DNA from: Anaerolineaceae bacterium
Lineage (GTDB): Bacteria; Chloroflexota; Anaerolineae; Anaerolineales; Anaerolineaceae
DNA: 64,000 nucleotides
Assembly (NCBI GenBank): GCA_029975475.1
Contig: JARKPB010000019.1
Location: 186,001 to 250,000, forward strand
Direction of reading: 5' to 3'
The notes beneath the pieces were generated by a model, which was not told where the DNA came from, did no database searches, and was given only the letters and a program-made list of their open reading frames with translations. The position numbers and the translations under genes were made by a program. Numbering within the stretch: position 1 is the first letter of the stretch; each line of letters starts with the position of its first letter. Of the stretch, positions 1-64,000 are shown piece after piece.

Positions 1-497
1 CGCAGCACATGCTGGCCAGCCCAGTTCATAAAGAAGATGGACAGGCCGGTGCCCAGAGCGCCGAGGACAAACAGCGCCACAAGGACGCCCACCGAACGGC
101 CGAGGCCGGCGGTGCGCTGGGCCGCGCTGAGGGCGGCATCCGCCGCCGGGGGCTGGTAACCGCCCAGGGTAAACAGGCGGTAGATCACCTGCTGGGTGAG
201 CGTTTGCGGTCCGCTGGCCAGCCAGCAGCTCTTCTGCGCGGTCTGGACGGCCGGCATGCCGGGGAAAACGCCGCCGGTAGCGGAAGAGACCGCCGGAGAG
301 AGGTAACAATCCACAATCTGGCCGGTCAGGTCCGGGCTGGCCACGTTTGCCCAGGTGGAAAGCAGCATGAGGGTCAGGACGATCAACAGCACCCACCAGT
401 AGGGCTTGATGTAAGAGGCGAAGCGCGCCAGGGTCGCGCCGACCGATTTTGGCTTGCGGGTTTCCTGGTTTAATAGATTGCGGGGTCCGCCAAACAT
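1..497 (-). CDS. ABC exporter half-transporter, N-terminal part (runs off left edge)
   Basis: Only the first ~165 codons lie in the window. The ATG at 497 follows the upstream ABC gene's stop by 3 bp, and the ribosome site GGAGTAACCC overlaps that gene's end. The readable part is a short cytoplasmic start, a first membrane helix (about residues 32-52), a long predicted extracytoplasmic stretch with two cysteines (C64 and C91), and the start of a second helix (about 132-157). This is how an ABC type-I exporter half begins, and the tight coupling to a full ABC exporter subunit suggests it is the partner of a heterodimer. The TM1-TM2 loop is longer than usual for the family. The nucleotide-binding domain is outside the window, so the ABC call rests on context and this N-terminus. 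Confidence 0.8.
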   Translation of the reverse strand, partial: MFGGPRNLLNQETRKPKSVGATLARFASYIKPYWWVLLIVLTLMLLSTWANVASPDLTGQIVDCYLSPAVSSATGGVFPGMPAVQTAQKSCWLASGPQTLTQQVIYRLFTLGGYQPPAADAALSAAQRTAGLGRSVGVLVALFVLGALGTGLSIFFMNWAGQHVL

Positions 498-500
498 GGG

Positions 501-2450
501 TTACTCCTTCCCCGCCGCGGCGAGCGCCTGAACATCGTCGCCGATCAATTGCGAGTTGTAGATTTCAGCGTAAATTTCACTTTCTTCCAGAAGCTCGGCG
601 TGGCGCCCGCTGGCCACCACCCGGCCCTTATCCAGCACCAGGATGAGATCCGCGTTGAGGACCGTGCTGATGCGCTGGGCAATCACAAAGGAAGTGCGCC
701 CTTTCATCAATCGCTCAAGAGCGGCCTGGATCTGCACCTCGGTGGTCAGATCGACATTGGAAGTCGAATCGTCCAGGATCAGGATGCGCGGGTTGAGCAG
801 CAGCGCGCGCGCGATGGCGATGCGCTGTTTTTGACCGCCCGAAAGGGTCGTGCCGCGTTCGCCAACCGGGGTGTCGTATCCCTGGGGGAAAGAAAGGATA
901 AAGTCGTGAGCGGCGGCGGCTTTTGCCGCGGCGGTGATTTCATCCAGGCTGGCGTCCGGCCGGCCAAAGGCGATATTTTCCCGGATGGTGCCGCTGAAAA
1001 GGGTCGTTTCCTGCAGCACGATGCCAATCTGGCCGCGCAGCGAATCAAGGGTCACATCGCGCAGATCGTAACCGTCAATGGTGATGCGCCCTTCGGTGGG
1101 GTCGTAAAACCGCGGCAGGAGGTTGATAATGGTGGTCTTGCCGCTGCCGGTCGCTCCCAGCAGGGCGACCGTCTGGCCGGGGCGGGTCTCGAAGCTGACA
1201 TCCTGCAGCACCGGGTCGCCGCCGCCAAAGTAGCGGAAAGACACCCGCTCAAAGCGCACCTGCCCTTTGATGGGCGGCAGGGTCAGCGCGTCCGGTTTTT
1301 CGGTGATGTCCGATTTCGCGTCCAGGATCTCAAAGATGCGCGCGGCGGAGGCGGTCGCCTGGCCAAGCTGGGTGATGATAAAACCGAACTGAGCGATCGG
1401 CAGGAAGAGATACACCAGGTAGAGGCTGAATTCCTGCCATTCGCCCAGCGAAAGCGTGCCCTGGATAATCTGCTGGCCGCCGGCGTTGAGGGTGGTCGCC
1501 TGGCCCAGGTTGGCGATCAGAAACACCACCGGGAACATAAAGGTGAACAGGCGCGCGATGATGATCTGGCGTTTGAGCAGATGATCGGCTGAAGCCTCGA
1601 ATTTTCGCGTTTCTGAAGCCTCGCGCACAAAGGAGCGGATGACTTTCATCCCGGCCAGATTTTCCTGCAGGATGGTATTCAACGCCGAGAGCGCCTGCTG
1701 GACTTTATTGAAGAGCGGGCGGCTGACCGAAGCGAAGATGACGAACAGGACCATCGCGGCCGGCAAGATCCACAGGGTGGCAAACGCCAGGCGCGCGTTG
1801 GTGGTAAAGATGATGATCAAGGTGCCGGTGAGGAGGACAACCGCCGAAAGCAGCTGCAGCAGCCCCTGCCCGAGGAAAAGGCGCACTTTCTCAACATCAT
1901 CGGTGGCGCGCACCATTAACTGGCCGGTCTGGTTGCGGTCGTGGTATGAGAACGACAGGCGCTGGATCTTGGCGTAGACATCGTTGCGCAGATCATAAGC
2001 CACCGACTGGGAATTGCGCTCTGCCCAGTATGCCTGCAGGAAGGCGAACGCGCCGCGCACGAGGGCGAAGACAACGATAAGCACGCCGGTGGTGATCAGC
2101 GCTGACGGGGCGGAATCGACCCGCGCGGTCAGTTCCGCCGTCAGCTGGTCGAGGGTCGTGGCGGCCGGAAGTTTCAGGGTTTCGAGGATCTTCGGCAGCG
2201 CCATCGGCATTGCCCCGGTTGGAATCTTGGGCAGCAGGTCAAGCACCGATTTGGCAACCACGCCGTTGGTCACCGCGTCAATCACGCGGCCGACCAGCTT
2301 GGGCACCAGCAGTTGAGCCAGAACCGCCACAACCATAAACACATACGGCAGGGCGGCCTGACCGCGGTAATTCCAAAGGTAGCGGGCAGCGCGCAGCATG
2401 GTACCGCGCGGGGCTGCGTCGCGTTTGGCATCATTTCTTTTGCGATTCAA
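501..2450 (-). CDS. ABC exporter subunit (TMD-NBD), half of a heterodimer
   Basis: A type-I ABC exporter of about 649 residues, with a membrane domain followed by an ATPase domain: Walker A GATGSGKTT, signature LSGGQ, Walker B ILILDDS and H-loop-type IAQR. The residue after the Walker B Asp is Asp rather than the catalytic Glu, as in the degenerate-site subunit of heterodimeric exporters; the H-loop His is also replaced by Gln. There is a long extracytoplasmic insertion between TM1 and TM2 (about residues 55-115). I chose the TTG at 2450 because AAGGAG lies 6 nt upstream. An in-frame ATG at 2486 would extend it by 12 residues but has no such site, and would overlap marR further. The gene overlaps marR by 20 bp and is followed after 3 bp by the partner subunit, so all three are probably one operon. 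The substrate is unknown; drug or lipid export is usual for MarR-linked systems. Confidence 0.92.
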   Translation of the reverse strand: MNRKRNDAKRDAAPRGTMLRAARYLWNYRGQAALPYVFMVVAVLAQLLVPKLVGRVIDAVTNGVVAKSVLDLLPKIPTGAMPMALPKILETLKLPAATTLDQLTAELTARVDSAPSALITTGVLIVVFALVRGAFAFLQAYWAERNSQSVAYDLRNDVYAKIQRLSFSYHDRNQTGQLMVRATDDVEKVRLFLGQGLLQLLSAVVLLTGTLIIIFTTNARLAFATLWILPAAMVLFVIFASVSRPLFNKVQQALSALNTILQENLAGMKVIRSFVREASETRKFEASADHLLKRQIIIARLFTFMFPVVFLIANLGQATTLNAGGQQIIQGTLSLGEWQEFSLYLVYLFLPIAQFGFIITQLGQATASAARIFEILDAKSDITEKPDALTLPPIKGQVRFERVSFRYFGGGDPVLQDVSFETRPGQTVALLGATGSGKTTIINLLPRFYDPTEGRITIDGYDLRDVTLDSLRGQIGIVLQETTLFSGTIRENIAFGRPDASLDEITAAAKAAAAHDFILSFPQGYDTPVGERGTTLSGGQKQRIAIARALLLNPRILILDDSTSNVDLTTEVQIQAALERLMKGRTSFVIAQRISTVLNADLILVLDKGRVVASGRHAELLEESEIYAEIYNSQLIGDDVQALAAAGKE

Positions 2451-2934
2451 CGGGTACTCCTTGAGAATGGCAGGATTGCGGATCAAGCGGGGCGCCTTCC
2501 AGGCGCAGGGCGGCGGCGGTCAGGGTGCGCAGGGCGAGGGCGATCGCCTCGCGTTCCGCCGGCCTGAGCTGATCGGTCAGGTCTTCCATCCAGCGCTCGC
2601 GGGCGGAGATCGAGTCTCTGACCAGCTGGCGGCCTGTATCGGTCAGCTCAATCTGGCGCACGCGGCGGTCCGCTGGCGTTTCCGCCCGGTTCGCCAGGCC
2701 CATCCCGACCAGGCGGTCAATCAACTGGCTGGTAGCCCCCAGGGTCAGGCCGAGGTGAGCCGCCAGGTCGTTGACCGAACAGCCGCCGCCGTAATACAGG
2801 CGCATCAAGGTCTGCGCCTGCGAGGGCGACAGGCCGCTGCCCGCCATAAACTGCCGAAAATCATGCATCGAGCGGCGGGTGGATACCCCGACCCACTCCT
2901 GGATGGCAGCCAGAAATTGATCCGATGAGGACAT
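2431..2934 (-). CDS. MarR-family transcriptional regulator
   Basis: A 167-residue winged-helix protein of typical MarR length. The DNA-binding part is recognisable around residues 50-100: a helix with LGLTLGATSQLIDRL, followed by a wing-like segment containing ADRRVRQIELT. It is the first gene of an operon with two ABC exporter subunits, and its 3' end overlaps the first by 20 bp. A strong ribosome site (AGGAGG) lies 8 nt before the ATG. A palindrome overlapping the -10 of its promoter suggests autorepression that is relieved by a ligand, probably a substrate of the exporter. MarR function is established for the family; the ligand and targets here are inferred. Confidence 0.93.
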   Translation of the reverse strand: MSSSDQFLAAIQEWVGVSTRRSMHDFRQFMAGSGLSPSQAQTLMRLYYGGGCSVNDLAAHLGLTLGATSQLIDRLVGMGLANRAETPADRRVRQIELTDTGRQLVRDSISARERWMEDLTDQLRPAEREAIALALRTLTAAALRLEGAPLDPQSCHSQGVPVESQKK

Positions 2935-2950
2935 AGTTAAGCCTCCTAAA

Positions 2951-2995
2951 TAGTTAAGCGCGCTAAACTATAAGCCCGATAGCGGGCTTTGTCAA
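2951..2995 (-). promoter_or_regulatory. marR-ABC operon promoter with overlapping MarR-type operator
   Basis: Read on the minus strand, a consensus -35 TTGACA (2990-2995) is separated by exactly 17 bp from -10 TATAGT (2967-2972). The 20-bp palindrome TAGTTAAGCGCGCTAAACTA (2951-2970, one mismatched pair) covers the -10 and the start region, the classic position for a MarR repressor. A second copy of its half-site TAGTTAAG is at 2934-2941, next to the start codon. The spacer itself is an inverted repeat (AAGCCCG, 4-nt loop, CGGGCTT; 2972-2989). Confidence 0.85.
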
Positions 2996-3190
2996 GGGAG
3001 GCATCGAAAGTTCCCCGCAGCCGAAACGATCGGCTCCGGGCAGACCTGGCGCTTTGACCCGCGGGCGGCCTGGCAGGTTCCCCTCACCCCGCATACCTGT
3101 GTTACACTAAGGTCAATTCTGGAAAATGCGCGCGTGATTCAAGCCGCCCGAACCTTCCGGGGTAGAAGCGCGCGAACAGAAGGCAATCGA

Positions 3191-4924
3191 ATGAAAAAAC
3201 CCCGCCCGCCTATAAAGCTACTGCTGGTATTGCTCTACTTCAGCGTTCTGACCCTGCTGGAAACCTGGCCCACCGTCCTGCACGCCGGTCAGGCGATTCT
3301 GGGCGGCAGCGGGGACGGGGTCTTTTTTGTGTGGCTGATCCGCTGGTTTCAGCGCGCCATTTTTGAAGGCGGGGCATTTTTCTTCAACCCCTTTATGAAT
3401 TACCCCGAAGGCTGGATCCTTGCCACTACCGACACCGCTCTGGCGACCACCCTGCCGGGCGTGCCGATCAGCCTGCTGTTTGGCCCCATCGCCGGTTACA
3501 ACGCTGCCATGTGGCTGACTTTTATCAGCTCCGGCTTCTTTATGTTTCTGTGGGTTGAACATCTGACCGGTTCCGCCCGGGCCGGTCTGCTCGCCGGAAC
3601 CGCCTACGCCTTTCTGCCATTCCGAATCGCGCATTATCTCGCCGGGCATCTGAACCTATCCGGGACGGCCTGGTTTCCCCTGTATTTCTGGGCTTTGTAT
3701 GATCTGACGCGCGAAGAGCGGCAAAACCGCTGGCGGCCCGCCCTGATGGGCGGGATTTCGCTGGGGCTGATCGCCTTTACCTCGATGTATTACCTTTACT
3801 TCACCCTCCTGATCAGCGCGATTTTTCTGCTCGGCCTGCTGTTCATCCGCAGGGGAAAGTTCCTCGCCAGCAAGCAATTCTGGGCGCAAGCCGCCGCTTT
3901 GATCCTGGTCAGCGCGCCGCTGCTTTATTTCGCGCTCAGGCCGTATTTGCTGCTCTCCGGGCAGGGCGTGCTGGCAGACCGCTCGCTGGACTACGCCGTC
4001 AGCCTTTCAGCCAGCCTCAACGATTTTTTCCTGCCCGCCTCGAGCCATTTTCTGCTGGGGCCGTGGCTCGCCCGCTTCTTTGACCGTTCGCTGTGGATGG
4101 AAGCCTCGCTGTATATCGGCACCCCGGTGCTGCTGCTGTCGCTCGCGGCGGCGGCGAAAAACAGGCAGCTGCCCCAGCGGGCGTTGATCCTCGCCGGCGG
4201 CGGCGTGATCGTGGCGTCCATCCTGCTGGCGCTGGGCCCGATTCTGCTGTGGAACAATCAGCCCGTGCAAATCCACTGGCCCGCTTTCCTGCAGGGGCTG
4301 CTCAAGCTGCCGGAAAGCAGCCCGATACCCCTGCCAGCGCTCTGGCTCTTCGAAACCCTGCCCTTCTACGCGAAAATGCGGGCCGTCTCGCGGGTGGGGG
4401 TTTTCGCGCTGGTTTTCAGCCCGGTCCTGGCCGGCATCGGAGCCGCCTGGCTGCTGTCAAAAGTGAAAGAATCGGCAAAAACCGCCCTGACGATTGTGCT
4501 GATCGGCCTTGTCTTGCTGGATTTTCAACCCGGCAGTTTCGCCGCCAGCCTGACCCCCCTGGAAGCCCGCCCAGTCGACCGCTGGCTGGCGGAGCAGCCC
4601 GGCAGCGGAGCTGTGGTGGTGATGCCCTTCAGCAGCTCCAACGATCAGATCCAGCTTTTCTACGCTCTGACCCATAAAAAGCCATACACCGGCGGTTTCT
4701 TCAGCGCCAATCAACCGCCTCAGTTCCGCTTCCTTTCAGACACGCTGGGCAGTTTTCCCGATCAGAGAAGCGTTCAAATTCTGAAAGAACATCAGGTAGA
4801 ATATGTGCTGGTCGAGACCTGGAATTATCCCGACTATGCCCGGGTGGAGCGCGCCCTGCTCGATCTCGGCCTGGAATGGATGACCAGCATGGACGGTGTG
4901 GCGGTATTCCACCTCAAACCATAA
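3191..4924 (+). CDS. multi-pass membrane protein, GT-C glycosyltransferase-like
   Basis: About 577 residues with roughly ten hydrophobic helices and a soluble C-terminal part (from ~residue 455). The first extracytoplasmic loop holds GSGDGVFFVWLIRWF and NPFMNYPEGW, the kind of acidic loop seen in GT-C enzymes that use polyprenyl-phosphate sugars. I infer a role in cell-surface glycan or glycolipid assembly; no substrate can be read. The ATG at 3191 has AGAAGG upstream. An in-frame GTG at 3134 would add 19 residues rich in Arg without a ribosome site, so I left it out. The next gene, of similar type, starts 11 bp downstream, so the two are probably co-transcribed. Confidence 0.75.
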   Translation: MKKPRPPIKLLLVLLYFSVLTLLETWPTVLHAGQAILGGSGDGVFFVWLIRWFQRAIFEGGAFFFNPFMNYPEGWILATTDTALATTLPGVPISLLFGPIAGYNAAMWLTFISSGFFMFLWVEHLTGSARAGLLAGTAYAFLPFRIAHYLAGHLNLSGTAWFPLYFWALYDLTREERQNRWRPALMGGISLGLIAFTSMYYLYFTLLISAIFLLGLLFIRRGKFLASKQFWAQAAALILVSAPLLYFALRPYLLLSGQGVLADRSLDYAVSLSASLNDFFLPASSHFLLGPWLARFFDRSLWMEASLYIGTPVLLLSLAAAAKNRQLPQRALILAGGGVIVASILLALGPILLWNNQPVQIHWPAFLQGLLKLPESSPIPLPALWLFETLPFYAKMRAVSRVGVFALVFSPVLAGIGAAWLLSKVKESAKTALTIVLIGLVLLDFQPGSFAASLTPLEARPVDRWLAEQPGSGAVVVMPFSSSNDQIQLFYALTHKKPYTGGFFSANQPPQFRFLSDTLGSFPDQRSVQILKEHQVEYVLVETWNYPDYARVERALLDLGLEWMTSMDGVAVFHLKP

Positions 4925-4935
4925 ACAAAATCGGT

Positions 4936-6537
4936 ATGCGCCATTCTATTTTTAATACCCTGAAAAAACACTGGTTCGGCGCCGGATTGGCCGGGCTGGC
5001 CGTGATCGGCGCGCTGCTGCTGATCTATTCGATGCGCTGGGGTCCCTGGGCTTTCAGCGATTCGACCGCGTATATCGCCTCCGCGCGCAGCCTGGCGGCG
5101 GGCAAAGGGCTGGGCTACACCAACCCGGACGGCAGATTCATCCCGCTGGTTCTGCATCAGCCGCTTTACGCGATCCTGATGAGCCTTCCGCTGCGCCTGG
5201 CGGATATCCACCCCTTCACCACCACCGAAGCGCTCAATACCGCCGCCTTTTTCGGCAGCATTCTCCTGCTGGGCGCCGGAATCGCGCGCTTCAGCCGCTC
5301 AAAACTGGCCGCCCTGAGCGGGGCGGTGCTGTTCCTCTCCGCGCCGAATATTATCAGCAACTTTGACGGGGCGATGAGCGAACCGCTGTACATCTTTTTG
5401 ACACTGGCCGCCTTTTTCCTCCTCCTGGCGTACCTGACCAACCCGCGGGCGGCGGTCCTGGCGGCGGCCGGGCTGGCGGCCGGTTTAGCCTTTTTTACCC
5501 GCTACATCGGCCTTGCCAATCTGGCTCTGGGAGCCGGGTTGATCTTTTTCTTCAGCGCGCTGCCGTTAAAGAAACGGCTGCTGGACAGTTTGCTGTTCCT
5601 GCTGGCGGGCTTTTTGCCCTATGGTGTCTACCTGGCGTTGACCTTTCCGCTGCCGGCCGCGCGGCAGCCGGTCTGGCCGGCTGACCTGGCGGCGGCCGGG
5701 TGGGATTACCTGCAAAAAGTCAGTCTGGAAATTGGCGCCTGGTTTCCCTTTCACAGCCTGTATCTAAAGAGCGCGCCGCTGGCGGTGGGCGCGCTGGTTG
5801 TGCTCGGCCTGCTGCTGGGGCTGGGGGTGATCCGGCTGGCCCGCCAGAGCGGGCGGCAGCCCGAACTCAGGCCGGTTTACCTTTATCTGCTGGCGACCTG
5901 CGGGATGCTGGCGGTTTACACGCTGGTTTTCTTCGCGACCTACGCTTTTAACTCCATTCAGCCGGATATCAACCAGCGCACATTTGTGCCGCTGCAGCCG
6001 TTTTTCTATCTTGCGCTCAGCGGCGGGCTGCTGCTGCCCGCCAAGAGCGGCTGGCGGCGCCGCCTGGCGGCGGCTGCCGCGCTGGGGCTGGTGCTGCTGC
6101 TGTTGTTTGAAAACGTGCCGCTGACGCAGCGGTATCTGCAGAAGCGCCACCTTGAGGGCAGCGGATATACCGCCGAATACTGGCGCGCTTCAACGCTCCT
6201 CTCCTACGCCCGAAACATCCCCCCCGAGGTGGTGATATACACCAATCAGCCCGCGCTGATCCTGCTGTACATGGACCGCTATCCCTATGATCTCGATGCG
6301 TTGTTCACCGCCCGCATGGCGGACCAGTATCCCTTCCTGACCGGCTGGCAGCCGCCGCCCGAACTGCCGGCCGACTGTAAGGGAGAGGGCTGTCTGGTGC
6401 TGATCTTTGAACCGCAGTTCACCAACCGCATGATGACCCGTTTTGGAGACGGCGGTCGTAAGATAATCGAGGAATTCAAAGCCGGTTTAAGCCTGGTGGA
6501 ACGATCTGCCAACGGCGAAGTCTACCGCGTCCCTTGA
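4936..6537 (+). CDS. multi-pass membrane protein, GT-C / ArnT-like glycosyltransferase
   Basis: About 533 residues with many hydrophobic helices. After the first helix comes FSDSTAYIASARSLAAGKGL, an acidic motif followed by a helix, which matches the first loop of PMT/ArnT-type GT-C enzymes where the Asp helps bind the lipid-phosphate sugar. The C-terminal ~120 residues are soluble and probably extracytoplasmic. The ATG at 4936 is 11 bp after the stop of the preceding GT-C-like gene. An upstream in-frame ATG at 4876 lies inside that gene and adds residues that are not hydrophobic, so the shorter form is preferred. Donor and acceptor are unknown. Confidence 0.75.
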   Translation: MRHSIFNTLKKHWFGAGLAGLAVIGALLLIYSMRWGPWAFSDSTAYIASARSLAAGKGLGYTNPDGRFIPLVLHQPLYAILMSLPLRLADIHPFTTTEALNTAAFFGSILLLGAGIARFSRSKLAALSGAVLFLSAPNIISNFDGAMSEPLYIFLTLAAFFLLLAYLTNPRAAVLAAAGLAAGLAFFTRYIGLANLALGAGLIFFFSALPLKKRLLDSLLFLLAGFLPYGVYLALTFPLPAARQPVWPADLAAAGWDYLQKVSLEIGAWFPFHSLYLKSAPLAVGALVVLGLLLGLGVIRLARQSGRQPELRPVYLYLLATCGMLAVYTLVFFATYAFNSIQPDINQRTFVPLQPFFYLALSGGLLLPAKSGWRRRLAAAAALGLVLLLLFENVPLTQRYLQKRHLEGSGYTAEYWRASTLLSYARNIPPEVVIYTNQPALILLYMDRYPYDLDALFTARMADQYPFLTGWQPPPELPADCKGEGCLVLIFEPQFTNRMMTRFGDGGRKIIEEFKAGLSLVERSANGEVYRVP

Positions 6538-6647
6538 GACCGCGCGGAACGGCAGACGGATTTCACGCTGAAACGGCGACCCAAACCGGGCGCACCCGCC
6601 GGTGAGGTGAATAACCGCAGCCAGACGGGACGGCCCGCGCCAGAAAA

Positions 6648-6675
6648 CAGCCGCGCGCCCGGCGGCGCGCGGCTG
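6648..6675 (-). terminator. rho-independent-type terminator of the FHA-ABC gene
   Basis: A perfect GC-rich hairpin, with arms CAGCCGCGCGCC and GGCGCGCGGCTG around a 4-nt loop, lies 20 bp beyond the stop at 6696. On the minus strand it is followed by TTTTC. It sits between two convergent genes. Confidence 0.7.
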
Positions 6676-6695
6676 AAGGATCCGGCAGGTCAGGG

Positions 6696-9600
6696 TCAGA
6701 CCACATCCTTGCGCTTCATAAACAGCAGGATGAGGATGAATTCGCCCAGACCGATCAAGCCCATGTAGAGCCAGCGAGTGTACGGGTTGCCCTTAAAAGC
6801 CACCCCGTAGTTGTCCCAGACCATGCCCAGAATGGTTTCAGCTGCGCCGATGGCTTCCTGGCGGTTTTTCTGCCAGTCGGTCAATTCCTCGCCGTACCGC
6901 TCCACCTGGTCAAAGTAATCGGTGAACTGCTTTTCAACCTGTTTGGAGTACTCGTTCATCACCTCGGCTTCATGTTCGATGTACTCGCTGATTTGCCCTT
7001 TGACCTTTTCTTTGTACTGATCCACCACCACCATCATGTCCGCCGCGTAGCTGGCGAACTGGCCTTCGCGCTTGAGGCGGTAGTTATTGATCATCTGCTC
7101 GGTGTTGTACTTGTAATCGCGGTAGTAGGTGATGATCTCGTTGGACAGGCGCTCGATGACCTCATCCGCCGGCAGACCGGCCATCTGAGTCGCCTTGGTG
7201 GAAGGGTCAAACCACAGAACCAGCGGCAGGGGCGCGGGAGTGGGATACGGGCTGGGGGTCGCGCCGAGCCGCGGGGTGGGCAGCATGGTCGGGGACGGCA
7301 TGGGCGAGGGAGACGGCAGGCGGGTCGGCTGGACCGGTTTGGTCGGTTCCTGCTGTGAAAGCGCCAGGCGGGCAGCCTCGTCATAGAAATCCGGCGACTG
7401 GACGCCCGGGAAAGCGGCGCAATTAATGAAGATGTTGGGGCCCATGCAGAAGCAGGATTCCTTCTGGGTGGTGGTCAACAGCACGCGCTGCGCCTTGGGC
7501 AGCTGCCAGCACGGGTCAGCGACCATATTGTCGCCCATACCGCTGGCGTTGACATAAGCCTCGTAAGCCCAGCGGGTCGAGATGGGCAGGCTGAGGTAAT
7601 TTCCCAGGGGGATGCGGTGGAGCGGCTGAAGCACGCCGGTGAGCACAAATTGCGGCACCAGGGCGGCGATGAGGATGATTTGCGCGGAGCTCTGGTTGGG
7701 AGCGATTGAGGAAATCACCAGACCCAGCAGGTAACCGCAAATAATCGCCAGGATGGTGGTAAAAAAGATTGCCGGCAGCCCGCCCTGACCGGTGATGACC
7801 GGGCGGGTGAGGACCAGGGTGAAACCGGTCAGCACCACACCCTGATAAACAGCCAGGATAACCCCGATCCACACTTTCGAAAGGACGTAGGGGAAGATTT
7901 GCAGCCCGACCGCGCGCTCGCGTTTGTAAATTTCCAGTTCTTTGACGATTTCACGCACGCTGCCCATCGCCCCGGCAAGGATGGCGACCACGGCCACCAT
8001 GAACCAGAGCGCCATGATCTTGGCGGCGTCGCCGGTCACGGGGTCAAACATGTCAAAGCCCCAGATGAAATTCATCAACCCGAGAATCGGCGCCAGGGCG
8101 ATCGTCAGCATCAGGGTGATCTTATCCTGGAACATACAGCGCAGGTTGCGCGCCGAAAGGACAAAGAACTGGCGCAGGGGGGAGATGCGTTTGCGCCGGG
8201 TGGTCATCGCGGCCGCGGCGGCCGCCTCCGGGACGGCGTAAGGCTGCTGGCCGGGGTAGATAAAGCGCGCGTACGGGCTGTTAAGGTATCGCTGGCGCCA
8301 TTCATCCGGGGTGCCGCGCTTCTCATCCTGAAGGATGCGGTAGATGTCGTCAAACTCCATCTTCTTTTCCAGCCGTTCGCGCGAAGTGCGGAAGGAATCG
8401 AAGTATTCCAGCGCGTTTTCCGGCGGGCCGAAGAAAGCCAGGTTGCCGCCGCGCGCCAGGATGATGACCTTGTCGCAGAACATGACGTTCTTGGTGGCGT
8501 GGGTGATGAGCATGACCGTGCGCCCCTGGTCCGCCAGCCGGCGCAGCAGGCGCATCATCTCGTATTCGGTGCCGGGGTCAAGACCGCTGGTTGGCTCATC
8601 CAGGAAGAAGAGGTGCGGCTTGGTCAGGAGTTCGACGCCGATCGAAACGCGTTTTAGCTGCCCGCCGCTCAATTTGTGAATCGGCACATCCCGGCGAGCG
8701 GTCAGGTCCAGGTCTTCCAGAGTCTCGCGGATGGCTTTCTGGCGTTCCTCAGGGGTCGTGTCGGGGGGCATGCGCAGCCGGGCGGCGTACTCCAGTTCCT
8801 GGGCGGGGGTCAGCTCCATGTGAACGATGTCGCGCTGCGGCACGTTGCCGATGTCATCGCGGAACATTTCATAGTGGCGGTAGAGGTCCACGCCGTTGAC
8901 CAGCACCTGGCCGTGAGTGGCCGGGCGGAAGCCGTTGATGGCGTCCTGGAGGGTAGATTTGCCCGCGCCGCTCATCCCGACCAGGGCGACGAACTCGTTT
9001 TTCCCAATTGCCAGGCTGATGTCTTTGAGCAGGTTCAGGTCTTTGCTGACCCACTTGTTCAAGCCAACAACGGTCACCGCATATCCTTCCGCGGCGGACT
9101 GGCGCAGCTCGTTGCCGGTGAACTGCAGCTGGTATGGGCCGATGCGGATGGTATCGCCGGGATTCAGCCAGGCCGACTCACTGACCCGCTGCTGGTTGAC
9201 ATACACCCCGTTGGCTGAATGCAGGTCAAGCAGACGCGAACGCGTGCCCATACGCTCAATCACGGCGTGATAGCGGCTGACCAGGGGATGATCCAGCACG
9301 ATGCGGTTGTCCGGCGCGCGGCCGATGGTAACTTTTTCCAGACCGAGCAGGTTCAGGCCGGCGGTCGCCACCGCCACCGGGGCGGCGGCCAGCGCTGCCG
9401 GGTCGGTGACGGTCATGCAGTCCAGACCGGCGGAAGCGGCGGTGGGGCGCAGCACCAGCTCGAAGGTGAACTCTTCAATTTCAAACGGCGCGTTGGTCGC
9501 CAGCAGGGTCAACTGGTTGGGGACCAGTTTTTGGCCCTGAAGGTAAATGCCGTTGCGCGAACCGCAATCCGCGATCATCACCTCCGATCCGCTGACCATC

Positions 9601-10172
9601 AGTCGGGCGTGGCGGCGCGAGATGGTCGGGTACGGCAGCAGGATCTGGCAATTTTCGCGGCCGATATACTGCTCTCCCTGCTGCAAGGTATACTCGACCC
9701 ACTGGCCGCCGGGCAGCATGCAGCGCAGCACCGGGATCAGGCTGCTGGAAGGCTGCGGCGGCGGAGGCGGAGGCGGCGGCGCGGGAGAGACTTCCGAAGT
9801 CACCGCGCCGGTCTGAGTGCTGACCGGCTGGGGCGCTGGCGCGGCCGCGGGGCTGGCGGTTTCCACCGCCGGCTCGACCATGAAGCGAAAATCAAGAATG
9901 GTAAAAACATGGCCGGGTTTGAGGGGAACGCGTTCGCGCGGCGGCAGCGGCCGGCCTTCCAGCTGCGTGCCGTTTGAAGATCCGAGATCGGTCAGAAAAA
10001 GCCCGTCCGCGCCGAGTTCCAGGCGCGCGTGCTGGCGGGAAATTTCGTTGACCTGAAACGAGATGGCGCAGTCCGGGCTGCGGCCAATGATGTATTCACC
10101 CGGCGGCAGGCTGCGTTCCGTCCAGGGTGAATCACCGCGGGCAATATGCAGAATAAATCCTTCAACGGGCAT
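6696..10172 (-). CDS. ABCG-type ABC transporter with three FHA domains
   Basis: A single 1158-residue chain. FHA domain 1 spans about residues 20-98 (GRSPDC, SRQHARLEL, DLGSSNGT). A Pro-rich linker follows, then FHA 2 at about 160-235 (GRENCQ, SRRHARL, DCGSRNGIYL) and FHA 3 at about 275-350 (GRAPDNRIVLDHPLVSRYHA, HSANGVYV). The ATPase domain lies at about 365-600, with Walker A GMSGAGKST, signature LSGGQ and Walker B LFFLDEPTSGLD. The membrane domain of ABCG type starts near 670 and has five helices. A long extracytoplasmic stretch with cysteines, a Pro/Ser/Thr-rich segment and a helical region follows, and the chain ends in a last membrane helix. The layout resembles mycobacterial Rv1747, whose FHA domains are read by Ser/Thr kinases, but has one more FHA. 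The start ATG has GGAGG upstream. The substrate is unknown, probably a lipid or lipid-linked molecule. Confidence 0.93.
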   Translation of the reverse strand: MPVEGFILHIARGDSPWTERSLPPGEYIIGRSPDCAISFQVNEISRQHARLELGADGLFLTDLGSSNGTQLEGRPLPPRERVPLKPGHVFTILDFRFMVEPAVETASPAAAPAPQPVSTQTGAVTSEVSPAPPPPPPPPQPSSSLIPVLRCMLPGGQWVEYTLQQGEQYIGRENCQILLPYPTISRRHARLMVSGSEVMIADCGSRNGIYLQGQKLVPNQLTLLATNAPFEIEEFTFELVLRPTAASAGLDCMTVTDPAALAAAPVAVATAGLNLLGLEKVTIGRAPDNRIVLDHPLVSRYHAVIERMGTRSRLLDLHSANGVYVNQQRVSESAWLNPGDTIRIGPYQLQFTGNELRQSAAEGYAVTVVGLNKWVSKDLNLLKDISLAIGKNEFVALVGMSGAGKSTLQDAINGFRPATHGQVLVNGVDLYRHYEMFRDDIGNVPQRDIVHMELTPAQELEYAARLRMPPDTTPEERQKAIRETLEDLDLTARRDVPIHKLSGGQLKRVSIGVELLTKPHLFFLDEPTSGLDPGTEYEMMRLLRRLADQGRTVMLITHATKNVMFCDKVIILARGGNLAFFGPPENALEYFDSFRTSRERLEKKMEFDDIYRILQDEKRGTPDEWRQRYLNSPYARFIYPGQQPYAVPEAAAAAAMTTRRKRISPLRQFFVLSARNLRCMFQDKITLMLTIALAPILGLMNFIWGFDMFDPVTGDAAKIMALWFMVAVVAILAGAMGSVREIVKELEIYKRERAVGLQIFPYVLSKVWIGVILAVYQGVVLTGFTLVLTRPVITGQGGLPAIFFTTILAIICGYLLGLVISSIAPNQSSAQIILIAALVPQFVLTGVLQPLHRIPLGNYLSLPISTRWAYEAYVNASGMGDNMVADPCWQLPKAQRVLLTTTQKESCFCMGPNIFINCAAFPGVQSPDFYDEAARLALSQQEPTKPVQPTRLPSPSPMPSPTMLPTPRLGATPSPYPTPAPLPLVLWFDPSTKATQMAGLPADEVIERLSNEIITYYRDYKYNTEQMINNYRLKREGQFASYAADMMVVVDQYKEKVKGQISEYIEHEAEVMNEYSKQVEKQFTDYFDQVERYGEELTDWQKNRQEAIGAAETILGMVWDNYGVAFKGNPYTRWLYMGLIGLGEFILILLFMKRKDVV

Positions 10173-10308
10173 CTCCCACCTCCGCAGATGTATTTATGCT
10201 GCTGTTTGTATAACCATTAATCAATCTTCGGTAGTATTATTCTAGCACGGAGCAAGAACTTTCGCGCAGTCAGTGTATCTATCAGGTGAATTTTCCTCTA
10301 AGGGACAA

Positions 10309-12000
10309 ATGGTACTCTATCTGGCAGTCAGCGTTACCATCGCCTTTATCACCCTGGGGTTTGGGTGGCCCGTGCTGGTCTGGATGAAAGCCCGGCCAAC
10401 CAGCGCCAGCGCGAGCCTGGCTGCCAGCCTGTTCACCGGTCTGGCGGTGGTCACCGCCCTGGCCGGCTGGGTTTCGCTGGTCGCGCGCATCCACTTTGAA
10501 TTTCAGATTTTTCTGCTGCTTGCTGCCGGCGTGCTCTGGCGGCGGTATAAACCCTACACCATGATTGGGCGGGTTGACCCGCGCGGTTTCAGTTTCTGGG
10601 CGGCGGGCGGGATTCTGGCGGTCGTTTTTGTCCTGCTGTTCAACCAGGCCGCCACCCCGCCGGCCAATTACGACACCGGCACCTACCACCAGCAGGTGAT
10701 CCGCTGGATCAATACCTACCCGGCTGTGCCCGGGCTGGCGAATTATCACCTCCGCCTGGGATACAACTCCTCCTGGTTAACCAGCGGGGCGGTGTTCAGT
10801 TTCCCCTTCTTCGCGATTGGCCCGCTCTACCCGGTCACCCTGTTTGTCTTTCTGGTCTTCTGCGGGTACGCTTTCGCGCCGCTCCACGCGGTGATACAGG
10901 GCAGCCGGCTCACCACCAGCGGGCTGCTGCGCCTGACGCTGGGAGCGGCGAGTTTCGTGTACCTGATCACCGAGGTCTCCTCCCCCGGCACCGACGCGCC
11001 CACCACGCTGCTGATCTGGTTTCTGGTCTGTGAAGCAGCACGCCTGATAGAAGAACGCTCGCTGCTGGCCGATCCGCAGTTCATCCTTCTCGCAGCCCTG
11101 ACCTTTTTCTGCGTCAGCGCCAAACTGAGCAGCCTGCTGCTGGCCGTTGGGCCGGCGATCGCTGGGCTGGGGCTGGCGCGCCGAAGAGATTTCCGCGGTC
11201 TGACCTGGCTGGCGGGGCTGTCAGCCTTTTTTCTGCTGCCCTATCTTGGCAGGAACCTGGTGCTGAGCGGATACCTGGTTTTTCCCGGTCTGGGATGGGA
11301 CCCTTTTCATTTTGACTGGCGGGTGCCCGCGGAGACCGCCCTGGAAGAAGCCAGGGTGATTCGCTGGTTTGCCAGCAGCCCGGGCACCCCGTTTAACGAA
11401 TTTGAGACCATGCACCTTGTGGACTGGGCACCGGAGTGGTTTGCCAGATTGCTGCCGCGCCAGAAAGCGCTGCTGGCGGCCTGCGGCGGTCTGCCGCTCC
11501 TGCTGGCCGGCCTGGCGCTGATCTTCCGCAGCCTGCGCCGACAGATCGGCCGGGCGGTCTGGCTGCTGTCCCTTCAGGCTATCCTGCTGTGCGGGATCAT
11601 CTTCTGGTTTCTCTCCGCGCCGGCAATGCGCTTTGGCTACGGGGCGCTGGCGGCTTTCGCCAGTCTGCCCGGCTGCGTTCTTCTGGAATGGCTGATTCAG
11701 CGCCTGCCGGGGTTGAAGCGAGTCCTGCGCCCGCTATTGCCGGCTGGACTGCTGGCCGTCCTGCTGCTCTTCAGCCGGCCTTACTGGTCGCTGCAGAATC
11801 TCCCGCAGCGCTGGCTGACGCCGCTTCCCCCGCCGGTTTACCCCAGCGCTCCCTGCGCGTTCAAGAACTTTCGCACCATGTGCCAGGACAACGAAGTCCA
11901 CGCCTGCCACAGCTCGATTTTCCCCTGCGCCATTTACGGCAACCCGGATATCGAGAAACGCGGTGAAAGCCTGCGCGAAGGCTTCCGCTACGCGCCGTAG
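10309..12000 (+). CDS. large multi-pass membrane protein, GT-C-like
   Basis: About 563 residues with 11-13 hydrophobic helices. The first long loop contains NYDTGTYHQQVIRW followed by GLANYHLRLGYNSSW, a signature I associate with a family of membrane proteins annotated as LIC_10190-like and related to GT-C glycosyltransferases. The C-terminal ~55 residues are soluble with four cysteines (CAFKN, MCQDN, HACHSS, FPCAIYG). The ATG at 10309 is preceded by AAGGGAC. An earlier in-frame GTG at 10273 lacks such a site. The gene is divergent from the FHA-ABC gene, with about 136 bp of AT-richer sequence between them that should hold both promoters. The enzymatic role is inferred, not shown. Confidence 0.7.
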   Translation: MVLYLAVSVTIAFITLGFGWPVLVWMKARPTSASASLAASLFTGLAVVTALAGWVSLVARIHFEFQIFLLLAAGVLWRRYKPYTMIGRVDPRGFSFWAAGGILAVVFVLLFNQAATPPANYDTGTYHQQVIRWINTYPAVPGLANYHLRLGYNSSWLTSGAVFSFPFFAIGPLYPVTLFVFLVFCGYAFAPLHAVIQGSRLTTSGLLRLTLGAASFVYLITEVSSPGTDAPTTLLIWFLVCEAARLIEERSLLADPQFILLAALTFFCVSAKLSSLLLAVGPAIAGLGLARRRDFRGLTWLAGLSAFFLLPYLGRNLVLSGYLVFPGLGWDPFHFDWRVPAETALEEARVIRWFASSPGTPFNEFETMHLVDWAPEWFARLLPRQKALLAACGGLPLLLAGLALIFRSLRRQIGRAVWLLSLQAILLCGIIFWFLSAPAMRFGYGALAAFASLPGCVLLEWLIQRLPGLKRVLRPLLPAGLLAVLLLFSRPYWSLQNLPQRWLTPLPPPVYPSAPCAFKNFRTMCQDNEVHACHSSIFPCAIYGNPDIEKRGESLREGFRYAP

Positions 12001-12030
12001 GGATTTCGCCGGTTTTCGGGCTGGACGGGA

Positions 12031-15000
12031 TCACTTTCCTTCGTCCGGCAGGGTAAAGTAGAAGGTCGCCCCCTGGCCCACCTCGCCCTCCGCCCAGACT
12101 CGCCCGCCGTGGCGGTTGATGATGCGTTTGACGGTGGCCAGGCCGATGCCGGTGCCGGGATAGGCGCCGGTGTTGTGCAGGCGCTGAAAAACGCCAAAGA
12201 GCTTATCCGCGTACTGCATTTCAAAGCCGACGCCGTTGTCGCTGATGCTGAAGACGCGCTGGCTGCCGCGGCCGGTGGCTCTGAATTCAATCTTCGCCGG
12301 GCGGCGGTCAAGGGTGAATTTCCAGGCATTTTGCAGCAGATTCTCGAGGGCGACCTGAATCAAGCCCTCATCCACTGACGCTTTCACATCCGGCTGGATG
12401 ATAAAGGTTACCTCGCGCTGCGGCTCGTCCGCCTGCAGCCGCTCGGCGATCCCGGCCACCATCAGGCTGAGGTTGACCGGCTTGCGCTCCATTTCGGCGC
12501 GCGAGATGCGCGACAGGCGCAGCAGATCATCAATCAGGTTGCCCATGCGTTTGACGCTGGCGTCAATCCGGTCAAGCATCATGCGGCCGTCTTCGTTCAA
12601 CCGGTCGCCGTGATCTTCATGCAGCAGAGCGCTAAAACCGCTGATCGCGCGCAGCGGCGCGCGCAGATCGTGCGAGACGGAATAAGCGAAGGATTCCAGT
12701 TCTTTGTTGGCGGCTTCCAGCTGGGCTGTGCGCTGTCTGACGCGCTCTTCCAGCACGGCGTTCATTCGCGAGAGCTGTTCTTCCGCCAGCTTGCGGGCGG
12801 TGATGTCTTCATGCACCACCACCAGGCGCGGCAGGTCCCCGGCGGTGAAACGGGTAACGCGCGCCTGGAACCAGCGCCGCTCGCGGTCCCCGTGGCAGGC
12901 GTATTCCATCGAAAAGTCTTCCCGCTCGCCCGCCAGAACCGCGCGGATGCCCGCCGCCATTTGCGCCGCTTCGTCCGCCTGCGGGCCAACGGCCCGGTCG
13001 CAGACATCCAGATAATTCTGACGGTTTTTCAAGATTTTTGCCGGGTTTGGCGCGTGTAACTCGGCGAAAGCGTCCCAGGCGCGGTTGGTGGCGATGATCG
13101 TGCCGCACTCATCCAGCACGCACAGGTGCGCGGAGAGGGCGTCAATGGTCGAGCGGCGGAAGGCTTCTGAATCCTTGAGGGCGGCGTGGGTGCGCTGCTG
13201 GTCTTCCACCAGGCTGAGCAGCGCGCGGCGGGATTTTTCCGCCTCGGCCAGCAGGCGTTCAAGCTCGCGCTGGGCAGATTGCAGGCGCTCTTCGGCTTGC
13301 TTGCGGGCGGTGATATCGCGCACCAGGCCCTGGAAACGCCCATCCGGCAATTTTTGGCCGGTGATTTCCACATACACGCTGCCGCCGTTCTTGTGGCGCA
13401 GCCGGCGTTCATTGCGCAGCGTGATCCCTTGCGCCAGCTGGCGCAGCCGCTGGGGCAAACCGGCCTGATCTTCCGGCACCAGCAGGTCGCGCATATTCAT
13501 TTTTAAAATCTCATCGCGGGTGTACCCGACCAGTTCGCAGCCGCTGAGATTGACATCCAGATAGTTCCCCTGCGGATCGGAGATAAAGATGCCTTCGGCG
13601 GCTTGATCAAAGAGCATGCGGTATTCTTCTTCCCGCTGGCGGATATTTTCCTCGGCTGCTTTGCGCTCGCTCAGATCGTAGAGGGCGATCAACAGGGCTG
13701 GCCTGCCCTGGTATTCAATCAATTCCGCCCCGGCTTCCACATATATGTAACTGCCGTCTTTGCGGCGCAGCCGCTCTTCCACCACGCGCGGACGGTCGCC
13801 GGTTTTCTCCAGCGCGTCGCGGATGGCCGTTTCGACGATGGGTAGGTCTTCGGGATGCACCAGATCTCGCGGCCCCAGCCCGCTCATCGCTTCGACCGAT
13901 TCGTAGCCGGTTAACCGCAGCGCGGCTTGATTGGCGAAGACGACTTTATCGTCCACATGAATCATGATGCCCTGTTTCAGCGCTTCGACAATCACCCGGT
14001 AGCGGTGTTCCGATTCTCGCACGGCCGCCTGGGCGGCGATCAGCTCGCTGATGTCGTGCAGCACCACCAGGACGTACTCGATCTGTCCCTGCGCATTCAC
14101 CACCGGCGACAGGCGCACGTCCAGGTTCACCGTCCCTTCCGGGCCTTCCCAGTCAAAGCGGCGCTGGATACCCTCCCCGCCTGAAAAGACCCGCTGAAGA
14201 TCCTCTTCCCACAGGCGGGAATACGCGGGCAGGGTACCAATCTCGCGGTAGGTCTTGCCAATAATTTGCGCCTCGGACACCCCGCCCAGTTGTAAACCGG
14301 CCGGGTTGACGTACACATGCCGCCCGTCTTGATCGAACAGCAGGATGGCGTCCTGGCTGCTTTCCGCCAGGCTGCGAAAGCGGGCTTCGCTGGCGGACAG
14401 CAGGGCTTCATACTGTTTCTGGTCGGTGATATCCTGGTGGCAGCCGATAAACCGCTCCGGGCGCCCTTCCGCATCGCGGTAGACGATTCCGCGCGAGAGG
14501 ATGTAGCGGTAAGAGCCGTCTTTGGCGCGCATGCGAAATTCAGCCTGGTACAGTGGGATCTTGCCGTCAAGACAGGCTTTTTCCTTTTCCATCGTAGCCG
14601 GGAAGTCATCCGGGTGCACCAGGTCGCGCCAGGTATTGAAGTCAAAGGGCAGTTCCGATCCCGAATACCCCAGCTGGGTCTCCCACTCGCGCGAATGATA
14701 CTCGTCACCGGTGCGCAGATTCTGGTCAAACAGGCCGATATTGGCGCTTTCCACCACCAGGCGCAGCCGTTCTTCACTCAGGCGCACCTGTTCGACGGCG
14801 TGCTCGGCGCTCTGCCGTTCGACCAGGATGCTGCCCAGCAGGGCAGTCACCAGCGGGTAAAGCAGCAGCACCGGGATCCAGATCGATTCGACCACACTTA
14901 ACGCGGTCTGGATTGGCAGGGTAAACATCAGCGCCAGCATGACCAGGTGGATCGCCACCCCGAACAGATAGAGCTGCCAGAATTTCAGGTTGATCGTCTG

Positions 15001-15387
15001 GCGGCGGCGCTGCCAGCGCCAGAGCAGCCCCAGCCCCCCGGTGGCGAGGATCACCAGCACGCCGGTCAGCGCGGCCGGGCCGCCGATCCACAGGCGGTAA
15101 ACGGCGGCGATCAGCATGGCAATCGCGGTCGGGATCGTCCCCAGGAACAATCCGCTGATGCCCAGCAGGACCGAGCGCATATCAAAGATGATCCCGGGGG
15201 AATAGATCCAGGGGGTGCTCATCACCCCCAAAGCCAGCGCGCCGACCAGCACCCCGAGCAGCAGCTGCCGCAGGGGCGAGCGCCGTCTCTTGCCGCGCCG
15301 CAAAACAAAGAAATCAAACAGCAGGGTCAGCGCCAGCAAAAGCGCGCCGTTCTGTAACAGCGTGAGGAACGATCCGCTGCTGTTCAT
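12031..15387 (-). CDS. multi-PAS sensor histidine kinase (5TMR-LYT-like input)
   Basis: 1118 residues. The N-terminal ~190 residues form about five or six membrane helices with motifs of the LytS-type 5TM receptor (DMRSVLLGISGLFLG, then RLWIGG). Five PAS domains follow, at about 205-320, 335-445, 460-570, 585-695 and 740-860. A coiled segment leads to HisKA with YSVSHDLRAPLR (phospho-acceptor His about residue 906). The HATPase domain has N-box NLLQNAWKFT, G1 DNGVGF and G2 GTGIGLATV. No receiver domain is attached and no response regulator is adjacent. Its start codon overlaps the stop of the upstream PAS gene by 4 bp (ATGA), so the two are translationally coupled. Signals are unknown. Confidence 0.93.
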   Translation of the reverse strand: MNSSGSFLTLLQNGALLLALTLLFDFFVLRRGKRRRSPLRQLLLGVLVGALALGVMSTPWIYSPGIIFDMRSVLLGISGLFLGTIPTAIAMLIAAVYRLWIGGPAALTGVLVILATGGLGLLWRWQRRRQTINLKFWQLYLFGVAIHLVMLALMFTLPIQTALSVVESIWIPVLLLYPLVTALLGSILVERQSAEHAVEQVRLSEERLRLVVESANIGLFDQNLRTGDEYHSREWETQLGYSGSELPFDFNTWRDLVHPDDFPATMEKEKACLDGKIPLYQAEFRMRAKDGSYRYILSRGIVYRDAEGRPERFIGCHQDITDQKQYEALLSASEARFRSLAESSQDAILLFDQDGRHVYVNPAGLQLGGVSEAQIIGKTYREIGTLPAYSRLWEEDLQRVFSGGEGIQRRFDWEGPEGTVNLDVRLSPVVNAQGQIEYVLVVLHDISELIAAQAAVRESEHRYRVIVEALKQGIMIHVDDKVVFANQAALRLTGYESVEAMSGLGPRDLVHPEDLPIVETAIRDALEKTGDRPRVVEERLRRKDGSYIYVEAGAELIEYQGRPALLIALYDLSERKAAEENIRQREEEYRMLFDQAAEGIFISDPQGNYLDVNLSGCELVGYTRDEILKMNMRDLLVPEDQAGLPQRLRQLAQGITLRNERRLRHKNGGSVYVEITGQKLPDGRFQGLVRDITARKQAEERLQSAQRELERLLAEAEKSRRALLSLVEDQQRTHAALKDSEAFRRSTIDALSAHLCVLDECGTIIATNRAWDAFAELHAPNPAKILKNRQNYLDVCDRAVGPQADEAAQMAAGIRAVLAGEREDFSMEYACHGDRERRWFQARVTRFTAGDLPRLVVVHEDITARKLAEEQLSRMNAVLEERVRQRTAQLEAANKELESFAYSVSHDLRAPLRAISGFSALLHEDHGDRLNEDGRMMLDRIDASVKRMGNLIDDLLRLSRISRAEMERKPVNLSLMVAGIAERLQADEPQREVTFIIQPDVKASVDEGLIQVALENLLQNAWKFTLDRRPAKIEFRATGRGSQRVFSISDNGVGFEMQYADKLFGVFQRLHNTGAYPGTGIGLATVKRIINRHGGRVWAEGEVGQGATFYFTLPDEGK

Positions 15388-18008
15388 CGCGCCTCTTCTT
15401 CCGGAGCGCCGTAACGCGGCGGCTGGCCGCTGCTCTGCAGCAGCTCATTGACCTCGCGTTTTAATTCAAGGATGCGCTCCTCGCGCCCGAGCATCACTGC
15501 CTGCCAGCGTTTCAATTCAGCCAGCTGCTCCGCGACTTTGCGTTCCGCGTCCATTCGCGCAGTGATGTCGTGCACCAGCGAGTAAAGCAGGGTGCGCCCT
15601 TTGAGCATGATCGGTCCGCTGTAGACTTCGACTTCGGTAACCGTCCCGTCCTTTCGGCGGTGTTTGAAATTGAAATAATTGCGCTGCTGGCTGGCGGCTT
15701 TTTGCATTTCTTCTTTGACCTGTTCAGGCGAGAGGGTGTTAATCTGGGTGATATACATGTTCAACAATTCGTCGCGGCTCCAGCCGTAATAGCGTTCGGC
15801 GGTCTGGTTGGCGTCCACGATGCGCCCGTCCTGCGGGTCGATCAAAAACATCACCGCGTGGTTGTTCTCAAAAAGCGCGCGGTAGCGTTCTTCGCTTTCT
15901 TTCAGCGCCTGTTGTGCCAGCACGCGCTCGGTCACATCGCGGGCGATGGCGACCATGTAAGCGGCCTGCCCCTGCGCGTCGCGGACCGCGCGCATGGTGC
16001 AGGAATGGTAGCGCCATTCCCCGTTCTTATGCCGGACGCGGTACTCGCCGCTTTCCTGACGCAGTTCTTCTTCCAGGGTCCGCGCGATTAACCGGTACCC
16101 GCCCGCCACATGGTCGGGATGGACAAACTGGCTGAACGGCTGGCCCAGCATCTCTTCTTCAGAATATCCCAGGAAGTCCTGAAAATTTGGCGAAACATAG
16201 GTGAAAATCCCGTCCAGAGTCAGGGTGAAGATCATGTCGCTCGCGTTTTCCACGTAAGAACGGAAGCGTTCTTCACTTTGACGCAGCGCCAGTTCCGCCA
16301 GTTTGCGTTCTGTGATCACCTCGGTGTAGGCGATCATACCGCCGATGCTGCCGTCCCCCTGATACCAGGGCCGGCATTCCCAGCGGGTGTAGGTAATGCT
16401 GCCGTCCGGGCGCTCAAAATAATCATCGTCATTCGAGACCACTTCGCCTTTCAACGCGCGCTGATGCGCTTCAATCCAGCGCGGCGGCATTTCCGGGAAA
16501 ATTTCGTAATGGTTCCTGCCCAGAATATCCGCTTCCTGGACGCCGTAGTCCTTCAGAAACCGTTCGCTGACCGCCAGGTAGTTCATGTTGCGGTCAAACA
16601 CCGCGATGGCGTTGGGATCATGCTGGACGATATAGCGCATCAGGGTTTCCGAATCGCGCAGCGCCTGTTCGGCGGCCAGGCGGGCGCTGATGTCGCGAAT
16701 GGCGGCGATGTGCACCGGCAGGCCGTGGTAATTGAACAGGCGGGCGGTGATCTCAACCGGGAAGACCGTCCCGTCTTTTTTCTTGTGCCAGCGCAGCGGG
16801 ATAACCACCACGCGGTGGATATCGGGCGGGTTTTCGGTGGTGGCTTTGCGGGTTTCCGCCGGCTCGGCGGAAAGATCGGTATTCTTCATGCCCATCAGCT
16901 CTTCGTGACTGTAACCGTACAGAGCCACGGCGGCCTGGTTTGCCTGCAGCAGGCGGCCTTCCAGGTTATCAATCAGGAAGAGCGCGTCCGATTCAGCCTC
17001 GAACAACTGGCGGTAGGTTTCTTCACTTTCCCGAAGGGCTTCTTCGACCTCGATGCGCCAGGTGATATCCCGGCTGGAGCCGATCACCACCAGGCGGCCG
17101 TCTTCGTTTTTCGATAGGCGCGAGGTGATCTCCAGCGGGATCCAGCGGCCGTCCTTGTGCCGCTGGCGCATTTCGTTGGTGCGCAGCTCGGCGCCGGGTT
17201 TGCCAGCCAGAAAATCTTTCACCCGTTCCGGCAGCCGCTCGGTGACTTGATACCGGTCCTCGGGATGGATGAATTCCAGAGGGGAGATTGCCAGCGTTTC
17301 CTCGACCGTGTAACCGAGGAGGTTTTCCACCGTCGGGCTGATGTAGGTCAGCTTCTGGGTTTCCACATCCATGACCCAGATCACATCGGCCATGTTTTCG
17401 GTGATAAAGCGCAGCTCTTCCTCGCGCTCGGCCAGGGTTTGCGCCGCGGCGCGGCTTTGAGCCAGAATGCGGTTGCTGCGCTCGGCCAGCAGCCAGGCCA
17501 GCGCGCCGACCAGGAAGAAGACCACCAGGACGGTCCAGTCGAAAGGCTCGGGCCACTGCGCGACCAAAAACGACAGGGAATATGAAACCATCGCCAGCGC
17601 GGCGGCCAGCATCGAGCAGGACGGGCAGATCAAGAACGCCGCGCAGAGGATGGGGACTTCGAGCATCAACACCGCCTGCTGCTGGAAATTCCCGATCAAC
17701 GGATAGGGCATGACAAAAATCATCGCCAGCAGATAAATCTGGGCAGCCTGATGCGTCCAGCCGCGCCGGTTTAGCCAGAAAACGGCGGTGAGTAAGACCA
17801 GTAAACCAATATCAAGGAAGATATACGGCCGGTGAAGATTGTCGCGGTAGCCAAAGAACAACACCAGGTTCCAGATCAGGAAGCCTGAAATCAGGAGCAA
17901 ACTGACCAGCACCAGGTAAGCCAGCAGCCTGCCCGCGCCGTGCTGGCGTTCATTCGTCCGATGCTGATACGTCCACCAGTTCAGCCACCGCTGCCAGAGC
18001 GCTTTCAT
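15384..18008 (-). CDS. multi-PAS membrane sensor without kinase domain
   Basis: 874 residues. An N-terminal membrane domain of about six helices (about residues 25-180) is followed by five PAS domains with associated PAC segments (about 195-320, 325-445, 450-570, 575-695 and 700-820). The chain ends in a coiled coil containing WQAVMLGREERILELKREV and a short polar tail. There is no HisKA, HATPase, GGDEF, EAL or methyl-accepting domain. Such a tail usually leads into a kinase, so the output here must act in trans. The next gene is a PAS histidine kinase overlapping by 4 bp, the obvious partner. The ATG at 18008 has AGGAGG upstream. A -10-like TATACT lies about 45 bp further upstream without a clear -35. 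Confidence 0.9.
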   Translation of the reverse strand: MKALWQRWLNWWTYQHRTNERQHGAGRLLAYLVLVSLLLISGFLIWNLVLFFGYRDNLHRPYIFLDIGLLVLLTAVFWLNRRGWTHQAAQIYLLAMIFVMPYPLIGNFQQQAVLMLEVPILCAAFLICPSCSMLAAALAMVSYSLSFLVAQWPEPFDWTVLVVFFLVGALAWLLAERSNRILAQSRAAAQTLAEREEELRFITENMADVIWVMDVETQKLTYISPTVENLLGYTVEETLAISPLEFIHPEDRYQVTERLPERVKDFLAGKPGAELRTNEMRQRHKDGRWIPLEITSRLSKNEDGRLVVIGSSRDITWRIEVEEALRESEETYRQLFEAESDALFLIDNLEGRLLQANQAAVALYGYSHEELMGMKNTDLSAEPAETRKATTENPPDIHRVVVIPLRWHKKKDGTVFPVEITARLFNYHGLPVHIAAIRDISARLAAEQALRDSETLMRYIVQHDPNAIAVFDRNMNYLAVSERFLKDYGVQEADILGRNHYEIFPEMPPRWIEAHQRALKGEVVSNDDDYFERPDGSITYTRWECRPWYQGDGSIGGMIAYTEVITERKLAELALRQSEERFRSYVENASDMIFTLTLDGIFTYVSPNFQDFLGYSEEEMLGQPFSQFVHPDHVAGGYRLIARTLEEELRQESGEYRVRHKNGEWRYHSCTMRAVRDAQGQAAYMVAIARDVTERVLAQQALKESEERYRALFENNHAVMFLIDPQDGRIVDANQTAERYYGWSRDELLNMYITQINTLSPEQVKEEMQKAASQQRNYFNFKHRRKDGTVTEVEVYSGPIMLKGRTLLYSLVHDITARMDAERKVAEQLAELKRWQAVMLGREERILELKREVNELLQSSGQPPRYGAPEEEAR

Positions 18009-18165
18009 ACGCCTCCTGAGATGGACCGACCGTTGACCGAAGAACCTAGATTAATAGTATATTAACCCGAATATGCCCGCGCTTCAAGCGAAAACAGGGG
18101 CAATTTTCCCGGGTCTGGCCAGTCAACCTGTCCACCTGGCCAGATGCGGGCGCGTTCGGCTGTGG

Positions 18166-18171
18166 TATGAT
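18166..18171 (+). promoter_or_regulatory. extended -10 element for the ABC exporter pair
   Basis: TGGTATGAT gives an extended -10 (TGn plus TATGAT), 29 bp before the ATG at 18201. No convincing -35 is visible, which is compatible with an extended -10 promoter. A ribosome site AAAAGG follows. Confidence 0.5.
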
Positions 18172-18200
18172 ACGCTCAATGTGTCTTAAAAAGGTTCATC

Positions 18201-19952
18201 ATGGCAACCGCTGAATTTACCATTCCCCAACGTTATCCAACCGACCGGCGCGGCGCGGCGCGCTGGATCTTAAGCCACGCGCTGCGCCAGTGGCCGATCC
18301 TGCTGATCGCCCTGATCGGCGCCTTCGGCAACGCCGCGCTGATGGCAGTGGTGCCGGTGCTGACCGGCCGGGCAGTCAACTTTATCAACGGGCAGCCCAC
18401 CGATTTGCGCCCGCTGCTCGGGCTGGTGGGGCTGCTGGCGCTTTCTCAGGTGGTGCGCGGCGCGCTGCAATTCGGGCGCAATTTCGGCTTCGAGGTGATC
18501 GCCCAGCGCATGGAACGCAATGTGCGCGAGGAACTTTACACCAGCCTGCTCGGGAAGAGCATGACCTTTCACGCGCTGCAGCCAGTGGGCGACACGATGG
18601 CGCGGGCGACCAATGACGTCCGTCAGGTCAATTACATGTTCAGCCCCGGCTTTAACATGGTCTTTGGCTCGCTCAACTTTTTGATCATGCCGGTGCTGTT
18701 CGCGCCATCTTACCACCCATCACTGGTGCTCACCCCGCTGCTGTTTATCTTCACCTACGCGGTGGCACTGCGTTTTTACCTGCGCGAGCTCGAGCCGATC
18801 ACGGATGAAGTGCGCCAGTCTTTCGGCGTGCTGAACACGCGCCTCTCCGAAGCGCTGGACGGAATCGAGACGGTCAAAGGCGCCGCGCAAGAAGCGGCGG
18901 AGGTGGCCCGCTTCAATCAAAATGTGGACCGCTACCGCAACGCTTCGGTGAAACAGGGCTTTGTGGAAGCCCGCTTCGTGCCGCTGCTGCTCAACGGCGT
19001 CGCTCTGGCCGCCGGTCTGCTGCATGCCCTGCTGCTCTTCCGCAGCGGCTTGCTGGACCTGGGCGGGGTGGTGGCGTATTACGGCCTGCTCCTGATGCTG
19101 GACTTCCCCACCTTCGCCTCGCTGTGGGCGTATTCGCAGATCGCTTCCGGTCTGGCCGGCGGCCGGCGCATCCTCGAACTGATCAACCGCGAAAACAACC
19201 TGGACCAGAACAGCGCGGGTTATACCGGGCCGCTGAAAGGCGAAGTCGAGTTCCGCGAAGTCACCTTCCGCTACGAGAACGGCGACCCGGCGCTGGAAAA
19301 AGTCTCTTTCAAGGTCAGGTCGGGGCAGACGGTGGCGATCGTCGGGCAGACCGGCGCGGGCAAAACCTCGCTGGTCAAACTGATCAACCGCACCTACGAC
19401 GTCGGAGCGGGTCAGGTGCTGGTGGACGGCGTGGATGTGCGCGACTGGAACCTGGAAGCGCTGCGGCGCGGGATTTCGATCATCGAACAGGATATTTTCC
19501 TCTTCTCGCGCAGTCTGAGCGATAACATTGCCTTTGGCAGGCCCGGCGCCTCCCGGGAAGAGATCGAAGCCGCGGCCAGAGCCGCCCAGGCGGAAGAATT
19601 CATCCTCTCGTTCAAAGACGGTTATCAGACCGTGATCGGCGAGCGCGGTGTGACCCTTTCCGGCGGCCAGCGCCAGCGCATCGCCCTGGCGCGCGCTTTT
19701 TTGACCGACCCGCGCATCCTGGTTCTGGATGATTCGACCAGCGCGATTGACAGCGCCACCGAAGATAAGATCCAGCGCGCGATTTACACCGCCGCACGCG
19801 GGCGCACGACGTTTATCATCACCCACCGCCTGTCTCAAATCCGCTGGGCGGATTTAATTCTGGTCATGCGGCGCGGCAGACTGGTCGCGATGGGCACCCA
19901 TGAAGAGCTGCTAGCCTCCTCCGAGGCTTACCGGCGCATCTTCAGCGAATAA
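18201..19952 (+). CDS. heterodimeric ABC exporter subunit A (degenerate Walker B)
   Basis: 583 residues with a six-helix type-I membrane domain (about 1-330) and an ATPase domain: Walker [10 protein letters not shown], signature LSGGQ, Walker B ILVLDDS and H-loop ITHRLS. The Walker B catalytic Glu is Asp. The neighbour 20 bp downstream has a normal Glu but an altered signature, LSMGQ. In heterodimeric exporters such as TM287/288 this complementary pattern gives one degenerate and one working ATP site. The two genes are therefore one transporter. The substrate cannot be read; lipids, peptides or drugs are usual. Confidence 0.94.
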
Positions 19953-19972
19953 GACGGCATTGAAGGTAGGAT

Positions 19973-21802
19973 ATGGGACTTTTTGAAGGACTGGACGCAG
20001 AAGAGTACGACCGCAAGTACAGCGACCGTTATCTGGTGCGGCGCATCGGGCAGTACTTTCGCCCGCACGCGAGCCGTTTGATCTTTGTGATTCTCACCAC
20101 CTTTCTGATCGGCGGGATCTACGCCATGCTGCCGGTGGTGGTCTCTGAGGGGGTCAACCTGATCAAGCAGGACCCGCAGGGACCGCGCCTGCTGCTGATT
20201 CCGCTGGCGGTTCTGGTTCTGGGGGTCGCCGGCTGGTGCATCAACTGGATCAGCCGACGCCAGCTGACCCAGGCAATCGCCGGGGTGGTGGTGGCGCTGG
20301 CTACCGACGCCTTCCGCGCTTCGGCGGAACACGACCTTTCATTTTACGATGAATACCCCTCCGGCAAGGTGGTCTCGCGCATCACCAACGACACTCAGGA
20401 GTTTGGCCAGCTGGTCGGGATGCTGACCGAGGTGATGGCTCAGTTCCTGGACGCCGGCATTCTGGCGGTGATTTTGCTGGTGATTGACTGGCATCTTTCG
20501 CTGTACCTCTTCGCGGTCGTGCCGATCGTGTTCTTCCTCTCCATCGGGTACCGCAAACTGGCGCGCAGGGTGACCATGGCCGGGATGCGCGCGATGGCGA
20601 ACGTCAATTCCACGATCAAAGAAACCGTCAGCGGCATCGCCATCGCCAAAAATTTCCGCCAGGAAGGCAGCATCTTCGCCGATTTTGAAGCGGCAAACAA
20701 CACTTCTTACCAGGTCAATATCCGCCGCGGGCTGGTGCTTTCGGTGGTCTTTCCGGTGCTGAACACGCTGGTCGGCATCTTCGTGGCTCTGATGATCTAC
20801 CTGGGCGGGATGTCGGTGAACGCCGGGATCGTCTCGCTGGGCGCCTGGTACCTCTTCCTGCAGTCCGTGGACCGCTTTATGTTCCCGGTCACCAACCTGG
20901 CTTCTTTCTGGACGACGATCCAGAACGGGCTGTCCGCATCCGAACGCGTCTTCGCGCTGATCGACGCCGAACCGGCGGTCACCCAGACCGCCAGCGAGCC
21001 GGTGGAGAGCCTGAAGGGCGAGATCACCTTTGAGCACGTCCATTTTCATTACAAAACCGGCGAAGTCGTGCTGGAAGACTTCAGCCTGTCGATCTGCCCC
21101 GGTGAAAACCTGGCGCTGGTCGGGCACACCGGCGCGGGCAAGACTTCGATCGCCAAATTGATCGCGCGCTTCTACGAGTTTCAATCCGGGCGCATCCTGG
21201 TGGACGGGCGCGACATCCGCAGCCTCGATCTGGCTGAGTTTCGCCGCCATCTGGGAATTGTCTCCCAGGTGCCGTTCCTGTTTTCCGGCACGGTGTTAGA
21301 AAACATCCGCTACGCGCGCCCGGAAGCCGGAGAAGCCGAAATCGAGGAGCTGGCCGGGCAGATCGGTTCGGGCGAGTGGCTGGAGACGCTGCCGCAGGGG
21401 TTGAAAACCGAGGTCGGAGAGCGCGGCAACCTGCTTTCAATGGGACAGCGCCAGCTGGTGGCGCTGATGCGCGTGCTGGTGCAGCGCCCGGCCATTTTTG
21501 TGCTGGACGAAGCCACCGCCAGTATTGACCCCTTCACCGAGTGGCAGATTCAGCAGGCGCTGAATCTGATCCTCAAGCGCACCACCAGCATCCTGATCGC
21601 TCACCGGCTGTCAACGGTAAAATCCGCCGACCGCATCATCGTGCTGGATCACGGGCGGATCATCGAGGAAGGCAGCCACGAGACGCTGCTGGCCGGCGGC
21701 GGGCATTACGCCGAGCTTTACAATACATATTTCCGCCACCAGTCGCTGGCTTACGTGGAACAGTCGCGCCAGGTTCTGGGTCAGCAGGCGTTCGCGAAGT
21801 AA
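19973..21802 (+). CDS. heterodimeric ABC exporter subunit B (altered signature)
   Basis: 609 residues, type-I exporter layout: N-terminal elbow, six membrane helices, ATPase domain with Walker A GHTGAGKTS, signature LSMGQ, Walker B IFVLDEATASID and H-loop IAHRLS. The catalytic Glu is present. The LSMGQ signature would face the degenerate Walker site of the partner encoded 20 bp upstream. The ribosome site is GGTAGGAT just before the ATG. The 84 bp after the stop, up to the convergent cbiO, hold only a short GC hairpin of doubtful meaning. Confidence 0.94.
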   Translation: MGLFEGLDAEEYDRKYSDRYLVRRIGQYFRPHASRLIFVILTTFLIGGIYAMLPVVVSEGVNLIKQDPQGPRLLLIPLAVLVLGVAGWCINWISRRQLTQAIAGVVVALATDAFRASAEHDLSFYDEYPSGKVVSRITNDTQEFGQLVGMLTEVMAQFLDAGILAVILLVIDWHLSLYLFAVVPIVFFLSIGYRKLARRVTMAGMRAMANVNSTIKETVSGIAIAKNFRQEGSIFADFEAANNTSYQVNIRRGLVLSVVFPVLNTLVGIFVALMIYLGGMSVNAGIVSLGAWYLFLQSVDRFMFPVTNLASFWTTIQNGLSASERVFALIDAEPAVTQTASEPVESLKGEITFEHVHFHYKTGEVVLEDFSLSICPGENLALVGHTGAGKTSIAKLIARFYEFQSGRILVDGRDIRSLDLAEFRRHLGIVSQVPFLFSGTVLENIRYARPEAGEAEIEELAGQIGSGEWLETLPQGLKTEVGERGNLLSMGQRQLVALMRVLVQRPAIFVLDEATASIDPFTEWQIQQALNLILKRTTSILIAHRLSTVKSADRIIVLDHGRIIEEGSHETLLAGGGHYAELYNTYFRHQSLAYVEQSRQVLGQQAFAK

Positions 21803-21886
21803 GGGTTGTTGAAGGGTTCTCTGGCAGCCGTCAGGCTGAATGCGCCAGACGCGCGGCGCGGCCGGCGGAGAGCGGGGGCGAGACGA

Positions 21887-22624
21887 TCAACATTTCAGGG
21901 CTTCCAGGCCGTGGGCTTCCAGCAAGGCTTCATCCGCCAGGATCTGGGCGGTGGGGCCGTCGGCGATCACCCGCCCGCCGTCCATCACCACGGTGCGCGG
22001 CAGCAGTTCGCGCACCATAGCCAGGTCGTGGGTGGCGATGATGGCGGTCTGCGGCAGCTCGCGCAGCAATTCGATCAGCGACCGCCGCGCGCGCGGATCC
22101 AGCCCGGCGGTGGGCTCATCAAGCACCAGCACTTCAGGCTGCATCGAGAGCACGGTGGCGATGGCGATGCGTTTCTTTTCGCCCACGCTGAGATGGTACG
22201 AGGTGCGCTTGAGATAATCGCGCATGTGAACCGCGTCCAGGGCAGCTTCCACCCGGCGGTCAATTTCTTCGCGCGTCAGGCCCTGATAAATCGGCCCAAA
22301 AGCGACGTCGTCGTAAACGGTGGGCGAAAAAAGCTGGTCATCCGGGAGCTGAAAAACCAGCCCGACCAGGGCGCGCACGCGGGCAAGGTTCTTCGGGTTG
22401 ACTTCCAGCCCGCAAATTTCAATCCGCCCGCTCTGCGGGGTGAGAATGCCGTTGAGCTGCAGCAGCAGGGTGGATTTGCCCGCGCCGTTGGGACCCACCA
22501 GGGCGATCTTCTCGCCGGCGGCCACAGAAAGCGTGACCCCCTGCAGCGCGGCGTGTCCGTCCGGGTAGCGGAAGACCAGATTTTCGATCAGAACCGGAGA
22601 GTGATGCATCAGGCCACCATCCAT
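21887..22624 (-). CDS. cbiO: ECF-type cobalt/nickel transporter ATPase CbiO
   Basis: 245 residues, a single ABC ATPase: Walker A GPNGAGKST, signature LSVGE, Walker B VLVLDEPTAGLD and switch His in ATHDL. LSVGEKKRIAIA is characteristic of CbiO/EcfA proteins rather than importers with periplasmic binding proteins. It is the last gene of the cbiM-cbiQ-cbiO operon and its start overlaps cbiQ by 16 bp. It energises uptake by CbiMQ. Whether the ion is cobalt or nickel cannot be decided from the ATPase. Confidence 0.93.
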   Translation of the reverse strand: MDGGLMHHSPVLIENLVFRYPDGHAALQGVTLSVAAGEKIALVGPNGAGKSTLLLQLNGILTPQSGRIEICGLEVNPKNLARVRALVGLVFQLPDDQLFSPTVYDDVAFGPIYQGLTREEIDRRVEAALDAVHMRDYLKRTSYHLSVGEKKRIAIATVLSMQPEVLVLDEPTAGLDPRARRSLIELLRELPQTAIIATHDLAMVRELLPRTVVMDGGRVIADGPTAQILADEALLEAHGLEALKC

Positions 22625-23412
22625 CGAGAAAGAAAGAGGATCAGCGCCAGCAGCAGCAGCCCGGCAGCCAGGATGCCCCAGGCGCGGGCAGACAGCGGCG
22701 GGTGCGGCAGGCTGCGCACCTCGCCGTCATAGCCGCGCGCCAGCATGGCGGTGTAAACGCGGTCGGAACGTTCCAGCGAGCGCAGCAGCAGGCTGCCAGC
22801 CATGCCGCCGGCCACGCGGGCGCGCCAGGCCAGCCCCCCGCCGCGCGGAGCGCCTTCGCGGCTGCCGGATCGGGCTTCGCGCGCGCGCAGCAGCCGCCCG
22901 GCTTCATCCACCAGGACGAACAGATAGCGCCACATCAGGCCGATCACCGCTGCCAGCAGCCGCGGCAGTTTCAGGGCGCGCAGCGCCAGCAGCATCTCGG
23001 GCAGATCGGTGGTGGCCGCCATCAGAACGGCCGCCTGAACCGAGAGCCAGGATTTCACAGCGATGCTGGCGAAGCGCACCAGCCCCGGCCCGCTCAGGGT
23101 GAGCGTCAGGCCGAAGAGGGAAAACCGCGCCAGCGCTTCGCCAGGAATGGTAAAGAGCAGCGGCAGGGCGGCCAGCGCGAAGGGCAGCGCCAGCAGCGAA
23201 CGCCGCAGAAAACGAGCCAGACCGATCTCAGACAGCAGCGCGGCGGACACGGTCAGCGCCAGCAGCAGCACGTAAACAGGCCAGACCCCGAAGGGCAGAA
23301 ACGAGACCGTGAGGATAAATGCCAGGGTCAGCGGCACCTTGACGCGCGCATCCAGGGCGTGGATCAGGCTGCTGCCGGCCAGAAAAGGAGTGAGCGAATT
23401 CGCCCCGCTCAA
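22609..23412 (-). CDS. cbiQ: ECF-type cobalt/nickel transporter transmembrane protein CbiQ
   Basis: 267 residues, with several membrane helices and the cytoplasmic coupling segment of CbiQ/EcfT: a basic region followed by SDRVYTAMLARGYDG, carrying the Ala-Arg-Gly motif that docks to the ATPase. It overlaps cbiM by 4 bp upstream and cbiO by 16 bp downstream, so the three are co-translated. It is the energy-coupling membrane subunit. Confidence 0.93.
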   Translation of the reverse strand: MSGANSLTPFLAGSSLIHALDARVKVPLTLAFILTVSFLPFGVWPVYVLLLALTVSAALLSEIGLARFLRRSLLALPFALAALPLLFTIPGEALARFSLFGLTLTLSGPGLVRFASIAVKSWLSVQAAVLMAATTDLPEMLLALRALKLPRLLAAVIGLMWRYLFVLVDEAGRLLRAREARSGSREGAPRGGGLAWRARVAGGMAGSLLLRSLERSDRVYTAMLARGYDGEVRSLPHPPLSARAWGILAAGLLLLALILFLSRWMVA

Positions 23413-24374
23413 GAGCCGCGCTCCGCTTTGCGGCCGCGGCGCAGGTGCGCCACCCCCAGGGTCACCCCGAGCACAATCACCACACCGATGACCCCGGCGA
23501 TGATGGTGGCGACGGCTTCATTGGAGATGCCCGGAAAGACATAATCGGGGATGATGGCGTACAGCGGTTCGCGGGCCGCGCTGAGGAAGTTTTTCTGTTC
23601 CGCCACCCATTCCAGCCCGTCCGGGTTGGCGGAAGCCAGCGGAGAAAGCACCGCCAGCGCCAGGGCAATCAGCCCCCCGCCGATCAGGACGGATTTGCTG
23701 CTCTTGCCTTCCCCGCTGGCCAAATTGAGCAGGTCGCGGCGGGCGGCGTAGAGGAAAGCCACCGCGCCGAGGGTGATCAGAGCCTCGCCCAGGCCGATCA
23801 GGGCGTGGATACCGGCCATTGCCGGCACGGCGATGTTTGCCGGGGAGGTGCCGGAGAGGGCCAGTTGCAGGGCAGCCGCCAGCGAGGCGATGAAAATCGA
23901 GGTCCAGGCCGCGGTGGCGCTGCCGAGGAAGACGCCCCACCTGGCGCCGCGCGCCAGCCCGGTGACCAGGCGGTAAACCGCGTAAGAGACAAACACGCCG
24001 ACCACGGCCATGTTGAACAGATTGGCGCCCAGAGCCAGCACGCCGCCGTCCTGGAAGATGAGCGCCTGAGTGGCGACCACGGCCGTCATCACCAGCACCG
24101 CCGCCCACGGGCCGAGCACGATGGTGGCAAGCGCAGCGCCGAGCAGGTGTCCGCTGGTGCCGCCGGTCACGGCGAAGTTGAGCATCTGGCCGGCGAAGAT
24201 GGCCGCCGCCAGCACGCCCATCACCGGCACCTGGCGCTCGCCCAGGGTCTTATTCACCTGCCGGAGGGCGGTGAATATGAAGACCGCTGAGACAACCCAC
24301 AGGACGAGGGAAACCAGGGTGGACAGAAAGCCGTCTGGAATGTGCATCTGCACGGGAGCGAAAACGGGAAGCAT
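23409..24374 (-). CDS. cbiM: cobalt/nickel substrate-specific subunit CbiM with fused PDGLE (CbiN-like) tail
   Basis: About 321 residues. The CbiM core has MHIPDGFLS near the N-terminus and a helix region containing GHLLGAALATIVLGPWAA and LGANLFNM. The C-terminal part (about from residue 225) contains NPDGLEWVAEQ, the PDGLE domain that replaces separate CbiN. I set the start at the ATG at 24374 because GAGGAG lies upstream. This leaves eight residues before an internal Met-His; in CbiM the second-position His binds metal, so either this leader is removed or translation starts at the internal Met (24350), which lacks a ribosome site. First gene of cbiMQO, divergent from a Fur-family gene. Confidence 0.9.
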   Translation of the reverse strand: MLPVFAPVQMHIPDGFLSTLVSLVLWVVSAVFIFTALRQVNKTLGERQVPVMGVLAAAIFAGQMLNFAVTGGTSGHLLGAALATIVLGPWAAVLVMTAVVATQALIFQDGGVLALGANLFNMAVVGVFVSYAVYRLVTGLARGARWGVFLGSATAAWTSIFIASLAAALQLALSGTSPANIAVPAMAGIHALIGLGEALITLGAVAFLYAARRDLLNLASGEGKSSKSVLIGGGLIALALAVLSPLASANPDGLEWVAEQKNFLSAAREPLYAIIPDYVFPGISNEAVATIIAGVIGVVIVLGVTLGVAHLRRGRKAERGS

Positions 24375-24407
24375 GATACAATCTCCTCTCAGGTCGTGAA
24401 TAGCCTG

Positions 24408-24451
24408 ATTATAAATCATTAAATCGCAAATGCAATTCTTTGCATTATAAT
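24408..24451. promoter_or_regulatory. shared cbiM/fur divergent promoter with palindromic operator
   Basis: The perfect palindrome AATGCAATTCTTTGCATT (24429-24446; 7-bp arms, 4-bp centre) lies between the divergent genes. On the minus strand, -35 TTGCAT (24430-24435, inside the palindrome), a 16-bp spacer and -10 TATAAT (24408-24413) serve cbiM. On the plus strand, TATAAT (24446-24451) overlaps the other edge and serves the Fur-family gene. One bound regulator could block both. Confidence 0.75.
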
Positions 24452-24476
24452 AGCCTCTACACGGGAACCAACATCC

Positions 24477-24872
24477 ATGCGCGCCTCATCTGTTGACCAT
24501 TATATTCTCCAGGCGCTGGAAGAATCCAGCGAGCATATAACCTCTGCTCAGATTTACGAGCGCGTGCGCGCGCATTTGCCGGCCGTCAACCCCTCAACCG
24601 TCTACCGCGCGCTGGAGCGCCTGGCGCACAACGGCAAAATCTCGATTTCCGACCTGGGGCGCGGGGCGATGGTTTACCAGTCCATGAACGCCGGGGCGCA
24701 CGATCACCTGGTCTGCCAGCGCTGCGGCGAGATCATCCACCTGGAACACGACCGGTTCAAGGAAATCTTCAGCGCGCTGGAAGCCCAGTACGGCTACCGC
24801 ATGGTGACCAACCATCTGGTGCTGTGGGGGCTGTGCCCAGCCTGCCAGAGTGAAAGCGAGGCTGGCGGCTGA
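24477..24872 (+). CDS. Fur-family metalloregulator
   Basis: 131 residues. The N-terminal winged helix carries SAQIYERVRAHLPAVNPSTVYRALERL, the Fur recognition-helix region. The C-terminal part has HDHLVCQRCGEIIHLE and a second CPAC pair for the structural zinc site. Length and motifs fit Fur/Zur/Nur proteins. It is divergent from cbiMQO with a palindrome covering both promoters, so a cobalt- or nickel-responsive (Nur-like) repressor controlling CbiMQO is the best inference; zinc or iron sensing cannot be excluded. Its stop overlaps the start of the next gene by one base. Confidence 0.92.
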   Translation: MRASSVDHYILQALEESSEHITSAQIYERVRAHLPAVNPSTVYRALERLAHNGKISISDLGRGAMVYQSMNAGAHDHLVCQRCGEIIHLEHDRFKEIFSALEAQYGYRMVTNHLVLWGLCPACQSESEAGG

Positions 24873-25714
24873 TGCTGGCGGCTGTGTTTGGGCTGCTGGC
24901 CGCCCTGACCTGGGGCGGCGCGGATTTCGCCGGCGGGCTTTCCAGCCGGCGAATTGGCGCGTTAACCGCCGCCGCGGCCTCCGAATTAGTCGGGCTGGGG
25001 CTGCTGCTCGGGCTGCTGCCGGCTTTTGGGGAGCCGCTGCCGGGCGGGCAGCAGATCGGGCTGGCGCTGGCATCCGGCGTGGTGGGGGTGATGGGGCTGC
25101 TGGCGCTTTACCGCGCGATCGCGGTGGGGCAGATCAGCGTGGCGGCGCCGGTCTCGGCGCTGCTGGCCGCGCTGCTGCCGATCCTCTTCGGGACGCTGAG
25201 CGAGGGCTTTCCGGGCTGGCTGGCGGTGGGCGGCTTCGGACTGGCGCTTGCGGCGGTCTGGCTGATTTCGCAGGGAGACCTGGACGGGCGGGCGCGCCCC
25301 GGGCGGCTGGCGGATTTGCGCCTGGCGCTGCTTGCCGGGCTGGGCTTCGGGCTGTATTTGATCCTGATCCATCAGGCAAGCGGCGATGCGCTGCTCTGGC
25401 CGTTGATTTTCTCGCGCACGGCGGGGACGCTGACCGCGCTGGCGGTGGTGCTGGCGCGCCGTCTGCCCTTCCCGGACCTGCGGCGGGGGACCTGGGCGCT
25501 GGTGCTCTTCAACGGGCTGGGCGACGTGGGCGGGAATCTGTTTTACCTGCTGGCCGGACAGGCCGGGCGCATGGACGTGGCGGCGGCGCTGAGCGCGCTC
25601 TACCCGGCGGGGACGGTCTTTCTGGCCTGGCTGTTGCTGAAGGAGCGCATCAACCGGCCGCAGAAGGTGGGAGTAGCCCTGGCGCTGGCGGCCCTGGTGC
25701 TGCTGGCGGGCTGA
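24872..25714 (+). CDS. EamA/DMT-family transporter
   Basis: 280 residues, almost entirely ten hydrophobic helices in two repeats of five, with the typical opening GLLAALTWGGADFAGG and an EamA C-terminal helix ending LALAALVLLAG. The family exports or imports small metabolites. It overlaps the Fur-family stop (TGATG), so the two are transcribed together; this could hint at a metal-linked role, but substrates of EamA proteins vary widely and none can be read here. Confidence 0.9.
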   Translation: MLAAVFGLLAALTWGGADFAGGLSSRRIGALTAAAASELVGLGLLLGLLPAFGEPLPGGQQIGLALASGVVGVMGLLALYRAIAVGQISVAAPVSALLAALLPILFGTLSEGFPGWLAVGGFGLALAAVWLISQGDLDGRARPGRLADLRLALLAGLGFGLYLILIHQASGDALLWPLIFSRTAGTLTALAVVLARRLPFPDLRRGTWALVLFNGLGDVGGNLFYLLAGQAGRMDVAAALSALYPAGTVFLAWLLLKERINRPQKVGVALALAALVLLAG

Positions 25715-26006
25715 CGGCCGCGGGAGAAGGAGAAGCCTTTCGGTTTCCGCTGCGGATGATGATTTGAAGGGGGGAAAGCCGCTGCTGGGCAGCTGGGCAG
25801 AGCCGGGAGTTGCGTGAGAAAAACCGGGTTCCACCCGGTCAAGCCTTGACCCCCGGCGAGGGGGGGAGAGTAAAACCCAAATTCCAACAAGTCGGCACTG
25901 CTCCTGTGTGGCTGTATTGTGCGCCAGTCGTCGTTAAAAACCACTGAAAGAAGGCATTGTTCAAAAGCCCTGCGCGGGGAGGCGGTGGGTTTGACCTACG
26001 TCTGGA
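25715..26006. other. intergenic region between convergent genes
   Basis: This 292-bp stretch marks the change from GC-rich sequence to the AT-rich gene. It contains a short hairpin (see terminator) and a G-rich run near 25860, but no gene that I can support. Confidence 0.5.
25818..25839 (-). terminator. possible terminator downstream of the AT-rich orphan gene
   Basis: Arms ACCGGGT and ACCCGGT with a TCC loop (25823-25839); on the minus strand the stem is followed by TTTTTCTC. It lies about 170 bp beyond the stop at 26007. Confidence 0.45.
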
Positions 26007-27104
26007 TTATATTTTGCTATCCAAACCGGAAAAATACCCCATCTCAAAATGGCCAGCATCTTCATTATTCTCAATCACCGCAAAGGAATGGTCTGCCCCA
26101 ATGTCTGCTGGGGTAATGCCTGATTTACAGAAGGGATTTTGTATAAACGTTGATCGAAGATTCAAACATTTTTGTGCCTGATCATATACAGATTTAAACA
26201 CTAGAAAGCCAATTATATCCGAATCTTCGTTATGCTGATTTTCGTAAAGAATTCCCGCGGTATCAGTGGTTACGTCTATTCTTCCAGATCCATCCTGAGC
26301 AACCATAAACCGTCGTTCTCCAAAGAGCGCGGCAATTACTTCTTCAGAAGTATCATGATAATCACCTAAATAATAAGCAAAAATTCTGCCTTTTACACCT
26401 GAACTGGCATAGCGGGGGTATTTATCTGATAGTTTATTATATAGTCCTTTACCATCCACAATACGAAACATATTTGAACAGAATGACAATAATAGATGTC
26501 CAGACGAATTGGTTTGAACAAATTCCACACAGATACTTTTATCTTTTCCCTTAATTAGCAAAGGTTTATCTGCCCCGCTTTTAAGCCATTTTTTGATTTT
26601 TTTAATAACCTTCTCGACAGGAGGCAAATCGGCATCATCAATGTAGGTAATATTTAACCAATATGGCTTCTTAATTTCGCGTAAAGCAAAATCCAAAGAT
26701 TTGGTCCATTTTTCGACATCAGCTGTTTTCTGGTGTACCTGTATTGCCATCGCCTCAACAATCACTGGGAATCCATTTATAGTGATAAGGAAATCTGGAG
26801 TTTTATTCCCCATTTTTTCCCCTGCTGAAACACTAAATCTCTTACAAAGCCAATCGTAAAGTCTGACCTCAAACCATGCTCCAAGGAAATTTCCCTCTTG
26901 TTGAAACTGTAAAAAAGTGCTCCTCCACTGTTTGATTTTCCCTCGCGGAATTCCGGGATCTCCCAGTATCCGTTCGACAAGAAGACGTTCCCCCACCAAT
27001 GTATCGTTAAAACAAATATGAAAAGCCGTCGAACAGTTTAACGGTAATTCCCCCGATACATGGTTTTGCTTGTAATCCCGAATAATTGGTGAATCGAATA
27101 CCAT
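26007..27104 (-). CDS. AT-rich orphan protein, PD-(D/E)xK nuclease-like fold suspected
   Basis: 365 residues; family not recognised with certainty. Composition differs sharply from neighbours (many Lys, Ile, Asn; AT-rich third positions), which points to recent acquisition. Around residues 75-125 there is GAWFEVRLYDWLCKRF, then KTPDFLI, then VIVEAMA. This order (Glu on a helix, PD, and an acidic residue after a beta strand) resembles the core of PD-(D/E)xK nuclease-fold proteins, although the canonical Lys is missing, as in several uncharacterised families with an AFFELYLHELL-type helix. The C-terminal ~200 residues are not recognisable. It stands alone with no partner gene. The start has GGGGGGATT before the ATG. 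Function unknown; a defence or DNA-processing role is only a guess. Confidence 0.75.
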   Translation of the reverse strand: MVFDSPIIRDYKQNHVSGELPLNCSTAFHICFNDTLVGERLLVERILGDPGIPRGKIKQWRSTFLQFQQEGNFLGAWFEVRLYDWLCKRFSVSAGEKMGNKTPDFLITINGFPVIVEAMAIQVHQKTADVEKWTKSLDFALREIKKPYWLNITYIDDADLPPVEKVIKKIKKWLKSGADKPLLIKGKDKSICVEFVQTNSSGHLLLSFCSNMFRIVDGKGLYNKLSDKYPRYASSGVKGRIFAYYLGDYHDTSEEVIAALFGERRFMVAQDGSGRIDVTTDTAGILYENQHNEDSDIIGFLVFKSVYDQAQKCLNLRSTFIQNPFCKSGITPADIGADHSFAVIENNEDAGHFEMGYFSGLDSKI

Positions 27105-27297
27105 AATCCCCCCCTTGCTTCAAAGAATGTATATCTACATATTACAACAAATTATCTGTTCTAACCATATTTATAAGCAGAAGGGTTGCTTTTTTAAGAT
27201 TACTAAATCACCACCTTTTCCCCTCTAGACTCTCCCTTTTTCACCGCGACGCCTCCCCCACGGGCGGCGAAACGCGCCCGCGCGCGGGCATCGATTC
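27105..27297. other. intergenic, AT-rich to GC-rich transition
   Basis: The first ~120 bp are AT-rich like the orphan gene and presumably include its promoter. The GC content then rises with a GC-rich repeat-like run near 27270. No coding signal is seen. Confidence 0.45.
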
Positions 27298-27326
27298 TTG
27301 TCTTTCAACCCGGTTTTTTGTATCAT
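27298..27326 (+). promoter_or_regulatory. promoter of the zinc-ribbon membrane gene
   Basis: TTGTCT (27298-27303), a 17-bp spacer and TATCAT (27321-27326) form a plausible sigma-70 promoter. It implies a 5' leader of about 140 nt before the ATG at 27474, and rules out a start near 27318, which would lie upstream of the transcript. Confidence 0.6.
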
Positions 27327-27473
27327 ATTTACCAGAAACCGAAATTCACAAGCAGTTCCTCCCTCGGTTTTCTCTCGATTAACCGTACTCCCATCTTACT
27401 GTTTTCTAAAACCTTTTTTTCCGGCGCTCTTCCCGCAGGGATCGGCGCATCCACACTCAAAAGGAGGCTTGAG

Positions 27474-28133
27474 ATGAATTTCTGTCCCCATTGCGGTGAA
27501 AAACTGCAGATGGATACCCGTTTTTGTCCGCACTGCGGCGGGGCGATCCACGAAGCCGCACCGGCGGCCGCCAGACCGCAGCCGGCAGCCAGCCCGCAAA
27601 CCCATCCCAATATGACCGCGGCTATATACCAGTACACCACGCGCGGTTTCAGCATCAAAAGTTTGGACGGGAACCGGATCCTGCTGGAGAAGCCCGGAGC
27701 CAGTTTTGAGACCGGCCTGTTTCTGGTGCTGCTGCTGCTGGTCTTCATCGGCGCGCTGATTTATCTGTTTCTCTATTTCGTCTTTGCCAACCGCAAAAGT
27801 TACACCGTTACCCTGATTCTGGAACCGGACGGCAGCGTGCGCGAGATCGGCGACACCTGGCAGGTGGTGGAGCGAGACCGCCTTTCAGCGAACCGTGCGC
27901 GCTACCTGGGGTTCGGGATCTTTTTCGCCGTCCTGACCGGCGCAGCGCTGCTGATTTCGGTGATCGTCGCCCTGGCGCCGCTGCAATCGGGCTCAACCAG
28001 TTCCTGGGGGTCGTCGATCGGTTCGGCGGCGGCTTTCTTCAGCGCGCTGGGAGTTCCCAGCCTGGGGATCGCTGTTTTCCTGATTTATCAGGCCAGAAAA
28101 CTGAAGCAAAAAATCAGCGCCGGCATCTTTTAG
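27474..28133 (+). CDS. zinc-ribbon membrane protein
   Basis: 219 residues. It opens with two CPHCG motifs about 17 residues apart (MNFCPHCGEKLQMDTRFC), a zinc ribbon. An Ala/Pro-rich linker follows, then a small domain containing YTTRGFSIKSLDGNRILLEKPG. A membrane hairpin lies at about 80-105, and two further hydrophobic helices at about 145-170 and 183-205. The start was chosen from AAGGAGG 7 nt before the ATG. Such proteins are common and uncharacterised; I give no function. No operon partner: the next gene starts after 106 bp. Confidence 0.8.
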   Translation: MNFCPHCGEKLQMDTRFCPHCGGAIHEAAPAAARPQPAASPQTHPNMTAAIYQYTTRGFSIKSLDGNRILLEKPGASFETGLFLVLLLLVFIGALIYLFLYFVFANRKSYTVTLILEPDGSVREIGDTWQVVERDRLSANRARYLGFGIFFAVLTGAALLISVIVALAPLQSGSTSSWGSSIGSAAAFFSALGVPSLGIAVFLIYQARKLKQKISAGIF

Positions 28134-28164
28134 GCGCGGGTGAGCCGCGGCGCGGCCGGCGTAA

Positions 28165-32140
<3,976 letters not shown>

Positions 32141-32230
32141 ATACCAATCCGCCAGCCCGGCGGCGGGACAAACGAATCCCTCTGAGCGGCGCGTTCGCGG
32201 GTTGAACGCGCCTTGCCGGTTAACCGGCCG

Positions 32231-32259
32231 CCGCCCCAACCGGAAGCCGGTTGGGGCGG
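32231..32259. terminator. strong hairpin between convergent genes
   Basis: Perfect 13-bp arms CCGCCCCAACCGG and CCGGTTGGGGCGG around AAG. It lies between the flippase stop (32140) and the csoR stop (32288) and could serve both directions, although neither side has a long T run. Confidence 0.55.
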
Positions 32260-32287
32260 GAATTTCAGGGGGTCAGGCGGAGTTGGC

Positions 32288-32557
32288 TCACAACTTTTCC
32301 ACCAGCCCGGCCAGTTCGCGGGCGAGCTGCTGGCGCGTGTGGGGCGAATCTTCCGCCAGGAGGCAGCCGGCGACATATTGCTCGACGAAGGCGGCGTTGG
32401 CGCTGTTTAAAGCTGCGCGCGCCGCGCTGAGCTGCTGGAGGATCTGCTGGCAGTCGCGCTCGGATTCAATCATTCCCTGAATGCCGCGCAGCTGGCCCTC
32501 AACCCGCCGCAGGCGCTGGATCAGGGTTTGTTTGACTTGCGGGTCATGCAGATTCAT
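32288..32557 (-). CDS. CsoR/FrmR-family (DUF156) metal-sensing repressor with altered ligand set
   Basis: 89 residues, all-helical, of the CsoR/RcnR/FrmR/CstR family: QRLRRVEGQLRGIQGMI then ERDCQQIL. The first Cys (position equivalent to CsoR C36) is followed by Tyr 25 residues later, where copper-sensing CsoR has His61, and by Cys 29 residues later, matching C65. So two of the three copper ligands remain and the His is replaced. The ATG at 32557 is preceded by AAAGG. An upstream in-frame TTG would add five residues overlapping that site. It lies 51 bp downstream of fmdB-like and both share a promoter with a CsoR-like operator. The inducer is uncertain: copper, thiol/persulfide or another signal. 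Confidence 0.9.
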   Translation of the reverse strand: MNLHDPQVKQTLIQRLRRVEGQLRGIQGMIESERDCQQILQQLSAARAALNSANAAFVEQYVAGCLLAEDSPHTRQQLARELAGLVEKL

Positions 32558-32608
32558 CGGCGGACCTTTCAAAATTACCCGCGCACGGCGGGCGATGGGT
32601 TACCCCGC

Positions 32609-32818
32609 TCAGGTAAAGCCTCCGCCGCCCCCGCAGGAGCCGGAAACGGAAGCCCCGCTTCCGCCGCTGAAGGAAGGCGCGGCGATGCGCGAGAGCAGGC
32701 GGTGGGTGTTCTGACCGCCGCAGCCCGGGCAGGACTGTTTTTCATCCGCCTGGCTGAAGCGCAGCAGAGCCTCAAATACCTGACCGCAGTCGTCACATTG
32801 GAATTCGTAAACAGGCAT
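32609..32818 (-). CDS. FmdB-family putative regulatory zinc-ribbon protein
   Basis: 69 residues. MPVYEFQCDDCG opens the family signature; a second pair CPGCGG completes the zinc ribbon, and the Gly/Ser-rich tail ends SCGGGGGFT, as is typical. Function of the family is poorly defined; the name comes from a suspected role in formamidase/amidase gene regulation. The Met at 32818 is the conserved start; earlier in-frame codons would lie on top of the promoter. It is the first gene of an operon with the CsoR-family repressor. Confidence 0.9.
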   Translation of the reverse strand: MPVYEFQCDDCGQVFEALLRFSQADEKQSCPGCGGQNTHRLLSRIAAPSFSGGSGASVSGSCGGGGGFT

Positions 32819-32838
32819 CGCGAATGTCACTCCCGACA

Positions 32839-32884
32839 ATACTCTAGTGGGGTATAGTATATCGAAAGCCGGGCGGCCTGTCAA
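32839..32884 (-). promoter_or_regulatory. fmdB-csoR promoter with CsoR-like operator
   Basis: On the minus strand, TTGACA (32879-32884), a 17-bp spacer and TATACT (32856-32861) form a consensus promoter. Directly downstream lies ATACTCTAGTGGGGTAT (32839-32855), an imperfect inverted repeat with the ATAC...G-run...GTAT pattern of CsoR-family operators. This fits autoregulation. Confidence 0.75.
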
Positions 32885-32942
32885 GCCCGCGCGGGCTGGC
32901 TCTGCCCCGGCTTACCGCCTGAGGCGGGCGGCTGATCCATTC

Positions 32943-32970
32943 TTGTATTTTCGCCCCCAGACCCTATAAT
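32943..32970 (+). promoter_or_regulatory. promoter of the kinase-FGE gene
   Basis: TTGTAT (32943-32948), a 16-bp spacer and TATAAT (32965-32970), 30 bp before the ATG at 33000. Confidence 0.65.
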
Positions 32971-32999
32971 CTATATATATCCTTTGGGCGGGGTGGCGT

Positions 33000-35111
33000 A
33001 TGGAAAACTTATCCGGTCAGTCAGTTGGGCGTTATCAAATTATCGAGCCGGTCCGCGGACAGGGCGGGATGGCGGTGGTTTACCGCGCGTTTGATACCCG
33101 CCTGGAGCGGGATGTAGCGGTAAAGTTCATCCGCCGCGAAGCCTTCAGTCCCGAAATGCTGGCGCGGGTGATGGAGCGCTTTGAGCGCGAAGCCAAGACT
33201 CTCGGCCGGCTGACGCATCCCAACATCGTGCCGGTGATTGATTTTGGCGAACACGAAGGCGCGCCGTACCTGGTGATGCCTTACCTGCCGGGCGGCACCC
33301 TGAAGGACAAACTCGGCCGGCCGATGCCCGCCCGCCAGGCTGCCCGCCTGCTGGTGCCGGTGGCGGACGCGCTGACCTTCGCCCACAATCTGGGCATCAT
33401 CCACCGCGATGTTAAACCCGCCAATATTCTCCTGACCGGCGACGAGCGAGCCATGATCACCGACTTTGGCATCGCCAAACTGCTGCTCGACCACGACGGC
33501 GGCACGCTGACCGGCACGGGGGTCGGGATCGGCACGCCCGAATACATGGCGCCCGAACAGGGCCTGGGGCAGCCGGTGGACGGGCGCGCGGATATCTACG
33601 CCCTGGGGGTGGTGTTTTACGAACTGGTGACCGGCGCCAGGCCGTACAGCGCGGATACGCCGATGGCGGTGGTGTTAAAGCACGTGACCGACCCGTTGCC
33701 GCGCGCGCGCGACTTCGCCCCCGACCTGCCCGAACAGGCGGAAAAGATCCTGCTGAAAGCCATGGCGAAACGGCCGGAAGACCGTTATCAGCGCATGGAA
33801 GAATTCGCCCAGGCGCTGGATGACCTGGCTGAAGGGCGTCCGCTGCGCGAAATCGCCAATATCCCGGTCGTGCCGCAGTGGCAGACGACCGAATTCACCG
33901 TGACCGGCGGAGGCGAGACGGTCGAACTCGGTTCGCAGATCAAACGCCAGATCGAGGAGGGGCTGACCAACCAGCCGGCTTCCGGCACGCAGGTGGCAGT
34001 ACCCGCCCCGGCCCAGCCGCCCGCTGCGGCGCCCAAACCAGCGGCGGGCGCGCCCGCTTCCCCTGCCGCGCCGCCCGCGGCTGTCAGGTCTGATCTGTTC
34101 ACCGTCCAGCCGCCGAAGAAGAAAAAGCGCGCCAGCGCCTGGCTGTGGCTGCTGCTGCTGCCGCTGGCGGCGGGACTGGCGTATCTGTTTCTGCCCGGTC
34201 TGCTCGCGCCGGCCGCGGCCCCCTACTCCCCGGCCAATCAACCCGCGGTCAGCGAGGCGCCGCCAGCCGACACCCCGACCCCCGAGACGCCGTCCGAACC
34301 CTCCCCAACCGCTGAACCGGCCGCCCTGCCGCTGAGCCAGGATGTACCGGCCTGCAGCGAGGCTTCCGCCGACTGGAAGGACGCCAACCAGCAGTATCTG
34401 CGCTGCGTGCCGGCGGGAGCGTTTGAAATGGGCGCGGCGCAAAACGGAACCAGCCTGGAAGCGGAAGCGGATGAATACCCGCAGCACCGCGTGTTTGTGG
34501 ACGCTTTCTGGATCGATATGTTTGAAGTGTACGGCAAAGCCTACTACCGCTGTGTGGAAGCCGGCTATTGCAGCCCGTCTGTGGGCTTTGACTCGAACTC
34601 TATTAAACCGGTGGTGAACATCAGTTGGTACGCGGCACAGAAATTCTGCGAATGGCGCGGCGGACGGCTGCCCACCGAGGCTGAATGGGAGAAAGCCGCG
34701 CGCGGCGACGACGGGCGGGTGTACCCGTGGGGCAACAACGCCTGGGACGGCAGCCAGGACAATCTGGCGGACGCCAACGTGGATTTGGAACACGCTCAAA
34801 AGGAATACAACGACGGCTACGCCGGGCCGGCGCCGGTGGACGTCTTTCCGGACGGCGCCAGCCCGTTTGGCATTCTGGGTATGGGCGGCAACGTGCGCGA
34901 GTGGGTTTACGACCGCTACGCAGCCGATTATTACGCCTCCTCGCCTGAAAGAAATCCCTCCGGACCCACCAGCGGCAATACCCGCGTGGTGCGCGGCGGT
35001 TCCTGGCAGGATCTTTCGCGGTGGAACGCGCGCGTTTCAGACCGCGGCTGGGCCAGCCCGGAATCGCAGTCGGATTACATCGGTTTCCGCTGCGTCATCC
35101 CCGCCCCGTGA
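33000..35111 (+). CDS. Ser/Thr protein kinase fused to formylglycine-generating-enzyme-like domain
   Basis: 703 residues. The Hanks-type kinase covers about 10-280: glycine loop [15 protein letters not shown] Lys about 42, HRDVKPAN with catalytic Asp about 137, and DFG at about 155-157. A Pro/Ala-rich linker follows, one membrane helix (about 379-400), then a Pro/Thr-rich stretch. The extracytoplasmic domain (about 450-703) is of the FGE-sulfatase/SUMF1 type: [50 protein letters not shown] and the final GFRCV. In this family the outer domain is often a binding or sensing module rather than an active enzyme. The kinase could phosphorylate FHA-binding partners; the FHA-ABC gene lies 23 kb away, so any link is speculative. 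Confidence 0.94.
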
Positions 35112-35288
35112 GCCGGGCGCCAGCCCCGCCCTCAGGCCGCCGGCGGGTTCGCCGTGCCGCGCTTTCAGCGGGTTGAAGCGTTGATGATCACCTCTGTAAT
35201 ATGAGGTATTTCATCTGTTCAGGCAACTTTAAATGTCTGTATAATCAATTTACAACCCTTACCCCGACTCAACCTGAAAGGAGCTGCC

Positions 35289-36563
35289 ATGACTCCAACC
35301 GAATCCGAGCCCAAGCCGCGCTGGCCGCAGGTGCTGGTCTTCAGCCTGATCGGCGTGGTCGTCCTGCTTGGTTTTGTCCTCGTCTGGCGTCTGACCAGCC
35401 AGCCCGCCGCCGCGGGGGAGAGCCGCGTTGACGCGCTGGCCAATTCGACCGACCGCTGCGTGACCTGCCACCGCCAGGCCAGCCCCGGCATCGTTGCTCA
35501 GTACGGGCACAGCAGCATGGCCGCCGCCGGAGTCTCCTGCAGCGACTGCCACAAGGTCGAAGCCAATTATCCCGGCGCGGTGCAGCATGAAGGCGTGTGG
35601 GTTCTGCCTTCGCCTTCCACGGCGGTGTGCCAGCGCTGCCACCAGGCCGAGGTGGCGCAGTATAACCAGAGCCGCCACGGCATTCCCGCCTGGGTGGCGG
35701 TGGTCGGCAGCAAAGACCTGCCCCCCGATATCCTGGCGGCCTACCAGGCAATTCCCGAAGGCCAGTTCGCGCCGGACAAATCGCGCAACATTCTGGCGGA
35801 AATGGAAGGTGAAGACATTACCCGGTTCGCCTGCGAAACCTGCCATTCGATTGGAAAACCCTACGCGGATCAATCCATCGGCCAGTGTTCTTCCTGCCAC
35901 CTGCGCCACGAGTTCAGCCTGGAACAGGCGCGCAAACCCGAAACCTGCAACGCCTGCCATATCGGTCCAGACCATCCCCAGTGGGAAATCTACCAGGAAT
36001 CCAAGCACGGCATCGCCTACATGACCGGGGGGCACCGCTGGAACTGGGAAGCCGAGCCCGGCACGCTGACGGTTAAGGATTTCCCGGCGGCGACCTGCGC
36101 GGTCTGCCACATGAGCGGATTTGGCGGCACCAGCACCACGCACGATGTCGGCGAGCGCTTGAGCTGGTACCTCTTCGCCCCGGTGTCCGAGCGCCGCCCC
36201 TCCTGGCAGGACAACGTCGTGCGCATGCAGTCGGTCTGTCAGGAATGCCACAACGACAATTTCATCAAGACCTTCTACGCGGACGCGGATAAAGCCACCA
36301 CGGCGGTCAATGATTTCGTCCTGCAAAGCCAGGCGATCATGAAAGACCTGCGCGCCAAAGGACTGGTGGCCAGCGAACCCTTCAGCGAGCCAATCCAGTT
36401 CGAGGAATATGAACTGTGGCACCACTGGGGGCGCACCGCCAAGTTTGGCGTCTGGATGCAGGGGCCGGACTACACCCAGTGGCACGGCGCGTATGAGATC
36501 GTCAAAGCCCTGGCGCATATCCGCACCCTGGCGGAAGAAAAGCTGAACGCGGCGGGCAAATAA
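35289..36563 (+). CDS. membrane-anchored octaheme cytochrome c, hydroxylamine-oxidoreductase-like
   Basis: 424 residues. One N-terminal membrane helix (about 14-33) anchors an extracytoplasmic domain with eight CxxCH haem sites beginning at about residues 57, 84, 114, 182, 200, 220, 270 and 317. The spacing, the segment HPQWEIYQESKHGIAY between haems 6 and 7, and the C-terminal GPDYTQWHGAYEI are like the HAO family, whose members oxidise hydroxylamine or hydrazine, or work in reverse on nitrite. Whether the cross-linking Tyr of true HAO is present cannot be decided by reading; the Tyr in the C-terminal motif is a candidate. The ribosome site AAAGGAG precedes the ATG. An 8-TM-like protein gene follows after 2 bp. 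A -10-like TATAAT is at 35240-35245. Confidence 0.85.
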   Translation: MTPTESEPKPRWPQVLVFSLIGVVVLLGFVLVWRLTSQPAAAGESRVDALANSTDRCVTCHRQASPGIVAQYGHSSMAAAGVSCSDCHKVEANYPGAVQHEGVWVLPSPSTAVCQRCHQAEVAQYNQSRHGIPAWVAVVGSKDLPPDILAAYQAIPEGQFAPDKSRNILAEMEGEDITRFACETCHSIGKPYADQSIGQCSSCHLRHEFSLEQARKPETCNACHIGPDHPQWEIYQESKHGIAYMTGGHRWNWEAEPGTLTVKDFPAATCAVCHMSGFGGTSTTHDVGERLSWYLFAPVSERRPSWQDNVVRMQSVCQECHNDNFIKTFYADADKATTAVNDFVLQSQAIMKDLRAKGLVASEPFSEPIQFEEYELWHHWGRTAKFGVWMQGPDYTQWHGAYEIVKALAHIRTLAEEKLNAAGK

Positions 36564-36565
36564 CC

Positions 36566-37471
36566 ATGGGCCGGCTGGCAGAAGTTTTTCCATTCCTGAA
36601 TAAGGTGCGGCTGCCGCTGGACCGCGACCAGGTTGTGCTGCTGCTGACGGCTTTCATGCTGTTCATGCTGGGGGTGGATACTTTCCTGGCGCACTCGATC
36701 AGCGGCACCATCCGCCCGGGCGAATGGATCCCGATCCTCTTCGGCCCGGCGGCGGGGGCGCTGCTGGGGCTGGCGGGGTTGATCGCGCTGCGCCGGCGCA
36801 CGGCAGCCAACATCTTCGCCTCGATCGTCTTTCTGGCAAGCCTGGCGGTTGGCGCGCTGGGCACCTATTTTCACCTGGCGCGGGCGGTGATCCCGGCCGC
36901 GCCGGCCGGCCAGCAGTTCACCACGGCCGTCCTGTTGTACGCCCCGCCGGTGCTTGGCCCGCTGACCTTCGCCCTGGTGGCTGTGCTGGGGATCAGCGCT
37001 GCCTGGCAGGAGGAAAAAGTGGACAGCGGCAGACTGCGCCTGTTTGGCGGGCTGAGGCTGAACATGCCGCTGTCGAAGACGCGCGCCTACTTCCTTCTGG
37101 TGGCGGTCTTTACCCTGGCCACGCTGATCAGCAGCGTGATTGACCACGCCCGCACCAATTTTGTCAACCCGTGGTTGTGGCTGCCCACCTTCGCCGGCGC
37201 GTTCGCCACGCTGGCGGCGCTCTTCACGGGCGTGATCATGAAACCCACCCGCGGCGATCTGGCCGTCTACACCGCGGCCATGCTGTTGATGATGGCGGTC
37301 GGGGCGGTCGGCGCGGGGCTGCATGTGCTCGCCAACCGCACCGGCCAGGGGGCGTTGATCATTGAGCGCATGATCCGCGGCGCGCCGGTGCTGGCGCCGC
37401 TGCTGTTCGCCAACATGGGCCTGCTCGGGCTGATTGTGCTGCTTGACCCGCGCGGCCCGCGCGAGAAGTGA
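36566..37471 (+). CDS. unknown multi-pass membrane protein, partner of the octaheme cytochrome
   Basis: 301 residues with about eight hydrophobic helices and no domain I recognise. Histidines lie in or next to helices (YFHLARAVI, SSVIDHART, AGLHVLANR), which could ligate haem b or a quinone, but this is inference. It begins 2 bp after the octaheme cytochrome stop and is followed by a strong terminator, so the two form a two-gene operon. It may link the cytochrome to the quinone pool, in the place that NrfD, NapC or CycX-type proteins fill in other organisms, though it does not look like those families. Confidence 0.75.
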   Translation: MGRLAEVFPFLNKVRLPLDRDQVVLLLTAFMLFMLGVDTFLAHSISGTIRPGEWIPILFGPAAGALLGLAGLIALRRRTAANIFASIVFLASLAVGALGTYFHLARAVIPAAPAGQQFTTAVLLYAPPVLGPLTFALVAVLGISAAWQEEKVDSGRLRLFGGLRLNMPLSKTRAYFLLVAVFTLATLISSVIDHARTNFVNPWLWLPTFAGAFATLAALFTGVIMKPTRGDLAVYTAAMLLMMAVGAVGAGLHVLANRTGQGALIIERMIRGAPVLAPLLFANMGLLGLIVLLDPRGPREK

Positions 37472-37478
37472 AAGCAAA

Positions 37479-37509
37479 ACCGGCTCCTCGCGAGGAGCCG
37501 GTTTTTTTT
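37479..37509. terminator. strong rho-independent terminator
   Basis: Perfect 12-bp arms ACCGGCTCCTCG and CGAGGAGCCGGT followed by eight T on the plus strand. Four T (TTTTGC) follow on the minus strand, so it can also serve the convergent znuA-like gene. Confidence 0.9.
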
Positions 37510-37519
37510 CGGCGCGGCG

Positions 37520-38890
37520 TTACTTCAGGGCGTCAACAATCAACGCGGTGTTGTAGCGCATCATCTCGATATAGGTCGGAGCCGGGCCTTCCGGGCCGGT
37601 GATCGAGTGCGTGAACAGGCCTTCCACAACTTTCACCCCGGTCTCGGCCGCCAGCTGCTGCGCCAGTTGAGGATTGGCGCCAGTCTCGAGGAAGACAGCG
37701 GAGGCGCCGGTCTGCCGCACGCGGTCAACCAGGCGGGCGAGCTGCTGGGCGGAAGGGGCGGAACCGGTGCTGACCGAGGGGATCACCGTGCCGATCACGC
37801 GAAAACCGTACCGATCGGCAAAATAGCCGAAGGATTCGTGGTTGGTGACCAGCAGGCGTTTTTCAGCCGGGATCTGCGCCACCATGGCTTGAATTTCGGC
37901 GTCCAACTGCTTGAGGCGCTCGATATAAGCCGCCGCGTTGGCAGCGTAGACCGCCTTGCCGTCCGGGTCAGCCGAGGTTAACCCATCGCGGATATTTTCA
38001 ACATAATGGATCACCAGCAGCGGGTCCAGCCAGAAATGCGGGTCGCCGCCGTCGTGGTGGTGAACGCCGGCTGGGCTGACAACGAAGGGGGTCTGAATAT
38101 CGGTGAAAGACGAAAATTCGACCAGATACTCCCCCGGCTCAAGGTCAAACACCTGGCCGCGGGTCAAGCCGGCGCAGGGCAGCGCCAGGGCTTCTTCGAC
38201 CTCCACCTGGCTGCCGTCCGCGCGGTAGAGGCTGAGATCGCCAGCCCCAAAAGCGAGCACTGCCTCGCCGCCGCGGTCCACCGACAGGCGCAGGAAACCG
38301 CCAAATCGGTCGTTGGCACCGTAATGAAGCGCCAGGCGGTAAAAGAGCGGGGTCGGGCCGGCGAGCACCGGGACGGCAGGCAAAGCCGAAGCGGCCGCGG
38401 CGTCCGCGGCGGTGATCTGCTCCGCCTGCGGGTCGGCGCTGCCGAGATTCGCGCAGAAAGCGTCCGCGCGTTCTTCAGCGCTCAGGACGGCTTCTTCTCC
38501 CTCGCGCCCCTCGCGGCTGGTCAGACCGGCAGACGCGTCAATCACCAGGCGCTGACCGCCCGCGTTTTCCAGGGTTGGCGCGAGCCAGCTCTCAAATCCG
38601 GCGCCGTTAATCACCAGCACGTCCGCTTCAGCGATGCGGGCGACATCCTGCGGGGCTGGCTCGAAGGAATGCGGATCCAGCCCGGCGGGGATCAACGCCT
38701 GGACGGTGAGGCGGTCGCCGGCCACATTCTGGACGATATCCGCCAGAAAGGTCTCCACAGCGACGACGCGGATCGGCCCGCTGGCGGCCGGGGTAGATTG
38801 CAAAGCCGGGCCGCTCCCGCCCGGGGCGCAGGCGGCCAGCGAGAAGGAGAATAAAAAGAAAAGGACGGCAAATACGGTTAATTTTTTCAT
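37520..38890 (-). CDS. ZnuA/TroA-type metal-binding lipoprotein with inserted domain
   Basis: 456 residues, longer than the usual ~300. The signal peptide ends in the lipobox LAAC (Cys about 20). The cluster A-I metal-binding fold is split. The first part holds AGLDPHSFEPAPQDV (first His ligand). The second starts HHHDGGDPHFWLDP and continues with NHESFGYFADRYGFRVIG, FLETGANPQLA and a terminal VEGLFTHS. Between them, about residues 130-270, sits a domain of about 140 residues rich in strands (LYRADGSQVEVEEAL, DLEPGEYLVEFSSF), placed where ZnuA proteins have a His-rich loop. No ABC permease or ATPase partner is adjacent. It follows fur after 25 bp in one operon under a Fur box. The metal may be Zn, Mn or Fe. 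Confidence 0.88.
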   Translation of the reverse strand: MKKLTVFAVLFFLFSFSLAACAPGGSGPALQSTPAASGPIRVVAVETFLADIVQNVAGDRLTVQALIPAGLDPHSFEPAPQDVARIAEADVLVINGAGFESWLAPTLENAGGQRLVIDASAGLTSREGREGEEAVLSAEERADAFCANLGSADPQAEQITAADAAAASALPAVPVLAGPTPLFYRLALHYGANDRFGGFLRLSVDRGGEAVLAFGAGDLSLYRADGSQVEVEEALALPCAGLTRGQVFDLEPGEYLVEFSSFTDIQTPFVVSPAGVHHHDGGDPHFWLDPLLVIHYVENIRDGLTSADPDGKAVYAANAAAYIERLKQLDAEIQAMVAQIPAEKRLLVTNHESFGYFADRYGFRVIGTVIPSVSTGSAPSAQQLARLVDRVRQTGASAVFLETGANPQLAQQLAAETGVKVVEGLFTHSITGPEGPAPTYIEMMRYNTALIVDALK

Positions 38891-38915
38891 CTTGTGCTCC
38901 TGCGAATCAAACCGG

Positions 38916-39359
38916 TTAAGAGGTTGAGGCTGACTGACAGGCCCGGCAGAGGCCGAAGAGCTGCAGCCAGTGATCTTGAACGAGAAAATCGCTCCTGCCC
39001 GCTACCTGTTGAAAGAGGCGGCTGAGGTCGTCGCCCTCGAAGTACTCCGCCTTGCCGCAGGCCGAGCAGATCATCAGGTGTTGATGGCCTTCGGCCGCGC
39101 GGATATAGCGGTTGCAGCCGCCCGGTTGATGGACGCGCGCGACCAGGCCCAGTTCTTCTAAGATCTCCAGGGTGCGGTAAACGGTGACCAGCCCGAGACC
39201 GGCGCAGCGTTTGCGGCTTTCGGTGAAGAGTTCCAGCGGTTCCATGGCGCGGGCAGCCGACGCCAGGACTTCGCAGATGGCGCGCCGCGCGGCGGTCTGG
39301 CGGGCGCCGTGGACAGCCATGGCTTCCAGCCAGGTCTGGGTGATCGCGGGATCGTTCAT
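38916..39359 (-). CDS. Fur-family ferric/zinc uptake regulator
   Basis: 147 residues. The winged-helix domain has RQTAARRAICEVLAS and RCAGLGLVTVYRTLEILEELGLV. The dimerisation part has GHQHLMICSACGKAEYF and a second CRAC pair for structural zinc. The start ATG at 39359 has AAGGAGG upstream. An in-frame Met 36 bp further lies inside the operator. It heads an operon with the metal-binding lipoprotein. The near-perfect Fur box over its own promoter indicates autoregulation. The operator resembles iron-Fur boxes more than Zur boxes, but the gene next door is of the Zn/Mn type, so the sensed metal stays open. Confidence 0.93.
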   Translation of the reverse strand: MNDPAITQTWLEAMAVHGARQTAARRAICEVLASAARAMEPLELFTESRKRCAGLGLVTVYRTLEILEELGLVARVHQPGGCNRYIRAAEGHQHLMICSACGKAEYFEGDDLSRLFQQVAGRSDFLVQDHWLQLFGLCRACQSASTS

Positions 39360-39371
39360 ACCCGCCTCCTT

Positions 39372-39423
39372 ATTGATAATGATTTTCATTATCAATTATA
39401 CCCGCGCCCGCGCTGCCTGTCAA
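39372..39423 (-). promoter_or_regulatory. fur promoter with near-consensus Fur box
   Basis: On the minus strand, TTGACA (39418-39423), a 17-bp spacer and TATAAT (39395-39400) make a fully consensus promoter. Next to it is a perfect 25-bp palindrome (39372-39396; 11-bp arms, TTT centre). Its core GATAATGATTTTCATTATC matches 17 of the 19 bases of the classical enterobacterial Fur box. Confidence 0.9.
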
Positions 39424-39428
39424 CCCGC

Positions 39429-39458
39429 AAAAAAGTCCCGGAGTTGCCTCCGGGACTT
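39429..39458 (-). terminator. terminator of the giant repeat/sortase gene
   Basis: Arms AAGTCCCGGAG and CTCCGGGACTT with a 4-nt loop (39433-39458), followed on the minus strand by six T. It lies 28 bp beyond the stop at 39486. Confidence 0.85.
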
Positions 39459-39485
39459 GAACAACCAGGGATGCTGCGCGTGAGG

Positions 39486-42400
39486 TTATTTCGCCGGGTC
39501 AACCCGAACCAGGACCGCGCGCACCAGGACGCGCTTCAGGTAGCCGTTGGCCACCGGGTTAAAATCTTTGCAGGTCACCAGGGTTAACCAGGCTTTCTCT
39601 TCATGCTGCAGCAGCCGGGCGGTTTCCTGCGGGGCTGCCACACTGACCTGGCGCACTTCATAGTGGTAAACCTTTCCGAAGGCGTGGATCAACACCGGCT
39701 GACCCCAGCGCAGTTCACCCAGCCGGCTGAAGGGGCCGGGCGTCCCATCCGGCAGGCTGACATGGCCGGTGAGCACGCTGTTGCCGCTGTGGGTTGGATA
39801 TGCCGAACCTTCGAGGTAACCGGCGCTGCGGCCCAGCCAGGTTACATCCCACTCGCCGCCGGTCAGCGGCACGCCGACAACCGGCATTTTAACCCCCAGA
39901 TCGGGGATTTCAAGCGTGAGATCATCCGCGGTTTGATACTGTTTGTCGGCCGTCTGCGGCGGCAGGCGGGTGATGACGCCCGGGGCAAACCCGGTCGCGG
40001 GGATCACCGGCTGGGAGATCTCCAGCACCGCGCTGGAGGTGTTGTTGCTGCGAATATCGGTCAGCGAATCCGTGGAGAGGGTCACCTGGTTGGTAACCGG
40101 CGGCTGGCCGGGCGCATTCACGCGCGCGAGGACGGTGATGGTGACCACTTCGCCAGGATCCAGCGAGCCGATTTCCACCCGCACCGTGCGCGGGGCGATC
40201 ACCTCCACCGCGCGCCCGCCGCTGGCGGTGGCGCTGACCAGGTCAAGGTTGGCGGGCAGGGGATCGGTAACGACCACATTCAACGCCGGAGATGTGCCGC
40301 TGTTGGTCGCGGTGATGGTGAAGGTCACCTGTTCGCCAACGGCCGCGCGCTGGATATTGACCGATTTACTCACCGCCGGATCGGCAAATTCAGGTCCGCT
40401 GACGCTGTCTGTGCCGGTGACCCGGGTTTCATCATCGGTCATTCCGGTGACCTCGGCGGTATTGGTGAAGACCAGGGCTTTACCGCCCGTATTGACCTCG
40501 ACAGTGAGGGTCAGCGCGCCTTCCTCCCCCGCGGGGAGGGCGTTTCCGGGAGCCAGCAATTCAACCTCGCTGCTGCCGTTGTACGCGGCGTTCAGGTTGA
40601 AATCCGCGCTGTTGGTGCCCGTCAGGCTCCAGGAGACCGCGCTGTCAAAAGCCTCTGCCAGATCGTCGCGGATGGACAGATCCTGCAGGTCCGCGCCGCC
40701 CAGATTCTCCACCGCGATCCGGTAGGTGATGCGGATCACATCCGGGTTAACGATCAGCACCGCGCTTACAGATTTTTCTACCTTCAGGGCTCCAAATCGG
40801 ATGGTCAGGCTGTCGTTCGCGCTGGCGCCTTCGGTGGAACTGGCGGTGGCATGATTGGTCACCTCGCCGGCTTCAACATCCGCCGCTGAGGTCTCGTAGG
40901 TACCGGAACAGGTCATGGACTCATCCACAGCCAGGGTGGTTTTCGGGCAGGTCACGGCCACGCCGCGGTCATCAGTCACGCTGAGGCCGCTCAGGCTGCT
41001 GCTGCCCGTGTTCGTGACCTTGTAGGAGTAATGGATGGTTTGCCCGGCGGCGGTGAAATATGCCGGGCTGGCGCTCTTTGTTAGGGTCAGACCGGCCAGG
41101 CGCACCGTTTCTTGAGCGGTCGCGTCCGGAGCCTGATCGGAACTGGCGGTCACGGTGTTGCTCACGCTCCCGGCGGTCACATCCGCCGCGCTGACCGCGT
41201 ATGTCTTCTCGCAGGTCATTTCCTCGCCAACGGTCAGGCTGCCCTTCGGACAGGTCACCGACCCGGCTTTATCATCACTCAGGCTGATCCCGGTCAGAGC
41301 GACCTGCCCTGTGTTGCGCACCTGGTAGGTATAGGTGATCCCGTCCCCGGCTTTGAGGTACACCTCCGGGCTGGCGCTTTTACTGACGCTCAACCTGGCC
41401 AGGCGCACCGTTTCCTGATCGGTCGCGTCCGGAGCCTGATCAGAACTGGCGGTCACGGTGTTGCTCACGCTCCCGGCGGTCACATCCGCCGCGCTGACCG
41501 TGTAAGTCTTCTCGCAGGTCATTTCTTCGCCAGCGGTCAGGCTGTCCTTCGGACAGGTGACCGACCCGGCTTTATCATCACTCAGGCTGATCCCGGTTAG
41601 AGCGACCTGCCCTGTGTTGCGCACCTGGTAGGTATAGGTGATCCCGTCCCCGGCTTTCCCGTAATAGACCGGGCTGGCGCTCTTGTTAACCGCTAAACGC
41701 GCCAGATAAATCGTGAGCGTGTCTTCTTCATCCGGCGTTTCGCTGGAAGATACCGTTACCTTGTTGGTGACCGATTTGGCGGTAACATCCGCGGAAGTGA
41801 TGGTATAGGTCCCGCTGCAGGTCATCTGCTCGCCGATATTCAGGCTGGTCTTGGGGCAGGTGACCGTCCCGAGCTGATCATCGCTCGCGCTGATTCCGGT
41901 CAGCGGCGTCCCGCCGGTATTGGTGATGAGGTAAGAATACGTGATGGTCTGACCTTCAGCGGTGAAGTAAGCCGGGTCGGCGCTTTTCTCGACCGTCATG
42001 GTCGCCGGGTAAAGCGTGACCGTGGAAGTCGCGTCCGGGGCCTGATCGGATTTTGCCGTCACCGTATTGGTCAGGCTGCCAGCCAGAAAATCTCCGGCGG
42101 TGACCGTGTAGGTTTTCGTGCAGGTCATGCTCTCGCCGGCCGTCAGACTGGTCTTGGGGCAGCTGACCGCGCCAAGTCTGTCATCGCTTAGATGGATGCC
42201 TGTCAGCGGGTACGCGCCGACATTCTCAACCTCATACGAGTAGGTGATCTCTTCTCCGGTCCGCGTGTAGCGGTCTGGATCCGCACTTTTTACAACGCGC
42301 AATCTCGCCAGCGACACGGTGGCGTGGTCGCTGATGGGCGGTAATTCGTTGGAGGTAACCGTAACCGTGTTGGTGACAAATTTACGGGTAACATCGGCGG

Positions 42401-45400
42401 CGGTGATGAGGTACGTTGTGGTGCAGGTCATTGATCCGCCCGCCGCCAGACTGGTGTTGGGGCAGGGTACCGTGCCGGCTTTGTTATCGCTGACCACGAT
42501 ACCGGTCAACGGTTCGCTGCCGTTGTTGGTGATGACGTAGGTATAGGTGATTTCATCCCCTTCAGCCTGGAAATACAGCGGGGCAGCGGTTTTCGTCACC
42601 TCCGCGCTGGCAAGGTAGATGGTGAGTTCATCCACCGCGTCTGGAGCCTCGGTCGAAGAGACGGTAACCTGGTTGGTAACGCTGCCACTGGCTACGTCCG
42701 CCGGCAGAATCGTGTAGGTCAGGCTGCAGGTCATATTCTCCCCGGCGGCCAGGCTGGTCTTGGGGCAGTCGGCGGCTCCACCTTTGTCATCAATCACGTT
42801 GATGTTATGCAGGGTAACCGCACCGGTGTTTTGGATCAGGTATTCATAGATGATTTCATCCCCCTGCTGGGAAAAATAGCCGGGGTCCGCGCTTTTGGTT
42901 ACGCTAAGGGTTGCCCGCCGGACCGTGGCGCTGTCCGCCGCGTCCGGGGCTTCGTTGGAACTGGCTGTAACCGTGTTCGTTACCGTCCCGTTCAGAAAAT
43001 CACCCGGAGAGATCGAATAACTGGCCGTGCAGGTCATCTGTTCCGCGACATCCAGGCTGGTTTGGGGACAGCTGACGGTTCCGGCCAGGTCGTCGCTCAG
43101 GCTGATGCCGGTCAGGGGCACCTGGCCGGTATTGGTCACCAGGTAAGAATACGAGATGGAGTCATCCACCGCGCCAAAATACAGCGGGCTGGCAGTTTTT
43201 TCCACGCTGAGCGTGGCGCGGTAAATGGTCAGGCTGTCCTGGGCGTCCGGCGCCTGGTCGGAGCGGGCGGTCACGGTATTGCTCACACTGCCAGCGCTCA
43301 TATCCGCGCTGGTAATCGTGTATTCCGCCGAGCAGGTCATCTGTTCATCCACCGCCAGGCTGGTCCTGGGGCATGAAACCGCCCCGGCTTTATCATCGCT
43401 CAGGTTGATGCCGGTCAGTTCGATATCGCCGGTATTGGTTAATTGATAAGAATAGGTGATTTTCTCGCCCGCGCGGCTAAAGGTCTGAGGCAGCGCGCTT
43501 TTTTCGACCGTCAGAGTCGCCTGGTAGGTCGTCAGGTCGTCCACCGCCTGGTTACCCGTGCCGGCGTTGCTGGAACTGACCGCCGCGCTGGTGTTTGTGC
43601 GTGTCCCGGTGGCGGTTGAAACGATTCGAACGCTGGCCGTGCAGGTTCCTCCAGCCGCAATCGTGCCCCCGCTGAAGGTCAGGCTGGTATCTTCCGCCTG
43701 GGGTTCAAAAACCGGGGTGCCGCACCCGCTCAGGGTGACCTCGGGGGGGCTGGCGACCTTCATGTGTTCGGGCAGCGAATCGCTGAACTCGACCCCGGTG
43801 AGCGCTGATGCGGTATTCGGATTCGTAATGGTAAAGGTGAGCGTGGTGGCGCCGTTCAGCGGGATGGCATCGGGGGAAAACTGCTTGCTGATCTGGGGCG
43901 GCGCGAGCACCTCGACCGTGTCTCTGGCGCTGTTGTCGCTTTCATCATATTCGTTGATCAGTTCATCCGGATCAACGACCGCCGTGTTTACGCGCTCGCC
44001 AGCGGCCAGCGGCGATACAGGGATCTGAATTGAGAAGGAAGCGCCCGGCGGCAGGCTGACCGGCGTGAGCGCGACGCAGCTGACAGTGGCGGAACTCAGG
44101 GTGCAGGCGATCGTACCGGAAGGCGGGACAGCCCCTGGGATAACGGTCAACGCGCCGTCGCTGTAGTCCTCAGGCGCGCCCGGCAGGTTGTCGCTCAAAA
44201 TCACCTGACCGGCGGAACCAAAACTGGCGCTGAGCGGGCCGATGTTGGATACCTCGATCGTCCAGGTGAAACTGCCGCCCTTCGGCAGGCTGCCAGCGGT
44301 ATTATTGGTTTTTGTAACGGTTAGGTTTGGCAGGTTAAACGGAACGGTGGCTGTGCTTTCATTTGAAGTGGACCCGCCCGCGGAAGCGGTGGCCCTGTTG
44401 GTGACTTTCTTCGCGGCGACATCCTGCGCTGTGGTGGTATACGCGCCCGTGCAGGTAATTTCTTCCCCGGGATCGAAGAAATTATCCAGATCCCCGATGG
44501 TCGAAAGCGCCGGGCAGGTCGCCGAGGCTTTATCATCCGAGATGACCACCGGTCCGTTCAGGGTGGCAAACCCGGTATTTTTCACCAGATAACTGTAGTG
44601 CAAGACCTCGCCGGCGCTCGAAAACGCCGTTTCTACCGCCGATTTCGTCAGCGTCAGACCGGTGGTCGCGTAAGTTGCCGTGTCCGTGTCTGTCACCGTG
44701 CTGGTCAGGTAGGTGCCGCTGGCTTCAGCCGTGTTCGGCCGGCTGCCGCTGCTGGCGGTGACCGGACCGCGCACACAGCTCTGAATGGGTTCAACCGTCG
44801 CGCTGGCGACCGGCAGCGGAGCGGTCCAGCTGCAGCCAGCCGGATCTGCGGAGGTGCCTTGCAGCTGGCTGTCAACCACCTGCAGATTGGAAAGCGGCAC
44901 ATCACCGGTATTTTCAATCGTGAAGCGGTAATAAACCGGCGCATTCGGGGCGACAGCCAGGAAATGCGTCCAGGGACCGCTGGGAGACGGGCCAACCTGC
45001 TTGAGCAGGGCGATTGAGGGGCTGGGCGCGGTGGTGGTCAGCGTGTCGCTGCCAGTGTTTCCGCTGCCCGCGTTGGATGAGCTGACGGTTGAAGTTGTGT
45101 TGGTAAACGACCCGACGGTGCCCGGGGCGGTGACATCCACCTGAACCTTGCAGAACTGCCCGGCCGGGATGGTCGCGCCGCTGAAAGTGAAGCTGGTCGC
45201 GCCGCCGACCGGATTGAAAGTTGGCGTACCGCAGTTCTCGGTGCTGAAGACGACCGGGCTGGCAACGCTCATCCCGGTTGGCAGACTGTCGTTAAATTGC
45301 ACACCGGTCAGGGCCGTGTCCATATTCGGGTTGTTGATGATGAAAATCAATCGAGTTCTTCCGCCGGCGACCACACTTTCTGGCGAGAAGGTCTTGCTGA

Positions 45401-47693
45401 TCGAAGGCGGCAGCAGCCCGTTGATGTTCGCGGTTGCGATGCTGCTGATGTTGGTTCCTGCTTCGGTGGTGGTGAGAAAGCCGCTGATGTTGTTATGCGC
45501 GCCGGCGGATGTGATTTTGACCGTCACGCTGGCGGTGCAGGAACCGCCAGCCGGCAAGATCGCTCCGCTGGGCGAACCGAAGGTCAGACTGGTCGCGCCA
45601 GGGGCGGGCGACCAGGTGGGTGAACCGCCGCAGGTAGTGCTGGCTGACGGGCTGGTGTGAACTTCAACGCCGGCCGGCAGGGCATCGGTAAAGGCCGCGC
45701 CGTTCAGCGGCAGGCTGTTGGGATTGGTCAGCGTGAAGGTCAACACAGCCGTGTTGTTGACCGGCACCGCCGCGGCGCTGAAGGTTTTACTGATCGTGGC
45801 TTTTTCAGGAGTTCCGCAGCCGGTGAAGGTTACCTGGTCTATGTTCATATCCGCGCCGCTGGTTTGAGCGTTCGCGCCGTACCCATAAATGCGGAAGTAC
45901 GTGATGCCGGTCGTGCTGGCGGCGGGAAAATTATACGGGCCGTAGGAAAGCCAGCCTGTGGTTAAGTTAAAATCAGCCGCTTTGGTCCAGTTGATCAGGT
46001 CGGTGCTGTAATGCAGTTCGCTGCTGGTCGGACCGTTGGCTTTACGAGTGCTGTTAAACGACATCTGAATACTGTTGTACTTACTGGTGTCAATCGCGAA
46101 CTGGATATACGGCGAAGTTGCGAGCGTCACCGGTCCATTTTTTGGCCAGCCGTAGAGCGCCATGGAAGGCGCGGCGGGACTGCCGGTGTTATCCGGCGCC
46201 GCGCTCAGACCATTGCCGAGGCTGATTTCCGCGGTGGTCACGTTGGGCTGTTTGCTGTTTGGGGCGGGTATGCCGCTCGTATAATCTGCGAAAGTCCACT
46301 GAGCCAGGTTAATGCCGCACAGCCCGGTGCCGCCGCTGGCGGTGTTAACGGTCAGACTGGCGCTGGCTGTCTTGCCGGTGTTGGTCGTGCCGACATACAG
46401 GGGATTGGTGGTATTGGTAAAGGTGCCGGTGGAGGTCGCCGTGACGTTCACCTTAATCACGCAGCTGCCTCCCTCGGCGACGGTGCCGTTGCTGAAGGAC
46501 AGGCTGGTATCGTTGGCAGAGGGGTTAAATATCACCGAACCGCAGCCAATCGTGCTCGCCCCGGTCGGGCTGGCAACTTTCAGGCCGTTCGGCAGAGGGT
46601 CGGTGAAATTAAACCCGGCGATCGCCGCCCCGTTCGGGTTGCTCAGCGTGATGGTCAGGGTGGAGATGCCGTTCACCGCGGTCGGGTTGGGGCTGAAGGA
46701 TTTGCTGATGTTGACGTTGGTCGGGTCAACGATCGCGGCAATCCGCGCGCCGGTCGAGTAATCCGAGTTGTAGTGATAGCTGCTGCCAGAAAAGTCGTAG
46801 AGGAGGGTCGTCAGTGTCTGATTGGTGCCGCCGCCGCTAATCACCTTGATCACGTAGGTGGTAACCACATTGCTGCCGCCCGATTTATAATCACCGCCTA
46901 TGCAGGAGCGGTAATTGGGGCTGTTCGGGTCGCTCTCCCACAGACAGGCATCCGCGTACAGCTGGGGATGGTTGGTGGTGGCCACATAGGGCGAATTGTT
47001 CGCCGAGTAATTGGTGCTGACCGATTGAATTTCAAAAATCGTGTTGGGAAGATTGATAAACGCTTCGAACTGGTTGTAACCCTGAGTGGCCGTGCCGCCG
47101 TAGAGCTTGATGGTATAGGTGTTGCCGACCACCAGCGCCATCGTTCCGCCGGGCGGGATCTCCTTCCCATCCAGTTCCACTTTGGTGACCGAATTGCGGT
47201 TCTGGGAAATCAATTTTTCGATATAGAGCTGCCGCGGCACCGGGCTGCTGCCGGTCGAGCCGTCCGCGGCGGTGGCGGTGATCTGATAGCGGCGTGTGGT
47301 AAAGTAAGCGCCTGGATCGCGGGTTACCTGCGCCTCAAAGTAAGCATCACGGCACTGGCCGGATGGGATGGAAGGGAGGACAATCACGTCCGAAGTGCCG
47401 GTCCGCAGGTTGATGTAAGGGTTGGCTGATTTCCATTCAAACACCACGCTGACGTTGTTCACCGCGGCGGCCTGGTCGTTGCATACTTTCACGCCGACCG
47501 GAAACAGGTAGGGCCCGCTGGCCGGCGCGTTGCTGTCCAGGCCGATGACATCCCAGGTGATTGGCACGACCCGCAAACTACCGGCCGCCAGGGCTGGCGC
47601 CGAGGGGAACGCTACCCCGGCCAGCATCGTAAATAGGGCTATGATCCGCAACAGGATGGTGGTGACCTGCGTCCGGCGGTGGGTTGTTTGCAT
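39486..47693 (-). CDS. giant secreted DUF11-repeat protein with C-terminal sortase domain
   Basis: 2735 residues. Signal peptide about 1-37 (ending ALA). The N-terminal region (about 40-330) is of unknown fold. DUF11-type beta-sandwich repeats follow, several opening with a KxFSP-like motif, and are interrupted at about 450-640 by a jelly-roll-like domain (CGINLAQWTFADYTSG). Nine tandem repeats of about 101 residues run from about 1390 to 2300, each with a CP...TSL...MTC cysteine pair. Two more DUF11-like domains follow. The last ~174 residues are a sortase: IPATG just before it (about 2564), then LTGH with the catalytic His (about 2644), TLVTC with the Cys (about 2708) and Arg about 2721-2725. 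No C-terminal anchor helix is seen. It could attach itself or neighbours to the surface; this is inferred. The start has only a weak ribosome site. A strong terminator follows. Confidence 0.92.
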   Translation of the reverse strand: MQTTHRRTQVTTILLRIIALFTMLAGVAFPSAPALAAGSLRVVPITWDVIGLDSNAPASGPYLFPVGVKVCNDQAAAVNNVSVVFEWKSANPYINLRTGTSDVIVLPSIPSGQCRDAYFEAQVTRDPGAYFTTRRYQITATAADGSTGSSPVPRQLYIEKLISQNRNSVTKVELDGKEIPPGGTMALVVGNTYTIKLYGGTATQGYNQFEAFINLPNTIFEIQSVSTNYSANNSPYVATTNHPQLYADACLWESDPNSPNYRSCIGGDYKSGGSNVVTTYVIKVISGGGTNQTLTTLLYDFSGSSYHYNSDYSTGARIAAIVDPTNVNISKSFSPNPTAVNGISTLTITLSNPNGAAIAGFNFTDPLPNGLKVASPTGASTIGCGSVIFNPSANDTSLSFSNGTVAEGGSCVIKVNVTATSTGTFTNTTNPLYVGTTNTGKTASASLTVNTASGGTGLCGINLAQWTFADYTSGIPAPNSKQPNVTTAEISLGNGLSAAPDNTGSPAAPSMALYGWPKNGPVTLATSPYIQFAIDTSKYNSIQMSFNSTRKANGPTSSELHYSTDLINWTKAADFNLTTGWLSYGPYNFPAASTTGITYFRIYGYGANAQTSGADMNIDQVTFTGCGTPEKATISKTFSAAAVPVNNTAVLTFTLTNPNSLPLNGAAFTDALPAGVEVHTSPSASTTCGGSPTWSPAPGATSLTFGSPSGAILPAGGSCTASVTVKITSAGAHNNISGFLTTTEAGTNISSIATANINGLLPPSISKTFSPESVVAGGRTRLIFIINNPNMDTALTGVQFNDSLPTGMSVASPVVFSTENCGTPTFNPVGGATSFTFSGATIPAGQFCKVQVDVTAPGTVGSFTNTTSTVSSSNAGSGNTGSDTLTTTAPSPSIALLKQVGPSPSGPWTHFLAVAPNAPVYYRFTIENTGDVPLSNLQVVDSQLQGTSADPAGCSWTAPLPVASATVEPIQSCVRGPVTASSGSRPNTAEASGTYLTSTVTDTDTATYATTGLTLTKSAVETAFSSAGEVLHYSYLVKNTGFATLNGPVVISDDKASATCPALSTIGDLDNFFDPGEEITCTGAYTTTAQDVAAKKVTNRATASAGGSTSNESTATVPFNLPNLTVTKTNNTAGSLPKGGSFTWTIEVSNIGPLSASFGSAGQVILSDNLPGAPEDYSDGALTVIPGAVPPSGTIACTLSSATVSCVALTPVSLPPGASFSIQIPVSPLAAGERVNTAVVDPDELINEYDESDNSARDTVEVLAPPQISKQFSPDAIPLNGATTLTFTITNPNTASALTGVEFSDSLPEHMKVASPPEVTLSGCGTPVFEPQAEDTSLTFSGGTIAAGGTCTASVRIVSTATGTRTNTSAAVSSSNAGTGNQAVDDLTTYQATLTVEKSALPQTFSRAGEKITYSYQLTNTGDIELTGINLSDDKAGAVSCPRTSLAVDEQMTCSAEYTITSADMSAGSVSNTVTARSDQAPDAQDSLTIYRATLSVEKTASPLYFGAVDDSISYSYLVTNTGQVPLTGISLSDDLAGTVSCPQTSLDVAEQMTCTASYSISPGDFLNGTVTNTVTASSNEAPDAADSATVRRATLSVTKSADPGYFSQQGDEIIYEYLIQNTGAVTLHNINVIDDKGGAADCPKTSLAAGENMTCSLTYTILPADVASGSVTNQVTVSSTEAPDAVDELTIYLASAEVTKTAAPLYFQAEGDEITYTYVITNNGSEPLTGIVVSDNKAGTVPCPNTSLAAGGSMTCTTTYLITAADVTRKFVTNTVTVTSNELPPISDHATVSLARLRVVKSADPDRYTRTGEEITYSYEVENVGAYPLTGIHLSDDRLGAVSCPKTSLTAGESMTCTKTYTVTAGDFLAGSLTNTVTAKSDQAPDATSTVTLYPATMTVEKSADPAYFTAEGQTITYSYLITNTGGTPLTGISASDDQLGTVTCPKTSLNIGEQMTCSGTYTITSADVTAKSVTNKVTVSSSETPDEEDTLTIYLARLAVNKSASPVYYGKAGDGITYTYQVRNTGQVALTGISLSDDKAGSVTCPKDSLTAGEEMTCEKTYTVSAADVTAGSVSNTVTASSDQAPDATDQETVRLARLSVSKSASPEVYLKAGDGITYTYQVRNTGQVALTGISLSDDKAGSVTCPKGSLTVGEEMTCEKTYAVSAADVTAGSVSNTVTASSDQAPDATAQETVRLAGLTLTKSASPAYFTAAGQTIHYSYKVTNTGSSSLSGLSVTDDRGVAVTCPKTTLAVDESMTCSGTYETSAADVEAGEVTNHATASSTEGASANDSLTIRFGALKVEKSVSAVLIVNPDVIRITYRIAVENLGGADLQDLSIRDDLAEAFDSAVSWSLTGTNSADFNLNAAYNGSSEVELLAPGNALPAGEEGALTLTVEVNTGGKALVFTNTAEVTGMTDDETRVTGTDSVSGPEFADPAVSKSVNIQRAAVGEQVTFTITATNSGTSPALNVVVTDPLPANLDLVSATASGGRAVEVIAPRTVRVEIGSLDPGEVVTITVLARVNAPGQPPVTNQVTLSTDSLTDIRSNNTSSAVLEISQPVIPATGFAPGVITRLPPQTADKQYQTADDLTLEIPDLGVKMPVVGVPLTGGEWDVTWLGRSAGYLEGSAYPTHSGNSVLTGHVSLPDGTPGPFSRLGELRWGQPVLIHAFGKVYHYEVRQVSVAAPQETARLLQHEEKAWLTLVTCKDFNPVANGYLKRVLVRAVLVRVDPAK
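40795..43520 (-). repeat. nine tandem ~303-bp coding repeats (101-residue DUF11 units)
   Basis: Each unit runs from a KSA/DP-type opening through TYSY.V.NTG, LTGI.LSDD, a CP pair, MTC and a closing NTVTASS.APDA segment. Borders are approximate. Units diverge except for the two described separately. Confidence 0.85.
41098..41703 (-). repeat. two nearly identical adjacent 303-bp repeat units
   Basis: Units 41098-41400 and 41401-41703 differ by eye at about ten positions in their first ~255 bp, far less than other units, so they arose by a recent duplication or conversion. Confidence 0.85.
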
Positions 47694-47844
47694 AGGTTTT
47701 ATGGTTCCCTGTCAGGTATAAAATGGAAAATTAATGCCACGGAGGGTTTTGTCCTGAAAAATGGACAGACACGATACATTTTAACCAGTTTTAATCATTG
47801 CGCAACCCTGGAAAATTGCGGCTTTATTGCAAGATTTGCTGCCG

Positions 47845-47850
47845 TATAAT
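47845..47850 (+). promoter_or_regulatory. -10 element of the lacI-type gene with short leader
   Basis: TATAAT ends 12 nt before the ATG at 47863, so the leader would be only about 6 nt. No clear -35. A small inverted repeat GCAA-GAT-TTGC (47828-47838) just upstream could be an operator. Confidence 0.45.
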
Positions 47851-47862
47851 TAAACAAAACCC

Positions 47863-48894
47863 ATGCCCATCACTCTGCGCGAACTGGCCCGGAAGTTAAA
47901 TCTCTCGATCACCACCGTCTCGCGCGCGCTGGACGGTTACCCTGACGTGGCCGCGGCCACGCGCGAGCGGGTGATCGCCGCGGCGCGGGAAGCCGGCTAT
48001 GAACCCGCCTACGCCGCGCGCCTGATGCGCCGGCACAGAACCGGCGCGCTTGGCTACATCCTGCCCGGCGGGGGCGAACAGTTCCGCGACCCCTTCCACA
48101 GCGCCTTTCTCACCGGCCTGTGCGACCGCGCGGCCAGCCAGGGCGCCGATATTCTGATTTCTTCCGCCCCGCCCGACAGCGCGGAGGAGCAGACCCTCTA
48201 CCGCCGCTGGGTGCTGGGCGGCAGGGTTGACGGCATGCTGATCAACCGGCTGAGGCTGCGCGACTGGCGGATCCAGTTCCTGCGCGGCCAGGGCATTCCC
48301 TTTGTCTGCCTGGCACCTTCACCTGACCCGCCCGCGCAGGGGGAAGAACTGGAATGCCCCGGTGTGCGGGTGGACGACCGCGGCGGGATGCGCCGCCTGA
48401 CCGCCCACCTGCTCGCCCTCGGCCACCGCCGCCTGGGGTACATCGGCGGACCGCCTGAACTGGTTCTGACGCGCGAGCGGTTGAACGGAGTGCGCGAGGC
48501 GCTGCGGTCCGCGGGCATTGATCCGCAAGGGTTGTTGATCGAAACCGCCGCCCTGGATGAGGACAGCGGGTATCAGGCTGCCCGCCGGCTGCTCAACCTG
48601 GCTGAACCGCCGACCGCCCTGATCGCCTGCAGCGATCTGATCGCGCTGGGCGCGCTGCGCGCGGTTCAAGAGGCTGGTTTTCAGCCCGGGGCTGAAATTG
48701 CCGTCAGCGGTTACGACGGCATACCCGCCGCGGCCCTGGCGCACCCGCCGCTGACCACCCTGGAGCAGCCGACCTATCAAATCGCCGGCCGGATGGTGGA
48801 AATTCTGCTGGCGCATCTGGCGGGCAAATCTGAACCGCCGCCGGATGAAATCTACCAACCGCGCCTGATCCTGCGCGCATCCACACAATCATGA
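47863..48894 (+). CDS. LacI-family transcriptional regulator
   Basis: 343 residues. The N-terminal helix-turn-helix ITLRELARKLNLSITTVSRALDG and hinge helix (PAYAARLMRR) are canonical. The periplasmic-binding-like sugar domain follows, with DGMLINR, HRRLGYIGG and AVSGYDGIPAAALAHPPLTTLEQP. It overlaps the antiporter gene by 4 bp (ATGA), which is an unusual partner for a LacI protein. A sugar-type effector is expected from the family. The closest glycosidase gene (GH1) is 19 kb away. Confidence 0.95.
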   Translation: MPITLRELARKLNLSITTVSRALDGYPDVAAATRERVIAAAREAGYEPAYAARLMRRHRTGALGYILPGGGEQFRDPFHSAFLTGLCDRAASQGADILISSAPPDSAEEQTLYRRWVLGGRVDGMLINRLRLRDWRIQFLRGQGIPFVCLAPSPDPPAQGEELECPGVRVDDRGGMRRLTAHLLALGHRRLGYIGGPPELVLTRERLNGVREALRSAGIDPQGLLIETAALDEDSGYQAARRLLNLAEPPTALIACSDLIALGALRAVQEAGFQPGAEIAVSGYDGIPAAALAHPPLTTLEQPTYQIAGRMVEILLAHLAGKSEPPPDEIYQPRLILRASTQS

Positions 48895-50549
48895 AACAAC
48901 TCCGCCCTCCCCTTCGCCGCCTGACGGCGCTCCTCCCGCTTTTCGCCCTGCTGTTAACCGGCTGCGCCGGCCAGGAGCAGGTCGGAGAGGTCAGCCAGAT
49001 CGTAAAGACCGAAGAAATTGTGATTGGCCTACTGTTGATCGCCGCGCTGGTGGCCATGCTGACCCAGCGCCTGCGCATCCCTTACACGGTCGGGCTGGTC
49101 CTGGTCGGTTTTGGGCTGACCCTCTTCGGTCAGATCCCCTTCCTGTTCATCACCCCGGACATCATTCTGGCGCTGCTGGTGCCGCCGCTGGTTTTCGAAG
49201 CGGCTTTTCACCTCAATTACCGCGACCTGCGCCAGAATTTGCCGGTGATCCTCTCGCTGGCCGTGCCGGGGGTCATCCTCACCACCGCGCTGGTCGGCCT
49301 GTTTGTGTTTTACTCGGCCGGGATCAGCCTGCCGGCTGCGCTGCTGTTTGGCGCTCTGGTGGCGGCGACCGACCCGGTCTCTGTGGTAGCGCTGTTTCGC
49401 AGCATGGGCGCGCCGCGCCGGCTGCAGGTGATCATCGAAGGCGAAAGCCTGCTAAACGACGGCACCGCCATCGTGGTGTTCAACCTGATGCTGCTGTTTG
49501 TGCTCACCGGGCAGTTTAACCTGCTGCAGGGCGTGGGAGAATTTTTCTTCATCGCCGGCGGCGGGCTGCTGGTGGGGCTGGTTTCCGGCATCCTCATCTC
49601 GCAGTTGATCGGGCGGATTGACAACTATCTGGTTGAAACCGCCCTGACCACCGTGCTGGCGTACGGCGCTTATCTCACCGCTGAGTATCTTATCGGGGTC
49701 AGCGGGGTGCTGGCGGTGGTGGCGGCCGGGCTTTCCGCCGGACAGTTTGGCCCGCGCGGGATGTCCCCGACCACGCGCATCGTGGTCGCCAATTTCTGGG
49801 AGTTCGCCGCCTTTCTTGCCAACTCGTTTGTCTTTCTCATCATCGGGCTGGAAATTGATTTATCCGTGTTGGTCGCCAACGCGCCGGCGATCGGCTGGGC
49901 GATTCTGGCGGTCTTGATCGCCCGCGCGGTAACCGTTTACGGCCTTTCCTGGGTAGGCAAGGGCATCCCCCTGGCCTGGAAGAACGTGCTCTTCTGGGGC
50001 GGGCTGCGCGGCGCCATTTCGCTGGCGCTGGCGCTCAGCCTGACCGCGGATATCCCCAACCGCACCCAGCTGCAGGCGATGGCGTTCGGGGTGGTGCTGT
50101 TCACCCTGCTGGTGCAGAGCCTGAGCATGAAGCCGTTTATGAAACGCTCGGGGCTGGTCTCTCAGGACCCGGCGCGTTTGGAATATGAAACCCAGCACGC
50201 CCGCGGTATCGCCCTGCGGGCGGCTCTAAACCGGCTGGAAAAGTTGAACCGCGACGGGTTGATTTCTGACCACAACTGGGATCAGGTGAAAGAACATCTG
50301 AAACACGAAATCCACAAGAGCGCAGAACGAATGCGCGACGTGCTTGAGGTCGATCCGGAATTAAGAGAAGAAGCGCTGCAGGACGCGCTGCGCGAAGGGC
50401 TGCGCGTCCAGCGCAGCACGCTGACCGAACTCTATCACAGCAACATCATCAACGAAGAAATTTATTACGAACTCGTCTCCGCCGTGGATTTCAAACTGAT
50501 TTCCGGCAACCTGCAGAACGGGAAAGACGAAGAGAAAAAAGCGGGTTAG
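48891..50549 (+). CDS. NhaP-type (CPA1) cation/proton antiporter with lipoprotein-like leader
   Basis: 552 residues. The membrane domain has about 12 helices with family motifs RIPYTVGLVLVG, ATDPVSVVALF (ion-binding Asp) and EGESLLNDGTAIVVF. A cytoplasmic tail of about 140 helical residues follows. The first 25 residues, MKQLRPPLRRLTALLPLFALLLTGC, look like a lipoprotein signal with lipobox LTGC, followed by ~20 polar residues before the usual first helix (IVIGLLLIAALVAML). CPA1 proteins normally lack this. A later start (GTG near 49019) is possible but has no good ribosome site. Start overlaps the LacI stop. Substrate Na+/K+ versus H+ by family. Confidence 0.93.
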   Translation: MKQLRPPLRRLTALLPLFALLLTGCAGQEQVGEVSQIVKTEEIVIGLLLIAALVAMLTQRLRIPYTVGLVLVGFGLTLFGQIPFLFITPDIILALLVPPLVFEAAFHLNYRDLRQNLPVILSLAVPGVILTTALVGLFVFYSAGISLPAALLFGALVAATDPVSVVALFRSMGAPRRLQVIIEGESLLNDGTAIVVFNLMLLFVLTGQFNLLQGVGEFFFIAGGGLLVGLVSGILISQLIGRIDNYLVETALTTVLAYGAYLTAEYLIGVSGVLAVVAAGLSAGQFGPRGMSPTTRIVVANFWEFAAFLANSFVFLIIGLEIDLSVLVANAPAIGWAILAVLIARAVTVYGLSWVGKGIPLAWKNVLFWGGLRGAISLALALSLTADIPNRTQLQAMAFGVVLFTLLVQSLSMKPFMKRSGLVSQDPARLEYETQHARGIALRAALNRLEKLNRDGLISDHNWDQVKEHLKHEIHKSAERMRDVLEVDPELREEALQDALREGLRVQRSTLTELYHSNIINEEIYYELVSAVDFKLISGNLQNGKDEEKKAG

Positions 50550-51400
50550 CCCTCCAGCAGCACCGCGATCCCCGATGGGCTGCGCGCCAGCCAGCCGGCT
50601 TCGCCGGCTTGAACATCCTGACCGGCCTCTTTCAGGCGCGCCAGGGCGGCTTCGCGGGCAGCCGGGTCGGGGTAGCGCAGCCGGATCGCGCGCAGCCCGG
50701 CTCTGGCGGGGTCGTTCGGCGGGCCGCCAGCGGTCTGCCAGGTGTTGACCCCGATGTGATGATGATACTCCCCGAAGGCGAGAAAAGCCGCCGCCGGGCC
50801 GTAGCGCGTGACCAGGTTCAGGCCGAGCAGGCGCTGAAAAAAAGCCACTTCCGGCTCCAGGGCGTTCACCGCCAGATGCACGTGCCCCACCCGGGTCTCG
50901 GGGTGGATCCCGTGAAATGCCAGGGGCTGCGGCCCCAGTTCGGCCAGCAAGCCGTCCAGGTCCAGCTCCCAGGTATCCATCACCAGGCGCCCTTTGTCAT
51001 CCACCGGCCAGTCCTCTTCCGGGTAATCGCGGTAAATCTCCAGGCCGTTGCCTTCCGGGTCAGCCAGGTAGAGGGCTTCGCTCACGCCGTGGTCCGCCAC
51101 ACCCTGCAGGGGCTGGCTGGTTTCAGCCAGGCGCACCAGCATGCGCGCCAGTTCCAGACGGTCAGGAACGCGCAGGGCGATGTGGTACAGCCCGGCCGCG
51201 CGCGGCAGCCGGGGCGCTCCCGGGGTGTGGAACAGGTGGAGCAGCGCTTCGCCAGAAGGCGCGCCAAGCGACACCCGCCCGGCCTGGTTTTCCAGCACGC
51301 TGAACCCCAGGATCTCGGCGTAAAAACGCTGCATTGTATCCAGATCGAGCACGTTCAATGAAACTGCGCCAAGCGCGCGGTGCGCGGTGATTTCGCTCAT
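50546..51400 (-). CDS. VOC-family extradiol dioxygenase-like protein (CatE-type)
   Basis: 284 residues with two glyoxalase/bleomycin-resistance (VOC) modules. The first contains GAVSLNVLDLDTMQRFYAEILGF, YHIALRVPDR and the end DPEGNGLEIY. The second contains VGHVHLAVNALEPEVAFFQRLLGL and FGEYHHHIGVNTW. The His in HVHLAV, the His in HHHIGV and an acidic residue near the end are candidate metal ligands, as in catechol-2,3-dioxygenases. Start ATG 51400 with AGAGGATG upstream. The reading frame stays open to 51778, but that part reads as a shadow of the GNAT gene. It overlaps the antiporter stop by 4 bp on the opposite strand. Confidence 0.9.
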   Translation of the reverse strand: MSEITAHRALGAVSLNVLDLDTMQRFYAEILGFSVLENQAGRVSLGAPSGEALLHLFHTPGAPRLPRAAGLYHIALRVPDRLELARMLVRLAETSQPLQGVADHGVSEALYLADPEGNGLEIYRDYPEEDWPVDDKGRLVMDTWELDLDGLLAELGPQPLAFHGIHPETRVGHVHLAVNALEPEVAFFQRLLGLNLVTRYGPAAAFLAFGEYHHHIGVNTWQTAGGPPNDPARAGLRAIRLRYPDPAAREAALARLKEAGQDVQAGEAGWLARSPSGIAVLLEG

Positions 51401-51462
51401 AGCATCCTCTGTATTCTTACAATATTTATCTGAATTATCCCAGCATACCACAACCCGCGCGT

Positions 51463-52290
51463 TCAGGCAAACACGCCGGTGAGGAACCGCGGCGAGAAGA
51501 GCAGGGTAAAGCCCAGCTTTTCCGCCACGCGCGCGGAGGGCAGGTTGTGCGCCCGGCACTCCCAGTGCGGGGTGAGGCCGGCCGCCAGGCACTGCTGAAG
51601 CAAGGCGGCCGCGGTCAGCGGCGCGATGCCCTGTCCGCGGTGAGCCTGGCCGGTGGTGATGCCGATGCCGCACATGTGCTCGCTGACGTATTCGCCGGTG
51701 CACCAGCAGGCGATCTCCGCGCCAATCAAGGCCGCCGCGCCCAGGCTGTACCGGGTGTAAGCCTCCACAGAGGTCCACATCCAGCCAATTTCCTTTCGGA
51801 CTTCATCCAGCCCGCGCAGGTCAGCGCGCGCCAGAAAATCCGCGTCGATTCGCTCGATGCGCAGCCATGGCGGCCCGGGCGGCAGAACCGGAAGCGCGCC
51901 GCCTTCGAAGGTGTAAAAATATTCCGTCAGGAGTTCCAGGCTGGTCCCGCCAAAAATGCTGCGCAGGTGTTCTTCCCCGCCGCCGTGAGCCAGGCGGACG
52001 CCAAACGAGCGCCGGCCCATCTGCAGCGCCGCCGGGCGGATCTCGCGCTGCACCAGCCGGGCGAGTTCTTCCGCCTGGCGGCTGTTCCAGTCTTCGACTG
52101 CCAGGTAGAAGACGTTGTTGCCCTGATCCCAGAGCAGGGCGCCGCGCTGCGGCTGCCCGGGCTCCGCCCAGAAACGCGCGGGGGAATTTCCGGCAGCGGT
52201 GGAAGCGCAAACCATTTGCAGCTGGCGGTCAGCGGCGCACAAGCAGGCGAAATCTTCGGTTTGAGAAAGGCAGATTTCCTGGATCATCAC
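51463..52290 (-). CDS. GNAT-family N-acetyltransferase
   Basis: 275 residues. The C-terminal half carries the acetyl-CoA segment GIGITTGQAHRGQGIAPLTA and the later AHNLPSARVAEKLGF, the classic GNAT motifs A and B. The N-terminal ~130 residues are a less conserved domain as in the two-lobed GNAT_acetyltran type. It begins 2 bp after the stop of the GAF-GGDEF gene, so it is probably last in that transcript. Substrate unknown. Confidence 0.88.
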   Translation of the reverse strand: MMIQEICLSQTEDFACLCAADRQLQMVCASTAAGNSPARFWAEPGQPQRGALLWDQGNNVFYLAVEDWNSRQAEELARLVQREIRPAALQMGRRSFGVRLAHGGGEEHLRSIFGGTSLELLTEYFYTFEGGALPVLPPGPPWLRIERIDADFLARADLRGLDEVRKEIGWMWTSVEAYTRYSLGAAALIGAEIACWCTGEYVSEHMCGIGITTGQAHRGQGIAPLTAAALLQQCLAAGLTPHWECRAHNLPSARVAEKLGFTLLFSPRFLTGVFA

Positions 52291-52292
52291 GG

Positions 52293-54722
52293 TCAGCGCT
52301 GGGCGGTGCGGTTGCGGCCGGATTGCTTGGCGACGTACATGGCGCGGTCAGCCGCGTCCACCAGGTCCACCAGGTCATCCAGATCGGGGGTCAGGTCCGC
52401 CACGCCAAACGAGGCGGTCAGGGCAAGGTCGCCGTACGGGGTCGGATAAGGGTTGGCACTGACCGCATGGCGCAGCCGCTCGGCCACCGCCACGCCGCTT
52501 TCCAGGTCATTTTCAGGCAGCAGGATCACATATTCATCCCCGCCCCAGCGGGCGAGCAGGTCGACCTCGCGCAGCCCCTGCTGCAGCACCTGGCCGACCG
52601 CCTTCAGGACCTCATCGCCGGTGTGGTGGCCGTAGGAATCATTGATCAGTTTGAAGTGATCCAGGTCCATCAGAATACAGGAGAGGGGACGGTGGAAGCG
52701 CCGGGCGCGCTTAATTTCGCGCCGGCCCAGTTCGTTCCATCCGCGGCGGTTGTACAACCCGGTGACGTCATCCGTGATGGCGGAACGGCGCACTTTTTCG
52801 AGCAGCAGCACCTTGGAGACCGCCAGGGCGACCTGGCTGGCGGCCTGGTCGACCAGCGCCAGTTCGGTCGGGGCGAAACGGTGGGGTTCCGGCTGGCTGA
52901 TCATCATCCCGCCGATGACGCGCCCGTCAGCAGCAAGGGGGACGGCCGCCAGGCTGGCCGGGCCGGCCCATTCAGCCAGCGGCGGCGGAACCCACTTTGA
53001 ATCGCGGATGTCCTCGATCACCAGCTTTTCGCCGCGGCGGACAGCCTCCAGCGCGGGTTCCATGGTGGAAAGATCGAGGTGCTGCCCGCCGCTGAGCGGC
53101 GCGGCCGCAGCGGTCGCGACCATGTAGGGGGTGTTTTCCGATTCCCACAGAACCACGTGCACGTTGGCGGCGTGAAAGAGCTGCAGCAGGCGCTGAGCCA
53201 CCAGGGTCAGCATGGCGTTCAGGTCGGGGGTGGCGAGCGCCAGATGGGTAATCTGGTTGAGCAGGTCCTGCTGGCGGGCGCGCTCGTGAGCGTCTTCGTA
53301 CAGCCTGGCGTTTTGAATGGCCACCGCGGCCTGGTCGGCAAACGCCTGCAGCCGCTCGGCGTGTTCCAGCGAATAGGCGTTTGGCGTGGCGCTGTCGAGG
53401 TTCAGAAAGCCGATCACCTCGCCGTGCAGCCGCAGCGGGGCGGCGGCGTAAGAACGGATCCAGGTCAACGGCTCCGAGGTGATCCAGCTCGCCTCGCCGC
53501 GCACATCCGGGATGGCCATCGGAGCGCGGGTTCGCAGCATTTTTTCCAGGTTTGCCACTTCTTTGACCCGGTAGCGCACATTCATCACATAATCGGTGGT
53601 GCCAAAGCGGTCGTAACCGACGGCGCGGACGATATGCGCCAGCCCGTCCGGTTGAATCAGCATAATATTGGCGCATTCGCTGGGCACAACCCTGCCGACA
53701 TTATCGAGAATGCGCGAGAGAACCTCATCCAGCTTGAGGGTTCCGGTCAGCGCCGCGGTGGTGTCGCGCAGCGCTTCGGCCAGCGCGCGCGCCTCGCGCA
53801 GTTCGCGTTCGGTCTCCAGGCGCGTGGACAGGTTGCGGCTGGCCAGCACCGCCCCGGCGACCGCGCCGTCCTGATCCAGCAGCGCGGACAGGCTGGTCTC
53901 CACCGCAAGGTAATCTCCAGTTTGAGCGCGCAGGCGGTGATCGAGCTGGCGGTCAGCGCCGTTTTGGAGCATTTCGGACAAAACGGCTTGAAAATTCAGA
54001 AGGTCGTCGGGGTGGAGGAGTTCGAAAACCGGGCGGCCCTGCAGTTCATCCGGCGCGTAACCCAGCTGCGCACAGGAAGAGGGGCTGGCGTAATGAATGA
54101 TCCCTTCACAATCGACCTGCAGCACCAGATCCAGGAGTGAACTGGTGATCTGGCGCAGGCGGTGTTCGGTTTCGCGCCAGTGAATCACCAGCCCGAGGGT
54201 GGCGGAGATGAGCTGCATCAATTCCAGCTCGTGCGGGCTGAACGCGGCAGCGGAGGTGTGCCGGTCCAGCCCGAAAACGCCCCACCAGCGCTCCCCGGTA
54301 AAAATCGGCGCCAGCGCCACAGCCTGGATGCCCGCCTGCTGCAAAAATGCGGCTTCAGCCAGGGCGAAATCCGCCGGCCCCCCGTGAACGACCTTGCCGG
54401 AGGCGAGGGACGCCTGCCAGCCGGTCAGGCCGCGCTCGGCCAGATCGAGATCGTTGAGCACATGCGGCTCAAGCGCGAGCGGCAGGTCGGGAGGATGATA
54501 CGCCTGGCGCAGCGTGACATGCAGGTTTTGGTCAGCGGCGGAGAAATTCTGAAACAGGAAGGCGTGGTCCGCCCCAAAGGCCTGGGCGATGCGGCGCATG
54601 GCCTCTTCCAGCGGATCGGACCAGCGCGCGGCGCGCAGCAAAAGCTGGACGGCTTCGTTAACCGCCTCCAGCGCGCTCAGACGGCGCCGTTCTGCGGTAG
54701 GAATGGTGGGTCGGTCGGTCAA
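52293..54722 (-). CDS. GAF-PAS-GAF-GAF-GGDEF diguanylate cyclase
   Basis: About 809 residues, soluble. GAF at about 25-175; PAS at about 190-300 (LLDLVLQVDCEGIIHYASPS); GAF at about 325-480 and about 495-650; GGDEF at about 655-805 with DDVTGLYNRRGW and the active-site ARWGGDEYVI. The inhibitory RxxD (REVD) is present five residues before the GGDEY, so product feedback is likely. It makes c-di-GMP. The start TTG at 54722 lies 7 bp after the HD-GYP stop. ORF extension to an ATG at 54842 lies inside the HD-GYP gene and reads as Arg/Lys-rich noise, so I prefer the TTG; the start is uncertain. Confidence 0.92.
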   Translation of the reverse strand: MTDRPTIPTAERRRLSALEAVNEAVQLLLRAARWSDPLEEAMRRIAQAFGADHAFLFQNFSAADQNLHVTLRQAYHPPDLPLALEPHVLNDLDLAERGLTGWQASLASGKVVHGGPADFALAEAAFLQQAGIQAVALAPIFTGERWWGVFGLDRHTSAAAFSPHELELMQLISATLGLVIHWRETEHRLRQITSSLLDLVLQVDCEGIIHYASPSSCAQLGYAPDELQGRPVFELLHPDDLLNFQAVLSEMLQNGADRQLDHRLRAQTGDYLAVETSLSALLDQDGAVAGAVLASRNLSTRLETERELREARALAEALRDTTAALTGTLKLDEVLSRILDNVGRVVPSECANIMLIQPDGLAHIVRAVGYDRFGTTDYVMNVRYRVKEVANLEKMLRTRAPMAIPDVRGEASWITSEPLTWIRSYAAAPLRLHGEVIGFLNLDSATPNAYSLEHAERLQAFADQAAVAIQNARLYEDAHERARQQDLLNQITHLALATPDLNAMLTLVAQRLLQLFHAANVHVVLWESENTPYMVATAAAAPLSGGQHLDLSTMEPALEAVRRGEKLVIEDIRDSKWVPPPLAEWAGPASLAAVPLAADGRVIGGMMISQPEPHRFAPTELALVDQAASQVALAVSKVLLLEKVRRSAITDDVTGLYNRRGWNELGRREIKRARRFHRPLSCILMDLDHFKLINDSYGHHTGDEVLKAVGQVLQQGLREVDLLARWGGDEYVILLPENDLESGVAVAERLRHAVSANPYPTPYGDLALTASFGVADLTPDLDDLVDLVDAADRAMYVAKQSGRNRTAQR

Positions 54723-54729
54723 TCCGTGC

Positions 54730-56202
54730 TTATCCCAATCCCGGCGCGCTGTTCCAGCGGGCGGTGAAGCGCGCGTCTTCGGGCTGCGCTTCCGCGCCTT
54801 CGCGGTAAACTTCCAGGAAAGCGCGCACGACACGCGGGTCAAACTGACTGCCGGCGCAGCGCTTGAGTTCCTCGAGCGCCTGGCGGGGGCTGCGCGCCGG
54901 ACGGTACACGCGTAAATCTATCATAGCACAAAATGCGTCCACCACGGAAAGGATGCGCGCCTCCAGCGGGATCTGGTCGCCGGCCAGGCCCTGTGGGTAC
55001 CCGTTGCCGTCGTAATGTTCGTGGTGCGCGCGGATTATCGGCGCCGCGGCCTGCAGGCGCTGGATCGAGGAGATGATCTTTTCGCCGATCGCCGGGTGCT
55101 GGCGCATCAGCGTCCATTCTTCAGCCGAGAGGCTGGCCGGTTTGGTGAGGATGCTGTCGGGAATCCCGACTTTGCCAATATCATGCAGCAGAGAAGCCCA
55201 GCTGAGGCTCTCGATGCGCTCTTCCGCCAGGCCGAGGCGGCGCGCCACGCGCTCGCACCAGCCCACCATGCTGTGCCCGTGAGCGGCGGTGTAGGCATCG
55301 CGCGCTTCCATCATGCGCGCCAGGGCAAGCACGCTTTCCAGGCGGGCGGTTTCAAGATCCGAGCGCAAACGGGCATTTTCCAGGACCACGGCGGCGTGCT
55401 GGCTGAGGGCGGCCAGGCAGCCCTGCAAATCCGCTGACCAGTCGGGCGGCTGGCGGTACAGACACACCCCCAGGGCTGACAAACGATCCTGGCAGGCCAG
55501 GACGCAGACCGCCGCGGCCTGCCAGCCAGCCTGGCGCAGGGCAGCTCCCATCCGGCTGCGGCTGGCAAAAGGCGGGCCAAAATACAGCGCCTGGCTGATG
55601 GGCGCAAGCCCGCCGGCCAGGGGCTCCAGTTCATCCAGCAGCCCGGCGCTGTCCTGCAGCGAAACCCCCTCCGCCCAGAACGGCGCCAGCCGGTTGCGGT
55701 CGACTTCCAGCATCATAACCGCCTGAGCCTCCGAGAGGTCCATTAAGGAACGGCCAATGGATCTGCCCGCCCCGCTGCCGGGGATAAAGCGCAGCTCGCC
55801 GGTGGTGCGGGCCATGCGGCGCAGCAGGGCTGAAGAGCCGTTGACCAGCTCGCAGGCTTCACCGTCGATGCCGGTCAAACGGCCCAGGGGATCAAGCAGC
55901 GCGGTCAGGCGGTGTTCGCTCCAGATCACGCTGCCGTCCGGGCGCAGCCAGCGCAGGGTCAGCAAGGCGCCGCTGGGGCAGTGGAACTCGCGCTGCATGG
56001 CAGCGCGGTCATCCGGGTGAAGCGACTGGATCAGTAAACGGGCATTCTTGTAGAAGGCTTCCGCGGGCCGGCCGGTGAGGCTGTGAGCGGACGCGTCAAT
56101 ATATTCAAGTTTTAGTGAAGGAACCAGGCGAAGAAGATAGCGGATAGCGGTTGCTCCGGGCGTTCCGCGGCCGGTAGATTTTGCCAGGCAATGCCCCTTC
56201 AA
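54730..56202 (-). CDS. HD-GYP cyclic-di-GMP phosphodiesterase with PAS-like sensor
   Basis: 490 residues. The N-terminal ~120 residues look PAS-like (SLKLEYIDASAHSLTGRPAE, then a PAC-type LRWLRPDGSVIWSEHRLTAL). A weaker GAF-like segment follows (about 135-285). The HD-GYP domain (about 310-480) has AHGHSMVGWCERVAR, LLHDIGKVGIPDSI, HHEHYDGNGYP and a final VDAFCAMIDLRVYR. All metal-binding His/Asp and the GYP triplet are present, so it should hydrolyse c-di-GMP. Start is a TTG at 56202 without a close ribosome site, so the true N-terminus may differ. Seven bp before the next GGDEF gene. Confidence 0.9.
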   Translation of the reverse strand: MKGHCLAKSTGRGTPGATAIRYLLRLVPSLKLEYIDASAHSLTGRPAEAFYKNARLLIQSLHPDDRAAMQREFHCPSGALLTLRWLRPDGSVIWSEHRLTALLDPLGRLTGIDGEACELVNGSSALLRRMARTTGELRFIPGSGAGRSIGRSLMDLSEAQAVMMLEVDRNRLAPFWAEGVSLQDSAGLLDELEPLAGGLAPISQALYFGPPFASRSRMGAALRQAGWQAAAVCVLACQDRLSALGVCLYRQPPDWSADLQGCLAALSQHAAVVLENARLRSDLETARLESVLALARMMEARDAYTAAHGHSMVGWCERVARRLGLAEERIESLSWASLLHDIGKVGIPDSILTKPASLSAEEWTLMRQHPAIGEKIISSIQRLQAAAPIIRAHHEHYDGNGYPQGLAGDQIPLEARILSVVDAFCAMIDLRVYRPARSPRQALEELKRCAGSQFDPRVVRAFLEVYREGAEAQPEDARFTARWNSAPGLG

Positions 56203-56244
56203 CGATCAACAAGGATCCTCCCGGATCGGCTGGAGTGGCTCTGG

Positions 56245-56269
56245 AAAAACACTCCGGCCTGGCGGCCGG
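56245..56269 (-). terminator. weak terminator between GGDEF and HD-GYP genes
   Basis: Arms CCGGCC and GGCCGG (56254-56269), followed on the minus strand by AGTG and five T. It lies in the 185-bp gap after the 56388 stop. Confidence 0.45.
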
Positions 56270-56387
56270 CCACTTGAACATTATAGAACGATTTGATGCC
56301 GGAGCAACCGAAAATTAAGGCGAATTTTCACCATCAAAGGAGGAAAAATAGAGACCGCGCCGGAGGAACCGGCCGCTTTCCAGCGGG

Positions 56388-57056
56388 TCAGACCCAGCGC
56401 TCAATCTCATTGACCCCGTATTTTGCCAGCAGATCATCCAGGGCTTCGCGCAGCAGCTCGGCTTCGCCCGCCTGACGCTCGGCAGCCAGTTTCGCCAGGC
56501 GTTCCAGCTGGGTCTGGGTAAAATGCGAGGTCTTGGGCACCATTTTTTCATCGTAAGCCAGGCGCACTTTATTGCGTCCGGTCAGTTTGGCGCGGTAGAG
56601 AGCCTGATCCGCCTTGCGCAGCAGCTCGGATTTCAGCCGGCCGTCCAGGGGGTAGCAGGCCAGCCCGGCGCTGATGGTCAGGCCGTCCACCGCCGGTCCG
56701 CCCTCCATCGTGGGGATCTGCGCGGCGGCCACGGCGGTGCGGGCTTTCTCCAGCAGCAAGAACGCCTGCTCGCGTTCCAGTCCGGGAAAGAGCACGGCGA
56801 ACTCATCCCCGCCGTAGCGCGTCAGGACGCCCGCATCGCCGAAGATTTCGGTTAACCGTCCGGCGAGCGCGACCAGGACGGCATCGCCGGCGGCGTGCCC
56901 GAAGGTTTCGTTGACCCGCAGGAAGTTATCAATGTCCACAAACGCCAGGCTGACGGGGGCTTCGCTGCCGCGGCGCTCTTCCAGAGCGCGTTCGAGCAGG
57001 TCGTGGAAATCTTTGCGGGTCATCAATCCGGTTAGCGCGTCTTTTAATGGGTTCAT
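56388..57056 (-). CDS. stand-alone GGDEF diguanylate cyclase
   Basis: 222 residues. The GGDEF domain begins almost at once: DALTGLMTRKDFHDLLE, then FVDIDNFLRVNETFGHAAGD and RYGGDEFAVLF, ending YRAKLTGRNKV. The active-site motif is intact. No RxxD I-site is seen five residues upstream, so feedback inhibition is unlikely. The last ~45 residues form a helical tail. There is no sensor domain, so activity is probably set by expression. It has its own strong AT-rich promoter with palindromes, and lies upstream of the HD-GYP gene in the same direction. Confidence 0.93.
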   Translation of the reverse strand: MNPLKDALTGLMTRKDFHDLLERALEERRGSEAPVSLAFVDIDNFLRVNETFGHAAGDAVLVALAGRLTEIFGDAGVLTRYGGDEFAVLFPGLEREQAFLLLEKARTAVAAAQIPTMEGGPAVDGLTISAGLACYPLDGRLKSELLRKADQALYRAKLTGRNKVRLAYDEKMVPKTSHFTQTQLERLAKLAAERQAGEAELLREALDDLLAKYGVNEIERWV

Positions 57057-57114
57057 AATATATTATCCTTATAGAATATATTAATATAATATATTGATAT
57101 ATTATGTTTGTCAA
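57055..57114 (-). promoter_or_regulatory. GGDEF-gene promoter inside an AT-rich palindrome cluster
   Basis: TTGACA (57109-57114), a 17-bp spacer and TATTAT (57086-57091) on the minus strand. Three palindromes follow each other: 57086-57105 (9-bp arms), 57077-57088 (TATATTAATATA) and 57055-57066 (ATAATATATTAT, over the start codon). A ribosome site AAGGAT lies between. Confidence 0.75.
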
Positions 57115-57149
57115 GCCCCTTTTTCTTTCCCCCGCCGGCCGACCTGGCC

Positions 57150-57155
57150 TATAAT
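57150..57155 (+). promoter_or_regulatory. -10 element giving a leaderless mRNA
   Basis: TATAAT ends 6 nt before the ATG at 57162, so transcription would begin at or near the start codon. No ribosome site is present. The -35 is unclear. Confidence 0.5.
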
Positions 57156-57161
57156 TGATCC

Positions 57162-58697
57162 ATGCCCAGACGAATTTCCCCGGCCGTGTGGACCGCCCTG
57201 CTGCTGGTTTGCCTGGCGCTGGCGGCGCGACTGATCCCAGGACCGCGTACGATTGACGACGCCTACATCACCTACCGCTACGCGCGCAATCTGCTGGCAG
57301 GTGAGGGTTTCACCTACAACCCGGGCGAGCGCGTCCAGGGCACCACCACCCCGCTTTACACCCTGCTGATGGCCGGGCTGGGGGCGATCAGCGGGGGCGG
57401 CGCGGCGGATTTTCCAGTCATCGCCTGGCTGGTCAACGCGGCCGCGGACGCGCTCACCTGCCTGCTGCTCTGGCGCATCGGCCGCCGCCTGGGGGCGGAA
57501 TGGCCCGGCCTGGCGGCCGGCCTGCTCTGGGCGCTGGCGCCGTACTCGGTCACCTTTGCGATTGGCGGGCTGGAAACCTCGCTCTACGTCCTGCTGCTGA
57601 CCGCCGCGGTCTGGGCGCATCTGACCCGCCGCGCCCCGCTGGCGGCGCTTTGCGCCGCGCTGGCGCTGCTGACCCGGCCGGACGCGCTGCTGCTGGCCGC
57701 CCCGCTGGCTTTGGACCGGCTGCTGCAGGCGCGGCGCGGCCGCCGCCTGAGCGCGCTGGAATTCGCCTGTTTGCTGCTGCCGCTCTTCGCCTGGTACGGT
57801 TTCGCCTGGGCTTATTTCGGCAGCCCTATTCCCCATTCGGTGCAGGCCAAACTGGTCACCTACCGCCTCGGACCGGGCGCGGCCCTGATCCGCCTGCTGC
57901 AGCATTACGCCACTCCCTTCCTCGAGCAGAACGTGTACGGCATCCCGGCCATCGCGGTCGGGCTGGTACTTTACCCCTTCCTGGCGCTGGCCGGCGCGCG
58001 CCGGTTGTGGCGCGCCGAACGCTCTGCCTGGCCCTGGCTGGTTTACCCCTGGCTGTACCTGGCGGCCTTCGCGATCCCCAACCCGCTGATCTTCCGCTGG
58101 TACCTGACCCCGCCGCTGCCGGCATACTTTTTCATGATCCTGTGCGGGGCAGAAGAACTGCTGCGCGCGCTGTTCTCGGGCGGCAAACCGGCGGCGGGCT
58201 GGCGCAGATGGCTGCCGGCGGCCTTGATCCTGCTGCTGCCGCTGGCAAGCCAGATGAGCGAGTGGCGCTGGCGGCTCGATCACGGCCCGCAGCGGCCCGC
58301 CCCGGAAATGGCTTTCATCAAGTTAGAGTTGCTCTACCGCCAGGCGGCTGAGATCACCGCCGCGAACATGACCCCAGAGACGGTTCTGGCCGCCGGGGAT
58401 GTCGGCGTGCTGGGCTATTACACCCCCGCGCGCATCCTGGATACCGTCGGGTTGAATTCTCCGCTTTCGCTCAACTATTACCCGCTTGACCCGGCTCTTT
58501 ACGCCATCAATTACGCCGTGCCGCCGCGCCTGATCCTCGACCAGCAGCCCGATTATCTCATCCTGCTCGAGGTCTACGGCCGCCTCGGCCTGCTGCGCGA
58601 TCCGCAGTTTCAGCAGACCTACACCCTGCTGGAAACGCTGCCCACGGATATTTACGGGTCCAACGGCCTGCTGATCTACCGCCGCGGTCCGCGTTGA
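57162..58697 (+). CDS. multi-pass membrane protein, GT-C glycosyltransferase-like
   Basis: 511 residues with about 10-11 hydrophobic helices. The first loop has TIDDAYITYRYARNLLAGEG and GERVQGTTTPLY, a DD motif typical of GT-C enzymes such as those adding arabinose or mannose from polyprenyl phosphate. The C-terminal ~120 residues are soluble. It is the fourth GT-C-like gene of the window but shares no operon with the others. The ATG lies just after a -10, so the mRNA may be leaderless. The donor and acceptor are unknown. Confidence 0.8.
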   Translation: MPRRISPAVWTALLLVCLALAARLIPGPRTIDDAYITYRYARNLLAGEGFTYNPGERVQGTTTPLYTLLMAGLGAISGGGAADFPVIAWLVNAAADALTCLLLWRIGRRLGAEWPGLAAGLLWALAPYSVTFAIGGLETSLYVLLLTAAVWAHLTRRAPLAALCAALALLTRPDALLLAAPLALDRLLQARRGRRLSALEFACLLLPLFAWYGFAWAYFGSPIPHSVQAKLVTYRLGPGAALIRLLQHYATPFLEQNVYGIPAIAVGLVLYPFLALAGARRLWRAERSAWPWLVYPWLYLAAFAIPNPLIFRWYLTPPLPAYFFMILCGAEELLRALFSGGKPAAGWRRWLPAALILLLPLASQMSEWRWRLDHGPQRPAPEMAFIKLELLYRQAAEITAANMTPETVLAAGDVGVLGYYTPARILDTVGLNSPLSLNYYPLDPALYAINYAVPPRLILDQQPDYLILLEVYGRLGLLRDPQFQQTYTLLETLPTDIYGSNGLLIYRRGPR

Positions 58698-58803
58698 TCA
58701 ACCGGTAATATCCGTCCTGGCTCTTTCGTTGTATACTAAATCTATCCTGTGCTTACCGGTAGATCTGATTAAACCCTAACTCCGCCCCGCCAAAGGAGCA
58801 GCG

Positions 58804-61800
58804 ATGCAGCAAGGTAGATCCGCGCGCAGCGGGCATCTCTGGTTGGTTTTGATCTGCGCTGGCCTGAGCAGTATGATCGGGCTGGGCGGGCTCGCCGGGT
58901 GGATATTTTCCATCCCCTGGTTGACTTCCTTCGGAAAAGACTTTTATACGGTCGCCCCGCTGAGCGCGGTTTCATTAATAGCGCTGGGGATCATCCTGGG
59001 CTTGCTGGCGGTGTTCCAGCGGCGCGGTCGGCTGCGTTTTGGGCTGCACCTCGCCGCCGGGCTGCTGTGCGTGCTGTTGGCGACTGTGTTCGCCCTCAGC
59101 CTGCGCGGCATTTACCTGCCGCAGGCGGCCCTGGGGTTCGCCGTCAGCGGCGAGCGCAGCGGCGCGCCCCTCGGGCACATGTCGCCGGTAACCGCGGCCG
59201 GGTTCTTCCTCATCAGTTTCTCCCTCGCCCTGCCGCGTCAAACCCGAACCTGGCTGCGCTGGCTGAGGCTTCTGGCAGCCGGGCTGCCTATCGCGCTTTT
59301 CTATCTACTGCTGCTCGGTTACGCCTTCAGCGCGAAACTGCTGTACAGCCTCAACCTGATCGTCCCCACCCTGCCATCCACCCTGGGCGGATTCTTCCTC
59401 TCGGCCGGGTTAATGGGCATGCTGGTTCTGCCTTCCTTTAACCACCGGCGGGTCGCCACCCCGGTGCTGTTCTTTGGCCTGTACGCGCTGACCGCCATCA
59501 CCATCCTGTCCATTGGTTTTCTGTTAATTCTTGGCTATGCCAGAGAAATCCGCCGCAGCGCGGAAGAACGGTTGACCGCGATCGCCAACCTGAAGACGGC
59601 TGACTTGATGCAGTACCGCTCGGAGCGCCTGGGGGACGGCAGGATTTTTGAAGGCAATCACGCCTTCACCCATTTGATGGCGCAGTACCTCGCCAACCCG
59701 GCCGAATACCGCAACCGCACCGCCCTGTTTACCTGGCTGGGAAATATCTCCAGCGCGTATACCTACGACCGCGTTTTGCTCTACGACCGCGACGGCCGGC
59801 TGCTGCTGACCATCCCCGAAGGCAGCCCGAACGACTCCACCCTGGCCGGGCGCACCAAGGATGTGCTCTCTGGCGGCAAGACAATTTTCCAGGATTTCTA
59901 CCTCTCCCCCGAGACCGGGCACGTCTATCTGGCCGTGCTGGTGCCAATCCTTGACCCGGATAACAACGACGCTCCGCTGGGTATGCTGGCGCTGCGGATT
60001 GACCCGGAAGCCTATCTTTATCCTTATATCAGCCGCTGGCCCGAGCCAAGCGCCAGCGCGGAGACCCTGCTGGTTCACCGCGAAGGCGACGAGGTGGTCT
60101 TCCTGAACGAGCTGCGCTTCCGCAAAAACACGGCTCTCAAATTGCGCCTGCCGCTCAGCACACCCGAATTGGCGGCGGCCCGGGCGGTGCGCGGCGATAC
60201 CGGCGTGGTTGAAGCGAAGGATTACCGCGGGGTGGATGTTCTCGCGGATATCCGCGCCATCCCCGACTCTCCCTGGTTTATGGTATCGCGCGTGGACCTG
60301 GCGGAAATCAACGCCCCCTTCGGCCAGCAGCTGCGCCTGACGATCGCCTCGGTGCTGGCTTTGCTGCTGGCTGCCGGGGTGGGCCTGCAGTATCTGCTGC
60401 GCCGTCAGGGTCTGGTCAGCCAGCAGCGCTTGATCTGGCTGCAGGGATTGATTGACCGCAGTTTGAATGAAGTCTACGTCTTTGACTCCCAGACGCTGCG
60501 TTTCCGCTACGTCAATGAAGGCGCCCGCCTCAATCTTGGATACAGCCAGGCGGAGCTGGAGACCCTCACGCCGGTGGATATCAAACCGGAATTCAGCGGC
60601 CAGGAATTTAACCGCCTGCTTCAACCGCTGCGCGACGGCAGCAAAGAACGGCTGGTTTTTGAAACCTTCCACCGCCGCAAAGACGGCAGTCAATACCCGG
60701 TGGAAGTACACCTGCAGCTGGTGAGCAGCGATGAAGGGCCGGTTTTCCTGGCGCTGATCAACGACATCAGCGAGCGCTACGCTGCCCAGGCTGCCCTCTT
60801 GCAGAGCGAACATCAATTCCGCGCCGTGTTTGAAAATTCCTCCGCCGGAAAGTCGCTTACCCGCCCCGACGGCAGTCTGATGAGAGTCAACCAGGCGTTT
60901 GCCGACATGCTGGGGTACAGCCTGGAAGAGATGCAAACGATCAATTTTCGCGAGATCACTCACCCGGACGATCTGCCTGAGTCGGTCGAGTGCATCCGCT
61001 GTCTGCTGGCCGGCGAACGCGATACCTACGAGCTGGAAAAGCGCTACCGCCATAAAGACGGTCATTATGTCTGGGCTTACGTAACCACCAGCCTGCTGCG
61101 CGACGCGCAAAAACAGCCGCTTTACTTCGTCACCACCATCCTGGATACCAGCCGCCAGAAAGCCGCTGAACAGGCGCTGCAGGAAAGCGAAGCGCGCTAC
61201 CGCCTGATGTTTACCAACCTGAACGCCGGCTTCGCCCTGCATGAAATCATCCTGGATGACTCCGGCCAGCCGGTGGATTACCGTTTCCTCGAGGTCAACC
61301 CGGCGTATGAAGCTCTCACCGGCCTTAAGCGCGAGCAAATCCTCGGGCGGACGATCCGCGAGGTGATCCCGAATCTCGAAGAAAGCTACATCCAGCGCTA
61401 CGGCCAGGTGGCGTTGAGCGGCGAGCCGATCGCGTTTCAGGATTACGTTTCCGCGCTCGACCGCTACTACGACATCAAAGCCTACAGCCCGAGCCCCGGC
61501 CAGTTCGCGGTCGTCTTTCACGAAGTGACCGAACAGATCAAGGCTTCGCAGGCGTTGATCCGGCGCGAAAACTGGCTGACGCGCATCTTTGAAATCCTGC
61601 CCATCGGGCTGTGGTTCGCAGACCGGAACGGTTTTCTGATCCGCGGCAACCCGGCCGGGGTGGCGATCTGGGGCATGGAGCCGCACGTCGGGCCGGATGA
61701 TTACAGCGTATTCAAAGCCCGCCGCCTGCCTTCCGGCGAGGAATTGAGCGCCGAAGACTGGGCGCTGGCGCGCACCATTCGCACCGGTGAATCGGTGCTG

Positions 61801-62700
61801 GACGAGCTGCTGGAAATTGACACCTTTGACGGCAAGAAAAAAGTGATTTTGAACTATACCGCCCCGGTGCTGGATGAGCGCGGCGAAATTGACGGCGCGG
61901 TGGTCGTCAACCTGGATATCACCGACCGCGTGCGCGCCGAAGAGGATGTGCGCCGCCTGAACGCCGAACTGGAAGAGCGCGTCGCGCGCCGCACCGCCCA
62001 GCTGCAGGCTTCAAACAAAGAGCTGGAAGCCTTCGCCTACTCGGTTTCCCACGACCTGCGCGCGCCGCTGCGCGCGATTGACGGTTTTTCGCGCATCCTG
62101 CTGGAAGAATATGACGCCGTGCTGGATGAAGAGGGCCACCGCCTGGTGCGTGTGGTGGTGGAAAACACCGCGCGCATGGATCAACTGATCACCGACCTGC
62201 TGACGCTCTCACGGGTCACCCGCGCCGCGATCGAAACCCGCCGTTTGAAGATGACCGATCTGGCCGCGGAAACCATGAAAACCCTGTTGATCAACGAACC
62301 GCATCCAGAAAACATCCGCTTCACCCTGGGCGACCTGCCCGCCGCGTACGGCGACGCCGGGTTGATCCGCCAGGTGTGGGCGAATTACCTGGGCAACGCG
62401 CTGAAATACACCCGCGGCCGCAGCCCGCAGGAAATTCAGGTCAGCGGCGAAATCAAGGGTAAAGAAGCGGTTTACTGCGTGCGCGACAACGGCGCCGGTT
62501 TTGACCAGGCCTATGTGGACCGCCTCTTCCGACCTTTCGAGCGCCTGCACACCAGCGCAGAATTTGAAGGCACCGGCGTCGGCCTGGCTATCGTTCAGCG
62601 CATCATCGCCCGCCTCGGCGGGCGGGTTTGGGCGGAGAGCAGCATCGGCCAGGGCGCGGCTTTCTACTTCACCCTGCCGCTGCTGGCAGTAAAAGATTGA
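58804..62700 (+). CDS. multi-PAS sensor histidine kinase with 7-TM and Cache-like input
   Basis: 1298 residues. About seven membrane helices form an N-terminal sensor domain (about 10-255). A double-Cache-like extracytoplasmic domain follows (about 275-505; YDRVLLYDRDGRLLLTIP, GHVYLAVLVPILD), then a helix (about 510-535). Four PAS domains come next at about 550-660, 670-785, 795-910 and 920-1045. The kinase core has YSVSHDLRAPLR (His about 1083), DNGAGF and GTGVGLAIV. No receiver domain and no adjacent response regulator. Ribosome site AAAGGAG. A -10-like TATACT is at 58731-58736. Confidence 0.94.
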   Translation: MQQGRSARSGHLWLVLICAGLSSMIGLGGLAGWIFSIPWLTSFGKDFYTVAPLSAVSLIALGIILGLLAVFQRRGRLRFGLHLAAGLLCVLLATVFALSLRGIYLPQAALGFAVSGERSGAPLGHMSPVTAAGFFLISFSLALPRQTRTWLRWLRLLAAGLPIALFYLLLLGYAFSAKLLYSLNLIVPTLPSTLGGFFLSAGLMGMLVLPSFNHRRVATPVLFFGLYALTAITILSIGFLLILGYAREIRRSAEERLTAIANLKTADLMQYRSERLGDGRIFEGNHAFTHLMAQYLANPAEYRNRTALFTWLGNISSAYTYDRVLLYDRDGRLLLTIPEGSPNDSTLAGRTKDVLSGGKTIFQDFYLSPETGHVYLAVLVPILDPDNNDAPLGMLALRIDPEAYLYPYISRWPEPSASAETLLVHREGDEVVFLNELRFRKNTALKLRLPLSTPELAAARAVRGDTGVVEAKDYRGVDVLADIRAIPDSPWFMVSRVDLAEINAPFGQQLRLTIASVLALLLAAGVGLQYLLRRQGLVSQQRLIWLQGLIDRSLNEVYVFDSQTLRFRYVNEGARLNLGYSQAELETLTPVDIKPEFSGQEFNRLLQPLRDGSKERLVFETFHRRKDGSQYPVEVHLQLVSSDEGPVFLALINDISERYAAQAALLQSEHQFRAVFENSSAGKSLTRPDGSLMRVNQAFADMLGYSLEEMQTINFREITHPDDLPESVECIRCLLAGERDTYELEKRYRHKDGHYVWAYVTTSLLRDAQKQPLYFVTTILDTSRQKAAEQALQESEARYRLMFTNLNAGFALHEIILDDSGQPVDYRFLEVNPAYEALTGLKREQILGRTIREVIPNLEESYIQRYGQVALSGEPIAFQDYVSALDRYYDIKAYSPSPGQFAVVFHEVTEQIKASQALIRRENWLTRIFEILPIGLWFADRNGFLIRGNPAGVAIWGMEPHVGPDDYSVFKARRLPSGEELSAEDWALARTIRTGESVLDELLEIDTFDGKKKVILNYTAPVLDERGEIDGAVVVNLDITDRVRAEEDVRRLNAELEERVARRTAQLQASNKELEAFAYSVSHDLRAPLRAIDGFSRILLEEYDAVLDEEGHRLVRVVVENTARMDQLITDLLTLSRVTRAAIETRRLKMTDLAAETMKTLLINEPHPENIRFTLGDLPAAYGDAGLIRQVWANYLGNALKYTRGRSPQEIQVSGEIKGKEAVYCVRDNGAGFDQAYVDRLFRPFERLHTSAEFEGTGVGLAIVQRIIARLGGRVWAESSIGQGAAFYFTLPLLAVKD

Positions 62701-62730
62701 TCCGCAGCCCATCGCTGCCGTTAACCGCGA

Positions 62731-62757
62731 AACAGCCCGGACGGGCTGTTTGCTTTT
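62731..62757. terminator. terminator between convergent genes
   Basis: Arms AACAGCCCG and CGGGCTGTT with a GA loop (62731-62750), followed by TGCTTTT on the plus strand. It ends the histidine-kinase transcript. Confidence 0.7.
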
Positions 62758-62783
62758 CCTGCGCGGGGTTTGGCAGCGCGGGT

Positions 62784-63239
62784 CTAGCGCGGGCGGTTCA
62801 ACCGGGTGTTGATCTGATCGACTTTTTTCTTCAACAGCAGATACTGGCCGAGCCACATGACCACAAAGATGCCCACAAACGTGCCGGCGTACAGCAAGAC
62901 CCCGCCCAGCGTGTGCTCCATCCAGTGCAAGAGGTAAGCCGCCGGCAGCAGCGCCAGGAGCAGCACGAGAAAATACAGGCCGGTTTGTCGGGCGATGCTC
63001 CAGGTTTCGATTTCCCAGATGGTTGAAGCCGCCGCAAAAACCGATCCGATCAGCCCGCAGAGCAGCGCCTGCAGGCCAACCGCCGCAACTTCGCTGCCCG
63101 CGCTGGCGATCAGCGCCGGGGCTGCGGCAAGGTAGCGGCCCCCGCCGACGCTCAGCGAAATTAAAATGGTGATAAAGTACCCGATCGCTACCCCGACCGG
63201 AAAGCCCAGCAAAGCGCGAAGCATCATCTTCTTCTTCAT
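62784..63239 (-). CDS. DUF3021-family membrane protein
   Basis: 151 residues with four hydrophobic helices and a basic C-terminal tail (LLKKKVDQINTRL). Such proteins occur next to LytTR regulators in many bacteria, where the membrane protein often restrains the regulator. It starts 9 bp after the LytTR stop, so the two are one operon. The name is by context and shape; the DUF has no known enzymatic role. Confidence 0.85.
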   Translation of the reverse strand: MKKKMMLRALLGFPVGVAIGYFITILISLSVGGGRYLAAAPALIASAGSEVAAVGLQALLCGLIGSVFAAASTIWEIETWSIARQTGLYFLVLLLALLPAAYLLHWMEHTLGGVLLYAGTFVGIFVVMWLGQYLLLKKKVDQINTRLNRPR

Positions 63240-63248
63240 GGTGTCACC

Positions 63249-63692
63249 TCAAATTCCCAAGGCTGATTTGATTTTGGTAACATACCGCCTGGAAACATAG
63301 GTATGTTCGCCGTTCTGAAACTGGACATAAATCGTCCCGGAAATGGACAGGTCAAAGTTCTTCACTTTTCTTAAATTGATCAGTTCCGAGTTGGAAATGC
63401 GCAAAAAACCGTCCCGTTCCAGCCGTTCTTCGAGTTCATACAGCCTCAGGCGCAGCAGGTAGGTTCCGCGCGCAGCGCTGGCGTACACTTTCTGCTGGGC
63501 AGCGTAGATGCGGGTGATCTCCGCCGGGTCGAGAATTTCTACCCGATCCTCCTGGAAGCCGATCAGTAAGCGCGGCTGGGGTTCCGAGATGCGCTGCATC
63601 AAGTCCTCCACCTGAGCGTCAAGCGCCTGCGCCTGGATGATGACTTTGATGCTCGAAAATGCCGGATCAATTTTGAGTTCAATCTCCACCAT
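63249..63692 (-). CDS. LytTR-domain DNA-binding regulator
   Basis: 147 residues. The N-terminal ~45 residues are a small strand-rich part (MVEIELKIDPAFSSIKVII). The LytTR domain (about 50-147) has ITRIYAAQQKVYA, YELEERLERDGFLRISNSELINLRKV and GEHTYVSRRYV, all family signatures. No receiver domain, as is usual for the DUF3021-paired type. The ATG at 63692 has AAAAGGG; an in-frame Met at 63731 lies upstream of the -10 and is excluded. Probably autoregulated through the 21-bp repeat upstream. Confidence 0.93.
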   Translation of the reverse strand: MVEIELKIDPAFSSIKVIIQAQALDAQVEDLMQRISEPQPRLLIGFQEDRVEILDPAEITRIYAAQQKVYASAARGTYLLRLRLYELEERLERDGFLRISNSELINLRKVKNFDLSISGTIYVQFQNGEHTYVSRRYVTKIKSALGI

Positions 63693-63716
63693 TGCCCTTT
63701 TCACCTTTCTGTTGAG

Positions 63717-63786
63717 ATTATAAGCAAACAACCAAGGGTTTCAACCGATTTTCGACAGGTGGTCAAAACCGGCGCATAAGTGGTCA
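63717..63786 (-). promoter_or_regulatory. lytTR promoter with two direct repeats 21 bp apart
   Basis: TTGAAA (63739-63744), a 16-bp spacer and TATAAT (63717-63722) on the minus strand. Upstream of the -35, the motif TGACCAC occurs twice (63759-63765 and 63780-63786), start to start 21 bp, which is two helical turns and the usual spacing for LytTR sites. Confidence 0.8.
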
Positions 63787-63850
63787 GATCCCGTGATGGT
63801 TGTTTCAAACGCCCGCCGCTGTCTCGCCGCCAGCAGCGGCGCTGACCGGT

Positions 63851-63884
63851 AAAAAACCAGCCCGGATTAGGGATTCCGGGCTGG
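63851..63884 (-). terminator. terminator of the gene entering from the right edge
   Basis: Arms CCAGCCCGGA and TCCGGGCTGG with an 8-nt loop, followed by six T on the minus strand; 34 bp beyond the stop at 63919. Confidence 0.85.
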
Positions 63885-63918
63885 CGGCTGGGCGGGGCCA
63901 TTCGCCCCGTGGGAAGCG

Positions 63919-64000
63919 TCAATGGATGTAGAGATTGGGCGGGTTATCCGGGGCAAAATTAACGTCATTACCCGCATAAATCACATTGCTGAGCACCACC
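63919..64000 (-). CDS. C-terminal end of an unknown protein (runs off right edge)
   Basis: Only the last ~26 residues and the TGA are visible; they read VVLSNVIYAGNDVNFAP... and end with NLYIH. The alternating hydrophobic pattern would fit the last rung of a parallel beta-helix surface protein, but this is too short to name. A strong terminator follows, which supports a real gene end. Confidence 0.5.
   Translation of the reverse strand, partial: VVLSNVIYAGNDVNFAPDNPPNLYIH

Follow-up and report, generated by a model that had tools for sequence, protein, structure and literature searches.

The window (64,000 nucleotides of an Anaerolineaceae bacterium genome, the whole stretch of DNA analysed here) contains a conserved two-gene unit, in which an HAO-family octaheme cytochrome c is followed by an eight-helix membrane protein (8-TM protein) from an unnamed superfamily. 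The 8-TM protein takes the place that is held by NapC/NirT beside related octahemes. Because of this position, and because its distant relatives adjoin GMC flavo-oxidoreductases, its most likely role, as read from sequence, is that of an electron-transfer subunit, with predicted bis-His heme b and quinone, feeding the octaheme.

Results

The gene pair and its conservation

The 8-TM open reading frame (ORF) begins 2 bp past the TAA of the octaheme ORF, both on the + strand (Table 1), in the order described by an earlier note on this DNA. This layout is conserved elsewhere: an octaheme ORF stands directly 5' of the 8-TM gene, with order and strand kept, in 48 of 49 loci from other genomes, the 49th beginning near a contig end (48/48 where the pairing could be judged), and all eight motifs fall within one octaheme ORF in 43 of the 48 paired loci. 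This set was collected with two search patterns, one of which includes His43 of the 8-TM protein. Another search recovered the pair in 7/7 loci from six other genomes, on contigs that, to judge by their lengths, are partly those of the first set. The pairing of the two genes exceeds chance, and the search of other genomes suggested by the earlier note returned a conserved two-gene pair.

Neighbourhood clustering found no third gene common to most of the 49 loci. The large clusters on the minus strand resemble shadow ORFs of the two genes. Crp/Fnr-type genes form a cluster present in 7/49 loci (one member checked with Pfam), and a small cupin-like gene precedes the octaheme in eight (two members checked); both are absent beside the pair in the window. 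Downstream, the terminator claimed by the earlier note was located as a hairpin accompanied by a run of T, whose energy of -26.3 kcal/mol (z -2.5) was matched by 3/200 shuffles. A terminator consensus scan placed this hairpin on the minus strand only and gave 3 sites in the region against a shuffle mean of 2.5, that is, not above shuffles.

Table 1. Features of the octaheme/8-TM gene pair (window coordinates).
Feature	Position	Strand	Details or basis
Octaheme cytochrome c, HAO family (PF13447)	35289..36563	+	424 aa, N-terminal TM anchor, 8 CxxCH
Predicted N-terminal membrane anchor, residues ~12-35	35322..35393	+	sequence reading
Asp228-His229	35970..35975	+	44/44 rows; aligns with Asp267-His268 of N. 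europaea HAO (4fas)
Met390-x7-Trp398, epsilonHao-type signature replacing cross-link Tyr	36456..36482	+	alignment and PMC8940962
8-TM membrane protein, tandem 4-TM unit, unnamed superfamily member	36566..37471	+	301 aa
His43 codon, end of TM1	36692..36694	+	46/46 rows
His103 codon, towards end of TM3	36872..36874	+	46/46 rows
His194 codon, end of TM5	37145..37147	+	46/46 rows
His253 codon, towards end of TM7	37322..37324	+	46/46 rows
Rho-independent terminator-like hairpin after pair	37476..37505	+	hairpin and T run

The octaheme cytochrome

The first protein matches PF13447 (E 4.7e-32) with 111.8 bits, where the curated cut-off is 21.9, and its eight CxxCH motifs are found in all 44 octaheme rows aligned. 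It has a single N-terminal hydrophobic helix, whose counterpart in the modelled homologue L017 spans residues 15-38 (pLDDT about 56-70). The Asp-His pair aligns with Asp267-His268 of the N. europaea enzyme (NeHAO), which we take to be part of the heme-4 pocket. No row (0/44) has a Tyr at position 397 or 398, so that NeHAO Tyr467, which is cross-linked to heme 4, is without counterpart; MAFFT sets Gln397 opposite Tyr467, one residue off Trp398. Met390 is present in 44/44 rows and Trp398 in 43/43 ungapped rows, and a Trp at the Tyr position with a Met eight residues earlier defines the epsilonHao type according to PMC8940962. CxxCK, given in PMC12285233 as the ONR/NrfA marker at the active-site heme, is absent from all 44 rows. 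The protein is thus the membrane-anchored, HAO-type octaheme of the earlier note, with Gln/Trp at the cross-link position about which that note had asked; as judged from these alignments, it belongs to the HAO family yet falls outside the oxidative HAO/HDH (P460) subgroup.

Since the missing cross-link Tyr goes with reductive enzymes in PMC12758564 and PMC8940962, a reductive reading is favoured here. The invariant Tyr395 (44/44), three residues before Trp398, counts against it. In the reverse direction, the octaheme would oxidise hydroxylamine, NO or another nitrogen compound and the 8-TM protein would reduce the quinone pool with the electrons released, just as the GMC version (described below) would do on behalf of its flavoenzyme. 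Electron-transfer modules can run either way, the distant relatives of the 8-TM protein adjoin dehydrogenase-type enzymes, and both the HAO-pocket Asp-His pair and a Tyr close to the cross-link position are kept. Nevertheless, we regard this direction as improbable, given the Gln/Trp at the cross-link position, the epsilonHao pattern and the octaheme relatives that adjoin NapC/NirT quinol dehydrogenases.

Octaheme relatives, NapC/NirT and the host genome

Three relatives of the octaheme stand directly behind a NapC/NirT gene (PF03264 confirmed in all three), namely those of Desulfosarcina ovata and Desulfobaculum bizertense (both on plasmids of sulfate reducers) and of a Chloroflexota genome (G239). 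They are 35-38% identical to the window octaheme and branch apart from the 8-TM-linked clade (support 98/97 and 97/99). One octaheme nested in the latter clade (L128, on a long branch that makes its placement unsure) is without membrane partner, which counts against the complex proposed below. In order to tally octahemes without the partner, 400 genomes of the same phylum were scanned with PF13447: eight matched, seven of them above the cut-off, and by coordinates the 8-TM partner adjoins in three. The other matches are G239, with its NapC/NirT, a lone octaheme (G124), one split over two frames (G062) and a short fragment (G419); the match under the cut-off (G178) was rejected as a different multiheme protein.

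The host genome has no match to PF03264, PF02335 or PF03063 (that is, no NapC/NirT, NrfA or Hcp), and it does match cytochrome c assembly, complex I and NrfD-type families. At 98.9% completeness, menB and MqnA/D (PF02621) are also unmatched, which leaves the quinone unaccounted for. Regarding the substrate, the octaheme most likely reduces nitrite and/or hydroxylamine (or NO). Reduction of a sulfur compound or another acceptor, instead of a nitrogen species, appears quite unlikely: in D. ovata, the octaheme relative has norR two genes away and a nitric-oxide reductase three genes away, and Campylobacterota HAO convert nitrite to ammonium in vitro (PMC9213671), although NrfA and Hcp were not found in the host, and the same source reports HAO-family members in 65 phyla, many outside nitrogen cycling, with sulfur reduction proposed for a clade I protein.

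The eight-helix membrane protein

The AlphaFold2 model of the second protein (pLDDT 88, pTM 0.88) has eight TM-length helices and a few short ones, in agreement with the eight-helix protein first described, and the earlier placement outside the NrfD and NapC families is borne out. The window protein has no Pfam match at E 0.1 (one at E 0.35) and no NCBIfam, PHROG or PDB sequence match; PF03916 and PF03264 are unmatched both in it (at E 0.1) and in 10 further members. At E up to 1, the 46 members of the octaheme-linked 8-TM family alignment (A2) have weak matches to 40 families, and neither of these two is among the 25 listed; DmsC, another quinol anchor, appears for 2 of the 46 (best E 0.21). 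The commonest, PF16079 (phage holin; 28/46 members, best E 2.5e-4), was rejected as an identity and read as a hydrophobic-helix match, a rescan giving 4/10 members with at most 18 bits (cut-off 29.2) over ~55 residues. Two matches of the A2 profile to PDB sequences (E 0.22 and 0.23) were taken as chance.

Structure comparison with Foldseek gave 467 matches at E <= 10 against the PDB, none at E <= 0.001, and 227 against BFVD, again none at that level. VIA-align placed the soluble metalloprotein 3d19 on top (Z 16.1, 232 residues, 3.8 A; next Z 9.6). This likeness may reflect a common tandem four-helix arrangement in the model, kinship being possible. The 50 rows listed include no NrfD, NapC or b561 structure, which is no evidence against them. 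A fused co-fold of the two L017 genes, by in-frame read-through, reached pTM 0.57 with low pLDDT in much of the octaheme part and speaks neither for nor against contact; in its input, the membrane-only rows have as many as ~20 N-terminal residues wrongly aligned to the octaheme.

The two 4-TM halves of the 8-TM protein align with each other at E 5e-11, His on His, as an internal duplication. Both His are kept in 173/173 4-TM units (92 in A2, 40 in the distant-relative set A4, 8 in A5 and 33 on plasmids), and K/R counts in the octaheme-linked family put the His side outside (predicted periplasmic). A conserved Gly precedes the second His of the unit. With this Gly, and with helices 1 and 3 each contributing a His at the same side of the bundle, the unit suggests a bis-His heme between diagonal helices. 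It is also conceivable, if unlikely, that the four His are ligands of a metal (Fe, Cu or Zn) or have no cofactor at all, the 8-TM protein being an anchor or heme-less quinone binder and the octaheme being fed by quinone directly or by a soluble carrier: the top structural row is a tandem four-helix metalloprotein, well above the next one, and NrfD-type subunits work without heme. The retention of the His pattern in every unit, and a His placement along the helices that appears to be the one such a heme would need, argue instead for the bis-His heme.

A superfamily that also neighbours GMC flavoenzymes

The 4-TM unit, single or double, adjoins PF13618-type and GMC genes, as identified with phmmer, at 25 of the 26 more distant loci from Chloroflexota (a contig end truncates the 26th; both gene types were checked with Pfam in two loci). 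In four other phyla (Actinomycetota, Deinococcota, Acidobacteriota and Pseudomonadota), all 18 plasmid regions viewed have the unit, annotated 'hypothetical protein', beside genes for gluconate-2-dehydrogenase subunit 3 (G2DH3) and gluconate-dehydrogenase-type GMC flavoenzymes. A profile-profile comparison of A2 with A4 gave a probability of 99.4 (E 5.6e-21, 266 columns). Some GMC-linked members have weak, sub-cut-off Pfam matches. As to the earlier concern that the second gene might occur mostly without the first, it does not apply to the close family wherever that could be judged, and it does describe the wider superfamily, whose members mostly stand beside another redox enzyme.

A c-type cytochrome gene is unlisted in 17/18 plasmid regions (in PLSDB tables that are incomplete), and in the exception (L152) such a gene lies two positions ahead of the membrane gene. 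No clear signal peptide was seen on the G2DH3 and GMC proteins of these sister systems (21 and 7 N-termini), which may be cytoplasmic, so that the two kinds of partner may face different sides; K/R counts are ambiguous for the GMC-linked subfamily. That the 8-TM protein serves in assembly, heme insertion or as a channel for the octaheme, carrying no electrons, would fit its constant position beside a heme protein and is very improbable, since its relatives adjoin FAD-type enzymes, for which c-heme insertion and a nitrogen-compound channel would serve no purpose. As an electron carrier, the 4-TM unit could be an unnamed, widespread module in which the His of helices 1 and 3 bind a single b heme, occurring singly, as two genes or in tandem, and acting as common quinone connector of two unrelated enzymes, the periplasmic octaheme reductase and GMC/gluconate-dehydrogenase-type flavoenzymes, in place of NapC/NirT or a cytochrome c subunit; we hold this generalization tentatively, at somewhat less than an even chance. 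In the open literature we found no paper title naming the pair and none on the GMC partner; most subscription papers lay outside the search, and absence from print is not claimed.

Discussion

Proposed mechanism

In the mechanism that we propose, the octaheme, a reductive HAO-family member on the periplasmic side, and the 8-TM protein would form a two-subunit membrane redox complex, the latter being the membrane partner in place of a NapC/NirT (NrfH-like) quinol dehydrogenase. Each four-helix half would carry one b-type heme next to a quinol site, with a His near the end of helix 1 and another near the end of helix 3 as ligands, both at the predicted periplasmic side, and electrons would pass from quinol to heme(s) b, to the eight hemes c and finally to the substrate, on the periplasmic side. 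The heme b, the quinone, the physical contact, the direction and the substrate are those that we infer as most likely; taken as a whole, the model has in our judgement an even chance of being right. Of the undescribed quinone-linked electron-transfer complex put forward in the earlier note, the electron-transfer role gains from the NapC/NirT position and the GMC-linked relatives, and the quinone part is weakened by the missing menB and MqnA/D.

Beyond the known ammonia oxidisers, most HAO-family octahemes have no assigned function (PMC9213671). With a dedicated membrane partner kept in 48/49 loci, electron supply without NapC becomes testable, and a heme and quinone test on one relative would bear on a family present in at least five phyla.

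Comparison with known systems

The SdhC/D-type anchors are small TM bundles with a bis-His heme and a quinone site beside a flavoenzyme. They resemble the 4-TM unit by analogy only, since Pfam scans find no sequence relation and the heme is here a predicted one. In the three-subunit gluconate 2-dehydrogenase/GMC dehydrogenases, which consist of a PF13618 subunit, a GMC subunit and a cytochrome c, the likeness lies in the PF13618-type and GMC genes beside the 8-TM relatives, and the difference in the cytochrome c gene, which the incomplete tables list for just one of the 18 plasmid regions. NrfD/PsrC proteins also have eight TM helices (for NrfD, PMC12285233) and adjoin a redox enzyme. Unlike them, the 8-TM protein has no PF03916 match and has His pairs at helix ends, and the pair is without a ferredoxin subunit. 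NrfHA, like the proposed model, joins a membrane quinol dehydrogenase to a periplasmic multiheme reductase, whereas the window enzyme is octaheme instead of pentaheme, without CxxCK and without an NrfH-type gene. Finally, the epsilonHao of Campylobacterota and the NapC/NirT-linked octahemes share with the window enzyme the eight CxxCH, the HAO Asp-His pair and the Met-x7-Trp signature, and the NapC/NirT-linked ones are likewise encoded in a gene pair that includes a membrane electron donor; in the window, however, the neighbour is an 8-TM protein instead of a tetraheme NapC/NirT, and the octaheme belongs to a clade of its own.

The octaheme and 8-TM genes form a conserved pair

The octaheme cytochrome and the eight-helix (8-TM) protein encoded behind it constitute a genuine and conserved two-gene system of Anaerolineae-type Chloroflexota. 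The 8-TM protein is present in seven of 61 genomes (the host genome being included in both counts), and the six others hold seven loci, all with an adjoining multiheme ORF (two are cut at the contig end). A contig scan with alignment A1, overlapping in part with the contigs of the 61-genome search and using two peptide patterns (one of which includes His43), gave 49 loci, mostly in bins labelled Anaerolineae or another Chloroflexota group, plus single ones labelled Actinomycetota, Acidimicrobiia and Gemmatimonadetes. The pairing proposed in the earlier note recurs throughout: an octaheme ORF lies directly upstream, on the same strand, in 48/49 loci, and 43 of the 49 have all eight CxxCH motifs within one ORF. 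Among the others, four are truncated at a contig end (L040, L041, L051 and L060), one is split and contains Ns (L044), and L038 has only about 200 bp of upstream sequence. A cupin-like small protein precedes the octaheme in eight loci (L019, L020, L025, L026, L027, L037, L048 and L056; PF07883 tested in two), and a Crp/Fnr-type gene cluster is found in seven of the 49.

The window lies on contig 16 of the host genome (3.15 Mb, 98.9% complete), whose single PF13447 match is the window octaheme. The neighbours, a kinase-FGE fusion on the upstream side and ZnuA and Fur-type genes on the opposite strand downstream, have no evident link to the pair. Further downstream, a large repeat protein itself ends in a sortase domain (PF04203, E 2.1e-23).

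Coordinates of the pair and of other features discussed
Sequence	Feature	Position	Strand	Remarks
Window	Ser/Thr protein kinase fused to sulfatase-modifying-factor (FGE) domain	33000-35111	+	ends 177 bp upstream of octaheme
Window	octaheme ORF	35289-36563	+	424 aa, eight CxxCH motifs, N-terminal hydrophobic helix
Window	8-TM protein ORF	36566-37471	+	301 aa; begins 2 bp after octaheme ORF
Window	hairpin with T run	37476-37505	+	directly 3' of pair
Window	repeat protein	39486-47693	-	2735 aa; DUF7507/DUF7933/DUF11 repeats
L128	octaheme	6847-8217	-	no membrane partner
L139 (Deinococcus plasmid)	G2DH3-type and GMC parts within one ORF	5481-8069
L144 (Deinococcus plasmid)	G2DH3-type and GMC parts within one ORF	4341-7010

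The 8-TM protein belongs to a wider superfamily

The 8-TM protein, modelled by AlphaFold2 from 46 rows (pLDDT 88, pTM 0.88), is an internal duplication (N-half versus C-half: probability 97.1, E 5e-11), in which His43 aligns with His194 and His103 with His253. These are the only invariant histidines (46/46 rows, the near-duplicate L041 and the truncated L048, L054 and L064 being left out of the 49 loci), and K/R counts favour cytoplasmic termini and a periplasmic position of these histidines.

The profile of this alignment (A2) matched 29 of 400 same-phylum genomes, three closely and with the octaheme (the host's own included) and 26 distantly. Of the distant relatives, 25 directly adjoin a gluconate-2-dehydrogenase-subunit-3-type gene (G2DH3, PF13618-type) and a GMC oxidoreductase gene (identified by phmmer and, in L107 and L109, also by Pfam), while in the 26th, L137, the contig ends inside the gene. 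Most are double units (the 20 in alignment A4 and the cut L137); the single-unit architectures comprise two adjacent ORFs (L110, L132, L133) or one unit (L119, L136). The A2 and A4 profiles match with probability 99.4 (E 5.6e-21, 266 columns). A Granulicella member retrieves 26 plasmid records, its own among them, and all 18 regions viewed, from Actinomycetota, Deinococcota, Acidobacteriota and Pseudomonadota (five phyla with Chloroflexota), have PF13618-type and GMC neighbours. There the membrane gene is annotated as 'hypothetical protein' (once 'putative membrane protein'); neither NCBIfam (10 proteins) nor Pfam (8 plasmid proteins) gave a family at E 0.01, and other members show weak sub-cut-off Pfam matches. 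Both histidines are kept in 173/173 units (92 + 40 + 8 + 33), in a similarity-collected sample with some bias towards motif retention.

This recurrent cluster (L105-L124, L132-L136, L138-L145, L149-L158) often includes a TPP-dependent enzyme and an enolase-superfamily gene, and in L139 and L144 a small VKOR-like protein (by eye) precedes the single-unit membrane gene.

A putative membrane electron carrier

On Desulfosarcina ovata and Desulfobaculum bizertense plasmids, octahemes 36 and 35% identical to that of the window (tblastn) are each preceded by NapC/NirT, as is the octaheme of a genome of the same class, G239 (PF03264 confirmed for all three); norR and nitric-oxide reductase lie near that of D. 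ovata. The third plasmid match, Ruegeria HAO, has haoB adjoining and no NapC/NirT in that place. Since related octahemes adjoin this quinol dehydrogenase, and a search of the host genome found no NapC/NirT, NrfA or Hcp, the 8-TM gene is the only membrane partner gene in that place, although the order differs (8-TM gene behind the octaheme, NapC/NirT before it).

Because two unrelated oxidoreductases share a membrane partner with two conserved histidines per four-helix unit, and one of them, the octaheme, otherwise adjoins a quinol dehydrogenase, it is simplest to read the 8-TM protein as a membrane electron carrier between quinone and enzyme, its cofactor probably being bis-His heme b. Data from beyond the window lend clear support to the earlier note's idea of a new membrane electron-transfer subunit, while the quinone, heme and nitrogen parts of that idea are what we infer. 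The host genome matches cytochrome c assembly, complex I-type and NrfD-type families, which we read from the ORFs as Ccm, complex I and an alternative-complex-III-like cluster; despite the latter two matches, it gave no hit for menB or MqnA/D, so that either the organism obtains its quinone from outside or by a different route, or the model errs at this step. Also against this reading, the G2DH3 and GMC proteins of the sister systems have no clear export signal (a loose RR pattern occurs in 5/21 G2DH3 N-termini, followed in no case by an obvious hydrophobic stretch within 75 residues), and these enzymes may therefore be cytoplasmic.

The octaheme compared with known enzymes

The window octaheme matches PF13447 (111.8 bits) and, in the PDB, Ignicoccus OCC (4qo5), N. 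europaea HAO (4fas), anammox HAO-like proteins and hydrazine dehydrogenase, the family profile adding NrfA at E 0.005; its closest relative is that of L017, an Anaerolinea bin (79%). In a tree of 49 rows, coarse in its placement because of the midpoint root and long branches in three rows, the 44 octahemes linked to 8-TM proteins form one group with L128 (support 97/99), the three linked to NapC/NirT form another (98/97), and Ruegeria HAO stands apart. L128, nested in the former clade, counts against the electron-carrier reading, being an octaheme of the clade without a membrane partner; its N-terminus is lipoprotein-like (by eye) and a rubrerythrin-type gene adjoins it.

CxxCK, given as a feature of NrfA and octaheme nitrite reductase in PMC12285233, is absent from all 44 rows of the octaheme alignment. 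The Asp-His pair of HAO is retained (44/44). Opposite the cross-linking Tyr467 of N. europaea HAO (located by aligning Ruegeria HAO to 4fas) the window octaheme has Gln397, with Trp398 adjacent (alignment A7), and no row has Tyr at either position; as a caution, an invariant Tyr395 lies three residues from Trp398. Enzymes without this tyrosine are associated with reduction in PMC12758564, and its absence, together with the NapC/NirT parallel, suggests that electrons would flow from quinol through the 8-TM protein and the octaheme to nitrite or hydroxylamine. A sulfur compound as substrate has been proposed in PMC9213671 for a different HAO-family protein, which counts against this nitrogen reading. 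The Met-x7-Trp pattern of epsilonHao (reported after Haase in PMC8940962) is shown by the window octaheme family as Met390 (44/44) and Trp398 (43/43 ungapped rows).
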